From NCBI RefSeq assembly GCF_026151205.1, contig NC_087080.1, forward strand, positions 1,420,879 to 1,484,878: 64,000 nucleotides of DNA, read 5' to 3'. Position 1 is the first letter of the stretch. Every line of letters begins with the position of its first letter. The position numbers and the translations under genes are program-made. This stretch comes from Bolinopsis microptera. Lineage: Eukaryota; Ctenophora; Tentaculata; Lobata; Bolinopsidae. The notes beneath the pieces are model-generated. The model made no database searches and was not told the origin of the DNA. It worked only from the letters and a program-made list of their open reading frames with translations. Shown in pieces: positions 1 to 64,000 of this stretch.

Positions 1-838
1 ATAAGGACAAATTAGCGTTGCCGTTATTAATTATTGATCATATTAGTTGTACAACTACAAATAATATTTTGGTATTCCCCTGCATGTGTCATGGTTCCAA
101 CAGGAAAATATTTCAATCTGCAATCCGAGTAGAATGTAAATATACTGCGATCTCTGATATATAGTTATACTGAAACATAGCCTGAGCTGCAACCGTTCAC
201 CACTACAATTAGTGCATACCTCAATACACATTACGGCCGGATCAGGATAATGCGATCCTGAGGGCTATAATTATTAAAAGGTGTTCTCACGAGATCTCCG
301 ACACATGAATTCTATCGATTCACCATTGAGTATGAATCAGCAATTAAACTACTGAGCTTACATATGCAGAATGATGGATGAGCACATATAATTGCCTGCT
401 TCATAGTTTGTTCACCCAATCTATTCACCCAATGTTATTGTTAGTATCAAAGCTGTGTTAGGACCATTTTCAAACATATTTCGCCATCTATACTGTCACA
501 ATGTAAGTTTTACAATGGTACAACCTCCATAAAAATCTAAAAAAATCGGATAAAACCAACCACACTAGCCCCTCATAAATTATTTGACGTTTTTCATTTT
601 AATCGTATACAAGACCAAACCGTTGAGTTAATGAAATTCAAACTGATTTGGGCTTTTATTTGTTTGCCTGACCTCAATACTTCAGCATTTCTAGTTTTGA
701 TCGAGTTTTCTCTTTTGCATATCTATGTTTTGTTTGTTTGCATATCATCTTGATAAAATATTTGCGTTAACACAATATACATTTTTAATTAGCTAAATCA
801 TCCAAAGACAACGACTCTCGAAATCAGGTGAAGCGAGA
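1..838. other. 5' flank of receptor copy A
   Basis: No gene is visible here. From about position 561 (starting cccctcataa) the sequence matches the flank of copy B from about 42473, so the left edge of the duplication lies near here. The shared stretch of about 280 bp before the start codon is the best candidate for 5' UTR and core promoter. I see no clear TATA box or initiator. Confidence 0.5.
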
Positions 839-911
839 ATGAAAGTTAATCTTTTGATCGCACTGCCTCTACTGATCTTCCTAGTTCAGGGTTACTACAG
901 TCAACTCCAAG
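839..911 (+). CDS. Exon 1: signal peptide (copy A)
   Basis: The ATG at 839 opens a typical secretory signal: a Lys at residue 2, then a hydrophobic core of Leu, Ile, Ala and Phe, and a likely cleavage region near Gln-Gly-Tyr-Tyr-Ser. The exon ends at ccaag before a gtatg donor at 912, leaving one base (phase 1). The same 73-bp exon occurs in copy B at 42765-42837 with one silent difference. The next exon joins in frame. Confidence 0.75.
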
Positions 912-3900
912 GTATGATGTTTGAAATTAAATAAACAGATTCTATCTTATCGTTCCCATTATTCAGTATTCACGGTTGTAGTCTATTTGACAGTTTTATA
1001 ATTGTGCAAAGTTCCAACGTTTAATAAAATGCCGGACCAGAAAAAGTCCGTACGTATGATGTTACGCTAAGTGATATCATTCTTTTCCAGGAAAATCAGG
1101 AAAAGAAAACGTATATGACATTGACAGCGAACAACGAACAGGTTAGAAATTCCGTCCATCTCAACCTACCACAAAGTTGAACAAATTATAAATAAAGCAA
1201 GACGATAAATTCTACGTAAATTTTGTTGTTATTTCTACTTAGTTGATTATACTTACATCAGCTATTGAGATATGTCCAATTGAACTTGAAGAGTAAGACT
1301 TGATCTGGAGGAGTAATTAAGGACCTACGAAATAATTTCTACTGGTATTTTGTCGAGCTAAACATTCTGAACCCTTTAAACATCCTCAATTTGCTTGAAT
1401 CTCAAAAATGGCGATCTGGAAGCCAGTCTTACAGGTTCTAATCGGACGTATCAGAGCTACTTCAGCTATTAAGTTATTTCCAATTGAACTTGAAGAGTAA
1501 GACTGGATCTGGAGCTGTAATTTAGGGCCTACGAAATAATTTATACTGGTATTTTGTCGAGCTAAACATTCTTCACCCTTTGAACATCCTCAATTTGCTT
1601 GAATTTCAAAAATGGCGAGCTGGAAGCCAGTTTTACAAGTTCTAATCGGACGTATCAGAGTTACTTCAGCTATTGAGTTATGTCCAATTGAGGGTAAGAC
1701 TGGATCTGGAGGAGTAATTTAATCACCATCGAAATAAATTCTATCGGTATTTTGTCGAGCTGAATATCCTGCACCCTTTGAACATCCTCAATTTGCTTGA
1801 ATCTCAAAAATGGTGAGCTGGACGCCATTCTTACAGGTTCTTATTGGACGTATCAGAGTTACTTCAGCTATTGAGTTATGTTCAATTGAAATTAGAAGGG
1901 TAAGACTGGATCTAGAGGAGTAATTTTAGGGCCTACGAAATAACTTCTATCGGTATTTTGTCGAGTTGAACAACTTGCACCCTTTGAACATCCTCGATTT
2001 GCTTGAATCTCAAACATGTTGAGCTGAGTGAGTTTGGTGCTTCTTCACAAGTCGCAAACTCCTGAAGGAACTTGCTGACATTGTAGAAACCTGAGATCTC
2101 GACTAAAATTGATTTTCCACTGTTTATATTAAAGGAGCACACATTTAGAACTCCTTCCATACTCCTTCAGGACTATATTGACGATCATTTTACGTGTTAA
2201 TGATTGCTGAAACATATGGGCGTGGCCCAGGTCAATATGTCCAGACACCGTAGAGTCATACATTTTTGTTGGTTGTTCCTGACCCCATACAGCAACAAAT
2301 TACCTTATCGGACCTTATTTGGACGGACATTACTTGAACGCTGGAGGCCCTAGCGTTCATCTTAATGTCCGTTCAAATAAAGTCCGTTCAATTAATGTCC
2401 GTCCAAGTTAAAGTCCGTTGAAATTTTTCCAAAATTTTTCCATTTCGAACTTTTTGTCCAGAATATGACAACTTTGAGAACTTTATTGTGCCGTAAGTTA
2501 ACGACGGAAAGGTTCTCCTTGGTCTGCCAGAGGCACAGAAAACTCTACTAGTATATGATGTTTTCAAGGGTCACTTGGCGGAAAAAAGTCAACGAAATTA
2601 TGGCACTCAACAACATAGTTCATAAGCTAGTCCCCCGCCAACATGACAAACTTGTTCCAGCCTCTAGATATAACGGTAAATCGTGTTGCCAAGGACATTG
2701 TCCGAAGTTGTTATAGTTCATATTACTCGGGGGCGGTAATGAAACAGTGCTAGGAAAGCTCCACGTGATGTTAAGGTTAACCTAAGATAAAACCACTTCA
2801 CGCCGAATGGCTTGTAAAAGTTAACACTGAAATGCAGGACCAGGGTAGTTTGATAAAAAAGGTTTCCATAAAGCTAGAAATCACTGATGCTTTAAGCATG
2901 GACTATTTCATGCGCGAAAACCCATTTGACGAAGATGATATGTGATATTAGAAACTGATCATGTACACATATTTTAACATTTTTACTGCTTAATGACTGC
3001 TTTTCTTACTTACTGTATAAAAAATGGATTTAAAAATCATTTGCTGAAATTAAAAAAACGTCAAAAAAATTGAAAAAAATTCGGATTTTTGATGGTTTTG
3101 AATGCCTTCGAGCGTTCATATTAATGTCCGTTCATAATTATGTCCGTTCATGTAATATCCGTCCAAATAAGGTCCGATAAGGTAGATACGATCCCTAATT
3201 ATTTGAACAACTAATGGTAATGGTGAATTGTCCTACTCCTAGGCAGAGGTCTAAAGTGGCCTTAATTTAGCTTAGTTTATATTTAAACGATCTGTTACTG
3301 TGACCAACTTTCGACAAATAGTGGCTGCAATTTGGTTACAATGGGCCTTAATATCACCATGGTTAATGGTTATTGACATTTAAATTAAGGCGAATCAGAA
3401 GGCACATCTAACACAGTGATATCATCAACAAGCGGACTGATAGATCTTTGAAGAACCGCTCCGTGGGACACCACTTTGTTGCTTTCTGTTCTCTCAGCAG
3501 CCACATTGAGGCAGACATTAAAAAGTGGGGGACCCTGAATGTCTCCTTGGCCACTGCCTGAACTTACTTCAAACCATTCTCATAGTTCACCATTGTGTCT
3601 AACAGCACTGACAGTTCCATTCAAGAATGCCTGTATTATTCGAATGTATTTACATGGCAGGCCATAATGACTGAAAGCTTTCCAAATATAATTCCTGTCG
3701 ATAGAATCAAAAGCTGCCTTGAAGTCCACAAAATTTACATACAGGGGGAGATTATATTCAATGCAGTTATGTATAATAGTGCGGAGTGAATAAATCTGAT
3801 CAATGCATGATCTGTTCTTTCTAAACCCACACTGATTGTCTCGTAGCAAACTTTCTAAACCTTCACTCATGCGTTGTAATATGATGATTTGATACAGTTT

Positions 3901-6900
3901 AGATGCTGTAGATCTTAGAGTGATCCCCCTATTATAGGAGCAATGAGAGGTATCACCCTTCTTTGGTACAATTATCACGATGCCTTTCAACCAGTCGTCA
4001 GGCACTGCTTCTGAATTCCAAACTTTAGAGAACAATTTCTCCATCCTATCCACAAGACCACTTGCCCCATACTTTAACTGCTCATTAGAGATTTCGTCAA
4101 TCCCAGCACTTTTGTGGTTCTTCAATTTTTTGAGACAGTTTAAAATCTCAAGTCTATAAGTGAGACAGTTCCTTAATCCCAGATATTCGTTAATGTTAGC
4201 AAATATTTGGGAAAAGGGTATTCGTCTTCTGAGCTCGAGATCTTTCCTTCACGAGCCCGATAGTAATTAAGTTGAGAACTATAGTGGCGAGAGAGACTGG
4301 TGCCACTCGATAAGCCGGTTAAAGCGTATAATAGCATCTATGACATTCAAGTACATTTTAAAGCAATTTGCCCTTGAGTATGATAATTATAACCAGTTTA
4401 ATCTTGTTCAGCGTACTCGAAAACATAGGGTTACAAGGTTTTCGCTTCGATTTTCATCCATAAAAAATCCTTTATATATTTTCAATTCTCTGCCGGCCAG
4501 CTGTGTTTAATAGTAAATTAGATGTCCCTTACACGCACCTAGCGTACACACCTTACACAACTTACATAGCACCCTATTGGCTCTGCACAGTCACGTGTGC
4601 AGTGACGTGGGCTAATCAGAGAGATGCACTCTAAACGTGATCTCTCCTTCGATAACCATAACAAATTTCCTTCATTACGTCCATTGGACGCGCACAGTTA
4701 CGTGCGGGCAGTCACGTGCAGCGTGACTGCCAATCAGATTTTGTTATTATTTTGAGTTGTCCGACTATTTTGAATCTATTTTGATTTGAACAGAGGTCCT
4801 TATTTTACTTCCTACTTGTGGGGCCAATTATATGGATACTAAATAGAAAATTTTGTTCAAGGTGGTACAGTTGGAAAAGTACCCGTGACGATAAAAGGTG
4901 AACAGCAGTTAACCTCTTCTGGCCCTTCTCCGGGATCAGGTTAGAAATTGTGTGCGTTATAATTTACGTAACATAAATACTTGCAACAACATGGTTCATA
5001 ATTAGTATTAAGTCTTATTAACTTATTAATGTCACAAAATTTAATGTCAACAACATTGGTCCAATATAAAAATTTGTACAATTTTTGTTTACGTCATGCT
5101 GGTGACAGTATGAGTAAAGGACCAGCAATAACGGGGAGGAGTCTAAAGTGGCCCTTATTTAGCTTAGTTTATATTTGAACGATCTCTTACTGTCACCGAC
5201 ATTAAACCAATATTGGTTACAATTTGGTTATAAAGTTGTTTGTCAACCCTTTAGTGATGCAAGGTTCAATGGGCCTTAATATCACTGGTTCACAGATCGA
5301 ACTAAAACATACATACAAAACGAAGAGATGTACATTTTTAGCAACACTCATCAAGGCGTATTTATTGACATTTAAAGTAAGGCGAATCAGATGTCACAAT
5401 TCTATGGCTACTAAATACAAATGTCGTTCCAGGTAGTACAGTTGGAAGAAAACACGGAATGGTTCGAAGAGAACAACAGGTAACCTCTTCTGGCCCTTCT
5501 AGTTCAACAGAATCAGGTAAGAAGTTGTGAGCATTATAATCTACTGAACATAAATACTTGCAACAATTAGATCTCTTACTGTCACCAACATTAGACCAAT
5601 ATTGGCTACATTTGGTTAAAGTTGTTTGTCAATCTTGTAGTGATGCTAATCAATGCGTATTTATTGACATTTAAATTAAGGTCGCGAATCAGAAGTCACA
5701 ATTATGTGGATACTAAATAGAAATTTTGTTCAAGGTGGTACAGTTGGAAAAGAACCCGTGACGATAAAAAGTGAACAGCAGTTAACCTCTTCTGGCCCTT
5801 CTCCGGGATCAGGTTAGAAAATGTCAGCGTTATAATCTACTTGACAGAGATACTTGTAACAACATGGTCCATAATTATTATTAGATCATATTAATGTCAC
5901 CAAATTTAATGTTACCAACATTGGTCCAATACCCTAAAATTACTTCTCCCGATCCAGTCTTACCTTTCAATTGGACATAACTCAATAGCTGAAGTAGCTC
6001 TCATAGATACGTCCGATTAGAACTTGTAAAACTAGCCTCAAGCACGCCATTTTTGAGATTTAAGCAAATCAAAGATGTTCAAAGGGTGCAGGATGTTCAA
6101 CTTGACAAAATACCAGTACAAATTATTTCGTAGGCCCTAAAATTACTCCTCCAGATGTGTACCGCCATTTTTGAGATTTTAGCAAATCGAGGATGTCGAA
6201 AGGGTGCAGGATGTTCAGCTCGACAACATACCGGTAGAAATTATTTCGTAGGCCCTAAAATTACTCCTTCAGATCTTCATTTAGTCTAGTTACCCTTCAA
6301 TGTTCGATTGGACATAACTCAATAGCTGAAGTAACTCTGATAAGTCCGATCAGAACCTGTAAGACTAGCTTCCAGCTCCCTATTTTTGAGATTTTAGCAA
6401 ATCGAGGATGTCTAAAGGGTGCAGGATGTTCAGCTCGACAAAATACCGGTAGAAATTATTTCGTAGGCCCTAAAATTACTCCTTCAGATCTTCATTTAGT
6501 CTAGTTACCCTTCAATGTTCGATTGGACATAACTCAATAGCTGAAGTAACTCTGATAAGTCCGATCAGAACCTGTAAGACTAGCTTCCAGCTCCCTATTT
6601 TTGAGATTTTAGCAAATCGAGGATGTCCATAAAGGGTGCAGGATGTTCAGCTCGACAAAATACCGGTAGAAATTATTTCGTAGGCCCTAAAATTACTCCT
6701 CCAGATCTAGTCTTACCCTTTCATTGGACGTAACTCATTAGCTGAGATAGCTCTGACACATCCGATTAGAACCTGTAAAACTGGCCTCCAGCTCGCCATT
6801 TTTGAGATTTTAGCAAATCGAGGATTTTCAAAGGGTGCAGGATGTTCAACTTAACAAAATACCAGTACAAATTATTTTGTAAGCCCTAAAATTACTCCTC

Positions 6901-9900
6901 CAGATGTGTACCACCTTGAACAAATTTTTTCCTTTTCACCCTTTTGAAAAAAGGCAATAGTGAAAGGTTACGAATGGAGGTTTTTGCAGAAAAACGTGGA
7001 TTTTGGAGAACGAGATAGGTGGGTTTAAATATGTCGTGTGTCCTTCCGTTCGTTACCATGCAACGAAAAAGTTGGGCGCGCGCGAGGATTGCTTGCGTAG
7101 ATGTGATATATAGATAGCAGCTGTGATCTATGAATGCGTTGTCATACGTTGTATGACCCGCCGCGCACGAGTGCGCGGCTCCCCCTGTATCGTCGAAACT
7201 CTACAGGGGTAGTGAAGCGACCGTGGGGGTCACCACGTGATACGGCGCGGCGGGACTGTGTATATATCAATATGATGCATGTAATGTATAATATTACTAT
7301 TAGGTAATACGCCCAATTTGTACGTGGCACGCGTAGTGTATTGATGTGTACACGAGTATAGTTTACCGGAGTATAGTTTACCGGAGTATAGCTGTTATGT
7401 TATGTGCTTGCGTTATTGTTGGACAAGTCATACACTAGTTTCCCATCAAAACCTGAACAATATATAATTAACCATTTATTCAAATACAATATATATCAAC
7501 AATATATATCAAATATACAATACATAACATCTCCCTCTTTGGGAACTAACGAAATAAAGACACGTCACACGCTATGCGCGTGCGCGCGCTATCTCTGCGC
7601 AAGTGCCTACGTCCTTCAACAATTTCACAGGAATAGTGCGTTAGGCGCTCGCGCCTTCCATCTCCTTTCCAAAATCTCTTTGTTCTCACATCTATTCGCA
7701 CACACAATGCTGTGGAATCAAAATAATTTAAAATAAATTAAAAATCTGGAAAAACTAAAAACTGAATTTACTTAAAATTGTCTCGTTTAATGGTAATAAA
7801 TATAAAAACATCCGTATACTAGATTCTTTAACCGTATCTAACTCTACACTTATAAAAAGAAACTATTTGGCAGCCTTCCCCGCTAATCTCTCAGACCGTC
7901 TCAACGTTACCGGCTGAGTATTATGCCTCTCGGCATATAACCTAAGTTTGTACTCCTTAGCTATCGCGGGTGGCATATTAGATTTTGTAACAGGGACAGT
8001 AATGGTCTTCTTTAATTTGGCTGGGGTGCTGCAGGGGTTTGGTTTGGGAGTTTCTGTTTGTGCCTTTGGCGCTAGTATGGGTTTTGGAATCAGTCGGGGG
8101 TCACAACTTTTTGGTACTTCCAGTGGGCTGGGGGTCTGAAGAGTATCGAAGAACTTATCATGAGAAGCCGAGAATCCTCTACCAGTTTTATCCTGGATTA
8201 CCATGGATCTGTTTCTCGTGATAACATTTCCAACACTGTTCAGAAGGGTGTATGAGCGAAATTTGCGGTCAACAGACACAACTTTGGCTTGGCGCCAAGT
8301 CTTGTCAGATTTCCCGTCTTTGTAAATCACTATATCACCCGGGTTACACATATCAAAAGATTTAGTAGCATTTCTATTATAATATTGAGCACTTGCTGCT
8401 TGTCTATCGAGTAATAATTTACGGTTTTTGCAGTCTCTCTCAGTTACCAATGAGCTTTGTAAATATGGCAAATTTGTCTTAACATCTCTTCCCATTAATA
8501 GATTATGGGGGCTTCCCAATTGAGGGCTCAATGGAGTCGCTCTATAGTCTAGTAAACACATATTAACATTATCTAAATTACCTTTACATCGTGTAATAAT
8601 GTTCTTAACGTGCCCAATAGCTCGTTCAATCTGCCCATTAGATTGACTGTATCGTGCGGAACTAAAACACTTATCGATATCATATTTCTCACAAAGCTTC
8701 CTCATTACCACCGACGCGTATATTGGTTCTCTGTCTGAAAAAGCTATATCAGGAATACCAAAACGGGCAAATATAGACTTAAAATGTGAAATAAGTTGGT
8801 CAGACGTCGGATTTCTAGATAACTCGCTAACTTCTATCCATTTGGTAAAGTAATCTATGACAACTTGATATTTCCGACCCATAACAGTAACAATATCTGC
8901 TCCTACTTTCTCAAATGGTCTCAATGGAACACTATGCGATTTGAGTTCAACTTTCATCGGAAGCTTCCGTGTACTTAGACACTCAGTACATTTGTCGACC
9001 ATATTGTCGATATCTGAATTAATATTTCTCCAATATACTCCCTTTCTAGCTAAAGCTTTACATCTAACACGACCCTGGTGTGTGTCATGCAACTTTCTCA
9101 GAATATTATTTTGCAAAACCTTTGGAATTACAATTCTATCATCAAACAGAACTAAGTCGTCAAAAACTGACAGTTGGTCTTTCATTGACCAATACGGAGT
9201 AACATTTGGATCACATTGCCGTGTGTCATCTGGCCACCCATTGGTGATATATTCAGTGATTTTAGCTAAACAAGGATCTCTAGCCGTTTCTATTTTAAGT
9301 TTATGTTTCATTTGCATCGAACTCTTTACAGTCTCTACAATCATGTGTACATTAAGATCACATTCTCGCTCTAAAACAGTGTCGTGAGTGGAAATTGGAA
9401 CTGTGGCACGACTAAGGGTGTCTGGTATGACGTGATCTTTACCTGGTTTGTAGGATAGCTTGTAGTCATACTTCTGTAGTCTGAGCAGGAGGCGCTGGCA
9501 TCTGGCTGGGTTTGCATGAATTGGTTTCATGGATATCGGAGTCAGAGGCTTGTGGTCTGTATATACCTGCACGTGTTTCCCATACACGTATTGGTTGAAC
9601 CTCTCTAAGCCAAATACAACTGATAGTAGCTCCTTTTCAATATTTGCATACCGCTTCTCTGTTTCAGTCAGTGATCTTGAAGCATATGCTACTGGTTTTC
9701 CTTGCTGTAAGAGACAGGCTCCCAAACCAGCTTGGCATGCATCTGTGTGTATCTCAACGGGTTTGGTGACATCATAATGTGCCAGAGCTGTATCATCTGT
9801 AAGGTCCTTCTTGAGATCGTCAAATGCCTTCTGTTGCTCGAAATTCCAGCAGAATACTTTGTCTTTGTGGAGCATGGTCCTCAAGTGGTGTGTCTTTTCA

Positions 9901-12900
9901 CTGAGGTTTGGAATATATCGGGCCAGATACGTTACCATGCCCAGGAATCTCTGGATTCCTTTTTTGTCTGCTGGTGCAGGCATCTGAGTTATCGCGACAA
10001 TCTTCTCTGGGTCGGGTTTGAGTCCTTCCGGTGTGATAATGTGTCCGATATACTTCACCTCGTCACACAGGAATTTGCACTTCTTTTTGTTCAACCTTAT
10101 TCCTACTTGGCTGCATCGTTCTAACACAGCTCCAAGCCTGGCCGTGTGCTCTTCGAAGGTGTTAGAGAATACGAGGATATCATCAAATATTATCAACACG
10201 CCTGGGAAACCTTCGAATTTTTCTGTCATTCTCTTCTGGAATATTTCATTTGCGCTGTTCAGTCCGAAAGGAAGACGAAGGTATCGGTACCTTCCAAATG
10301 GAGTGTTGAACGTGGTCAGCTTGCTGGATTTCTCTTCGAGGGGGAGCTGCCAATATCCACTTTTGAGGTCTAGTTTGCTGAAACATCTTGCATTTGTTAT
10401 CTTTGATAACGTTTCTTCTGGGGTAGGCAAATGGTGGTGTTCTCTCATGACCCATCTGTTCAGATCCGTGGGGTCAAGACATATTCTTAGCTTCTCTGGT
10501 TGTTTTACAACCACCATCGAGTTCACCCAATCTGTGGGTTCGTCAACTTTCGTTATCACTCCAAGCTTCAGCATCCTCTCCAGTTCCTCTTGGACTTCGG
10601 TGTGGATCGAGAAGGCTAGCTTTCTTGCCGCATGTTGAACTGGTTGTGCACCGTCTTTCAACTTGATCTTCGATTTTACGTTTGACAGGCAGCCAATCGT
10701 GTCTTCTTTGAAAACATCTTCGTGATCTTTCATCAGGTCTCGTATCTTATCTTCGTGTTGGGACTTTGTCTTGGGTGTTGCTTCTTTCTTCTCCCTTAGA
10801 CTTTGTCTACCAGAGAGAATATCAACCTGAAATTGATGTGAAGGTCTGTGATGAGGTGTTGTGGGGTTAGTGTGAACTGGATTAGACGAGCTGGTTGTGG
10901 TCGGTGGTACACTCGCAAACGGGTTAATGAGATTGAGTCTGATCAATGATTCTAAACCTAGAATAGATCTGGCTAGAAATGGTACAACATGAAATTCAGC
11001 TCTGTGCTTATTACCGTTTATCTCACAATTAAGCAATATAGTACCTAAAGAGGTTATTCCAGTTCCTCCATAAGCTTTTAATCTAATACTAGTATCTCTA
11101 ATTTTGGGGTTTGATACAATCGATTTTAACACTACACTAGAGATAACATTGCATTCAGCACCAGTATCAATTTTGCAAAGAGTTTTTCTACCATTTAAAA
11201 GAATTTGCTCAGTCCATTCCCTACATTTGATTTCTTCAACTGCTCGTTGACTTACCGAGATAGCACCAATGTTGAGTTCCGAGGTGTAGATGCTGTCATC
11301 TTTGTCGTCTTCGTTCATCACTGCATCTAGATCTTCTTCGGAAGGGTCGCAAAAATCTTGGTGGATCATGTCGATCTTTCTTTTAGATCTGCAAACCTTG
11401 GCGAAATGGTTCTTCATTCCACATTTTGAACATGTCCGTCGATACGCTGGGCAGTGCTCAGGGTTTCCAAACTGGTGTTGGTTCCCACAATAACCACATT
11501 TTCCTTGTGAGTTTTGCGGTTTGTATCTCTTGTTAACTTGAGGTTTTGATGGTTCGTTTTGAGGTCTGGGTCTTTTCCTCTCGATGGCATTTACGCTGGC
11601 GTTAGTTGTAGCTAGCAGTGTTTGAATCCTCTTGTCTGCCATCTCCTGGGTTTTAACAATTTTGACTGCAGTTTCCAGTGTGAGGTTGTGTTCTCTAAGA
11701 AGCCTTGTTTTCGTGGCTCGGTTAGACACTCCTACTACGATCCTGTCTCTGATGAGGCTCTCTGATATGTCCTCTGCTTCAAGTTTGATCTTTTTCTTCT
11801 CTCCACCTTCTAGATCGATTTCTATTTCTCTTGGCGGGATCGTGTAGTTGCATTTCTTAGCCTGCATTCGAAGCCTCATTTGAAATGCTTCAATGGTTTC
11901 CTCTTCTTCCTGGTCCATTGTGTTAAAAATGTGTCTTTCTACCGTCTCGTTTGCAGTATGTCTAAATTTATTGATGATCTCGACCTTGATCAACTTGTAT
12001 GAAGCTTTCGCTTCATTGCTTAGGCTTGATACAAATTTTTTCACGGCTCCCCCACACAGCTGCATCAAAATGGCTTTCTTTCGCCTGTCGTCTATTTCCC
12101 CAAAATTTGCAAGCATTGAGTCTTCAAATTCTTCTACCCACTGGTCGAAAGGCTGGTCATTTTCATACTGGGTACATTCGAAAAATCCTCTAACTTCTGA
12201 CACCATGTTATGTTATGTGCTTGCGTTATTGTTGGACAAGTCATACACTGTCACTAGTTTCCCATCAAAACCTGAACAATATATAATTAACCATTTATTC
12301 AAATACAATATATATCAACAATATATATCAAATATACAATACATAACAATAGCGGAGGTATCTAAAACAGCTACTTCAGCTATTGGTTATGTCCAATAAA
12401 AGGGTAAACCTGGATCTAATATCATTTATATTGGGAGCCAAGTCGGTGGTTGCACCAAGTACTCACAACAAAACGAGAAGTAAGTATGTTGTACCGCATC
12501 ATGATCAATGATCAAGTAAAGAAAAGCTTGAACTACTTAACACATTTATAAGATCCGGGAAATCGCTTGTTATTCAAATCAATTACCATATAATTCATAT
12601 TGTATGCTTGGCGCCGCGCATTTGAGGTACAATTCAATCAATCGTCAAATCCTGCAAACGTATGCGGAGGGTAACCATAGAACCATGGCGACGATACCAT
12701 AACTGCTCTTCACGCGGAGAATATGCATTCAAATAACGCATGCGGAGGGTAATGCATGTTTTCCTTTGTGACACGTGACACTATCCGAAAAACCTACCTA
12801 CCTACCCTACCCATCCTCAAATCCTACCACTTCTATCATCTAAACTTTTTTAGCAAAAAAAGTTGATGAAAAAATGGGGAGCTGGAGGCCAGTCTTATAA

Positions 12901-15900
12901 GTTCTAATCGGAAGTATCAGAGCTACTTCTGCTGTTGAGTTATGTCCAATTGAAAGGTAAGGTACTAGATCTAGAGAAGTAATTTTAGGGCTTATGAAAT
13001 AATTTGTACCGGTATGTTGTCGAGCTGAACATCCTGCACCCTTTGAAAATCCTCCATTTGCTTCAATTTTTAAATGTCGAGCTGGAGGCCAGTCTTATGA
13101 GGTCTAATCGGACATATCAGAGTTACTTCAGCTATTGAGTTATGTCCAATTAAAGGGTAAGACTGGATCTGGAGGAGTTGTTTTAGGGCTTACGAAATAA
13201 TTTCTACCGGTATTGTGTCGATCTGAACACAGAAATTCCTAAACTCTTTGAATATCCCCCATTTGCTTGAATTTCAAAAATGGCGAGATTGATGCCAGTC
13301 TTATAGGTTCTTATCAGATGTATCAGAGCTACTTAAGCTATTTAATTATATCCAATCGAAATTTAAAGGGTAAGACTGGATCTGGAGGAGTAATTTAAAA
13401 AGATTTTTCAAATCGGTCGGTGGTAAGTGGTTTAATTTACTAATTGATCATTTTGTGACGCAAATGTGATTCTAAAGTGTCTCACTTACTTTCTCCCATT
13501 CTCGTTCTCTCTCCCCTCATAACAGATTTGCAATATGATTAGGTAATTTGACAGTTGACCTCAAGATTACTTATCAAGTATTACTATTAGCTTATTAGAG
13601 ACGCGAAGGGCACTAAATTGCGGTGTGCTTGGACTGAGCGAGTTTGTACTTTCGCACCGTTTTAACTACGAAATTGTATTGCGTGTTTTCGAATATAATA
13701 GGCGATTTTATACCTTTGAATTTCAACTGTGATAGTGAAGTCCCGGCTGTAGGCACGGGTTATACACTAGTAATGTAATTGAACATCAGAACCAGCCTAC
13801 TGCTAATTTGTACACTTAAGCTTGAAATGACTGTCTCCAGATTGATTCTGATTAAGATAGAGCTCCTCCCCCTATCAAAAGTCCTGGCTACGCCCTTGTA
13901 AATCCGTATTTATACACGCAGTTGTTGATCATTCATGTTTCAGAAAACGGAACTGCACCCAGAGCTGTGAAAGACTTCGGTAGTGATCGCCACAAAAGAC
14001 AAATTATTGGTTAGCAATATTATGTTCTTTCACTTCCATGCTCGATCAAGTGTTATCGGCCACTGCTGTATTACTGATGTACTGATATCAATTGTTAGAT
14101 CAAAATTATTTCATAATTTGATTAGATTATTTTTATTGAAAGTATTTCAAAGCAGGTTAACAAGATTGTATGAAAATAAGTTATTTGAAACTGCCATTTA
14201 AACCGATCAAAATTTTTAAACAAGGTGATAGTGGTTTACCCATGGTAACTAGTAGCAGTGGTGTAACCATGGTAACTAGTAGCAGTGGTGTAACCATGGT
14301 AACTAGTAGCAGTGGCATAACCATGTTAACTAGTAGCAGTGGTGTAACCATGGTAACTAGTAGCAGTGGTGTAACCATGGTAACTAGTAGCAGTGGTGTA
14401 ACCATGGTAACTAGTAGCAGTGGCATAACCATGGTAACTAGTAGCAGTGGTGTAACCATGGTAACTAGTAGCAGTGGTATAAACATGGTAACTAGTAGTA
14501 GTAGTGTAACCATGGTAACTGGTAGCAGTGGTGTGACCATGTTAACTAGTAGCAGTGGTGTAACCATGGTAACTATTAGCAGTGGTGTTACCATGGTAAC
14601 TAGTAGCAGTGGTGTAACCATGGTAACTAGTATAAGCAGTGGTGTAACCATAGTAACTAGTAGCAGTGGTGTAACCATGGTAACTAGTAGCAGTGGTGTA
14701 ACCATGTTAACTACTGATAGTGGTTTGTTTGAATTTCCCCCTACGCACCGACATTATATGAGAACAAATTAGTCACAATGATTAAATGAGTTATACGTAA
14801 ATACATATTATATTGACAATATAAACAATACAAATAGTACTAAGTGTACAATACTTCACTCTATCAGGAGGTAAGATAAAGTGGAGATCTGACGGTAGAT
14901 GTGGTAGAAGGTATCGCATCCCTGATAACAGTCCTGCTGAGTGTGACCCTGATGGGGAGAACCCGTGTTGTAGTGACAGGTGGGGTGGTATGTGTGGTAA
15001 CACGTCCGAGGACTGCTCTTGTTTTGACTGTGTAGACTACAGTGTTATATATAGGGACTGGAGAGAATCAGGAGGTAAGATAAAGTGGAGGTATGACGGT
15101 TACTGTGGTAGAAGGTTTCGCCTCCCTGATAACAGTCCTGGTGAGTGTGACCCTGATGGGGAGAACCCGTGTTGTAGCAGGCGGGGAGAGTGTGGTAACA
15201 CGGCTGAGTACTGCTCTTGTTCTAACTGTGTAAACTACAGTATAGTAAGCGAACTGAGAAAATCAGGAGAAAATTGTACAGTAGCAACATTAGGCGGGTT
15301 TCTGAAAAATGTGTGTTTCAATGAAGAGAAAAAACGATACAACTTCAAGTGTACCCACTCTGATGTGTACTTTGGACATGGTATGAAAGATAATCAGCTT
15401 GGCAGTGTTACTTCAGTGTGTGAAAACGATTCCCACGTGTATCAGGCATGTGGGTTCAACACAGAAATAACAAACACAGATGTGCTGTGTGGAGGCTTGT
15501 TTTGCAATAACAATTACATCAGATGTGTTAAGAACTGTAGTGTAGATAATGATTGTTCTGTAAAGCATGACCCACAACAGTACACTGGAACTAATCTCTG
15601 TAATGATAAATGTGACGACGCTTTCTTTTGTACAGATGAAAGTGATTGTAACGGGTATAAATACGGAGTTAACTGCACATATCGTGGGAGGAAGGATGAT
15701 TATGTTCCTGTAAAGTGGATATGTGACGGAGGCAGGTCCTGTGATAAAGGAGAGGATGAACAGGACTGTAAAGTAACTGGAACGACCCCACACACGTGTA
15801 CAATTTACAGATATAAAATGTTGTATAACCGGATTAGAACAGTACCTATATTTGACTATACTAGGTGCTCCGTATTTGATATAAAGAAGGAAATCTATCC

Positions 15901-18421
15901 ATACTGTCTGAACTATCTAGATCAGACTAACTGTTCTGATATAGAGCGAGTAGTGGGGTATTGTGATATTGATGGGTATAACTCGAGTGTTTCTAAGTAC
16001 ATATTGTGTTATAAAAATGATGAGAAGACTAGTTTACCAGTAAAGTTATGTGACGATGACTTTCAAAACAACTGTATATCACCGTCTACTTCAACTGATT
16101 GTAGAGTACACAAACACAGGATGTGTGACGGAGTGTGGGATTGTACTGATAGAAGTGACGAACTTAATGATTTATGTGAATACATGACGAAGGAATTTCA
16201 ATGTGTCCGTAGGTTTAACTTAAAAATAAATATGTCCGGAATACCAGTTTCTTGGATAATGGACAATCAGGTGGATTGTATGGACGGGTTAGATGAACAG
16301 GCTGAGGATTTGAACTTCTGTGACAATCAAACTGACGAAACCTATCGTTTTAAAGAAAGTGACGAAACTTGCGATAACGTCTATCTGTGTCCAAAAGGTG
16401 ATAAATCATACGTTCAATTCGAACAACTCTGTGATGGAGTGGAGACGTGTGGTGACGGTGCAGAGAATGGGGTTTGTAGGATCGCTAGAGATTTCCCAAC
16501 GATCAATAAGACTGCTCTTTATCACGGAGGATTGCGAAATGTAAGCATTGACTCCAACTGTGAAGTAAAAGAATTCATACGACCCTGGATTGATGTATTC
16601 GGAATAAAGTCAGAGTTAATCGTTCCGACCTCTAAGGTTAATTGCAGCAATTTATTTGGTGAATATTACCTGTTTCTCAGTTGCATGGATCTATGTTCAG
16701 ATGCCCCATGTCCTCTAAATAAAAACAGAACATTGTTGTACAATTCATGTCCTGGACAATATCCTGACCGAGTATATACTCTTGCTAACAACTCTTTTCT
16801 AACGTTTGTTGACAAATCAAATCAAGACCTATTTCACCAGGACTATTTCCAATGCAATAATAGTAGATGTATTGAATACAATCAAGTGTGTGATCTTGTA
16901 AATGATTGCGGGGACATGAGTGACGAAGCAAACTGTTCAAATAACATGATCTGCGAAGACACTTTAAACTCAACTAATCATCAATTCATTTCCTTATCAC
17001 AGAGATGTGATGGTATGTATGATTGCTTTGACCTTTCAGACGAATGCAATGATGCTTGTAGGAAAAGAATACTTAAAAACTGGATACTGCAAGTATTGTG
17101 CTGGGTCATGGGTGTGCTAGCATTGATCTTCAACTCGTACACCGTATTCTGTGGGCTGAAAACTCTTCAGGATAGTGGGACTAGAAGTATGTTAACTAAT
17201 AAGGCAATGGTCAGTCTTATCGGATCAGGGGATCTATTTATTGGATTATACTTAATTATGTTGTCTTTCTATGATAGTTTTGTATATGGGAACGGGTTTT
17301 GCAGACATCAAGCCGATTGGTACACCGGAACAGCATGCTCCATATTAGGGGTCATCAGCACAGTTGGATCACAAGTGTCCCTTTTTGCAATGGCATCCTT
17401 GAGTATCATAAGAATGCACAAGCTCACTTTCAAGAAAATGAGTATTCCATGCCCTGTTAACAGAAATTCCGTCATCAAGGTTGGTTTCTTGGTAACGGGT
17501 ATTATCACTGCTTCACTAGCTATAGCTGTTACACCATTAATGCCTTCATTAGAGGAATATTTTGTACAAGGAATGTACTATGACCCCGCCTACAAAGTGT
17601 TCATTGGCTTCCCCAACAAAGAGAAACATGTTAAAGTTCTTCAAGCACATTACAATACCACTAACAGTAACATCACTATGGATTTAACCTGGAAACAAAT
17701 CAGTGATAAGGTGGACGGTATGTTCACTCAGCAACATGGACTTTTGAGTAGACGTCCAGTTCACTTTTATGGTAACGACGGTGTTTGCTTATTCAAGTAC
17801 TTTGTTCGAAGTGACGATGCAAGAAGAATCAGACAAACGATACAAAATATAGCAGACATAACTGATCAAAAAGGAGATCCAGTAGTTTGGCTTATGCTTG
17901 GTGTGAACTTAGTCTGCTTCATCATCATTTCTGTTTGCTACATAGTTATTTATATCCAGACAAGGATTTCTTCACGGAGATCAGGACAGCGTCATAACCC
18001 AGAAAGAGTTAGGGAAAATAGGTCTATACAGAATAAAATTACTCTTATTGTTGCGACTGATTTCCTTTGCTGGGTACCATTCATTGTTATAAGCGGTATG
18101 CATAATCTTGAATTTTTCGATGCTACTGAATGGTATGTGACGTATGCGATGATAGCTCTTCCACTTAACTCTGTTATCAACCCGCTGATATACGAAAAAA
18201 CATTAGCAGAGTTCCTAGGCAGAAAGTTGGGGGAGGTAAAAAGACTTATCAGGTTAAGTATCTCTGCAGTTATGTCTTCCGTTGCAAGATTCATTCAGTC
18301 AAGGAGTGAAGACATACAGAGCGGGAACAATGATCTAGATGTCATACAGATGGAACATATAAGAGTACAAGAGGATCGGGAACTTTCAAATCAAGTATTA
18401 GCTGAGACAGAAAATCGGTGA
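839..18421 (+). CDS. Spliced LDLa/hevein-like ectodomain class A GPCR, copy A (model of 8 exons)
   Basis: Proposed exons are 839-911, 1091-1141, 4862-4939, 5433-5516, 5735-5812, 13944-14009, 14225-14722 and 14868-18421. Each internal junction has AG before and GT after the exon, every intron is phase 1, and the lengths sum to 4482 nt, exactly 1494 codons including the stop. The predicted protein of about 1493 residues has a signal peptide, short Gly/Ser/Thr segments, an RHKR furin-type site, a Ser/Thr repeat stalk, two hevein-like Cys-rich modules, several LDLa modules and a 7TM domain. It should be a plasma-membrane receptor; the ligand is unknown. The Gypsy element at 7393-12348 lies in the intron before exon 6. 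Splicing is inferred from consensus sites, reading-frame continuity and conservation in copy B; there is no transcript evidence. Exons 3-5 could be alternatively used. Confidence 0.72.
1091..1141 (+). CDS. Exon 2 (copy A), 51 bp, phase 1-1
   Basis: A pyrimidine-rich acceptor (ttcttttccag) precedes it and a gttag donor follows. It encodes a short hydrophilic segment (GKSGKENVYDIDSEQRT). Copy B keeps it at 43014-43064 with a two-residue change in the middle. The length is a multiple of three, so it can be skipped without a frame change. Confidence 0.65.
1265..2160. repeat. About four copies of a 200-bp interspersed repeat
   Basis: The phrase gactggatctggaggagtaat recurs at about 1299, 1501, 1695 and 1903, that is every 194-208 bp. 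Each unit also carries tacgaaataatttct, tattttgtcgagct and ttgaacatcctcaatttgctt. The same family occurs at 5925-6910 (reversed), 12360-13400, 43185-43640 and 50600-51110, always inside introns of the receptor copies. No protein is encoded; the small reverse ORF at 1933-2160 is incidental. Confidence 0.8.
2303..3182. mobile_element. Degenerate pogo/Tigger-like DNA transposon with TA target duplication
   Basis: The ends are inverted repeats of about 38 bp beginning CCTTATCGGACCTTATTTGG, matching at about 36 of 38 positions. TA flanks both sides (2301-2302 and 3183-3184). Copy B at about 43790 has the same flanks without the element, a clean empty site. The interior holds broken transposase coding sequence. 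Tc1/mariner/pogo elements use TA targets, which fits. The extra gtccgttca motifs inside each end may be sub-terminal binding sites. Confidence 0.8.
2521..2945 (+). pseudogene. Transposase remnant (pogo/Jerky-type DDE)
   Basis: At 2521 the frame reads GLPEAQKTLLVYDVFKGH, like the second-aspartate block of DDE transposases of the pogo/Tigger/Jerky group. After frame breaks, 2781-2945 reads 54 codons to a stop, beginning PKIKPLHAEWLVKV and ending in acidic residues, as in the C-termini of these enzymes. The N-terminal DNA-binding region and the rest of the core are missing, so it is inactive. Confidence 0.6.
3420..4200 (-). pseudogene. Non-LTR reverse-transcriptase fragment
   Basis: An open stretch of 181 codons (4125 down to 3580) contains the start of a LINE reverse transcriptase: a KSAGIDEI block, an altered PKKGD..NRGITL block, QCGFRKNRSCIDQI, and the first catalytic aspartate in VDFKAAFDSIDR. 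After a frame change the next block is recognisable (GSGQGDIQGPPLFN) at about 3540-3490, then it decays. The YADD region and endonuclease are absent. It lies in the intron between exons 2 and 3 of copy A and is missing from copy B. Confidence 0.8.
4385..4510 (+). pseudogene. Possible C-terminal LINE fragment
   Basis: The frame around 4400-4508 reads TRKHRVTRFSLRFSSIKNPL followed by IFNSLPASC and stops. This resembles the end of many CR1-like ORF2 proteins (a basic stretch, then an aromatic residue and N-x-LP). It is too short to be sure. Confidence 0.35.
4511..4861. other. Intron sequence, no gene seen
   Basis: AT-rich sequence with several CACGTG-like and cacgtg/gcagtcacg motifs between 4590 and 4720. 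No coding potential or repeat boundary is evident before exon 3. Confidence 0.4.
4862..4939 (+). CDS. Exon 3 (copy A), 78 bp, phase 1-1
   Basis: The acceptor is ttttgttcaag and the donor gttag. It encodes a 26-residue segment starting GGTVGKVPVTIK and ending TSSGPSPGS. It is a near-duplicate of exon 5 and related to exon 4. Together they form a small array of duplicated intron-plus-exon units, with exon starts at 4862, 5433 and 5735. Confidence 0.6.
5433..5516 (+). CDS. Exon 4 (copy A), 84 bp, phase 1-1
   Basis: The acceptor is tcgttccag and the donor gtaag. It encodes 28 residues beginning GSTVGRKHGMVRREQQ and ending in a Ser/Thr run. Copy B has two exons of this type (50080-50163 and 50467-50550). 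It has the same frame and the TSSGPS tail of exons 3 and 5. Confidence 0.62.
5735..5812 (+). CDS. Exon 5 (copy A), 78 bp, phase 1-1
   Basis: The acceptor is ttgttcaag and the donor gttag. It encodes GGTVGKEPVTIKSEQQ and then the TSSGPSPGS tail, so it is almost identical to exon 3. I do not find this subtype in copy B. Confidence 0.6.
5925..6910. repeat. Five or six copies of the 200-bp interspersed repeat, reversed
   Basis: These are reverse complements of the repeat at 1265-2160; the phrase ccctaaaattactcctccagat recurs from about 5933 to 6900. Units at about 6250-6470 and 6470-6690 are nearly identical to each other, showing local tandem amplification. They lie in the intron between exons 5 and 6. 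Confidence 0.8.
6911..7392. other. Intron sequence left of the Gypsy insertion
   Basis: No gene is supported. There is a GC-rich patch with gcgcgcgcg at about 7075 and two tandem copies of ttaccggagtatag at about 7363-7392. The last five bases (atagc, 7388-7392) are the left target duplication of the Gypsy element. Confidence 0.5.
7393..7529 (-). repeat. 3' LTR of the Gypsy element
   Basis: 137 bp, TG...CA ends. It lacks a 6-bp segment (gtcact-type) present in the other LTR and is otherwise identical. Confidence 0.93.
7530..7540 (-). other. Polypurine tract
   Basis: On the minus strand AAAGAGGGAGA directly abuts the 3' LTR, the expected place for the plus-strand primer of an LTR retrotransposon. 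Confidence 0.8.
7863..12206 (-). CDS. Gag-Pol polyprotein of the Gypsy element (1447 aa)
   Basis: Domains in order: Gag (about residues 1-230); two Cys/His zinc-knuckle-like motifs (about 237-272, the second a clear CX2CX4HX4C); aspartic protease with DTGA (about 347-350); reverse transcriptase (about 510-740) with the LPFGL block and a catalytic I-F-D-D at about 673-676; RNase H starting at about 820 (HTDACQAGLGA); integrase with an HHCC finger at about 1040-1078 and a DDE core (Asp in VGADIV, Asp in SDREPIY, Glu in NGQIERA); and a basic C-terminal tail. Gag and Pol share one frame. The usual Tyr of YxDD appears to be Ile. The ATG uses the last LTR base plus the first two bases of the primer-binding site, so the true start could be further in. 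Confidence 0.95.
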   Translation of the reverse strand: MVSEVRGFFECTQYENDQPFDQWVEEFEDSMLANFGEIDDRRKKAILMQLCGGAVKKFVSSLSNEAKASYKLIKVEIINKFRHTANETVERHIFNTMDQEEEETIEAFQMRLRMQAKKCNYTIPPREIEIDLEGGEKKKIKLEAEDISESLIRDRIVVGVSNRATKTRLLREHNLTLETAVKIVKTQEMADKRIQTLLATTNASVNAIERKRPRPQNEPSKPQVNKRYKPQNSQGKCGYCGNQHQFGNPEHCPAYRRTCSKCGMKNHFAKVCRSKRKIDMIHQDFCDPSEEDLDAVMNEDDKDDSIYTSELNIGAISVSQRAVEEIKCREWTEQILLNGRKTLCKIDTGAECNVISSVVLKSIVSNPKIRDTSIRLKAYGGTGITSLGTILLNCEINGNKHRAEFHVVPFLARSILGLESLIRLNLINPFASVPPTTTSSSNPVHTNPTTPHHRPSHQFQVDILSGRQSLREKKEATPKTKSQHEDKIRDLMKDHEDVFKEDTIGCLSNVKSKIKLKDGAQPVQHAARKLAFSIHTEVQEELERMLKLGVITKVDEPTDWVNSMVVVKQPEKLRICLDPTDLNRWVMREHHHLPTPEETLSKITNARCFSKLDLKSGYWQLPLEEKSSKLTTFNTPFGRYRYLRLPFGLNSANEIFQKRMTEKFEGFPGVLIIFDDILVFSNTFEEHTARLGAVLERCSQVGIRLNKKKCKFLCDEVKYIGHIITPEGLKPDPEKIVAITQMPAPADKKGIQRFLGMVTYLARYIPNLSEKTHHLRTMLHKDKVFCWNFEQQKAFDDLKKDLTDDTALAHYDVTKPVEIHTDACQAGLGACLLQQGKPVAYASRSLTETEKRYANIEKELLSVVFGLERFNQYVYGKHVQVYTDHKPLTPISMKPIHANPARCQRLLLRLQKYDYKLSYKPGKDHVIPDTLSRATVPISTHDTVLERECDLNVHMIVETVKSSMQMKHKLKIETARDPCLAKITEYITNGWPDDTRQCDPNVTPYWSMKDQLSVFDDLVLFDDRIVIPKVLQNNILRKLHDTHQGRVRCKALARKGVYWRNINSDIDNMVDKCTECLSTRKLPMKVELKSHSVPLRPFEKVGADIVTVMGRKYQVVIDYFTKWIEVSELSRNPTSDQLISHFKSIFARFGIPDIAFSDREPIYASVVMRKLCEKYDIDKCFSSARYSQSNGQIERAIGHVKNIITRCKGNLDNVNMCLLDYRATPLSPQLGSPHNLLMGRDVKTNLPYLQSSLVTERDCKNRKLLLDRQAASAQYYNRNATKSFDMCNPGDIVIYKDGKSDKTWRQAKVVSVDRKFRSYTLLNSVGNVITRNRSMVIQDKTGRGFSASHDKFFDTLQTPSPLEVPKSCDPRLIPKPILAPKAQTETPKPNPCSTPAKLKKTITVPVTKSNMPPAIAKEYKLRLYAERHNTQPVTLRRSERLAGKAAK
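12194..12205 (-). other. Primer-binding site
   Basis: TGGTGTCAGAAG on the minus strand immediately follows the 5' LTR. TGG complements the CCA end of a tRNA. I have not assigned the tRNA. Confidence 0.75.
12206..12348 (-). repeat. 5' LTR of the Gypsy element
   Basis: 143 bp, TG...CA ends. It contains AT-rich stretches (aatatatatc) and is followed on the plus side by the target duplication atagc. Confidence 0.93.
12354..13410. repeat. 200-bp interspersed repeat units flanking unique sequence
   Basis: A partial unit at 12360-12420 is followed by unique sequence (12420-12870) and then about three full units (12880-13400) in the same orientation as those at 1265-2160. The unique part contains gcatgcggagggtaa twice (about 12660 and 12738). 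Units from 12880 match the copy B block at 50600-51110. Confidence 0.75.
13411..13943. other. Intron, homologous in part to copy B
   Basis: No gene is present. 13411-13650 and 13820-13943 match copy B (51115-51370 and 51940-52066). The middle is replaced in copy B by a TTAA-family fold-back fragment. Confidence 0.6.
13944..14009 (+). CDS. Exon 6 (copy A) with furin-type site
   Basis: The acceptor is catgtttcag and the donor gttag; 66 bp, phase 1-1. It encodes a 22-residue segment ending DRHKRQII. R-H-K-R matches the furin consensus R-X-K/R-R, placed just before the Ser/Thr repeat stalk. Copy B is identical in protein at 52067-52132. Confidence 0.65.
14225..14722 (+). CDS. Exon 7 (copy A): Ser/Thr repeat stalk
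   Basis: The acceptor is ttaaacaag; the chosen donor is the gtttg after GATAGTG at 14722, which keeps phase 1 and is present in copy B. It encodes 166 residues: GDSGLP, then 18 copies of a nine-residue unit MVTSSSGVT (with I, L or N variants and one 3-bp insertion), ending in TTDSG. Dense Ser and Thr suggest an O-glycosylated, mucin-like spacer. Each repeat also carries a possible donor (agtg|gtgta), so the used splice site could vary. Confidence 0.6.
14245..14720. repeat. 27-bp minisatellite, 18 units
   Basis: The unit is about atggtaactagtagcagtgg plus tgtaacc. The matching array in copy B has 8 units (54905-55105), so the copy number varies. Both strands stay open because the unit is a multiple of three without stops; the reverse ORF is a shadow. 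Confidence 0.93.
14868..18421 (+). CDS. Exon 8 (copy A): hevein-like modules, LDLa modules and 7TM receptor
   Basis: The frame is open from the acceptor ctctatcag to the TGA at 18421; a Met at 14990 is internal, because the first hevein-like module starts before it. Two modules of about 65 residues (310-440 of the spliced model) share W-R-x-D-G-x-CG, AECDPDGENPCC and CGNT..CSC..CVDY, resembling hevein/chitin-binding type 1 folds. A Cys-rich stretch and several LDLa modules with C-D-G-x-x-D-C-x-D-x-S-D-E cores follow (about 553-1040; the last two at about 16850-17058 are clearest). The 7TM part (about 1041-1430) has L-I-G-S-G-D in TM2, IIRM in place of DRY after TM3, CWVPF in TM6 and NPLIY in TM7. 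LDLa-bearing class A receptors include relaxin-type and mollusc GRL101 receptors; no leucine-rich repeats are seen here. Confidence 0.93.
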
Positions 18422-18479
18422 AGTGTTTACTCTATGATAATTGATACTGTAACTCGTAGTCGTACATGTTAGAAGATAG

Positions 18480-18660
18480 AAGATCAATCCCGGCATGCGC
18501 AGGGATTGAATTTCAATTTTTCCCGCGACGTGCGGCCGGAAAAATTGATAATAATTTCGAGAGCGAAGCACGAGGGATTATTGTGAAAATAACCCCGATG
18601 TGCTTTGCCTTCAGCGCGAGGGGTTATTTTAATATAACTGAAGCGTGCCGGTGTTATGTG
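18480..18660. repeat. Run of consecutive hairpins, 3' of receptor A
   Basis: At least four short inverted repeats follow each other: TCAATCCC/GGGATTGA, TCAATTTTTCC/GGAAAAATTGA, AATAATTTC/GGGATTATT (two mismatches, G-T type) and AATAACCCC/GGGGTTATT. Stems are AT-rich with a CCC/GGG base. Loops are GC-rich and share gcg-ag type cores. It is repeated at 58945-59130 in copy B. Confidence 0.75.
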
Positions 18661-19291
18661 TTATAAACCCCTCCGGATTAGTGCTAGGATCAACAAATTT
18701 GACATTTTACTCTTAATTCTAGCTATATGAGATCAGTATGGAAAATATGAAATGGAATTGGGGAGTATATTATACTACTAAATATATAAAACTAAGGTAT
18801 ACTACGACATTTGAAATTGGCGTTCTATTTAAACATTATTCCTCAGTCAGAACGTTGAATGAATATCGATAAGGGGCGTCGAGTTAAGCCTGGCAAGCGA
18901 TAAAAGGTGGAGCTAATAATGATATCGTTTCATGAAGTTCATCAAAGTAGACGACTATAATACATGGCTTATATCAAACAGGGCAATTTTGCTACGACAA
19001 AATTAACCGGACAAATGTAACCGTCGAGACAAATTCTGGAACTGGTCCAAGTAATGTAAGAGTACAAGTAATTATGTAAGCAGTGTGCTGGAATTTTGCC
19101 AGCGCCTGCAATTAAACCGATACGTAGATCAAGTGTATTTATAGTTCTTACGTTAAGCCATAGGTGATCACGAGAAATTTTTTACCAATGCGCGTCGTAG
19201 TAGTTAGTCACGTGATACACGTCATCAAAACTCACAGCGGGAGCCGGGACAATCATAATCGAATCTTATTCTAACCTGGAGGGGTTTATAA
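18661..19291. mobile_element. Candidate MITE with 21-bp inverted ends
   Basis: The left end TTATAAACCCCTCCGGATTAG and the right end (reverse complement TTATAAACCCCTCCAGGTTAG) match at 19 of 21 bases. The 631-bp interior has no ORF. It is present at the same place in copy B (59131-59756), so it predates the duplication. The family is not assigned. Confidence 0.55.
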
Positions 19292-19637
19292 TATTATCAT
19301 CTGCTATGTTTTATTCTATAATGGGGCTCTGAATTATGATTTATTCATTTTTGAAGAGTTGTACCTTTCATCATGACAGAATGCCAATTAAACTGGTATC
19401 AAGACTGCTTTACAATCCTAAAGGCAACTTTAACTGTGCTCAGCTATGTTTTTTGAAATAAGCTCCATTTTGATAGTTTCAACAATATCTAATCTTGTGT
19501 GAGTTTTTGACTTTTAATAGATAATAATCATTATATATATTTGTAGGTAAACATTTGCTGGTACATCAGGCCGGTCCCTGACCAACTTATTAAACTGATA
19601 TCAAGACTAAATACTAATGCTCTAATGATGAGTTAAA
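19292..19637. other. 3' flank shared by both copies
   Basis: AT-rich, no gene seen. Nearly identical to 59757-60103. Confidence 0.5.
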
Positions 19638-20635
19638 ATAACATAAACCCGCCACGCAAAGGGTTTATATAACAGATCATCCCGCGCTAGCGGGATGATC
19701 TGATAAACACATACGAGTGCGCGCAGCGCACGAGTTTTGTGTTAATATGTAATCCCGAAGCGCCAGCTGAGGGATTACATTTATTTAGCCCTGAGCGTGA
19801 AGTGTTTATGGATTATAATTATCTCCGGCGATTTCGACAAGGGATTTGAATGTCAAACCGATCTGTCATAGTGGAGCAATAGCTTGAACGTTAGCAGGAA
19901 CAAGAGCTGGAAGGAGAGCAAGCAAAACAATACTATTTTTAGGGCACGGACAAGGGTAGCTGGCTAGTCGCCAACTTCTCACGCCACGCGTTGGAGAAAT
20001 TCCAAGAATTAGCTGCTTTGGCAACGTTCCCAGGAATTTGCGTGTAAAAGAAGTAGACGGTTACGATGTTTCATATCACGTGGTGCGCTTTCGTGTCACG
20101 TGGTATAGACTCGGCGTATGCTATTGGTGGCACGTGGTACGCACTCTAAGTAAACTATAGGTAAAAATATAATATTAATCATAAGCTAAAATGTACTAAT
20201 CTTTGTATTCTAAATGGGGAAAAAGAAGAAACATTGTCAGTCAGTTGAGAAAATTGTCAGTCAGGCTATATGGCAGCTTTGTAGATGTTGTGACTATGCT
20301 AGTAGTGGTCCCAGGCTTGCGACTGGAATTGCGGTGTTAAATCGATTTAATGGTACCAACGATCCACCTCCCACTTGTTGTTTGGTACTTAGCATTAAAG
20401 ACGCGCCCACGTGATCGCGCGTCTAACTGTTCTACTATTATCGAGTTCTAATAAGCGGTATCATTGATTATTGTAAGTCGGAGAATTGAATGATAAACAT
20501 CAGTTACGACTAAAAAGCGGGCCGGGTTTATACAAATTTCCGGGGCGGGATGATATCACCTTTAGATGTTTATCTAACAGCGGGCCGGGCTGAGTGATAA
20601 TATGATCCCGCGTCGAAATCCCGGAGATATTTATA
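19638..20635. mobile_element. 998-bp insertion unique to copy A, hairpin-rich
   Basis: Copy B reads straight from gagttaaa to ctatgttaattg at 60103, so this block is inserted here or deleted there. It opens with strong hairpins: ATAAACCC/GGGTTTAT, CAGATCATCCC/GGGATGATCTG with only gcgctagc between, GTGCGC/GCGCAC, and ATGTAATCCC/GGGATTACAT. It ends with gggccggg-type patches. No target duplication or transposase is visible. The short ORF at 20214-20414 is not convincing. Confidence 0.5.
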
Positions 20636-21294
20636 CTATGTTAATTGAATGTCTTACTAATTAAGTTTTACATTCTTTATTCCTCGAAATACTTAAGAGT
20701 GCACGACAGAAAGTCTAACACTAACAGGACCACTATTTAGATGGAGCTGTTTTAGTTTATTTGCTTACTTTTCATCGGCTTTAAATATTTAAACCACGTA
20801 TTTATCGATGATCATTTTTTTTGGAATTCGTTGTTTTATTTTTGTAAAATTACAAAATAACATTGTTTATCGAGAACAAATTAAAAAAGTTTTTCTCAGA
20901 TAACAATTGGATCCTTGCTTAAGCTAAACCACATTCAATTCAATTTGATGTGCTGAAAACAGGAAAGTTCTATATCCGTTGCTCATAAGGTTCAATTAAA
21001 AATAAAATAATTTTAAGTTCCATCCTGTATATCCTCCTGCCACGGTAATATTTAAAATTGGCTATTTTAGTAAAAAGGAGTAATTTTAGTGGTTTGAGAT
21101 TCGTTGTTCATACATGAATTGCATAAAGGCATTTTGTTTATTTGGTGTAATGAAAATTACTAAAAATTTCCAGTCATTGACTGTGCTTGAATGATTTTAT
21201 GTGTAAGATACATCTCCTAAAGTTTAGCAGATTATTTATATAAGAAGTGTATCCGAATTATAGAAGAAGCTTACGTTTAATTAACAAATGAAGC
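20636..21294. other. Duplicated non-coding flank
   Basis: Matches copy B at 60104-60255 and again from 62190, where copy B has a 1.9-kb insertion. AT-rich; no gene seen. Confidence 0.55.
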
Positions 21295-22413
21295 TTTTTG
21301 TGTTCAACCAAGGGATAGTTCGACAAGGTTGATGACATTCCATGAAGGTGTCTAATCAGAACACCACAGAAGAACACCTGATAGCAGATCGGCCAATCAC
21401 AGTCTCAGACGGTGGTCTATGGATCGTAAGAATGGATAATGAGCGGCAGAGTTTAAAGATAATGAGCAGCAGACACAGGACTCTGTGAGATTCGGAGACG
21501 ATATATGGGGATGACGATCGGAAGATAGAGCAGTCTAAGCCAGCACAGCCGATAGGGTTGTTCCAGTACTCAGGGGCCAGTAGGCCGGTTTCGACCAGCT
21601 ACGCTATGTTTCGATAAGCTTGCTAGTCGTAGTAATCCAGTAAGTTCTTTTTCTTAATTTGATGTGAGCGTTTAATTTAGCTGTATTGTTTCTAAATTAA
21701 AAGTTCAGACGTGCATTTATAATAATATTGTTTCCAATTGTCAATTCCTGTTTCCTCCATTCATCTTAATCAACGCAGCTAGTAATACGTAATTTCTATC
21801 CAGGTTCAACCAGACACGAATACATGTTGCAGTTTTGTTGATAAGATTCCTCCTAAACTAGATGACCATTCCTTAAACCATCATGCGTGTTAGGTTCGTT
21901 CTAGAGGTAGATTACTTTTTTATTCATTTCAGTATGTTAGATCTAAAAATAATAAGAAGGTAGTTGAACATCGTAATTCCTCATTCTCAATCAATATTTT
22001 GGTGTTCAACCAAGGGACAGTTCGACACGGTTGATGACATTCCATGGAGGTGTCCAATCAGAACACCACAGAAGAACACCTGATAGCAGATCGGCCAATC
22101 ACAGTCTCAGACGGTGGTCTATGGATCGTAAGAATGGATAATGAGCGGCAGAGTTTAAAGATAATGAGCAGCAGACACAGGACTCTGTGAGATTCGGAGA
22201 CGATATATGGGGATGACGATCGGAGGATAGAGCAGTCTTAAGCCAGCACAGCCAATAGGGTTGTTCCAGTACTCAGGGGCCAGTTGGCCGGTTTCGACCA
22301 GTTACGCTATATTTTGATAAGCTTGCTAGTCGTAGTAATCCAGTAAGTTATTTTTCTTAATTTGATGTGAGCGTTTAATTTAGCTGTCTTGCTTCTAAAT
22401 TAGGAGTTCAGAC
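21295..22413. repeat. Two tandem copies of a roughly 700-bp repeat
   Basis: The phrase gtgttcaaccaagggatag begins at about 21299 and recurs at about 22003 as caagggacag, followed by closely matching sequence (gcagatcggccaatcacagtctc, gagcggcagagtttaaagata). A third copy is at 62700-63217. The tail of the unit leads into the satellite at 22414. Confidence 0.8.
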
Positions 22414-25368
22414 GTGAATTTATAATAATATTGTTTAGAATTGTCTATTCCAGTTTCCTCCATTCATCTTAATCAACGCAGCTAGTAATACGTAATTTCT
22501 ATCCAGGTTTAACCAGACACGAATACATGTTGCAGTTTTGTTGATAAGATTCCTCCTAAACTAGATGACCATTCCTAAGACCATCATGCGTGTTAGGTTC
22601 GTTCTAGAGGTAGATTACTTTTCTATTAATCTCAGCATGATAGATCTAGGAATAATAAGAGTACTACTACTACTATGTCGGAACTCCCCTCCCCTTCTTC
22701 AAGATCGTATAAGGAAGCTCCCTTTGTCTTGCTCTACTATTTGTTACATTGACCTCTACAGCCCTTTAAGATAATCTTTTAATTTGTTACCTCTCAGGAC
22801 CATAGTATACCATACAAGACATTTCTTTAACTCCTCGTTACGACACATAGAAGAAATGAAACAGAGAGAAGAATACGGCAGTCATCTATGGATTCTCTCA
22901 AAAGACTAACAGAAGGAACAACCCAGTTTGATCTTTCTGAACTATACATTTTATACTGGTATAGTATTGTTATCTATTTTTACCTATTGTTACCTTTTTA
23001 TCCGTGCTAGTTAATCAGGTTTTTGGGTACTGGGCCATCCTGGTTAGCCTGCTATGGGCCGTTCCCCTGGCTTATGCAGGTGAATTTATAATAATATTGT
23101 TTTCAATTGTCTATTCCAGTTTCCTCCATTCATCTAAATCAATGCAGCTAGTAATAAGTAATTTCTATCCAGGTTCAACCAGACACGAATACATGTTGCA
23201 GTTTTGTTGATAAGATTCCTCCTAAACTAGATGACCATTCCTAAGACCATCATGCGTGTTAGTTTCGTTCTAGAGGTAAATTACTTTTCTATTAATCTCG
23301 GCATGTTAGATCTAGGAATAATAAGAGTACTACTACTACTATGTCGGAACTCCCCTCCCCTTCTTCAAGATCGTATAAGTAAGCTCCCTTTGTCTTGCTC
23401 TACTATTTGTTACATTGACCTCTACAGCCCTTTAAGATAATCTTTTAATTTGTTACCTGTCAGGACCATAGTATACCATACAAGACATTTCTTTAACTCC
23501 TCGTTACAGTTAGGTTACAACCACACATAGAAGAAAGGAAACAGAGAGAAGAATACGGCAGTCATCTATGGACTCTTTCAAAAGACTAACAGAACGAACA
23601 TCCCGGTTTGATCTTTCTAAACTATACATTTTATACTGGTATAGTATTGTTATCTATTTTTACCTATTGTTACCTTTTTATCCGTGCTAGTTAATTAGGT
23701 TTTTGGGTACTGGGCCATCCTGGTTAGCCTGCTATGGGCCGTTCCCCTGGCTTATGCAGGTGAATTTATAATAATATTGTTTTCAATTGTCTATTCCAGT
23801 TTCCTTCATTCATCTAAATCAATGCAGCTAGTAATAAGTAATTTCTATCCAGGTTCAACCGGACACGAATACATGTTGCAGTTTTGTTGATAAGATTCCT
23901 CCTAAACTAGATGACCATTCCTAAGACCATCATGCGTGTTAGGTTCGTTCTAGAGGTAGATTACTTTTCTATTAATCTCGGCATGTTAGATCTAGGAATA
24001 ATAAGAGTACTACTACTACTATGTCGGAACTCCCCTCCCCTTCTTCAAGATCGTATAAGTAAGCTCCCTTTGTCTTGCTCTACTATTTGTTACATTGACC
24101 TCTACAGCCCTTTAAGATAATCTTTTAATTTGTTACCTCTCAGGACCATAGTATACCATACAAGACATTTCTTTAACTCCTCGTTACGACACATAGAAGA
24201 AATGAAACAGAGAGAAGAATACGGCAGTCATCTATGGATTCTCTCAAAAGACTAACAGAAGGAACAACCCAGTTTGATCTTTCTGAACTATACATTTTAT
24301 ACTGGTATAGTATTGTTATCTATTTTTACCTATTGTTACCTTTTTATCCGTGCTAGTTAATCAGGTTTTTGGGTACTGGGCCATCCTGGTTAGCCTGCTA
24401 TGGGCCGTTCCCCTGGCTTATGCAGGTGAATTTATAATAATATTGTTTTCAATTGTCTATTCCAGTTTCCTTCATTCATCTAAATCAATGCAGCTAGTAA
24501 TAAGTAATTTCTATCCAGGTTCAACCGGACACGAATACATGTTGCAGTTTTGATGATAAGATTCCTCCTAAACTAGATGACCATTCCTAAAACCATCATG
24601 CGTGTTAGGTTCGTTCTAGAGGTAGATTACTTTTTCTATTAATCTCAGCATGTTAGATCTAGGAATAATAAGAGTACTACTACTACTATGTCGGAACTCC
24701 CCTCCCCTTCTTCAGAGCGTGTAAGGAAGCTCCCTTTGTCTTGCTCTACTATTTGTTACATTGACCTCTACCGCCCTTTAAGATAATCTTTTAACGTGTT
24801 ACCTCTCAGGACCATAGTATACCATACAAGACATTTCTTTAACTCCTCGTTACAGTTAGGTTACAACCACACATAGAAGAAAGGAAACAGAGAGAAGAAT
24901 ACGGCAGTCATCTATGGACTCTTTCAAAAGACTAACAGAACGAACATCCCGGTTTGATCTTTCTAAACTATACATTTTATACTGGTATAGTATTGTTATC
25001 TATTTTTACCTATTGTTACCTTTTTATCCGTGCTAGTTAATTAGGTTTTTGGGTACTGGGCCATCCTGGTTAGCCTGCTATGGGCCGTTCCCCTGGCTTA
25101 TGCAGGTGAATTTATAATAATATTGTTTTCAATTGTCTATTCCAGTTTCCTTCATTCATCTAAATCAATGCAGCTAGTAATAAGTAATTTCTATCCAGGT
25201 TCAACCAGACACGAATACATGTTGCAGTTTTGTTGATAAGATTCCTCCTAAACTAGATGACCATTCCTAAGACCATCATGCGTGTTAGGTTCGTTCTAGA
25301 GGTAGATTACTTTTCTATTAATCTCAGCATGTTAGATCTAGGAATAATAAGAGTACTACTACTACTAC
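22414..25368. repeat. Satellite array with alternating 666- and 680-bp units
   Basis: Unit starts at gtgaatttataataatattg occur at 22414, 23080, 23760, 24426 and 25106, giving lengths 666, 680, 666 and 680. The short form reads ctcgttacgacacat; the long form has 14 more bases (agttaggttacaac type). The alternation shows the amplified unit is a 1346-bp dimer. The last unit is cut at about 25368 by a LINE and resumes at 28668. The 69-codon ORFs in each unit are by-products of the repeat. Confidence 0.9.
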
Positions 25369-25565
25369 TAAACGGATTAAACGGATTAAACGGATTAAAC
25401 GATTCAAAAGTCAAATTACAATGGTAATGTCTGACCAGATATAAAAAATTAAATTTACCCAAAAGTCATAAAATATATATATATATACCCCGTAAATCTT
25501 AAGAGTGACATTCAAAATACTTAATAATTTAAATGAACTTTTCTGAAAGTGTTCCGAGTCATAGA

Positions 25566-26804
25566 TTATAATTTGGCAATATTGTTAATGTTAGGAATTT
25601 GTTTGGGGGACGCTTTAGGGAATCTTCGTTCATGAGCTTTGGTAAGGAACCTTCCTAGGTCTCCGATGGTTGTAGGGTGTGCGAAGATCTGTCCAATGTC
25701 AGAGAAGAGTAATGTTTTACTTTGTTGGGACAAACAGTGGCGGAGATCTTCATAGAGAGGGCAAGTACGCAATACATGAAGTTCATCTTCGATGATTGGA
25801 TCAGGGAAAGGAAGCTCTAGAAGAAGATCGAGTGACTCCACATCTGTAGTAGAACAGTGTTTGCATGCCCTATTCGAAAGTTTTTGTCGATGTATGCCGT
25901 GTCTTCCAGTTTCGATGTTGTATTGATGCGAGCTTGTTCTGAGTTGCGCAAGTCTCCTAGTCTGCTGTGGCCGTAGGTTGATCGACAGGTATGTTTCGCA
26001 ACCGAAGCTTGCCTTGATGAGGTTGTAGAATCCTAGTTTTCTGTTGAGTTTTCGCTCTTTGTTCCATTGTTGAACGAAAAGGGTTTTCATAGCCTCGCTG
26101 ATTTTGAGCGGGTTTGAAATATCACTTCCTCCTGTCAGTTCTTTCACTGTGTTCTTGGTGGATTCCAGCCGGGAGAACCATAACAGTTTCAGATCCCTCT
26201 GCTCGGCGTAAGCGTGCCTCACTAAAGAAGAGCATCCCTCTTTGTCCAGTCCCTCCAACCTCCCGAGGTAGCTATAGACTTGGGACGTAAGCTCGATGGC
26301 AAGCGGGTATCTTCCAGTGTCACCCCACACAGCGGTGTTTGAAGTCGATTTGTTGACATTCATAGTCCATTTCATAAATGATAGGTGAACTTTCTCCAGG
26401 GGGTCTTTTGCTGTATCCTGAGTAGCCGGATAACTCCCCGAAGCAAAGATAGACATGAAATTTGTCATGGGAAGCCAGATCTGACACCCGTAGGATAGAA
26501 CAGGAACAATCAGAGTGTCGAAAAGCTTAAACACAGTTGTCTTCCGGAGGTATCGAAGGTCAAGCATACTTTTGAGAGAGAAGTAGCTCCGGAGCCCTTT
26601 TTGTCTAAGCTTTATCTGTGCAAGTTTTAATGATCCCGTGAGTGTGAACGTAATTCCAAGATATGTGTACTCACGCACTGATGGCAAGGTCATTTCCCCG
26701 TAGAAAAAATTAGTACTGTCCTTGAGCACCCGTCCTGCCCGGTTAAACACCATAATTGCTGTTTTTGATATCTGGTGGATTCGTGTAGTGTTTTTGAGTC
26801 TCAT
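25566..26804 (-). pseudogene. LINE ORF2 C-terminal region
   Basis: About 400 codons. After a short spurious start the frame enters the RT thumb region at ISKTAIMVFNRAGR, continues through a YLGITFT block and PVLSYGCQIW, and ends with a Cys/His motif (CKHC, then HVLRTCPLYEDL) of the kind found near the C-terminus of many LINE ORF2 proteins. It belongs with the RT at 26930-28364. Confidence 0.85.
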
Positions 26805-26969
26805 GATTTGATAGTTCTTTTATTCAAATTTCTGATTGTTTCTGAATAGACTCAGTGATGACAGATTCTAATGGAAATAAATAGCTGAATAACGTATCGA
26901 CATTTCTACGTCATACTCATATTCTCAAATTATTTGTTATATAGTAGTGTTGAAAGTATTAAAAAGTAT
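26772..26969. mobile_element. 198-bp insertion with 11-bp target duplication inside the LINE RT
   Basis: The 11-mer gtttttgatat occurs at 26761-26771 and 26970-26980, exactly flanking the block. It splits the codons for ISKT, and the RT frame on either side is consistent with one insertion event. Long direct duplications of this size are typical of retroposed elements such as SINEs. A stretch within it (aattatttgttatatagt, followed by a gtgttgaaagtatt tail) recurs at about 45035-45066. Confidence 0.75.
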
Positions 26970-27400
26970 GTTTTTGATATGTTAACCGATAACCCCCACT
27001 CTTGACAGTAGGTGTGTAAAACTTCTAACATTCTTTGAAGACTTTCTTGATCGAGAGCCAACAGAATCAGGTCATCGGCCCAGAGGAGGTGGGTTACTCT
27101 AGTACTTTTCAGTAACGGTACTTCGACATTTTCCATAGAATTAAGGTCTTCTGATAGTTGGTGTATGAAGCATTTGAAGAGTTCTGGAGACATGGGGTGT
27201 CCTTGTTCAGTCCCGCAAAGAACATCGATCTTTTCAGAGAGCTTGTTCAAGAGCTTGATTTTTGCTTTGGAGTTTGTGTACATGAACTCCATGCAACCAA
27301 AGAATCTTCCTTTGATGCCTAGTTTCCAGAGTTTGTACAAGAGTGCCTCCCGGCAGACTGTATCAAACGCTTTGGCGTAGTCAACAAAACAGGAGAACAA
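26930..27400 (-). pseudogene. LINE reverse transcriptase, catalytic part
   Basis: Contains the first Asp block (FVDYAKAFDTV), the GTEQGHPMSPELF block and the second catalytic pair in LLWADDLILL (W instead of the usual Y or F before ADD). The frame is lost upstream at about 27400-27480 and downstream at the 198-bp insertion. Confidence 0.85.
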
Positions 27401-27482
27401 TCTGCCTTTGTCAGTTAGCTTTTACATATTTTTCTATGCAAGTCGACAGTGTCAATATATGATCTGCTGTTTGCGCGTTTTT

Positions 27483-28364
27483 TCAAAACCCCAGTTGATT
27501 GGGGGTGTCAGGGTTTGTCTCAGCACGGAATTTTATAAGTCTCTGGAGGAGAATACTTGCAAACAGTTTTCCCACGTTGCTGGCTACTGCAATTGCCCTA
27601 TAGTTGTTGGGATCGTAGATGTTGCCTTTTTTGTGCAGAGGCGTCACAACAGATGTTCCCCAGGGATAAACTCTGTGTGATAAACATAGGTTAAAGAGAT
27701 GCAGTATAGCGCACTGCATATGTTTTCCAGAGAGTTTGAGAAATTCATTGGGGATTAAATCCTCCGACACTGCTTTCCCTTTCTTGAGCACTCGAGTACA
27801 AGCCAACAGTTCTTCGGAGCTTATGTCTTGGTCAAGGATTTCTGTGAGTGTTTGCTGGGTGGCATCTCTGTCCATTTCGTCTTGTAGTTCTTTTATTTTC
27901 TTAGGGCTGATCGATGGTTTACTATACAGCTCTTTGAAGAATTTGCTGAAGTTAAGCATATCAAAGACGTCCAATTTGCTTCCATTTGTCTTCATATCTT
28001 TAAGCCTCTTGAAACGGGACCAGTTAATATTTTTGCCTCGTTCGATGTCACTACATAGGTCCTCTATGAATGCAGACTTTTTAAGTTTTATGAGTTTCCG
28101 ATATGATCGTCGACTTTCATAGTAAGAGTCTCTGAGTTTTTTATTCGTAGGATTTTTGCCGTAACTTTTGGACAGTTTGTTCAACTCCCGCTTGCCGTTT
28201 ATACAACTTACATCAAACCACGGAGCTTTGGGCTTCATCCTTTGTCTCCTTTTTCTTTTTCCGCTCACTATTTTCCTATCTGGCTTGTTCCTCGGACCCT
28301 TTGTCGGAAGAATAACATCGGCAATGTCTTGGAAGATAGATACGAGTTCTTCATTAAGACACAA
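27483..28364 (-). pseudogene. LINE inter-domain region and RT start
   Basis: Basic linker (GKRKRRQRMKPKAPWFD), then RT fingers with GKAVSEDLIPNEFLK, TPLHKKGN..NNYRAIAV and a terminal NQLGF block. Continues into 26930-27400 after a frame break. Confidence 0.85.
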
Positions 28365-28405
28365 AACTTGTTCTCTGTCTGTGCATTGGGTTTCCGCGAT
28401 TCGGG

Positions 28406-28648
28406 TTATTTTCTGAACAAATTCTGGCGAATTCTGGATCGCATGAAACTGAAATTGAAGTTTCTCGTCCTCATTATCCCATTTGTATTTTTATGTGCGT
28501 CTTCTAGTGTTTCAAGTAGATCCTCTGCATCAACCAAGTTGTGTTTGTGCTTTATTTTGCAGATGCACGGCTTGTGGTCAGAAAATTTGTTAAGATTCTG
28601 CACTTGGAATGACAGCACTGATTCCAACAATTCAGGTGTGACTGCCAT
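28406..28648 (-). pseudogene. LINE endonuclease end
   Basis: About 80 codons with SDHKPC, the conserved SDH block of apurinic-type LINE endonucleases. The N-terminal three quarters of the domain are absent because of 5' truncation. Confidence 0.7.
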
Positions 28649-28667
28649 ATAGTCAACTACGCTGGCA

Positions 28668-29100
28668 CCTATGTCGGAACTCCCCTCCCCTTCTTCAAGA
28701 TCGTGAAAGGAAGCTCCCTTTGTCTTGCTCTACTATTTGTTACATTGACCTCTACCGCCCTTTAAGATAATCTTTTAATTTGTTACCTCTCAGGACCATA
28801 GTATACCATACAAGACATTTCTTTAACTCCTCGTTACAGTTAGGTTATAACGACACATAGAAGAAAGGAAACAGAGAGAAGAATACGGCAGTCATCTATG
28901 GATTCTCTCAAAAGACTAACAGAAGGAACAACCCAGTTTGATCTTTCTAGACTATGCATCTTAAATACTGGTATAGTATTGTTATATATTTTTTACCTAT
29001 TGTTACATTTTTATCCGTGCTAGTTAATCAGGTTTTTTGGGTACTGGGCCATCCTGGTTACCCTGCTATGGGCCGGGCCGTTCCCCTGAATAATGCAGGT
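28668..29100. repeat. Remainder of the interrupted satellite unit
   Basis: Resumes exactly where 25368 stopped and continues to the gggccgttcccctg end. It keeps an ancestral-looking junction (gttacagttaggttataacgacac) from which both the 666- and 680-bp variants can be derived. Confidence 0.85.
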
Positions 29101-29587
29101 CTAATTTACCCATATATAAGTATATATTATACATATGTCGGAACTACGCCAGATAACCCCCTCCATATATCCTTGTCCCGCATCATGGTTTACAGTTCCT
29201 CTTTAGAGTTTGTCCCAACAATCAACATCCTTCAGTAACATAGACAAGTAGCTTTGTCTTGGTCGGCCTTGCTGTTATCTATCATGCATAGGTTCCCATA
29301 AGACCAAATCACTGGTAAGTAGCTCCGGATGTCTGATGCAGTGTCCCACCAATTTTAATTTCCAGTTTCCTAACTTGTTTGACAGACCTTGTCCTTCCAT
29401 GAGATACCCAGCACCATACGCAGCATCTTTGTGTATGTCCCGTCCAAACATTTCTCTTGAGCCTTTGTCAGTATCCAGGTTTCTGATCCGTAGAGTAGTA
29501 CTGACTCACAAGCCTCTATGAGCAATTGAGAATCTTTAAGAGTTTGGATTTCCAGATATCCTTCAGTCTATAGTTGAACATCGTAGT
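29101..29587. other. No gene seen
   Basis: Contains a piece of satellite-like sequence (atgtcggaactacgcc at about 29134). The interval 29290-29530 could be old LINE sequence on the minus strand, but I cannot support a frame. Confidence 0.3.
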
Positions 29588-29990
29588 TCCTTATTCTCAA
29601 TTAATGTCACATATCTACGAGGAGTTGTACAGTAAGCTATGTTGTGACGTCATCAGGCCATGTTGTGACGTACAACATCGTAGTTCCTTATTCTCAATTA
29701 ATGTCACATATCTACGAGGAGTTGTACAGTGAGCTATGTTGTGACGTCATCAGGCCATGTTGTGACGTCATCAGGCCATGTTGTGACGTACAACATCGTA
29801 GTTCCTTATTCTCAATTAATGTCACATATCTACGAGGATTCCTGCTAATACCGTGTTGTTACTTGCTATTGTCGGTACCAGCTTGATCGGGTTACTAGGT
29901 TACCAGGTTACCAGGTTACTAGGTTACTAGGTTACTAATTAATGTCACATATCTACGAGGATTCCTGCTAATACCGTGTTGTTACTTGCT
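29588..29990. repeat. Tandem repeats with CRE palindromes and a short gttac array
   Basis: The block aattaatgtcacatatctacgagga recurs about four times between 29598 and 29960. Between copies lies gttgtgacgtcatcaggccat, with perfect TGACGTCA at 29644, 29742 and 29763. A separate 8-bp type array (aggttacc/aggttact) is at about 29893-29938. Confidence 0.8.
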
Positions 29991-30895
29991 ATTGTCGGTA
30001 CCAGCTTGATCGGGCGCCAAGAATAATTGATTCTCCTTCGTCAGCCGAGACGGTTAGTTCAGTTACAACGTCTGCATAGAGTAGTAGATATATATTCCAA
30101 TTTAGGAAAATGGGTTCCTTTATAATAATAATTATACTAATCCCAGGTGTAACAGTAGGAGGATCTAGGAACACGTTAAATCATATTATAACACTGATGG
30201 AGAGTAACTGAAGACCCCGTGTCTAACGAAGTGTGAATTAACACACTGCCTTGGTACCCTCTAGTCGGCTGTGTTTTCGGGCTGCCTGGCGTTCAATTCC
30301 TGGAGTTGGTCACCCCCAGGACTGGAAATACGTCACCAGGCAAGTGAAACAGGGTGGTAAGGGGACGACAGTCCACACCTAGCTAGTATCTTATCTTTTT
30401 GAACCCCACAAAGTGTGGAAAATTACCCATGTTTTATGGAAATCATATAATTAGGAAGATAAGATATACTTTAAGTGAACTGCAAGCAAGCGAAAAAAAA
30501 GTTCATAGTTGTGACAGCTAAGTCCTCTATTGGCCAGACCGTCGGTGGCACCCAGGAGTGCCAATCCCCTGGTCATCCATCGGTACAGACTGGGTCCCTT
30601 GCCGGTGGGTTCACATATGCGTAATATTCTTTAATTTAAAAGATTGCGTAACCTGCTCAATGTACAGTCGGGCCTACACAAGCTTAACGCGACCTGGTCT
30701 TTATGATCGTCCAGTAAGTAAGCGATTGTAGCTGTTGTGATCGAGGGGATTAAAAATCGAACCTCGGGAAACAAAGGGCAGTTCTTTAAACTGCGGAATT
30801 GTGGTCAGCTCAGATTGCGCCTGTATGCACATACAATATACATGATTACATAAGAATAAATAAGTAGGTAAGGGTGCATAAAATAAAAGTTATGA
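29991..30895. other. No gene seen; possible tRNA-like B box
   Basis: At 30288-30300 the sequence gcgttcaattcctgg resembles a Pol III B box, and the 30200-30380 stretch could be a SINE head. No matching tail or target duplication was found. The rest is non-coding. Confidence 0.25.
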
Positions 30896-30899
30896 TTAA

Positions 30900-32024
30900 G
30901 GGGGGGGGGTTCACCCTGATTTTGTTGTGAAACTTGGTTTCGAGATAGCAGTTGACCAACAAACTAGGACCAGTGACCGAACTTTTGAGGGGGTCCCGGA
31001 CCCCAACCGCCAAACGGTGCCCGCGGGGCAGCCACGCCCATATTTGGTCCAAATTAGGCCCAATTTAGCCAAATACCCTGAACATGCCCAAAATCCAGAT
31101 TTTAGGTGATCTACTTGTAGCTAGTGATTCCCTGAACTCGTATATGAATTTTCATCAAGATTGGACAATAAATGACTGAGTTATGAGCAAAAAACCATAT
31201 GACCATATTTGGGCATACGCACCAAATTTGATCGATTTTGGCCCATAAATTGGTCAAATATCAATATTTTTGAATGAAACCAACTTTATATGGAAGGTAG
31301 GCCTATACTACACATTATCTATGATTATCAGCTCAGTATCTACCTAATTGTGGGTTCTATGTTCAAATAATCGCAAAAAATGAACAAAATTGCCCATATC
31401 TCAGTTCGCGATATTTGCAAAACTGACTTCGCTCAAAACAATAGAACTCAATAGGGTTTCAATATTTTTTCATGAAATTTTCAGAATCAACGTAGAATTG
31501 TCTCATGACCTTAAGTTTTGGGACAGAATTTTGAGTTAGGCCTTTAAAAAAATTTGGCGGCCAAATTCCAAAATTTGCACTGCTAAATTTAGAATAATCA
31601 TAGATAATGTGTAGTATAGGCCTACCTTCCATATAAAGTTGGTTTCATTCAAAAATATTGATATTTGACCAATTTATGGGCCAAAATCGATCAAATTTGG
31701 TGCGTATGCCCAAATATGGTCATATGGTTTTTTGCTCATAACTCAGTCATTTTTTGTCCAATCTTGATGAAAATTCATATACGAGTTCAGGGAACCACTA
31801 GCTACAAGTAGATCACCTAAAATCGGGATTTTGGGCATGTTCATGGTATTTGGCTAAATTGGGCCTAATTTGGACCAAATATGGGCGTGGCTGCCCCGCG
31901 GGCACCGTTTGGCGGTTGGGGTCCGGGACCCCCTCAAAAGTTCGGTCACTGGTCATAGTTTGTTGGTCAACTGCTATCTCGAAACCAAGTTTCACAAAAA
32001 AATCAGGGTGAACCCCCCCCCCCC
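30900..32024. mobile_element. TTAA-flanked fold-back element
   Basis: TTAA occurs at 30896-30899 and 32025-32028. The ends are G10 TTCACCCTGATTTT and its complement. Arms of about 430 bp (30900-31330 and 31597-32024) are nearly identical and inverted, around a 265-bp centre. No transposase is present. TTAA duplications are typical of piggyBac and Kolobok transposons; the superfamily is not decided. A relative lies at 51370-51935. Confidence 0.88.
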
Positions 32025-32402
32025 TTAAGTTGAAGCAGTTGGAATGCGAAAGGAGGTCGAAGACCAGAAATATTAATTGATTAAATGTTGTATCATAGAG
32101 CAAGACTTGACATTACATTTTGTAACAATATTTACACGTGCAAATTTAAAGTAGTTTTCAAGTTCGTTACGTTATAAATTGTTTTAACGCGATAGTTAAA
32201 AGATATTGTTTTCAGACCAGACTTCCTCCACCATTCGTGACGGCCAACCTGTTAAAGATCGAGACACTCCATTCCGCCTACACCGTAGCTTAGAGATAGA
32301 CTTTGAAAGGTGATTGCCTTAAGACCTTATCATAGACTTTTGATACTAAGATATTTAATTAGTGTAGTATAAAAACTTACTTCCATTGTTATATAAAAAT
32401 TA

Positions 32403-32526
32403 CTTACATTGTTATGCTGAAATGGAATAGTCTACCAGTATGTATCCGGCAGTCAGAGCGGATTTCTACTTTTAAGACCAAACTGATCAAGTACCTCTGG
32501 GCTGCCGATACAGTCTGGCCTGATTA
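32403..32526 (+). pseudogene. C-terminal end of a LINE ORF2
   Basis: Reads LKWNSLPVCIRQSERISTF then KTKLIKYLWAADTVWPD and a stop, the W-N-S-L-P/FK-x-x-L-x-x-L ending of CR1/jockey-type LINE proteins. It closely resembles the end of the minus-strand LINE at 38.7 kb. The following few hundred bases are probably its 3' UTR. Confidence 0.65.
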
Positions 32527-33210
32527 GCTCATCAGTCTTATGAGTCTCAGAAATGTGTTTTTGTTGGTTACAATTCTGTCCGTCCAATATCCTATCCGCT
32601 TGTCTTTTTCTTTTTTCTTCTATTAGTTGTGACGGAATTGTAATGAATGACATGCTTATAATTATTCATGATATGTTTGATTTCTTGTTATTGTTTGTCA
32701 TTCAAATTTGGTAGACGGCCCCAACGTTAATGTGGCTCTTGCTATGTGTTGGTTCAGCCGAATTAATTATTATGTAATCAAGTTTTTTTTCTCTTTTAGT
32801 TAGTTTTCATCCGGCCAAACATTAAGCAACTTATATTGCAGTACCATTTATCAATAAGTATATCAAAATATGTCATTGTAATTTTGCATGGCTGAAATGT
32901 AACGCTTGATTTATATATATAATAATTAATTGAATTTTCAAATTTTAAAAAAAAATCTTTAAAGAAGGTTTGTGTTAATTAAATATATAACTATTAGTCG
33001 ATTTATATTCTTGCTCTACATTGTTGTATCAATTTGTGTTAATCCACCAAAATTGAAAGTCTGAATTATAATCATTATACCGCAACAAATAAAATAAAAA
33101 GTAGCATGAAGATCTAAATTCCAGCAAAACTATAATTTCCCTAAAACCAAAGTTTTAAGACGCTCAATACTAATAGTGAGTTCAGAACCTTCTGAGACGG
33201 ACTCTTCTTA

Positions 33211-33358
33211 TATAATAATAATAATAAATTGAAATTTAATGACACCGCTTTTAAGATAAATCTTATATTCAGCAGTGTTTGAACTAGTCATCCCAGAAAA
33301 TATCATGAATACTGAGCTAAAAAATAACATATGCTTGAAAATATATCGTCAATATATA
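33211..33358 (-). mobile_element. 5'-truncated copy of the 35.8-kb LINE 3' UTR
   Basis: The reverse complement of 38535-38680: same gctcagtattcatgatattttc core and (ATT)n tail. Only the last about 150 bp of the element are present, as in many dead-on-arrival LINE copies. Confidence 0.85.
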
Positions 33359-34822
33359 ACCGGGGCTCCCATGTTTTATAGTTCTAGCCAAGTCTAAAGG
33401 AGCTCTAAATAAATAATATCTTGGAGGAAATAAAGCACTAAATATCATCGACATGGGAGAGGTGATTATTGCTCGGTACTTGCAACTAACACGTCCTGTC
33501 TAATAATTGGTACCGTGGTTAATAACATGTGTCTTAAGTTCTGATGATTTTGAGAACCACGCCCTTGGATGACCATACCCTTTCAAGCAAGGTAAGCCAT
33601 AGAAACTTCGGAAAACCGTCTTTTTGTGTTTTATTTAATTGTTTTTGTGTTGAGTTACTTTATCGGACGTTATTTGACCAGACATTGCGTGGATACAGTA
33701 ACCATTCCCAAAGCAGATTACTTTTACCACCTACATAATATACGACCATCCATATTTTGTAAGTAGTGATAAACGCAATATAGACCTATATAAATTAGAA
33801 CAGTAGGATTAAACCAAAAACACAAGGTTTAAAAGTTTGGATCAGTCTAAATTCAGCATAATATTCTAGATGGAGTTTTAAAATCAGCTTCAACCGAATG
33901 AGTAACTGTTACTACACCATTATAGCATTATAGACTTCAAATCACTGTCGGAAAGAATAACAGGGCCGCAGAAATAAGATCGAAGCCAAAAAGTCAAAAT
34001 CAGCCGAAAAATGTTTGCAAGAATTAGAATTCAGAGGTAACCAGAATAAAATAAAAAATTGCGGTGTTTATAGCAGCTGAAAAATGGAAGCCAGAATAAA
34101 TTTCCAAATCAGCAGTTTATAGATTTTCAAAACAAGTCACTTCGGCAAATCACTGCAGTAAAAATCAATCTTTAAATTTTAACGTGTTCCTGCTTCGCAG
34201 CTTTAGTAATTATAACTTAGAATCAGTAAGAATCAGATTATTATTAATTAATTAAAGCAAGCTTCTAGTTTCGGGGTAGCCTGTAGCAGGCAACGCCCGA
34301 TACTAATGCTTCAACAGACTTACACAAGTGCAAGTAAGTAGGTAAATATTTCATGCTAGGTATGTGAATCAGGCATAAGAATCAGATCAAATTAAAAATG
34401 ATTTTCTCCATAAAATTTATTTCTGGCTGCATGATATTCTATTGCTACTTTAAAAGGTAAAACACATTCTACACGAGTACTTTCTCAGATAAGGGTTCAT
34501 CTGCCAAACATTCCAATGTCACAGCCAAGTTCTACAAAGTGACCAAAACATTATTTAACTTTAATGCATTTGTGTCTTCGTTGGTTGGTTGATAAGTTAA
34601 AAATCAGCCGAAAAATTTACGCGTGATAGCCTATGTGTTCAATAGAAAGATTCTCGTCCAACTCTTGGATACAGGTAAGTCTACTTTTCAATTTATCATC
34701 ATAGCATCTTGTATCGACGATTTGTACAATCGTCAATTTTACTGATTTTCAACCTTTCAATCACACGATGACACATATCCTGAAAAACAGAGCACATGAT
34801 ACTGCTCAGTGCTCAATACTCA
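33359..34822. other. Long AT-rich stretch without recognised gene
   Basis: Scanned on both strands. There are short ORFs only, none with recognisable motifs. Repeated phrases such as aaaatcagccgaaaaat (about 34000 and 34600) suggest decayed repeats. Confidence 0.35.
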
Positions 34823-34912
34823 GAACCTTCTAGTTCTACAACCTTCTAGAACCTTCTAGAACCTTTAGAACCTTCTAGAACCTTCTAGAACCTTCTAGAA
34901 CCTTCTAAAAGC
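34823..34912. repeat. 10-bp array gaaccttcta (perfect HSE-like register)
   Basis: About nine units of GAACCTTCTA with one shorter spacer. Alternating GAAnn and TTCnn pentamers at exact 5-bp spacing is the heat-shock-element pattern. It lies immediately 3' of the stop codon at 34915 on the minus strand, so it would be in that gene's 3' UTR. Confidence 0.85.
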
Positions 34913-34914
34913 TT

Positions 34915-35403
34915 CTATAACTCCACATCTAAAGCCTGCTCCTCAATCCCAAACACGGCCCTCATCACCTCCTTACCCCGAGTCTTGCTCATGTCTAAGG
35001 GCGTGGTCGGAGCACTGCTCGCTGCGTACCCGGAGTCTGTCTCCGGGGTTCCAGACTCCGAAATCGAGTGATCGTCTAGACTTTTGTTCCGTTTTAAAGT
35101 TTTAGAAATGCCCAGTCCGGAGAGTAACTCCATGGCAGGGAGCACAAAGTTGGGGGTCTTGTTCAGATCTCCTAGGAGATCAGAGGTGGTCAGACCGCTG
35201 ATACCTCGGGGACTCAGGGCGCTGACCATATCGTCCTCATCCAGCTCACAGAGGTCCAGGGTCTCTGGATACTGGACTAGCTCCGTCTTGGTTTGTTCCT
35301 CATCAACTTCAGTACAATTATCAGCTGTATCGTCAAGTTCCCCCGCGGGGTCATCGGATATACAGCTGGCAGGTGGACTGCTTCTTTTTTCTTTTTTTAT
35401 CAA
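34915..35403 (-). CDS. Acidic Ser-rich protein, likely terminal exon of a host gene
   Basis: 162 codons from a Met at 35403 to TAG. The sequence is acidic and Ser/Thr-rich (DDTADNCTEVDEEQTKTELV, TDSGYAASSAPTTPLD) with a C-terminal block RGKEVMRAVFGIEEQ that looks structured. No family is recognised. It may be a 3' exon: on the minus strand an AG acceptor-like gaagcag occurs eight codons in, and an AT-rich tract precedes the Met. It shares strand and acidic character with 40300-41116, so both may belong to one gene. Base composition differs from the flanking LINEs. Its start is therefore uncertain. Confidence 0.5.
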   Translation of the reverse strand: MIKKEKRSSPPASCISDDPAGELDDTADNCTEVDEEQTKTELVQYPETLDLCELDEDDMVSALSPRGISGLTTSDLLGDLNKTPNFVLPAMELLSGLGISKTLKRNKSLDDHSISESGTPETDSGYAASSAPTTPLDMSKTRGKEVMRAVFGIEEQALDVEL

Positions 35404-35464
35404 TAAACTTTCAAATTGTTACACAAATACATCATTTTATTTCAAAGAAAATATCGCCGAATGA

Positions 35465-35775
35465 CCTTACATGCCTTGACAAGTGACCGAGTGTAAACAA
35501 AATAAGGGACACCGAAACACCAGTTGACCAGTAAACTGATCATAGCAATTACATCGGGCCCTAAATGCACCTATAAGTGAAGCGATGCTGCAACCAAGGC
35601 ATGCTAGGTTTATTCCATTGAACTAATAAGGTTACATCCTAAAATATAAATATAATAAATAACAATGTACCATAAATCATAATTATAAACACACTTTATC
35701 TAACATATTTTATTAATTATACTTCATATCAATTTATATTTAGACAATATAGTTACATTAAGGTAAATTGTTTAA
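35465..35775. other. No gene seen
   Basis: AT-rich sequence between the acidic ORF and the LINE. If the host-gene model is right this is intron. Confidence 0.3.
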
Positions 35776-38680
35776 CTGTCAGCTGCTTTAAGAGAACGTG
35801 GCTACTCTCTTCACCATAACTTCAGGTCTGATGCGAGAGGGGGAGGCACTGCGCTCATCTTCCGGAAAAGTTTGACTTGCTCTATGGAAAAGAGTAGAAT
35901 TGTGTTTAAACACTTTGAACTCACAATGGGCACAGTCAAAACAACCTCCAACAAGATTCTATTTGTTGTATTGTACAGGACGGGACCCTTAACCTCATCT
36001 TTCACTCAGGAACTGGATATTCTGCTCTCTGATATTTCTACTCGATGTGACAATATTGTTCTAGCTGGAGATCTCAACATACACTTTGATAGTAATAATA
36101 GAGTTGCGTCTGACACTCTCAAAATACTTAAATCATATGGTTTTCATTCTCAGTATGATCGCCCAACACACATAGGGGGTGCATGTCTTGACAGGTTGTT
36201 TACTTTCTCACTGAACAACCATCTTAATTGCAATAATGTGTTTATTGACAATAGCGACACACTGGGCTCAGATCACTTTCCTATAATTTGTAACATCAGC
36301 AACACTTTGGGTAAGAAGTATTTCAAATCGATTGAATTCAGAGATATTAAGGCCATAGACAAGGATGCCTTTTCATGTGAATTGAACGATGTTATTGATA
36401 GGTTTAGTTTATCGGGATCGTTTTCGACCTCTGTAATGACTCTTGGTGCCTCTATAGCAAACCTTCTTGATGAGTATGCTCCTTTAGTTAGCAAAAGAGT
36501 GTCTGTGGTGGACACAGCCCCATGGTTTGACAAGGATTATAGAGATCTGAGAAAACTACGTCGTTTAGCCGAAAAGAAGAAAAATAGATCAGAGGAACAC
36601 TTTCTTCATTACAAAGATCTTTGTCATGAGGCTACTGCACTTGCTAACACTAAAAAGAAGGACTTCGTGGAAGCTGTTATTAAAAAATCGGAGAATAAAA
36701 CTAGAACTCTTTATCAAGTCGTAAATAAGGTATTGGATCGTAAACAAAGCAGAATTCTACCTGACTACACTGAAGATATTGAAGTGCTCGCCTCTGACTT
36801 CAACAATTTCTTCTCAGAAAAGGTTGAAAAGATTCGAGATAACATACCAGCCTCCCCAATACCCGATTGTTCTGACACTAATGCAACACCTCTCTTTGAA
36901 TTTGAGCCAACCTGTATCTCTGAACTTGAAGATATAATCAAAGAAAGTGGAATTAATTGTTCACCTAATGATGTCTTACCACAAGATCTTGTCAAAGATA
37001 ATATCACTTCTCTGTTGCATGTATGGGTTGATCTAGTCAACCAATCGCTGTCATCAGGAAGTATGGATGGTGTGAAACTAGCTGATGTAATTCCGCTAAT
37101 AAAAGATGATTCTCAGGATCCGAATATATTGAAAAACTACAGGCCAGTCTCAAACCTTACATTCCTGGGAAAACTAATTGAAAGAGTAGTTTTAAGAAGA
37201 CTTAACGAGCACCTTAGTCGGAATAACCTTAATTGTCAGGAGCAGTTTGCTTACAAAAAACACCATAGCACTGAAACACTCTTGATTAAAATAGTGAACG
37301 ATGTCTTAATAGCAGCAGATGAAAAAACTGCTACTGTGGTGATGCTCTTGGACCTGAGTGCTGCCTTTGATACTGTGGACCATACTTTGTTACTCCGTAT
37401 CTTGAAGCAAGAAATAGGAATCAGAGGAACTGCTCTTAGCTGGTTCACCAGCTTCCTTAAAGGACGTTGTCAGCGGACTAGACTCGGCAAATCTGTCTCT
37501 GAAACAATAACTATCCGATTTGGAGTACCTCAGGGCTCTGTTTTAGGCCCGGTACTCTTTAACATCTATATCAGATCGTTGTACAGATGTGTTAAAGAAT
37601 CTGGTTTCTCCATTATTGGTTATGCAGATGATCATCAAATCATGAAATCTTTCAAACCCTCTGATCAGGTCAAAACCTTAACCAATCAGCTGAGAAACTG
37701 CTTCTTGAGGATAAAGAATTGGATGTCACAGTACTACCTGCAACTGAATGATTCTAAAACACAACTCATAGTCTTTGGACCTAGTAAAGTGCTCAGTGAG
37801 ATAGAACTTCATGGCGTTGATATAGCTCCTAACACTTTGGTAATGTTTGTGCCTACTGTTAAGAACCTTGGATTAGTAATGGACAATCAGCTGGTATTTG
37901 ATAAACAGATCGTAAATCTCAAGAAGAAATGTTTTCATACGTTACGTAATATCAGAAAAATCAGATTTCTACTGAGTCCCAAACAGATTAAGATCATCGT
38001 TAACAGTCTAGTAGTGTCATGTCTAGATTACTGTAACGGTCTGTACTTTGGTATCGGCGAGAAGCTGCTGCATCAGCTCCAGTTACTTCAGAATGCTGCT
38101 GCAAAAGCTGTCACTGGTAAATATAAACATGACCATCTTGATGATGACCTGATAAAGCTTCACTGGTTAGATGTAAAGAAAAGGATTGTCTTCAAAATCT
38201 TATTACTATCTCACAAGTCACTGTTAGGATTGGCACCAATTTATCTGCAGGACATGTTCAAGTATGCTCATCATGGTCACTCATTGAAGCTTATTGTTCC
38301 TTCTTGTAATTCAAAGTTTGGTGAGCGTAGCTTCTCTGTAGTGGCTCCAAAGATCTACAATCGTCTGCCTGTTACCATCACCTCTGCTCAATCTCTGGAA
38401 TGTTTTAAAGCTTTTCTAAAAACTTACCTTTTCAAAATGTCTCCAGATGAACTTGAAAAACTTTATCGATAACTATTGTGGTCATATTTGGAATTCGATA
38501 TTTGCATAATATATTTAAGTACCATTTTCGGGCTTTAGTATTGACGATATATTTTCAAGCATATGTTATTTTTTAGCTCAGTATTCATGATATTTTCTGG
38601 GATGACTAGTTCAAACACTGCTGAGTATAAGATTTATCTTAAAAGCGGTGTTATTAAATTTCAATTTATTATTATTATTA
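35776..38680 (+). mobile_element. LINE (CR1/jockey-like), 5'-truncated, long ORF2 open
   Basis: Sequence similarity to LINE ORF2 starts at about 35778, upstream of the first Met (ALRERGYSLHHNFRSDARGG). A 3' UTR runs to a (ATT)n tail at about 38666-38680. The endonuclease start is missing. The tail meets the (TAA)n tail of an oppositely oriented LINE. A 3'-end copy is at 33211-33358. Confidence 0.9.
35778..38472 (+). CDS. LINE ORF2: endonuclease (partial) and reverse transcriptase
   Basis: Uninterrupted to the stop at 38472; 866 codons follow the Met at 35872, but coding similarity starts earlier. The endonuclease shows a GDLNIHFD block and SDHFPI. RT shows NYRPVSNLTFLGK, the first Asp in LLDLSAAFDTVDH, VPQGSVLGPVLF and the catalytic GYADDHQIM. 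The C-terminal part has a LDYCNGLYFG block and ends near LECFKAFLKTYLF. No frame breaks, so a fairly recent insertion, but 5' truncation makes it non-autonomous. Confidence 0.92.
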
Positions 38681-38682
38681 TA

Positions 38683-39569
38683 TGGTCGTTTAGAACTGTC
38701 CAGAGGTACTTAATTAAATGGGTTTTAAACACGGATGGCCTTGAGATTTCCCTTAATTCATAAGGGAGTTTATTCCAAAGAATGTGTGCTCTGTAAAAGT
38801 AAGACTTAGATATGCCTGAACATCTGGTCTGGCTTGACGTAAGGTTTTGTGGAACTTGAGGAGAAATGTCACTAATCATACTGAGATCGTCTAGATGTGA
38901 TCGCCTTAACCTACTTCCCATGAAACGTCGTAAGTAAGGTGGAAATGTCACAACTGACATGTCATAAAAAATATTATGAAAATATAATATATCCTTGTAA
39001 TCAAACCTTACCGAGAGTGGAAGGATATTTAGTTCCTTACACGCTATGAAATACCTTTTTTTGTCCCTAAGGCTCAAGTAAATATCATTAAGGATCCACT
39101 TGATACCTCTTTTTTGTATCGATTCAAGTTTCTCCACCGAGGTTTCTGAATGAGGCCGCCAGACAATTGTGCAGTGTTCGAAATGACTTCTAACCTGAGA
39201 TAGATAGAAGGCCCGACGTTTTTTAGTGTTCTTGGTGAAGTAACATGTTCTTTTTAGAAGGCCTAACCTCTGACTAGCCTTAGAGTATATCATATCACAG
39301 TGATGTGACCAATCTAACTTACTATTGATATGTACTCCAAGATCTTTTTCAATGTCTGTGTATTCGATAGCCGTTTCATTCATTGAGTACACAAAATTAA
39401 CACTACGATTCATAGAATATGCTCGGGTAATAGAAAGAACGTGACTTTTTGAAGGGTGAAACACCATCTTATTATGATGCCCAATTTTGAAGACTGTTAA
39501 TATCCCGCTGGAGCAGCCAATGGTCATCCTGGGACGTGATTCTACGCCATATTTTTGTATCATCAGCAT
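38683..39569 (-). pseudogene. LINE 2 RT end and C-terminal domain
   Basis: Frame from the RT thumb (KMVFHPSKSHVLSI) through EKDLGVHINSKLDW, RSHFEHCTIVWRPH and a WNKLPYELRE ending. Continues from 39472-40155 after a frame change near 39500. Confidence 0.85.
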
Positions 39570-40155
39570 ACATGGTTATATTTGTTTCCGGTGACAAATC
39601 CTCTGTAATGTCATTAAGAAAAAGTATAAATAAAGTAGGCCCTAAAATTGAGCCCTGGGGGACACCTGATCTAACCTGACAGGGAGCAGACATTTTATTT
39701 CCAATGACAACCCTTTGGTATCTGTTTTCAAGGTAGCACTTGAAGAATCTCAGTAGAGATGCATCAATGTTATATTGTTCTTTGAGCTTCAACAGAATTA
39801 TGTCGTGGTTGACAGAATCAAAAGCTTTTTGGAAATCAAAGTATATTATGTCAGTGCGAACATTGTCATTGAGAGATAGGGCTAAGCTGTCACAAAAATT
39901 TACTAGCTGAGTTGTACATGATTTCCTACTCATAAAACCATGTTGACGTTGATCAATAAGATGTTCACATCGATTGAGCAATTCATCCCGGATTACTTTT
40001 TCGTAAACTTTCATAATAATGCTTGTCAGAGAAATTGGCCTATAGTTGTTAACTTCAATTTTAGAGCCTTTTTTTATGAACTGGAACAACGTTTGCCATT
40101 TTCCAATCTGCTGGAATACATCCAGTTTTATAAGAAGCTTCAAAAAGGATAGCAA
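39472..40155 (-). pseudogene. LINE 2 reverse transcriptase
   Basis: Contains all central RT blocks including MYADDTKIW at about 39560-39590. Joined upstream in another frame to the RT start fused with the acidic protein. Confidence 0.88.
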
Positions 40156-40299
40156 GAGGCTTAGACAGGCTCACTGAACAGTATTTTAAAATTCTTCCAT
40201 GGATATTGTCGGCCCCTTGCGCTTTACTTGGATCAATATTTTCAAGTAAACCTTTGATTTTACAAGTGTCGAAATTGACCTGAAAATCACGGTCACTGG

Positions 40300-41116
40300 A
40301 AAAGTCTGGAGTCTCTTCTATCGGTGGATCAAAGAAGTCCTTCTCGGGAGTTTGCTCTAATATTTCTATTGGCTCGTATTCCTCCTCAAGTTTTGTGGGT
40401 TCTGGTTCTTCCTCCTCCACATTGCGCCCTCCACATCCTCCTGCCAATTCTATTGTTATTCCCAGGTTCCTCGCTCTCTCATGTAACATGTCCAGGGGTA
40501 TGTCTCGACCATCAGTCTCCACCTGGTTCTCCTCACGGTCTGTCTTCGTTTCAAAACTGTGAAATATCTCATCACAGAAGGAAGTTGAGTTTACCCACTC
40601 TCTACATTTCTCGTTCACCTCCACTACCTCACTTGACAGCAGTGGACAGTTCTCTCCTTCTTCAGGTGGGGTGAACATTGGACCTGAGGAAATTAATTCA
40701 GCTTCTATTTCATCGTGACCAGTTGTAAGGTACTGTGATCCATCTACCATTATCTGACTATCATCAACAGTAACGTCGCTCTGTATGTCCATTTTGACAG
40801 AAGTTTCCTTTGGATTCACCGAGTCAAGTTCGTGGTGATGGTGTCGTGATTTAGGTAACATATTCTCTTCCTCGGCTTCATTTGGCAAGATCTCGTCTGC
40901 AAGAGGCTCTCCAAATCCAGTTAAATCGTATGTTTCATTTTGTGTGATCATCTGAGCAAAAGGATCTCCTTCTGTCGGAGAATAAAATTCAGCTTCGTCA
41001 GTTGAATCTTGAATGGGAGAGTCAATAGGTTCGCAAACAACGATATCAACAGCTTCATGAATTGAAACCTGGGCTAAAGAATCAGCTGTTGAATTACATA
41101 AAACTTTGTGCCGCAT
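40300..41116 (-). CDS. Acidic host-like coding segment running into LINE 2
   Basis: From about 41116 to 40300 the frame encodes about 270 residues rich in Asp, Glu, Ser and Pro (DIVVCEPIDSPIQDSTDEAE, a run of four His, EEEEPEPTKLEEEYEPIEIL) with no transposon motif, then becomes LINE RT without a stop. The host/LINE junction lies somewhere in 40270-40420. A splice acceptor candidate (ttttatgtaattcaacag) ends at about 41088, so the exon may begin at ADSLAQ and not at the Met. It could be an exon of the gene whose last exon is 34915-35403, truncated or extended by the LINE. Function unknown. Confidence 0.5.
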
Positions 41117-41300
41117 ATTAGTGCCACAAGTGCCGCATGTTAGTGCCGCATGTGCCGCATGTTAATACCGCAAGTGCCGCATGTTAGTGCCGCAAGTGCT
41201 GCATATTAGTGACACAAGTGCTGCATATTAGTGACACAAGTGCTGCATATTAGTGACACAAGTGCTGCATGATAGTGACACAAGTGCCACACTGTGCACA
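41107..41300. repeat. 22-bp minisatellite
   Basis: Unit about ttagtgccgcaagtgccgca with c/a, g/a and c/t variants, about eight copies, grading from tgccgcat to gacacaagtgctgcat forms. Confidence 0.88.
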
Positions 41301-41409
41301 CTGCTGCATTTACGTGCCACATGTGGATTTACGTAATATATAAAGTTGACTCATTTCCTCTTGCTCTTGTGAACCTTAACAAGATCTCTGTTACCATGGT
41401 ACTACAGAT

Positions 41410-41425
41410 GGTTACTATGGTAACC
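41410..41425. promoter_or_regulatory. X-box-like palindrome
   Basis: GGTTACTATGGTAACC matches the RFX X-box pattern (GTNRCC..RGYAAC). It sits about 300 bp upstream of the minus-strand acidic ORF, in a plausible promoter position. Inference only. Confidence 0.3.
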
Positions 41426-41510
41426 AATAACAGTATCTTTGTAATCTCACCCCTCTCTCTGGTGGTGTTTACAGGATATCCATCATTTGTTAGATCTAAA
41501 GAGAATTAAT

Positions 41511-41904
41511 AAATATGTTAGATTGGTGTAAGGGAAATCTTCTACTCACGGGTAAATTTGAACGAAAATAATTACGGACGTGGAAAATGATCATATAATT
41601 TCAGGAAAACCAAAAATTGAGAGATTTTCCTTAAACATCCCCGCCAACTCAGCAGCATATTTTGGTGTTTGGTTACGTGCTTGGACCAATCACACGCTGC
41701 TTAGATGTTCATGTGGTTAATTTGGTTTGGAAAATATCGCAATTTCTGCCGCTACAGTTATTGAAATTTACTGTCCAGAGGTAGTTACCAAGGACGGATA
41801 TTTACTTTGGGCTGACGAATTTAACTGGGGTGTGTTCACTTAGTTTCAAATCTATCAGTTAAAATGACCACTATCACTTATTTTCCTTATAAGTTATCAC
41901 TTAT
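41511..41904. other. No gene seen
   Basis: Intergenic; contains an inverted CCAAT context (ttggaccaatcacacg at about 41680). No ORF of interest. Confidence 0.35.
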
Positions 41905-42390
41905 TATTTAAACACTGTGTAGAAATTACATTATTACGCTCCCCCTCCCCATCTAGTTGTTACTCCTGCCCTGTAAGTCACTTTAAATTTAAACACAGTG
42001 TAGAAATTACAGTATTACACTCCCCCTCCCCATCTAGTTGTTACTCCTGCCCTGTAAGTAACTTTAAATTTAAACACAGTGTAGAAATTACATTATTACG
42101 CTCCCCTCCCCATTTAGTTGTTATTTCTGCCCTGTAAGTCACTTTAAATTTAAACACAGTGTAGAAATTACATTATTATGCTCCCCCTCTCCATCTAGTT
42201 CTTACTCCTGCCCTGTAAGTTACTTTAAATTTAAACACAGTGTAGAAATTACATTATTACGCTCCCCCTCCCCATCTAGTTGTTACTCCTGCCCTCCAGT
42301 AAGTAACTTTAAATTTAAACACACTGTAGAAATGACATTATTACGCTCCCCCACCCATCTAGTTGTTACTCCTACCCTGTAAGTCATTTT
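41905..42390. repeat. 80-bp tandem array, about six units
   Basis: Each unit has tttaaacacagtgtagaaat, a c-rich gctccccctcccc and gttactcctgccctgtaagt. It ends just left of the duplicated receptor flank, close to the edge of copy B. Confidence 0.92.
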
Positions 42391-42472
42391 AGGGACTCCC
42401 GAACCCTTTCCCCATACAAATCCTGTCATTTAAAAAATAGTAAGCGATTTCTAACACAACCGTTATTGCAGC

Positions 42473-42764
42473 CCCTCATAGGTTATTTGGCGTTTTTCAT
42501 TTTAATCATATTGATATAAATGACCAAACCGTTGAGTAAATGAAATTCAAACTGATTTGATTTTGGGCTTTTATTTGTTTGCCTGACCTCAATAGTTCAG
42601 CATTTTTATTTTTTAGTTTTAATCGAGTTCTCGATTTTGCATATCTATGTTTTGTTTTTTGCATATCATCGTTGTTTTGATAAATTGTTGCGTTAACACA
42701 ATATTCCATTTTAATTAGCTAAATCAGCCAAAGACAACGACTCTCGAAATCAGGTGAAGCGAGA
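42473..42764. other. 5' flank of receptor copy B
   Basis: Matches 561-838 with small indels. Left edge of the duplicated block. Holds the presumed promoter/5' UTR of copy B. Confidence 0.6.
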
Positions 42765-42837
42765 ATGAAAGTTAATCTTTTAATCGCACTGCCTCTACTG
42801 ATCTTCCTAGTTCAGGGTTACTACAGTCAACTCCAAG
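42765..42837 (+). CDS. Exon 1: signal peptide (copy B)
   Basis: Same 24-residue signal sequence as copy A, with a silent change. Donor gtatg at 42838. Confidence 0.72.
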
Positions 42838-43013
42838 GTATGATGTTTGAAATTAAATAAACGGATTCTATCTTATCGTTCCCATTATTCAGTATTCACG
42901 TTATAGTCTATTCGACAGTTTTATTTGTGGAAAGTTCCAACGTTTAATGAAATGCCGGACCAGAAAAAGTCCGTATGTATGATGTTACGCTAAGTGATAT
43001 CATTCTTTTCCAG

Positions 43014-43064
43014 GAAAATCAGGAAAAGAAAAAGGATATGACATTGACAGCGAACAACGAACAG
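43014..43064 (+). CDS. Exon 2 (copy B)
   Basis: 51 bp, phase 1-1, acceptor ttcttttccag. Encodes KGYDIDSE where copy A has NVYDIDSE. Confidence 0.63.
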
Positions 43065-43184
43065 GTTAGAAATTCCGTCCATCTCAACCTACCACAAAGT
43101 TGAACAAACTATAAATAGTGCAAGACAATAAATTCTACGTAAATCTTATTGTTATTACTACTCAGTTGATTATACTTACATCAG

Positions 43185-43660
43185 CTATTGAGTTATGTTC
43201 TCTATGTATTGAAGAGTAAGACTTGATCTGGAGGAGTAATTTAGGGCCTACGAAATAAGTTGTACCGGTATTTTGCTTGAATCTCAAAAATGGCGAGCTG
43301 GAGAGTGGAGGCCAGTCTTACAGGTTCTAATCGGTTGTATCAGAGCTACTTCAGCTATTGATTTATGTCCAATTGGAGGGTAAGACTGGATGTGGAGGAG
43401 TAATTTAATCACCTACGAAATAGGATCTATCGGTATTTTGTCGAGCTGATCATCCTGTACCCTTTGAACATCCTCGATTTGCTTGAATCTCAAACTTGGT
43501 GAGCTGAGTGAATTTCGTGCTTCTGCACAAGGCGCAAACCCCTGCAGGAACTTGCCTACATTGTAGAGACCTGAGATCTCGACTAAAATTAATTTTTTAC
43601 TGTTTATATTAAAGGAGCATTCATTTAGAACTCCTTTCATACGTACTCCTTCATGACTAT
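43185..43660. repeat. 200-bp repeat, two to three units
   Basis: Same family and orientation as 1265-2160. The 3' part (43413-43660) matches 1933-2175, including a small incidental reverse ORF. Confidence 0.75.
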
Positions 43661-43945
43661 ATTGACAATCAAGATAATTTTAACTGTTAATAATTGGTGA
43701 AAAATATGGGCGTGGCCCTAGTCAATATTTTTAGACACCGTAGAGTCACACATTTTATTTGGTTGTTCCCGACCCCATACAACAATAAATAAGATACGAT
43801 CCCTAATTATTTTAACAACTAATGGTAATGGTGAATCGCACTAGGGAGGGGTCTAAAGTCCCCCCACGAAGAGATGTAATTTTTAAGCAACACTTATCAA
43901 GGCGTATTTATTGAAATTTAAATTAAGGCGAATCAGATGGCAATA
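43661..43945. other. Intron with empty site of the pogo-like element
   Basis: At about 43790 the flanks of the copy A element are joined (caataaataagatacg). No gene. Confidence 0.65.
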
Positions 43946-46900
43946 TAGTACAGACAAATCCGTCTGAAAAAATCGATCTGCTGACACACGAAGCTTTCAG
44001 AGGATTTTTGACGTTTTTGAGTCCCATTAGGTGCCCTTTATGGCTGACCAACTTTTCCAAACTTTTCCACTTGTCTTAAGGCCACTTTTTGCCACTTTAC
44101 CACTTTTTACCACCTTTCTTGTTTGTCGAATATCTTTAGTTGTGAACATCGTAAAAGGTTGCGGATCAATCGAGTGTGTTCATATTATCAGGAAGAAAAA
44201 CTTTTGTACAAACAATTTTTACGTCAGATAATAAGTTAATTGGATAATTATCAATTAACTAATTAGCAAAATTCTAAAAAATTTTTATTGGCTTAAAATG
44301 ATCGGAATAGCTTGAAACACGGAGAAACGTATTTTTTAGAAAAACTTTGAAAATTTTTCACTTACATTTTTTTTTCGAGACTGAGAAAAAATTTCGAAAA
44401 TTCAAAATATTTTTTCCGCCAAATGTGATCAAACCGCATGAAACACGGAGAAAAATGCCTTTCAAAAAAACTTAGAGAATTTTTCGTTTCAAGAATACTT
44501 AAATCGCCAATATTTGTAGTTGGAGTTCAGTAAATCTCGGCAGATTTTAGTAATCAGGAATTACTAAGTGAAGAGGTCTGAAACTGAAAAACGTTAACCA
44601 TACGATCGCGCGGCGATATAAGAGTTTCATAAACTAATTTTCACAGAAACTGCACCAATGGCACAGTCAAGATCGAAACGATAGCCTGCTGTACTGTCAT
44701 TTTATTGATTTCAATGATGAATCAGTGGGGTTAAGATAATCACATCTGTAATAAATAAACATCTCTGTACCGTCAATTGTGCTAATCTAAACCAGCCTAC
44801 CTGTAATACCAGACCTCTTCTTTTCCTCGACAATCAAACCAAGTTGTTCATATCGCATTTGGTGGGTGATGTAAGTAGTAATGCGCTTAGTCAATAAAGA
44901 CACCGTGATTTTTATTAAAAGGAGATGATGAAGCAAGTATTCATAACACAAAGAAGAATGGTCGGTGGGAATTGGGACCCACTTAAATCACCTTAACACA
45001 GTGCCCTCAGTAATCCATCCTGTCATTAAAATTATTTGTTATATAGTATAGTGTTGAAAGTATTGAAACTAATACATATCGAGCTGTATTCAATCAGACT
45101 ACAACACAATACGTGTATATTATATGGCTCTTAATGACTAATGAGGTTTATGTAACGCTTTATACCGTGAGAAACCCGGTATAGAGACGTTTTAAAGTTT
45201 ATCACGAAAACGTATACTTGGCCTCATGGCTCATTTACAGTTCGAAGAAGGCAAGAGCAGATCAGGGAAACTAAGGAACAGCCAGGTCCAGGAAGCAAGT
45301 GTAAATACACCTTCCAACATCAACTGTGACTTGTTTTGTATTGTTCTGCATACCGCTTCATTTACTATAGCTATGCTGGATCGGTGGTTACCTCAAATCA
45401 CCCCCATATGTCAGGGTCGGCTAAACGTAAAATCAGCAAGGGTAACATACTGGCAAGGGTAAGATGTAGATACGAATGACGGGCAAGGGGTAATAAAAAA
45501 CCAGTAATAATTAATTCAGTGAAATGTTCCACGAGAGTCAGGATATTTTGGAAATTGCTAATAGAGACAGATCCTGATCAGGAAGGATTGTTAATGTTAT
45601 TGAGGGTGTTGATTTGAAATCCGGACGTCGTGAGGTAAAAATACGGGTTCTTCCCGTAGGATATTCGGGGCCATGATGATCAGCTCAGGATTAATGTGGA
45701 GTTGAAAATTTAAGCTTTCTGGTCTTTTCTCACCTTCTTTGAGCTGTCAAAGAGCCATGAGGCCAAGTAGACGTTTTCGTGCTAAACTGTTAAACCTCTC
45801 CATACTGGGCCTCTCACTGGAGTAACGAGAAGTGTACGGTATAGAACGTTTCATATACCTCATTAAGGGCCATAATATAATATACACGTATTGCATTGTG
45901 TCGTATTGTGATTGAATACAGCTCGATATGTATTACTACTTACATCACCCACCAAATGCGATATGAACAACTTGGTTTGATTGTCGAGGAAAAGAAGAGG
46001 TCTGGTAATACAGGTAGGCTGGTTTAGATTAGCACAATTGACGGTACAGAGATGTTTATTTATTACAAATGTGATTATCTTAACCCCACTGATTCATCAT
46101 TGAAATCAATAAAATGACAGTACAGCAGGCTATCGTTTCGATCTTGACTGTGCCATTGGTGCAGTTTCTGTGAAAATTAGTTTATGAAACTCTTATATCG
46201 CCGCGCGATCGTATGGTTAACGTTTTTCAGTTTCAGACCTCTTCACTTAGTAATTCCTGTTTACTAAAATCTGCCGAGATTTACTGAACTCCAACTACAA
46301 ATATTGGCGATTTAAGTATTAAGTTTTTTTGAAAGGCATTTTTCTCTAGTACAGTCAAATCCGTCCTAATTTAAGCCTTTGTCGGACAAAATTCGCAACA
46401 AAGCGATTTTAACGGGATATGGTCGGGACAGGTCCCAGGAATCATTCCAGAGAGTTCCCAAAATCCTCGACTTCAGGAAAATCCACAATTACCACTTTTT
46501 TACCACCTTTTTACCACTTTGGTTTTCTGCAAATAAGTCACGTTCTGAATATCCTAGAAGATTCTAGTTTAAAGCATTGTGTTTAGAAAACAAAGAAGAA
46601 CAACTTTTCCTTTAACAACTTTTTCAAAAATAAATTATTTAATTAATAAATTAAATAATTAATAAAATTTCAAATATTTCAAAAATATATTTTCATAAAA
46701 AATGTTCACAATTACATTCCACGTGCAATGAACTAATTTTTATAAAAATTTTCACTTTCAATATTTTGGACTTGTAAAATTTTCGAAATTCGTAAAGAAT
46801 AACCACTATTTATCACTTTTTACCACATTGAATCTCCGCTAATAAAACGACTTCTGAATGTCGTCGAAGGTTCTAGATTGAACCAATGTGTTCAAAATAT

Positions 46901-47879
46901 AAAAGAGAACAACTTTTTATCTGACAACCTTTGGATTAGATAATTAATTGATTTATTAATTAAATAATAATTAAATTTTTAAAAATTTCAAAATATACTT
47001 TTTATCAAAAATATTTGCCGTGACGTAAAATGAATTTACTTGAATAACAGAACATACACCGTCACATAGATTAGATAACAGATTTAAAAAATTCAGATAA
47101 ATGGAATAAACGGTAAAATATCAAAATTTGTACGATACTATTATAGCTTATTTATAAATATTTACACATCATATCTCTCGACTTACAGAAACATCAACTG
47201 GATTAGACCACAGAACTGCCTCTCTGCAAATCAAAACATCTGCAAAACGATGTGCGAAACGGATTGAAAATGACGAAGTTATCAAGCAATTTGTTTATCT
47301 CGTTAGCGAAATTGATTGGGTTATCAATGATTACCTAATTGCTTATCACGTGACAGGGTGCTAGGATACCGTAATTGGGCTTTCTGCACGATTTCTGTGC
47401 CACGCTTTCACTGGATCAGACACCACCAGTCGGATCCACGGAGTTGGTAAGGATCGGCTATTCAGAACGATTCCGATAGTGGGAATCTAGTGCACTAAGC
47501 TACGGAGAAAGTCACGAGAAATTTTTGGGCGAGCGAATTAGGAACTTAGTAAGAGCCTAACGTATGTGTACTATACCACCTCCCCCCTCCCCCGCACAAT
47601 AATTTACCCTGTCTGTAATCCGGTTTGAGGATTTATCATTTAGTGCGATCTCTACGTTACAGAATGGACATTTGTTTAAACTGTGTTCGCGGACTAAAGA
47701 TGGTCCTGTCTCAGTTACAACGAACTCCTCTTCATTGGCCGATATAATAGTTAACAGCACTATGTTTACAGTATGCACTGAAGGGGTATCCTAGTTGCTT
47801 GAACTTTTAACAGGTGCCCCGCCTCATTTAAACCTCAATTAAGTTTCCTATCATTCGGTTGAGTCGACCGTTGAGATCC

Positions 47880-48000
47880 CTTAGATCCAATGGATCCTTA
47901 GCTACTCCCTAGACTAGGTGACACTGGGATTCGAACCCTGAACCTCTGCGCAGAAGGCGGATGCTCTAACCGCTAGGCTAGATATGAATCTTTGGAACTG
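47880..48000 (-). repeat. tRNA-derived SINE head or tRNA pseudogene
   Basis: On the minus strand, an A box (TAGCCTAGCGGTTAGAGC) and a perfect B box (GGTTCGAATCC) are spaced as in a tRNA, with an anticodon-arm-like segment (ccgccttctgcgcaga). The acceptor ends do not pair and one anticodon-stem pair is a mismatch, so it is not a working tRNA gene. The downstream minus-strand sequence to about 47780 could be the SINE body. Confidence 0.6.
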
Positions 48001-48572
48001 GTCTATGGTCACTGTCTGCAATAATACACACAAGACGTCACTCAGAGCTGAATCAGTCATGCCGTTGTACTGCCGTTTAATTTCGTTCAGTGACCAGGGG
48101 TTGTTGATCCAACCTGTGGTGCGTTGATTTCTTTATTTATACAAGGTATGAGAGGCGTCAGGATAAAGAATAGGACTGTACGTATCCGTTTCAAATTTGC
48201 TGGGCATAGTTTAAAAGTTAGTGCACTTACTTAAAAGATAAATAGTTTAAATAGTACCTGAGGACAGCAACCCTTTCCATATTTCATTCCATGCAAATTT
48301 ACATTGTCGATCATTCGCCCTCTTAAAGCTATTCACCGAAACTAACTCCTCATTTGCCTGGTAAATTAAAACATTGTATTGGTTAAGAATAGCTGATTTC
48401 ATAAAAATCGAGATCACTAGATGAAGCAAGACTTTCAGTTCTTGAACAGAAGTCGCAATCTTCAACAGCAGACATCAAGTGCGAACAGCTCCCGCCAACA
48501 TTCTTATCGTGTTTACCATCAGCAGCAGGTGTGGGATGAGAATGACCTAGATCCGATAAGCTGGGATGGAAG

Positions 48573-48770
48573 ATGAACAATGGGACACATGTACCAGTGA
48601 CCACTCTTATGAGTACAGCTCCGAAAAAGCTCATTCAAAAAATCAGTTGCAAATGTTTAAAGTCAGGTTGTGGCAATGCTTGTTCATGCAGAAAAGCAGG
48701 AATACATTGTGGATCAACCTGCCTCAAATGTCAGGACAATTGCAGCAATGTGCCAGCTGAGGACTCATAA
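48573..48770 (+). pseudogene. C-terminal fragment with tesmin-like CXC motif
   Basis: 65 codons: NNGTHVPVTTLMSTAPKKLI and then a Cys cluster C-K-C-L-K-S-G-C-G-N-A-C-S-C-R-K-A-G-I-H-C-G-S-T-C-x-x-C. The P-V...A-P..L...I-x-C-x-C lead-in and Cys pattern resemble C-termini of transposon- or repeat-encoded proteins with CXC domains in invertebrate genomes. Upstream frames are broken. Probably the remains of element X's own gene or a captured fragment. Confidence 0.5.
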
Positions 48771-50079
48771 GTTAGACTGTTATCTAGTATATATATGGTT
48801 ATATAAAGTACTACTTCGATTTCCCGATTAATTTAATGGAAATTTGTTAATTATTCGTGATATGTAATTTTAAAATATTTTGATCAAAAATAATTTTTAT
48901 AATTTTTGGATATTTGTTTAATAATCGAATTAACTAATTAATTAATTATCTAATCCAAAGGTTGTCAGATAAAACTTTGTTCTCTTTATATTTTGAACAC
49001 ATTGGTTCAATCTAGAACCTTCTACGATATTCAGAAGTCGTTTTTTTAGCGGAGATTCAATGTGGTAAAAAGTGGTAAATAGTGGTTTTTCTTCTCAAAT
49101 TTCGTAAATTTTACAAGTTCAAAATATTGTTAGTGAAAATTTTCAAAATTTTCATAGAAATTAGTTCAATATTCGTGGAATGTAATTGTGAACATTTTTC
49201 ATGAAAATGTATTTTTGAAATATTTTAAAATTTATTAATTATTTAATTAATTAAATAAATAATTTATTTTTGAAAACGTTGTTAAAGAAAAAGTTGTTCT
49301 TCTTTGTTTTCTTAACACAATGCTTTAAACTAGAATCTTCTAGGATATTCAGAACGTGACTTATTTGCGGAAAACCAAAGTGGTAAAAAGGTGGTAAAAA
49401 AGTGGTAACTGTGGATTTTCCTGAAGTCGAGGATTTTGGGAACTCTCTGGAATGAATCCTGGGACCTGTCCCGACCATATCCCGTTAAAATCGCTTTGTT
49501 GCGAATTTTGTCCGACAAAAAGACGGATTTGACTGTACTACTCCGTGTTTCATGCGGTTTGATCACTTTTGGCGGAAAAATTTTTTGAATTTTCGAAATT
49601 TTTCTTAAGTCTCGAAAAAAAATGTAAGTGAAAAATTTTCAAAGTTTTTCTAAAAAATACTTTTCTCCGTGTTTCAAGCTATTCCGATCATTTTGAGCCA
49701 ATAAAAAATTTTTAGAATTTTGCTAATTAGTTAATTGATAATTATCCAATTAACTTATTATCTGACGTAAAAATTGTTTGTACAAAAGTTTTTCTTCCTG
49801 ATAATATGAACACACTCGATTGATCTGCAACCTTTTACGATGTTCACAACTAAAGATATTCGACAAACAAGAAAGGTGGTAAAAAGTGGTAAAGTGGCAA
49901 AAAGTGGCCTTAAGACAAGTGGAAAAGTTTGGAAAAGTTGGTCAGCCATAAAGGGCACCTAATGGTACTCAAAAACGTCAAAAATCCTCTGAAAGCTTCG
50001 TGTGTCAGCAGATCGATTTTTTCAGACGGATTTGTCTGTACTAATATTATATGGCTACTAAATACAAATTTCGTTCCAG

Positions 50080-50163
50080 GTACTACAGTTGGAAGAAAAC
50101 ACGGAATGGTTCGAAAAGAACAGCAGGTAACCTCTTCTGGCCCTTCTAGTTCAACAGAATCAG
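50080..50163 (+). CDS. Exon 3 (copy B), 84 bp, phase 1-1
   Basis: The acceptor is tcgttccag and the donor gttag. Encodes GTTVGRKHGMVRKEQQ and then a Ser/Thr tail, like exon 4 of copy A. Confidence 0.6.
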
Positions 50164-50466
50164 GTTAGAAATTGTGAGCGTTATAATCTACTGAACATAA
50201 AAAATTGCAACAATTAGATCTTTAACTGTCACCAACATTAGACCAATATTGGCTACATTTGGTTAAAGTTGTTTTTGCAATCTTGTAGTGATGCTAGTTT
50301 CAATGGGCCCTAATATCACTGGTTCACAGATCGAACTAATACATACATACAAAACGGTGAGTTGTAAATTTTTAGCAACACTCATCAAGGCGTATTTATT
50401 GACATTTAAAGTAAGGCGAATCAGATGTCACAATTATATGGCTACTAAATACAAATGTCGTTCAAG

Positions 50467-50550
50467 GTGGTACAGTTGAAAGAAAACACGGGATGGTTCG
50501 AAGAGAACAGCAGGTTACCTCTTCTGGCCCTTCTAGTTCAACAGAATCAG
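50467..50550 (+). CDS. Exon 4 (copy B), 84 bp, phase 1-1
   Basis: The acceptor is cgttcaag and the donor gtaag. Encodes GGTVERKHGMVRREQQ. With the preceding exon and about 300 bp of intron it forms a tandem duplicate, 387 bp apart. Confidence 0.58.
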
Positions 50551-50599
50551 GTAAGAAATTGTGAGCGTTATAATTTACTGAACATAAATACTTGCATTT

Positions 50600-51110
50600 G
50601 CAAGGTTTTACAGATTCTAATCGGAAGTATCAGAGCTACTTCAGCTAGTGACTTACGTCCAATTGAAGGGTAATACTGGATCTGGAGGAGTAATTTTAGG
50701 GCCCACGGAATAATTTTTACCGGTATTTTGTCGAGCTGAACATCCTGCACCCTTTGAACATCCTCGATTTGCTTGAATCTCAAAAATGGCGAGCTGGATG
50801 CCAGTCTTACAGGTTCTAATTGGACGTATCAGAGCTACTTCAGCTATTAAGTTATGTCCAATTAAAGGGTAAGACTGGATCTGGAGGAGTTATTTTAGGG
50901 TCTACGAAATAATTTCTACCGGTATGTTGTCGAGCTGAACACAGAAAATCCTGCACCCTTTGAATATCCCCCATTTTCTTGAATTTCAAACATGGCGTGC
51001 TGGAGGCCAGTTTTACAGGTTCTAATAGGAAGTACCTATCAGAGTTACTTCAGCTATTGAGTTACGTCCAATTGAAGGGTGAGACTGGATCTGGAGGAGT
51101 AATTTAAAAA
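50600..51110. repeat. 200-bp repeat, about three units
   Basis: Same orientation as the block at 12880-13400, which it matches. Confidence 0.78.
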
Positions 51111-51369
51111 TATTTTTCAAATCGGTCGGTGGTAAGTGGTTTAATTAAATAATTGATCATTTTGTGACCTAAATGTGATACTAAAGTGTCTCACGTACTC
51201 TCCCAAACTCTCACATTCTCGTTCTCCTTCCCCTCAAAACAGATTTGCAATATAATTAGGTAATTTGGCAGTTGACTTCAAGATTGCCTATCAAGTATTA
51301 CTATTAGATACGCAAAGGGCACTAGATTGCGGTGTGTTTGAACTGAGCGAGTTTGTACTTTTGCACCGT

Positions 51370-51935
51370 TTGGCGGCCAAATTCTGAATTTTGCCGCCAA
51401 ATTATTTTGGAGGCGTAAATCAAAAATCTGTTCTCAAAATAAGGTGGAAATGCAATTTAAAGTCGATTCCGAAAATTTCATGCAAAAATTTTGAAAACTG
51501 ATTGAGTTGTTACAATTTTAATGAGATCAATTCCGCGAATATCGCGAACCAAGATACGAGCTTACGGGCAATTTAGTTCATTTTTTGTGGTCTTTTCGCC
51601 TTACTCCTTAATATCCACATTTAAACAGCTGATATAAAGCTATAACTTACAGAGAATAATATGTAGTTAAGTTTAGGCTTACCTTTCATATAAAGTAAGT
51701 CTTCTTCAAAAATATTGATATTTGACCAATTTACGGGACGAAATCTACCAAATTTGGTGCGTATGCCCAAATATGGGCACATGGTTTTTTGCTCATAACT
51801 CAGTCATTTTTTGTCCAATCCTGATGACATTTCATATACGAGTTCAAGAGACCACTAGCTACAAGTAGAGCACCATAAACTTGGGTTTTGAGCATGTTAA
51901 GGGTATTTGGCTAAATTGCCCCCCCCCCCCTCAAG
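51370..51935. mobile_element. Half of a TTAA-family fold-back element
   Basis: Resembles the right half of 30900-32024 (aaatatgggcacatggttttt, ttttgtccaatcctgatga) and ends in a C13 run before tcaagctt. The left arm is missing. Copy A has unrelated sequence here. Confidence 0.75.
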
Positions 51936-52066
51936 CTTGAAATGACTGTGTCCAGATTGATTCTGATTAAGATAGCGCACCCCTTGTCAGCTTGTCAAAG
52001 ATCCTGGCTTTGAACTTGTAAATCCGTATTAATTATACACGCAGTTGTTGATCATTCATGTTTCAG

Positions 52067-52132
52067 AAAACGGAACTGCACCCAGAGCTGTGAAAGATTT
52101 CGGTAGTGATCGCCACAAAAGACAAATTATTG
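52067..52132 (+). CDS. Exon 5 (copy B) with RHKR site
   Basis: 66 bp, identical in protein to copy A exon 6. Acceptor catgtttcag, donor gttag. Confidence 0.63.
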
Positions 52133-52274
52133 GTTAGCAATATTATGTTCTTTCACTTCCATGCTCGATCAAGTGTTATCGGCCACGGCTGTACTGATGT
52201 ACTGATATCAATTGTTAGATCAAAATTATTTCATAATTTGATTAGATTATTTTTATTGAAAGTATTTCAAAGCA

Positions 52275-54808
52275 GGGCACTATCCGTCGCGGAGTCGAGT
52301 CCGCGGCGGAGCCGCCGGACTCCGAGCGGACTCCGAGCGGACTCCGGCGGAGCCGCCGGACTCCGGCGGTGCTCCGCCAAAATGTATTTACAGTGGACTC
52401 GAGTACATTTTGGCGGACTCCGAGCGGAGCCGAGCGGACTCCGAGCGGACTTTAAAGTCCGCCGCGGACTCCGAGCGGCTCCGCGGCGGCTCGGCGGAGT
52501 GTCCGCCGCGGACTAAGCCACTAGGCGGACTCCGGTCCGCCGCGGACTCCGGCGGAGTGCTTGGCGGACTCCGCCGGACCTCTCCGCCAGACTTGAATCC
52601 GGCGGAGTCCGGCGGAGCTTGGCGGAGTCCGCCAGCTCGGCGGACTCCGCTCGGAGTCCGCCGGACTCCAACAGAGTCCACTGACTTCCGACCTCCGTCT
52701 TCCGACCCTCGGCTAAATTTGTCACGTGACATACAACATAGCATTTTGCAATATTGTGGTCAGATGAAAAGGTCGCTAGTGATAAACCTTAACCATTACC
52801 CTCACAATGTCAATAGTGTACAACTCTAGTCCTAACTTTGACCCTATAATGTATAAACGTTGACCCTAACCCTCCACCAAACCGTCCGCAGCGAAATATC
52901 AATGTCATTGACTGGTCACGTGACCAAAACAATTTTTGTCATATTATCTCATATGGGGAAGCGTTTTTAGCAAGCAAAAATACGTCGACCATCACAGGAC
53001 GACGCCAGCCAGCACTCTCTACGCTCTTCGAGCTCCGATCGTCCTGAGACGAAGTAAGGACGAAGCCTGAGGTCCTCAGGTAACATCGACCACCGATTGA
53101 AAATTCAAAGATTTTTTGACATAACGGTCAAATGTAAAACTAAAATCTTGATGTTGATTGATTGACGACGTCAATTTTTGAGCACAGCGCGAGCGCATGC
53201 GGAAAAGGACCGCGTAGCTAGTATAGTCAAGATGTTGATAAATATTTGGCTTGTGGCGCGATGTGTTGCTCTAACTATAGCCCTCTCGCTTGCAGTAGCG
53301 CGCGACCGCCGGAGGCGGAAATGACCTGGTTAGCTAAGTAATCGCGATGTGCCTTGTAAGATGAAATCCTACTTGCTGACGCCATTCGCAGCTGTGCTGC
53401 TCGCTGTACGTCAGCGATCGAAATTTATACGCGTATCCCCCGTTAAGATGTGCCACTCTATTACTAGCTTAGCGTTGTAGGATTATATACTTTAATTTCG
53501 GATCGAGTGAAGCGAGTGATACACATTACTTTGATTAAACTCATGCTGATCACAATACAGTACAGGGAAGTGGGTAACACGACTTTCAGTCGCAGCTGCG
53601 GCTCCTCGCTGGCGGTAATATTTCAATGAACACGAATTAAGAAAAAGAGAATTTAAGAAAAAGAGAATTTTATTTGCCACAGAATAATCAATACATATAA
53701 TATACTTCAAAAAAAAACTTCAAAATATATTGTTAGTTCATCTATCGTTCATAAGATGGGGTACTCTCAATAATCAAATACATGAGTACCCGACCCGCCG
53801 CGCCACGCAAGCACCACACTGCAATTGAAATTGGAGATGTAAGCATAATGGGCGTAAGCATAATTGACGTCGTCAATCAATCAGCATCAAGATTTTAGTT
53901 TTACATTTGACCTTTATGTCAAAAAATCTTTGAATTTTCAATCGGTGGTCGATGTTACCTGAGGACCTCAGGCTTCGTCCTTACTTCGTCACAGGACGAT
54001 CGGAGCTCGAAGAGCGTAGAGAGTGCTGGCTGACGTCGTCCTGTGATGGTCGACGTATTTTTGCTTGCTGGGATCCGGCCGAATGACGCCACATGCAACG
54101 TGTAGGGTAAAACTAAAAACGCTTCCCCATATGAGATAATATGACAAAAATTGTTTTGGTCACGTGACCAGTCAATGACATTGATATTTCGCTGCGGACG
54201 GTTTGGTGGAGGATTAGGGTCAACGTTTATACATTATAGGGTCAAAGTTAGGACTAGAGTTGTACACTATTGACATTGTGAGGGTAATGGTTAAGGTTTA
54301 TCACTAGCGACCTTTTCATCTGACCACAATATTGCAAAATGCTATGTTGTATGTCACGTGACAAATTTAGCCGAGGGTCGGAAGACGGAGGTCGGAAGTC
54401 AGTGGACTCTGTTGGAGTCCGGCGGACTCCGAGCGGAGTCCGCCGAGCTGGCGGACTCCGCCAAGCTCCGCCGGACTCCGCCGGATTCAAGTCTGGCGGA
54501 GAGGTCCGGCGGAGTCCGCCAAGCACTCCGCCGGAGTCCGCGGCGGACCGGAGTCCGCCTAGTGGCTTAGTCCGCGGCGGACACTCCGCCGAGCCGTCGC
54601 GGAGCCGCTCGGAGTCCGCGGCGGACTTTAAAGTCCGCTCGGAGTCCGCTCGGCTCCGCTCGGAGTCCGCCAAAATGTACTCGAGTCCACTGTAAATACA
54701 TTTCGGCGGAGCACCGCCGGAGTCCGCTCGGAGTCCGGCGGCTCCGCTGGAGTCCGCTCGGAGTCCGGCGGCTCCGCCGCGGACTCGACTCCGCGACGGA
54801 TAGTGCCC
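52275..54808. mobile_element. GC-rich giant fold-back element
   Basis: The ends are GGGCACTATCCGTCGCGG and its complement, with a 6-bp duplication AAAGCA (52269-52274 and 54809-54814); copy A shows the empty site at about 14150. Arms of about 900 bp (52275-53175 and 53868-54808) are almost perfectly inverted. The outer 430 bp of each arm are a GC-rich array of ggactccgagcgg/ccgcggactccg motifs, themselves self-complementary. The spacer is about 690 bp. The many ORFs in the GC-rich arms come from this simple repeat. No transposase is seen. Confidence 0.9.
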
Positions 54809-54884
54809 AAAGCAGGTTAACAAGATTGTATGAAAATATTTTATTTGAAACTGCCATTTAAACCGATCAAAATTTTTAAACAAG

Positions 54885-55109
54885 GTGATAGTGGTTTACC
54901 CATGGTAACTAGTAGCAGTGGTGTAACCATGGTAACTAGTAGCAGTGGTGTAACCATGGTAACTAGTAGCAGTGGTGTTACCATGTTAACTAGTAGCAGT
55001 GGTGTAACCATGGTAACTAGTAGCAGTGGTGTAACCATGGTAACTAGTAGCAGTGGTGTAACCATGGTAACTAGTAGCAGTGGTGTAACCATGTTAATTA
55101 GTGATAGTG
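54885..55109 (+). CDS. Exon 6 (copy B): Ser/Thr repeat stalk, 8 units
   Basis: 225 bp, phase 1-1, same start (GDSGLP) and end (SDSG) as copy A exon 7, but ten fewer nine-residue units. Confidence 0.6.
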
Positions 55110-55254
55110 GTTTGTTTGAATTTCCCCCTACACCGACATTATATGAGAACAAATTAGTCACAATGATTAAATGAGTTATATACGTAAATACATATTATAT
55201 TGACAATATAAACAATACAAATAGTACTAAGTGTACAATACTTCACTCTATCAG

Positions 55255-58200
55255 GAGGTAAGATAAGGTGGAGATCTGACGGTAGATGTGGTAGTATTAA
55301 TCCCCTCCCTGATAACAGTCCTGCTGAGTGTGACCCTGATGGGGAGGACCCGTGTTGTAACAGGTGGTGGGGTGGTATGTGTGGTAACATAGCTGAGCAC
55401 TGCTCTTGTTCTGGCTGTGTAGACTTCAGTGTTATATATAAGGACTGGAGAGAATCAGGAGGTAAGAGAAAGTGGAGGTATGACGGTTACTGTGGTATTA
55501 AATATCCCCTCCCTGATAACAGTCCTGCTGAGTGTGACCCTGATGGGGAGAACCCGTGTTGTAATGGCGGGTATAATGTTGGTAGAGGTGACGACGAGTT
55601 TCCTGGTGTGTGTGGTAACACGGCTTGGTACTGCTCTTGTCCTGACTGTGTAGACTACAGAATAGTGAGCGAACTGAGAAAATCAGGAGAAAATTGTACA
55701 TTAGCAACAGTAGGCGGGTTTCTGAAAAATGTGTGTTTCAATGAAAAGAGGAAACGATACAACTTCAAGTGTACCCACTCTGATGTGTACTTTAAAGAGA
55801 AAAGAGGGAATCGGCGTGTTTCTACAGTGTGTGAGAACGATCCCCACGTGTATCAGGCATGTGGGTTCAACACAGAAATAACAAACACGGATGTACTGTG
55901 TGGAGGCCTGTTTTGCAATAACACATATATCAGATGTGTTAAGAACTGTAGTGTATATAATGATTGTTCTGTAAAGCATGACCCACAACAGTACACTGGA
56001 ACTAGTCATGCTATTACTTCTACTCCTTATCCTACTACTGAGCCTAGAGCGTACCCAACAACAGAACTCTGTAATGATAAATGTGACGACACTAGATGTA
56101 TAGATGAAAGTGATTGTAACGGGTATGAATACGGAGTTAACTGCACATATAGTGGGAGGAAGATGTATGTTCCTGTATACGGGATATGTGCCGGATACAG
56201 TCTCTGTGATAACAGAGAGGATGAACAGGACTGTAAAGTAACTGAAACTACCCCAGCACACTCGTGTACACATTACATCAGTAAAGTGGGGTATTATAAC
56301 CAGATTAGAACAGTACCTATATTCAACTATACTAGGTGCCCAGTATTTGATATAAAGAAGGAAATCTATCCATACTGTCTCAACTATCTAGATCAGACTA
56401 ACTGTTCTGATAGTGAGCGAGTAGGAGGGTATTGTCCTATTAATGGGTATTTGTCGAGCGTTTCTAAGTACATGTTGTGTTATGAAAATGATGAGAAGAC
56501 TAGTTTACCAGTAAAGTTATGTGACGATGACTTTCAAAACAACTGTATATCACCGTCTACTTCAACTGATTGTAGAGTACACAAACACAGGATGTGTGAC
56601 GGAGTGTGGGATTGTACTGATGGAAGTGACGAACTTCATGACATATGTGAATACATGACGAAGGAATTTCAATGTGTCCGTAGGTTTACCTTAGAAATAA
56701 AAATGTTCGGAATACCAGTTTCGTGGATAATGGATACTGAGACGGATTGTATGGACGGGTTAGATGAACAGGCTGAGGATTTGAATTTCTGTGACAATCA
56801 AATTGACGAAACCTATCGATTTAAAGAAAGTTATGAAACTTGTGATAACGTCTATCTGTGTCCAAAAGGTGATAAATCATACGTTCAATTCGAACAACTC
56901 TGTGATGGAGTGGAGACGTGTGGTGACGGTGCAGAGAATGGGGTTTGTAGGATCGCTAGAGATTTCCCAACGATCAATAAGACTGCTCTTTATCACGGAG
57001 GATTGCGAAATGTAAGCATTGACTCCAACTGTGAAGTAAAAGAATTCATACGACCCTGGATTGATGTATTCGGAATAAAGTCAGAGTTAATCGTTCCGAC
57101 CTCTAAGGTTAATTGCAGCAATTTATTTGGTGAATATTACCTGTTTCTCAGTTGCATGGATCTATGTTCAGATGCCCCATGTCCTCTAAATAAAAACAGA
57201 ACATTGTTGTACAATTCATGTCCTGGACAATATCCTGACCGAATATATACTCTTGCTAACAACTCTTTTCTAACGTTTGTTGACAAATCAAATCAAGACC
57301 TATTTCACCAGACTATTTCCAATGCAATAATAGTAGATGTATTGAATACAATCAAGTGTGTGATCTTGTAAATGATTGCGGGGACATGAGTGACGAAGCA
57401 AACTGTTCAAATAACATGATCTGCGAAGACACTTTAAACTCAACTAATCATCAATTCATTTCCTTATCACAGAGATGTGATGGTATGTATGATTGCTTTG
57501 ACCTTTCAGACGAATGCAATGATGCTTGTAGGAAAAGAATACTTAAAAACTGGATATTGCAAGTATTGTGCTGGGTCATGGGTGTGCTAGCATTGATCTT
57601 CAACTCGTACACCGTATTCTGTGGGCTGAAAACTCTTCAGGATAGTGGGACTAGAAGTATGTTAACTAATAAGGCAATGGTCAGTCTTATCGGATCAGGG
57701 GATCTATTTATTGGATTATACTTAATTATGTTGTCTTTCTATGATAGTTTTGTATATGGGAACGGGTTTTGCAGACATCAAGCCGATTGGTACACCGGAA
57801 CAGCATGCTCCATATTAGGGGTCATCAGCACAGTTGGATCACAAGTGTCCCTTTTTGCAATGGCATCCTTGAGTATCATAAGAATGCACAAGCTCACTTT
57901 CAAGAAAATGAGTATTCCATGCCCTGTTAACAGAAATTCCGTCATCAAGGTTGGTTTCTTGGTAACGGGTATTATCACTGCTTCACTAGCTATAGCTGTT
58001 ACACCATTAATGCCTTCATTAGAGGAATATTTTGTACAAGGAATGTACTATGACCCCGCCTACAAAGTGTTCATTGGCTTCCCCAACAAAGAGAAACATG
58101 TTAAAGTTCTTCAAGCACATTACAATACCACTAACAGTAACATCACTATGGATTTAACCTGGAAACAAATCAGTGATAAGGTGGACGGTATGTTCACTCA

Positions 58201-58891
58201 GCAACATGGACTTTTGAGTAGACATCCAGTTCATTTCTATGGTAATGACGGTGTTTGCTTATTCAAGTACTTTGTTCGGAGTGACGATGCAAGAAGAATC
58301 AGACAAACGATACAAAATATAGCAGACATAACTGATCAAAAAGGAGATCCAGTAGTTTGGCTTATGCTTGGTGTGAACTTAGTCTGCTTCATCATCATTT
58401 CTGTTTGCTACATAGTTATTTATATCCAGACAAGGATTTCTTCACGGAGATCAGGACAGCGTCATAACCCAGAAAGAGTTAGGGAAAATAGGTCTATACA
58501 GAATAAAATTACTCTTATTGTTGCGACTGATTTCCTTTGCTGGGTACCATTCATTGTTATAAGCGGTATGCATAATCTTGAATTTTTCGATGCTACTGAA
58601 TGGTATGTGACGTATGCGATGATAGCTCTTCCACTTAACTCTGTTATCAACCCGCTGATATACGAAAAAACATTAGCAGAGTTCCTAGGCAGAAAGTTGG
58701 GGGAGGTAAAAAGACTTATCAGGTTAAGTATCTCTGCAGTTATGTCTTCCGTTGCAAGATTCATTCAGTCAAGGAGTGAAGACATACAGAGCGGGAACAA
58801 TGATCTAGATGTCATACAGATGGAACATATAAGAGTACAAGAGGATCAGGAACTTTCAAATCAAGTATTAGCTGAGACAGAAAATCGGTGA
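55255..58891 (+). pseudogene. Exon 7 (copy B): hevein-like, LDLa and 7TM, with 1-bp deletion
   Basis: Open from the acceptor ctctatcag to about 57371, then continued in another frame from 57356 to the stop at 58891. The modules are as in copy A. The second hevein-like module has an insertion (NGGYNVGRGDDEFPG), and a Thr/Pro-rich insert (HAITSTPYPTTEPRAYPTTE) precedes the first LDLa. Many patches differ in protein up to about 56850. Beyond that the two copies are almost identical to the stop. Confidence 0.88.
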
Positions 58892-58944
58892 AGTGTTTAC
58901 TCTATGATAATTGATACTGTAACTCGTAGTCGTACATGTTAGAA

Positions 58945-59130
58945 GATAGAAGATCAATCCCGGCATGCGCAGGGATTGAATTTCAATTTTTCCCCGCGAC
59001 GTGCGGCCGGAAAAATTGATAATAATTTCGAGAGCGAAGCACGAGGGATTATTGTGAAATAACCCCGATGTGCTTTGCCTTCAGCACGAGGGGTTATTTT
59101 AATATAACTGAAGCGTGCCGGTGTTATGTG
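58945..59130. repeat. Run of hairpins, 3' of copy B
   Basis: Homologous to 18480-18660 with small differences. The AATAACCCC/GGGGTTATT stem is intact. Confidence 0.72.
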
Positions 59131-59756
59131 TTATAAACCCCTCCGGATTAGTGCTAGGATCAACAAATTTGACATTTTACTCTTAATTCTAGCTATATGA
59201 GATCAGTATGGAAAATATGAAATGGAATTGGGGAGTATATTATACTACTAAATATATAAAACTAAGGTATACTACGACATTTGAAATTGGCGTTCTATTT
59301 AAACATTATTCCTCAGTCAGAACGTTGAATGAATATCGATAAGGGGCGTCGAGTTAAGCCTGCAAGCGATAAAAGGTGGAGCTAATAATGATATCGTTTC
59401 ATGAAGTTCATCAAAGTAGACGACTATAATACATGGCTTATATCAAACAGGGCAATTTTGCTACGACAAAATTAACCGGACAAATGTAACCGTCGAGACA
59501 AATTCTGGAACTGGTCCAAGTAATGTAAGAGTACAAGTAATTATGTAAGCAGTGTGCTGGAATTTTGCCAGCGCCTGCAATTAAACCGATACGTAGATCA
59601 AGTGTATTTATAGTTCTTACGTTTAAGCCATAGGTGATCACGAGAAATTTTTTACCAATGCGCGTCGTAGTAGTTAGTCACGTGATACACGTCATCAAAA
59701 CTCACAGCGGGAGCCGGGATAATCATAATCTTATTCTAACCTGGAGGGGTTTATAA
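59131..59756. mobile_element. Candidate MITE, copy B
   Basis: Second copy of 18661-19291 with the same TTATAAACCCCTCC ends, a few bases shorter. Confidence 0.55.
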
Positions 59757-60255
59757 TATTATCATCTGCTATGTTTTATTCTATAATGGGGCTCTGAATT
59801 ATGATTCATTCATTTTTGAAGAGTTGTACCTTTCATCATGACAGAATGCCAATTAAACTGGTATCAAGACTGCTTTACAATCCTAAAGGCAACTTTAACT
59901 GTGCTCAGCTATGTTTTTTAAAATAAGCTCCATTTTGATAGTTTCAACAATATCTAATCTTGTGTGAGTTTTTGACTTTTAATAGATAATAATCATTATA
60001 TATATTTGTAGGTAAACATTGGCTGGTACATCAGGCCGGTCCCTGACCAACTTATTAAACTGATATCAAGACTGAATACTAATGCTCTAATGATGAGTTA
60101 AACTATGTTAATTGAATGTCTTACTAATTAAGTTTTACATTCTTTATTCCTCGAAATACTTAAGAGTGCACGACAGAAAGTCTAACACTAACAGGACCAC
60201 TATTTAGATGGAGCTGTTTTAGTTTATTTGCTTACTTTTCATCGGCTTTAAATAT

Positions 60256-62189
60256 CACAGTGCTGGCAAGCACGACCGTTGCATTTATTGTGGGTATACT
60301 ATGTACCCCATTTACTATTATACCCCCTTTACTATTATACCCCCTTTACTATTAAACCCCCTTTACTATTATACCCCCTTTGGTACACGTTACAAGTCTC
60401 TTTCGTGCACGCGAAGCGTGCACTCCGGCCGGAGGCGGCGGCCGAAGCCGCCGCCTCCGGCAGGAGTTTTTCAGGCATTAAGACTCATCGGAAGTCGTTC
60501 AGCAGATTTATTTTTAGTTCAAAACATTCTAATTTGATGTCAAAGATGACAGGAATAAAAATAGTTATGTTGAGATTTTCAAGAAATTTGCATAAAATAC
60601 TCGCCAGCACTGTTATACGAAATTCGGTAAAAAACCCAAAATCGCCATATTCAGGTGCCTTAAAAACCATGTTAAAATTGAGTTACAGATCTGAAATTTT
60701 TCAGGGCGTCTAGACGATGACCAAATCGACTGCAAAAAAAAGTTTCAGGTCTCAGGATCATCGGGAAATGGGTTTTCTAGAACCCCTGTTTTACGATAGA
60801 TTGTCGTGATACATACATACCTATATACATATATTCAGGGATAGACGCTTTGCCAGTCAATTGTAGCCTGTATTTAATTGTCCATAGATTCAAAAGTATA
60901 AAAGATACAGCCATTTCCGACCACAGGTCTTGAAAATAATTGTTTACACTTTAGTTTACATTGTATAAAAAAATTATTTGACGTCATGAACACCCCTTGA
61001 TGACGTCATCAAGTTAACCGTTTTTAAAACTTGATTTTTGACAAAGTAATAACTTTTAAGATTAATTTTAAACCATTAAGGAGTAATTTTATTCAAAATC
61101 TGAGGAAATTTTCATCTTAGATAATTGTTCAAGCATTCTGAAATCTACCGGAAAGTTTTTCTAGCTTGCTCCTTCATAAAGATATTCGTCATTGAAGTTT
61201 GTGCTTTTTTGAAGAATTATTTTATAAAAACGTCAATTTTGCGATTTAGTATTCTCTGGTGTTGGGCATGCCTTGGGTCGTGGAGCTCAGTTCTGCTTCC
61301 TATAGGTATAAATTGTGCATTAGGGCTAGTTTTAAAGTTGAAATAGAAAATTTGCACACGTGGGGACACGCCCAAATTGATAGAAAATTGCTAAAATCAC
61401 TGAAAATTGCTGTTTTCGTCATTTTCTGTCAACTTTAGAGTGCCGTTGTGATTACAGTTCTTGTTGAAATACTTTGAAACTTTGCATGCTTATCAAACTA
61501 TATATAAAACAATTACATGCAAAAATTTACGGCGATTCAATATTGGATGCGCACGCAACGTCCGCTCAAAGTTTGCACGTGCGAAAGGTGAGAATTTTGC
61601 TCATTCGTGATTTCCAACAAATTCTGCTTTTTAATGTCATTATGTATGAATTTAATGCCAACTTGAATGAGTATAAAGTGGCATATTCAGTCAGTGATCG
61701 ACCGATATGCTTACCTAAACACAAGGAAATGTTTTAAAAGGAAAAATTTCGAAATCGTTGAAACTTCCTCCTTATTAATATTAATGAAGATATCAGTTTA
61801 TATTTCGACTTTATAAAGTACCCTGACATTATAATCAAAAAGAGATGATATTTTACCAAAACCCATAATCATGGGTAGAGTGGACCGCTGCCAGTGTCTC
61901 TCTTTACCAAACAAAAGGAAATGATATTAATTTGATTGACCGTTCTCAAATGCAAATGATACCGAGAATGAAATCGGTCCCTCGCTTTTCCCATTCATTT
62001 ACAATTGTAATAGATTAAGAAGAACTACCCAAAGGCATCTGTGGGGGAAAAGCGAGGCGACCGATTTCATTCTCGGTATCATTTTGCATTTGAGAACGGT
62101 CAATCAAATTAATATCATTTCCTTTTGTTTGGTAAAGAGAGACACTGGCAGCGGTCCACTCTACCCATGATTATGGGTTTTGGTAAAAT
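60256..62189. mobile_element. 1.9-kb insertion unique to copy B
   Basis: Copy A joins ctttaaatat directly to ttaaac at 20788. The block starts with a 15-bp array (tatacccccttt type, 60303-60380) and two strong GC hairpins (60405-60423 and 60429-60460), then 1.4 kb of AT-rich sequence without a convincing ORF, and ends with a small fold-back element (61850-62189). The two block ends are not inverted repeats of each other, so it may hold more than one insertion. Confidence 0.6.
61850..62189. mobile_element. 340-bp fold-back MITE
   Basis: Near-perfect inverted arms of about 143 bp (61850-61991 and 62045-62189) with ends ATTTTACCAAAACCCATAAT and its complement, around a 53-bp spacer. No ORF. Confidence 0.85.
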
Positions 62190-63217
62190 TTAAACTACGT
62201 ATTTATCGATGATCATTTTTTTTGGAATTCGTTGTTTTATTTTTGTAAAATTACAAAATAACATTGTTTATCGAGAACAAATTAAAAAAGTTTTTCTCAG
62301 ATAACAATTGGACCCTTGCTTAAGCTAAACCACATTCAATTCAATTTGATGTGCTGAAAACAGGAAAGTTCTATATCCGTTGCTCATAAGGTTCAATTAA
62401 AAATAAAATAATTTTAAGTTCCATCCCGTCTATCCTGATGCCACGGTTATATTTAAAATTGGCTATTTTAGTAAAAAGGAGTAATTTTAGTGGTTTGAGA
62501 TTCGTTGTTCATACATGAATTGCATAAAGGCATTTTGTTTATTTGGTGTAATGAAAATTACTAAAAATTCCAGTCATTGACTGTGCTTGAATGATTTATG
62601 TGTAAGATACATCTCCTTAAGTTTAGCAGATTATTTATATAAGAAATGTATCCGAATTATAGAAGAAGCTTACGTTTAATTAACAAATGAAGCTTTTTGT
62701 GTTCAAACCAAGGGATAGTTCGACAAGGTTGATGACATTCCATGAAGGTGTCTAATCAGAACACCACAGAAGAAACACCTGATAGCAGATCGGCCAATCA
62801 CAGTCTCAGACGGTGGTCTATGGATCGTAAGAATGGATAATGAGCGGCAGAGTTTAAAGATAATGAGCAGCAGACACAGGACTCTGTGAGATTCGGAGAC
62901 GATATATGGGGATGACGATCGGAAGATAGAGCAGTCTAAGCCAGCAGCCGATAGGGTTGTTCCAGTACTCAGGGGCAAGTAGGCCGGTTTCGACCAGCTA
63001 CGCTATGTTTTGATAAGCTTGCTAGTCGTAGTAATCCAGTAAGTTCTTTTTCTTAATTTGATGTGAGCGTTTAATTTAGCTGTCTTGCTTCTAAATTAGG
63101 AGTTCAGACGTGAATTTATAATAATATTGTTTTCAATTGTCTATTCCAGTTTCCTCCATTCATCTAAATCAATGCAGCTAGTAACAAGTAATTTCTATCC
63201 AGGTTTAACCCATATAA
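62190..63217. repeat. Copy of the flank and 700-bp repeat
   Basis: Matches 20789-21830 of copy A, including the caagggatagttcg block. Similarity ends at tttctatccaggtttaacc, the right limit of the duplicated block in this window. Confidence 0.82.
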
Positions 63218-63510
63218 TACCAACAACTCTAAACGTTCGAATTTTTTGACGAAATTTTGTTTCCAAAGCACTAAGACACCAACTCCGACGATGCAATAAT
63301 AATTTTGAAAAAATTTATATTTTTTATAACTTTTTCGACCCGTACTTTTAAAAGGTCATTGTTGGAGCTTGCCTTTTTGGAAAATTGTATCGTACTTTTA
63401 AAATTACATCATATTTTAAAGATGTACTTTTAAAAGTACGGGTTTAATAAATGATGTACTTTTAAAAGTACGGGTTTAATGAATAGTGTACTTTTGGAGG
63501 TACATTAGTG
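63218..63510. repeat. 32-bp repeat with GTACTTTTAAAAGTAC palindrome
   Basis: Two perfect 16-bp palindromes at 63424-63439 and 63456-63471, with related cgtacttttaaaa pieces at about 63341 and 63391. No gene. Confidence 0.7.
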
Positions 63511-64000
63511 GGGGGGGGGGGGGGGGTGGGGAGGGGGTGGGGTGACAATGTCTCCAATGACTCCCGCAACTTATCTTTTCGAAAAAGACAAAAAACATTG
63601 GAGACATTGGAGACACAGCTTTTGGAGACATTGGAGACATTGGGGACACAGCTTTTGGAGACATTGGAGACATTGGGGACATTGAAGACATTGGAGACGT
63701 TGGGGACATTAGGGACATAAAATGGATATTAGGGGCATTGGAGACATTAGAGACACAGATTTTGGAGACTCCTCCTCCTCCTCCTCCTCCTCCTCCTCCT
63801 CCTCCTCCTCCTCCTCCTCCTCTTCTTCCACCTCCCTCCTCAGTTCTCCTCAGTCGTTCTCCTCCTCCTGGGTCCTCCTCCTTCTCATCCTCCTCCTGGG
63901 TCCTTCTCCTCCTCTTCATCCTCCTCCTCTTCCTCCTCAATCATCAGTCCTCCTCCTCCTCAGTCCTCCCCAAGTCCCCCTCCTCCTCAGTCCTCCCCAG
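63511..64000. repeat. Simple sequence: poly-G, ttggagaca minisatellite, (ctc)n
   Basis: A G18 run at about 63510, then a 9- to 12-bp array (acattggagacattgggg) at 63595-63760, then (tcc)n/(ctc)n to the window end. Long ORFs on either strand here are low-complexity artefacts. Confidence 0.9.

Follow-up and report, generated by a model that had tools for sequence, protein, structure and literature searches.

Tandem comb-jelly receptors with probable patch-wise diversification of hevein-like outer modules beside an apparently homogenised signalling half

Introduction

In the MHC class I and class II genes, a divergent peptide-binding recognition exon lies beside homogenised introns and a conserved remainder. 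The amphioxus VCBPs join a chitin-binding domain to a variable recognition part and are Ig-type secreted proteins without a 7TM domain. Another amphioxus protein, BbtPGRP3 (PDB 4z8i), is described in the available part of its report as carrying one hevein-like chitin-binding domain with a chitin-binding Trp pair on a PGRP amidase, and the chitin-binding domain of the VCBPs is assigned there to another type (PMC4610682). In the available parts of further sources, the immune repertoire paper on M. leidyi treats GPCRs as a general class (PMC11797021), and a receptor that combines hevein-like modules and a 7TM domain of LGR type was found neither in the survey of choanoflagellate GPCRs (PMC12716839) nor in the paper on LGR origins (PMC4079206). 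The same holds for the openly licensed PMC literature as far as it was accessible, and a description may exist elsewhere.

Here, two tandem receptor genes of the comb jelly Bolinopsis microptera, copies A and B, are analysed in a stretch of 64,000 nucleotides, hereafter the window. They resemble the MHC genes in that a divergent putative recognition exon adjoins a homogenised intron and a conserved rest; however, the protein is unrelated and the contrast is found between tandem paralogues, not within a population sample. The likeness to the VCBPs lies in the coupling of a chitin-binding-type domain with a variable, putatively recognising part. In contrast to BbtPGRP3, the comb-jelly receptors carry up to 15 modules (in the proteins listed by our searches) on a GPCR, and the Trp positions are hypervariable. 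With the LGRs, i.e., TSHR, LHR, RXFP1, LGR4 and the GRL101 type with several LDLa repeats, they share the 7TM domain and LDLa repeats, but they carry hevein-like modules.

Gene Structure of the Two Copies

Copies A and B arose by tandem duplication of a single receptor gene and lie about 40 kb apart (Table 1). Comparison of the window with itself revealed matching blocks between ~567–21811 and 42470–63210, interspersed with insertions that differ between the copies, and a third gene copy was not found in the window, tblastn matches being restricted to A and B. The signal peptide of the Bolinopsis protein P0049, used as tblastn query, matched exon 1 of A with an E-value of 0.041, and the same match occurs at 42771. 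The small exons of both copies were predicted without transcripts, on the basis of splice sites, reading frame and A/B conservation. The RHKR-Q sequence of exon 3 is presumably a furin-like cleavage motif. The 27-bp repeat of the last intron, its unit being a multiple of 3, can be read through as a long open frame as well (VTMVTSSSG). In copy B, a 1-bp deletion relative to A near 57311 leaves 684 open codons upstream and abolishes the frame ahead of the last LDLa repeats and the 7TM domain. Since B hardly differs from A in the broken 3' half, this break represents either a recent loss or an assembly error.

Table 1. Features of receptor copies A and B, in window coordinates
Feature	Position	Strand	Basis or remark
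Copy A exon 1, signal peptide (MKVNLLIALPLLIFLVQGYYSQLQ), phase-1 donor CAAG/GTATGA	839..911	+	tblastn; conserved between A and B
Copy A exon 2, 51 nt, phase 1-1	1091..1141	+	Splice-site and frame inference; conserved in B
Copy A exon 3, 66 nt, phase 1-1, with RHKR-Q	13944..14009	+	Splice-site and frame inference; conserved in B
27-bp tandem repeat, 17.8 copies, last intron	14230..14713	+	Shorter in B, ~54890-55102
Last intron, distal part, apparently homogenised tract	14714..14867	+	A/B alignment
Copy A exon 4, rest of receptor, 1183 aa from 14870	14868..18421	+	Single open frame
Two tandem hevein-like (CBM18-type) modules, hypervariable loops	14870..15307	+	
Cys-rich ectodomain, degenerate LDLa-like repeats; remainder of divergent block	15308..16385	+	
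Membrane-proximal ectodomain, LDLa repeats; apparently homogenised	16386..17059	+	99.6% aa identity to B
7TM domain of LGR type and C-tail; apparently homogenised	17060..18421	+	Pfam 7tm_1, E 6.1e-12
Copy B exon 1 (signal peptide)	42765..42837	+	tblastn, conservation
Copy B exon 2	43014..43064	+	Splice-site/frame, conservation
Copy B exon 3	52067..52132	+	Splice-site/frame, conservation
Copy B exon 4	55255..58891	+	A/B alignment; frame broken

Relatives, Hevein-Like Modules and the 7TM Domain

Two database searches returned 371 and 426 proteins at E<=1e-3, with 131 different proteins among the matches listed; these are the best 120 of 371 and the best 120 of 426, so that the counts do not give the family size per species. 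The listed relatives include proteins of Bolinopsis microptera, which belongs to the Lobata, and of Mnemiopsis leidyi, both ctenophores. With these numbers and the diverse loops among the listed matches, the prediction that many paralogues vary in the same places was borne out.

A profile built from 30 modules matches PDB 4z8i at 2.5e-13, and the modules match the hevein fold in fold comparison. The Pfam family PF00187 (hevein-like, CBM18) is found in 6/30 single modules at E<=1 (best 3.1e-6) and in 2/22 whole proteins at E<=0.01, and Pfam gave no PF00187 match to copy A itself at E<=10. Among 310 modules of the listed proteins, 281 distinct CC-loop-C strings occur, and the two Trp positions reach 3.27 and 3.00 bits; as the module pattern is self-devised and the conservation of its fixed letters is built in, comparison is confined to the free positions. 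Variability is among the highest at those positions that bind chitin in an animal homologue of solved structure. According to the available part of the amphioxus report, the homologous Trp pair was mutated in that protein (PMC4610682), which makes the loop positions directly testable. A strict chitin-contact motif (S-x-aromatic-G-aromatic ... aromatic) was found in 0/305 distinct modules and a relaxed form in 5/305; a sugar ligand is therefore not assured. Within the listed proteins identical loops occur in 26/706 module pairs, compared with 8/48749 pairs between proteins. The number of modules per listed protein reaches 15 by the main pattern and 17 by another pattern; 40/131 listed proteins show no module, and many of these are ORFs cut at the N-terminus. 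Proteins from hemichordates, sea cucumber, amphioxus and Artemia (brine shrimp) match the module as well (P0140, P0152, P0165-P0168, P0172, P0174), so that it is not confined to comb jellies; some of these non-ctenophore proteins have other Pfam domains, and no GPCR domain is listed for them.

The 7TM domain of copy A matches Pfam 7tm_1 with an E-value of 6.1e-12. Its best matches by sequence and by fold are the receptors for thyrotropin (TSHR), lutropin (LHR), follitropin (FSHR) and relaxin (RXFP1), and LGR4. The fold search started from a full-length model that is poor overall (mean pLDDT 58) and reaches ~80 in the 7TM part, and only the 7TM matches were used, which agree with the sequence search. 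Sequence and model thus place the protein in the predicted rhodopsin-class GPCRs with an LGR-type 7TM domain. By kinship, one might guess that this domain couples to Gs. Leucine-rich repeats were sought in A and 21 relatives, and no LRR family was found at E<=0.01 in 22/22 proteins. The first-pass annotation had proposed a GPCR whose conserved 7TM domain carries hevein-like, LDLa and Cys-rich modules, and this architecture was supported.

Divergence Between the Copies

The first-pass annotation had reported that the exon copies diverge in clustered patches that mostly change amino acids, while the adjacent intron shows only two 2-bp indels. Its coordinates and examples were accurate. The intron tail (14720-14867) differs from B by 0 mismatches and two 2-bp indels (an extra 1-bp gap is an alignment edge), the exon block 14868-16385 by 144 mismatches, 16386-18421 by 8 mismatches and the 3' noncoding flank 18422-19637 by 6 mismatches. 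The first mismatch of the divergent block is the 13th base past the splice site and the last lies at 16372; of its 499 aligned codons, 93 are amino-acid-changing and 17 silent. The duplicated blocks elsewhere in the A/B pair are 2.4-11.3% different, block by block; it is therefore the intron tail and the 3' half that are unusually similar, and not the block alone that is unusually divergent. The contrast between intron and exon is thus real, but it is better explained by homogenisation of the intron tail and 3' half than by divergence of the block alone.

Within the block, 43 adjacent mismatch pairs were counted, compared with 13.7 expected and a maximum of 26 over 5000 shuffles, and uninterrupted identity extends over up to 137 bp, while the 99.9% limit in shuffles is 107. 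By codon phase, the adjacent mismatches are distributed as 12, 19 and 12, with 12/43 pairs spanning codon borders. Many of the changes thus lie in short patches without regard to codon borders, the pattern that multi-nucleotide events or micro-conversion would be expected to leave. The eight indels of the block have lengths of 33, 3, 6, 60, 3, 3, 3 and 3, all divisible by 3 (the 1-bp gap at the block edge omitted).

As noncoding yardstick served three duplicated blocks of our choice, 560-1253, 5181-5562 (repeat-derived) and 13815-14156, the first and third of which hold small exons. They differ at 46/690 (exons 1-2 region), 27/383 (5181-5562) and 17/339 (exon 3 region) positions, i.e., at 90/1412 or 6.4%. 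Including the initially omitted blocks 12902-13662 (84/744), 14148-14230 (2/83) and 20782-21811 (25/1025) yields 201/3264 (6.2%) and the same three outcomes; 20631-20788 (1/158), which adjoins the homogenised tract, was excluded from both yardsticks. With the smaller and the larger yardstick, respectively, silent-only codons of the block (17/231, 7.4%) match the background (p=0.57 and p=0.48), amino-acid-changing divergence (120/1210) exceeds it (p=0.0009 and p=3e-5), and the 3' half with its flank (14/3252) falls below it (p=2e-33 and p=9e-45). The agreement of silent divergence with the noncoding background holds only for silent-only codons; the Nei-Gojobori silent count of 33/286, which includes silent steps inside amino-acid-changing codons, is higher than the yardstick (p=0.004). 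As silent-only codons match the yardstick and the 3' half lies far below it, the block seems to date back about as far as the duplication itself, and gene conversion appears to have homogenised the intron tail and 3' half recently.

Selection on the Outer Block

By the Nei-Gojobori method, dS is 0.123 and dN 0.107 in the block (dN/dS 0.87), and in the 7TM part dS is 0.017 and dN 0.002. At the DNA level this comparison covers one pair, A and B, and the relatives were compared as proteins. When codons were sorted by their variability in 21 other relatives, i.e., independently of A and B, dN/dS was 1.40 at 96 variable codons, where the interval of dN-dS includes 0, and 0.36 at 285 conserved codons, with an A/B dN of 0.316 and 0.034, respectively. 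A dN/dS far above 1 over the whole block is rejected by the value of 0.87, and the values well above 1 that the first-pass annotation had expected were not reached. Where the first-pass annotation had named diversifying selection or segmental gene conversion, segmental conversion and strong patchiness were upheld, while dN/dS did not bear out diversifying selection as stated. Silent sites also diverge within the block, and as they differ more than the neighbouring intron, selection on amino acids alone is insufficient as an explanation. Positive selection on the block is likely but unproven: the excess of amino-acid-changing divergence over the noncoding background speaks for it, and the Nei-Gojobori silent count, which is likewise higher than that background, against it. 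Overall, the sequences probably reflect patch-wise diversification, favoured by selection, beside a homogenised signalling half.

The overall dN/dS of 0.87 and the near-equal spread of mismatches over the codon positions (49/49/46) would also be met if the outer block were a spacer that tolerates change under relaxed constraint and the A/B contrast arose from gene conversion of the 3' half alone. This explanation is unlikely, as the Cys scaffold is conserved and dN/dS is low at conserved codons, nonsynonymous divergence exceeds the noncoding background, the variability is centred on loops including known ligand-contact positions, and all block indels are in frame.

Sisterhood of the Copies and Possible Import

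In trees of four segments, i.e., modules, rest of the head and two downstream segments, built with 16, 26, 28 and 28 of 28 rows (rows <60% filled were dropped), A and B are sisters throughout, with support values of 81 (not starred), 98, 100 and 99 and A-B path lengths of 0.57, 0.33, 0.0048 and 0.0043. This sisterhood disfavours, as main cause, a transfer of the entire head from one of the listed paralogues.

The copying of the divergent block or of patches from other paralogues, i.e., ectopic conversion of the head, is quite unlikely as the leading cause, although several observations speak for it. The block edges are sharp and adjacent mismatches cross codon borders; the modules of A and B are 77% identical, not above the 78% between A and its best other listed match; and in the module tree P0009 is closer to A by path (0.54) than B is. 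Furthermore, another listed protein is nearer than the other copy in 15/25 (A) and 11/23 (B) 40-residue windows of the head, as against 1/32 and 0/32 downstream, in a comparison that sets the best of up to 120 listed proteins against one copy and uses overlapping windows. Small imports are therefore possible, and these windows make import somewhat more probable at the expense of both relaxed constraint and our preferred reading. Against import stand the sisterhood of A and B in both head trees, the match of silent-only divergence to the noncoding background and a donor search in the window, which recovered for the patches only 16-19-bp matches between modules.

That copy B is a decaying pseudogene whose head diverged unconstrained is very improbable: the 1-bp deletion would fit it, but the long open frame upstream, the in-frame block indels and the near-identity of the broken 3' half, which points to a recent break or an assembly error, contradict it. 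Least credible of all is an artefact joining alleles or haplotypes in one contig, for although a single assembly was used and the 3' halves are very similar, duplicated blocks elsewhere differ by several percent and insertions differ between the copies, e.g., 52276-54808 in B only.

The contrast between head and 7TM domain recurs in the family. In all 74 other pairs with a 7TM identity >90% (six include A or B), the head (residues 147-505) differs more than the 7TM domain, by 1.6 to 8.8 times, with A/B as the extreme at 66, in a protein collection clustered at 90% identity, from which pairs alike in head and tail are absent, which favours such a contrast; 113/122 proteins passed the coverage filter.

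Putative Function

The variable lectin-like loops suggest a role in recognition. The account that we consider reasonably probable as a whole is that these are recognition receptors with diversified outer modules and a uniform signalling half maintained by gene conversion. At the cell surface, lectin-type modules may bind varied ligands, such as glycans of microbes or prey, or surface molecules of other kinds, and this varied binding would feed one fixed G-protein output. Diversity would originate from tandem duplication, duplication of modules within genes, patch-wise change and perhaps small imports; selection would retain it, and gene conversion would keep the signalling half uniform. More doubtful is an extension to a large, individually variable system of comb jellies, in which tandem hevein modules with randomised loops act on a single GPCR output, the signalling half being refreshed by gene conversion while the binding half diversifies.

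More than 100 listed GPCRs with variable lectin-like loops and a uniform signalling half are concrete candidates for diversified recognition. They could form a diversified system of recognition in a lineage that is among the oldest of animals, and the more doubtful extension, if true, would make it a lectin-GPCR counterpart of diversified antigen receptors or chemoreceptors in the lineage that is sister, or nearly so, to all other animals.

Mobile Elements and Repeats

The predicted intron 2 of copy A harbours an open retrotransposon ORF of 1449 residues (7863-12212, minus strand) with RT, RNase H and integrase domains (Pfam), which we take to be Gypsy-like. Between A and B, a non-LTR-type retrotransposon ORF with endonuclease and RT domains (Pfam) is found at 35776-38472 on the plus strand. 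The insertion at 52276-54808, limited to the last intron of copy B, consists of inverted halves (52275-52970 and 54113-54808) that match at 98%. On the 3' side of copy A, repeat units of ~0.7 kb form an array at 21295-25367.
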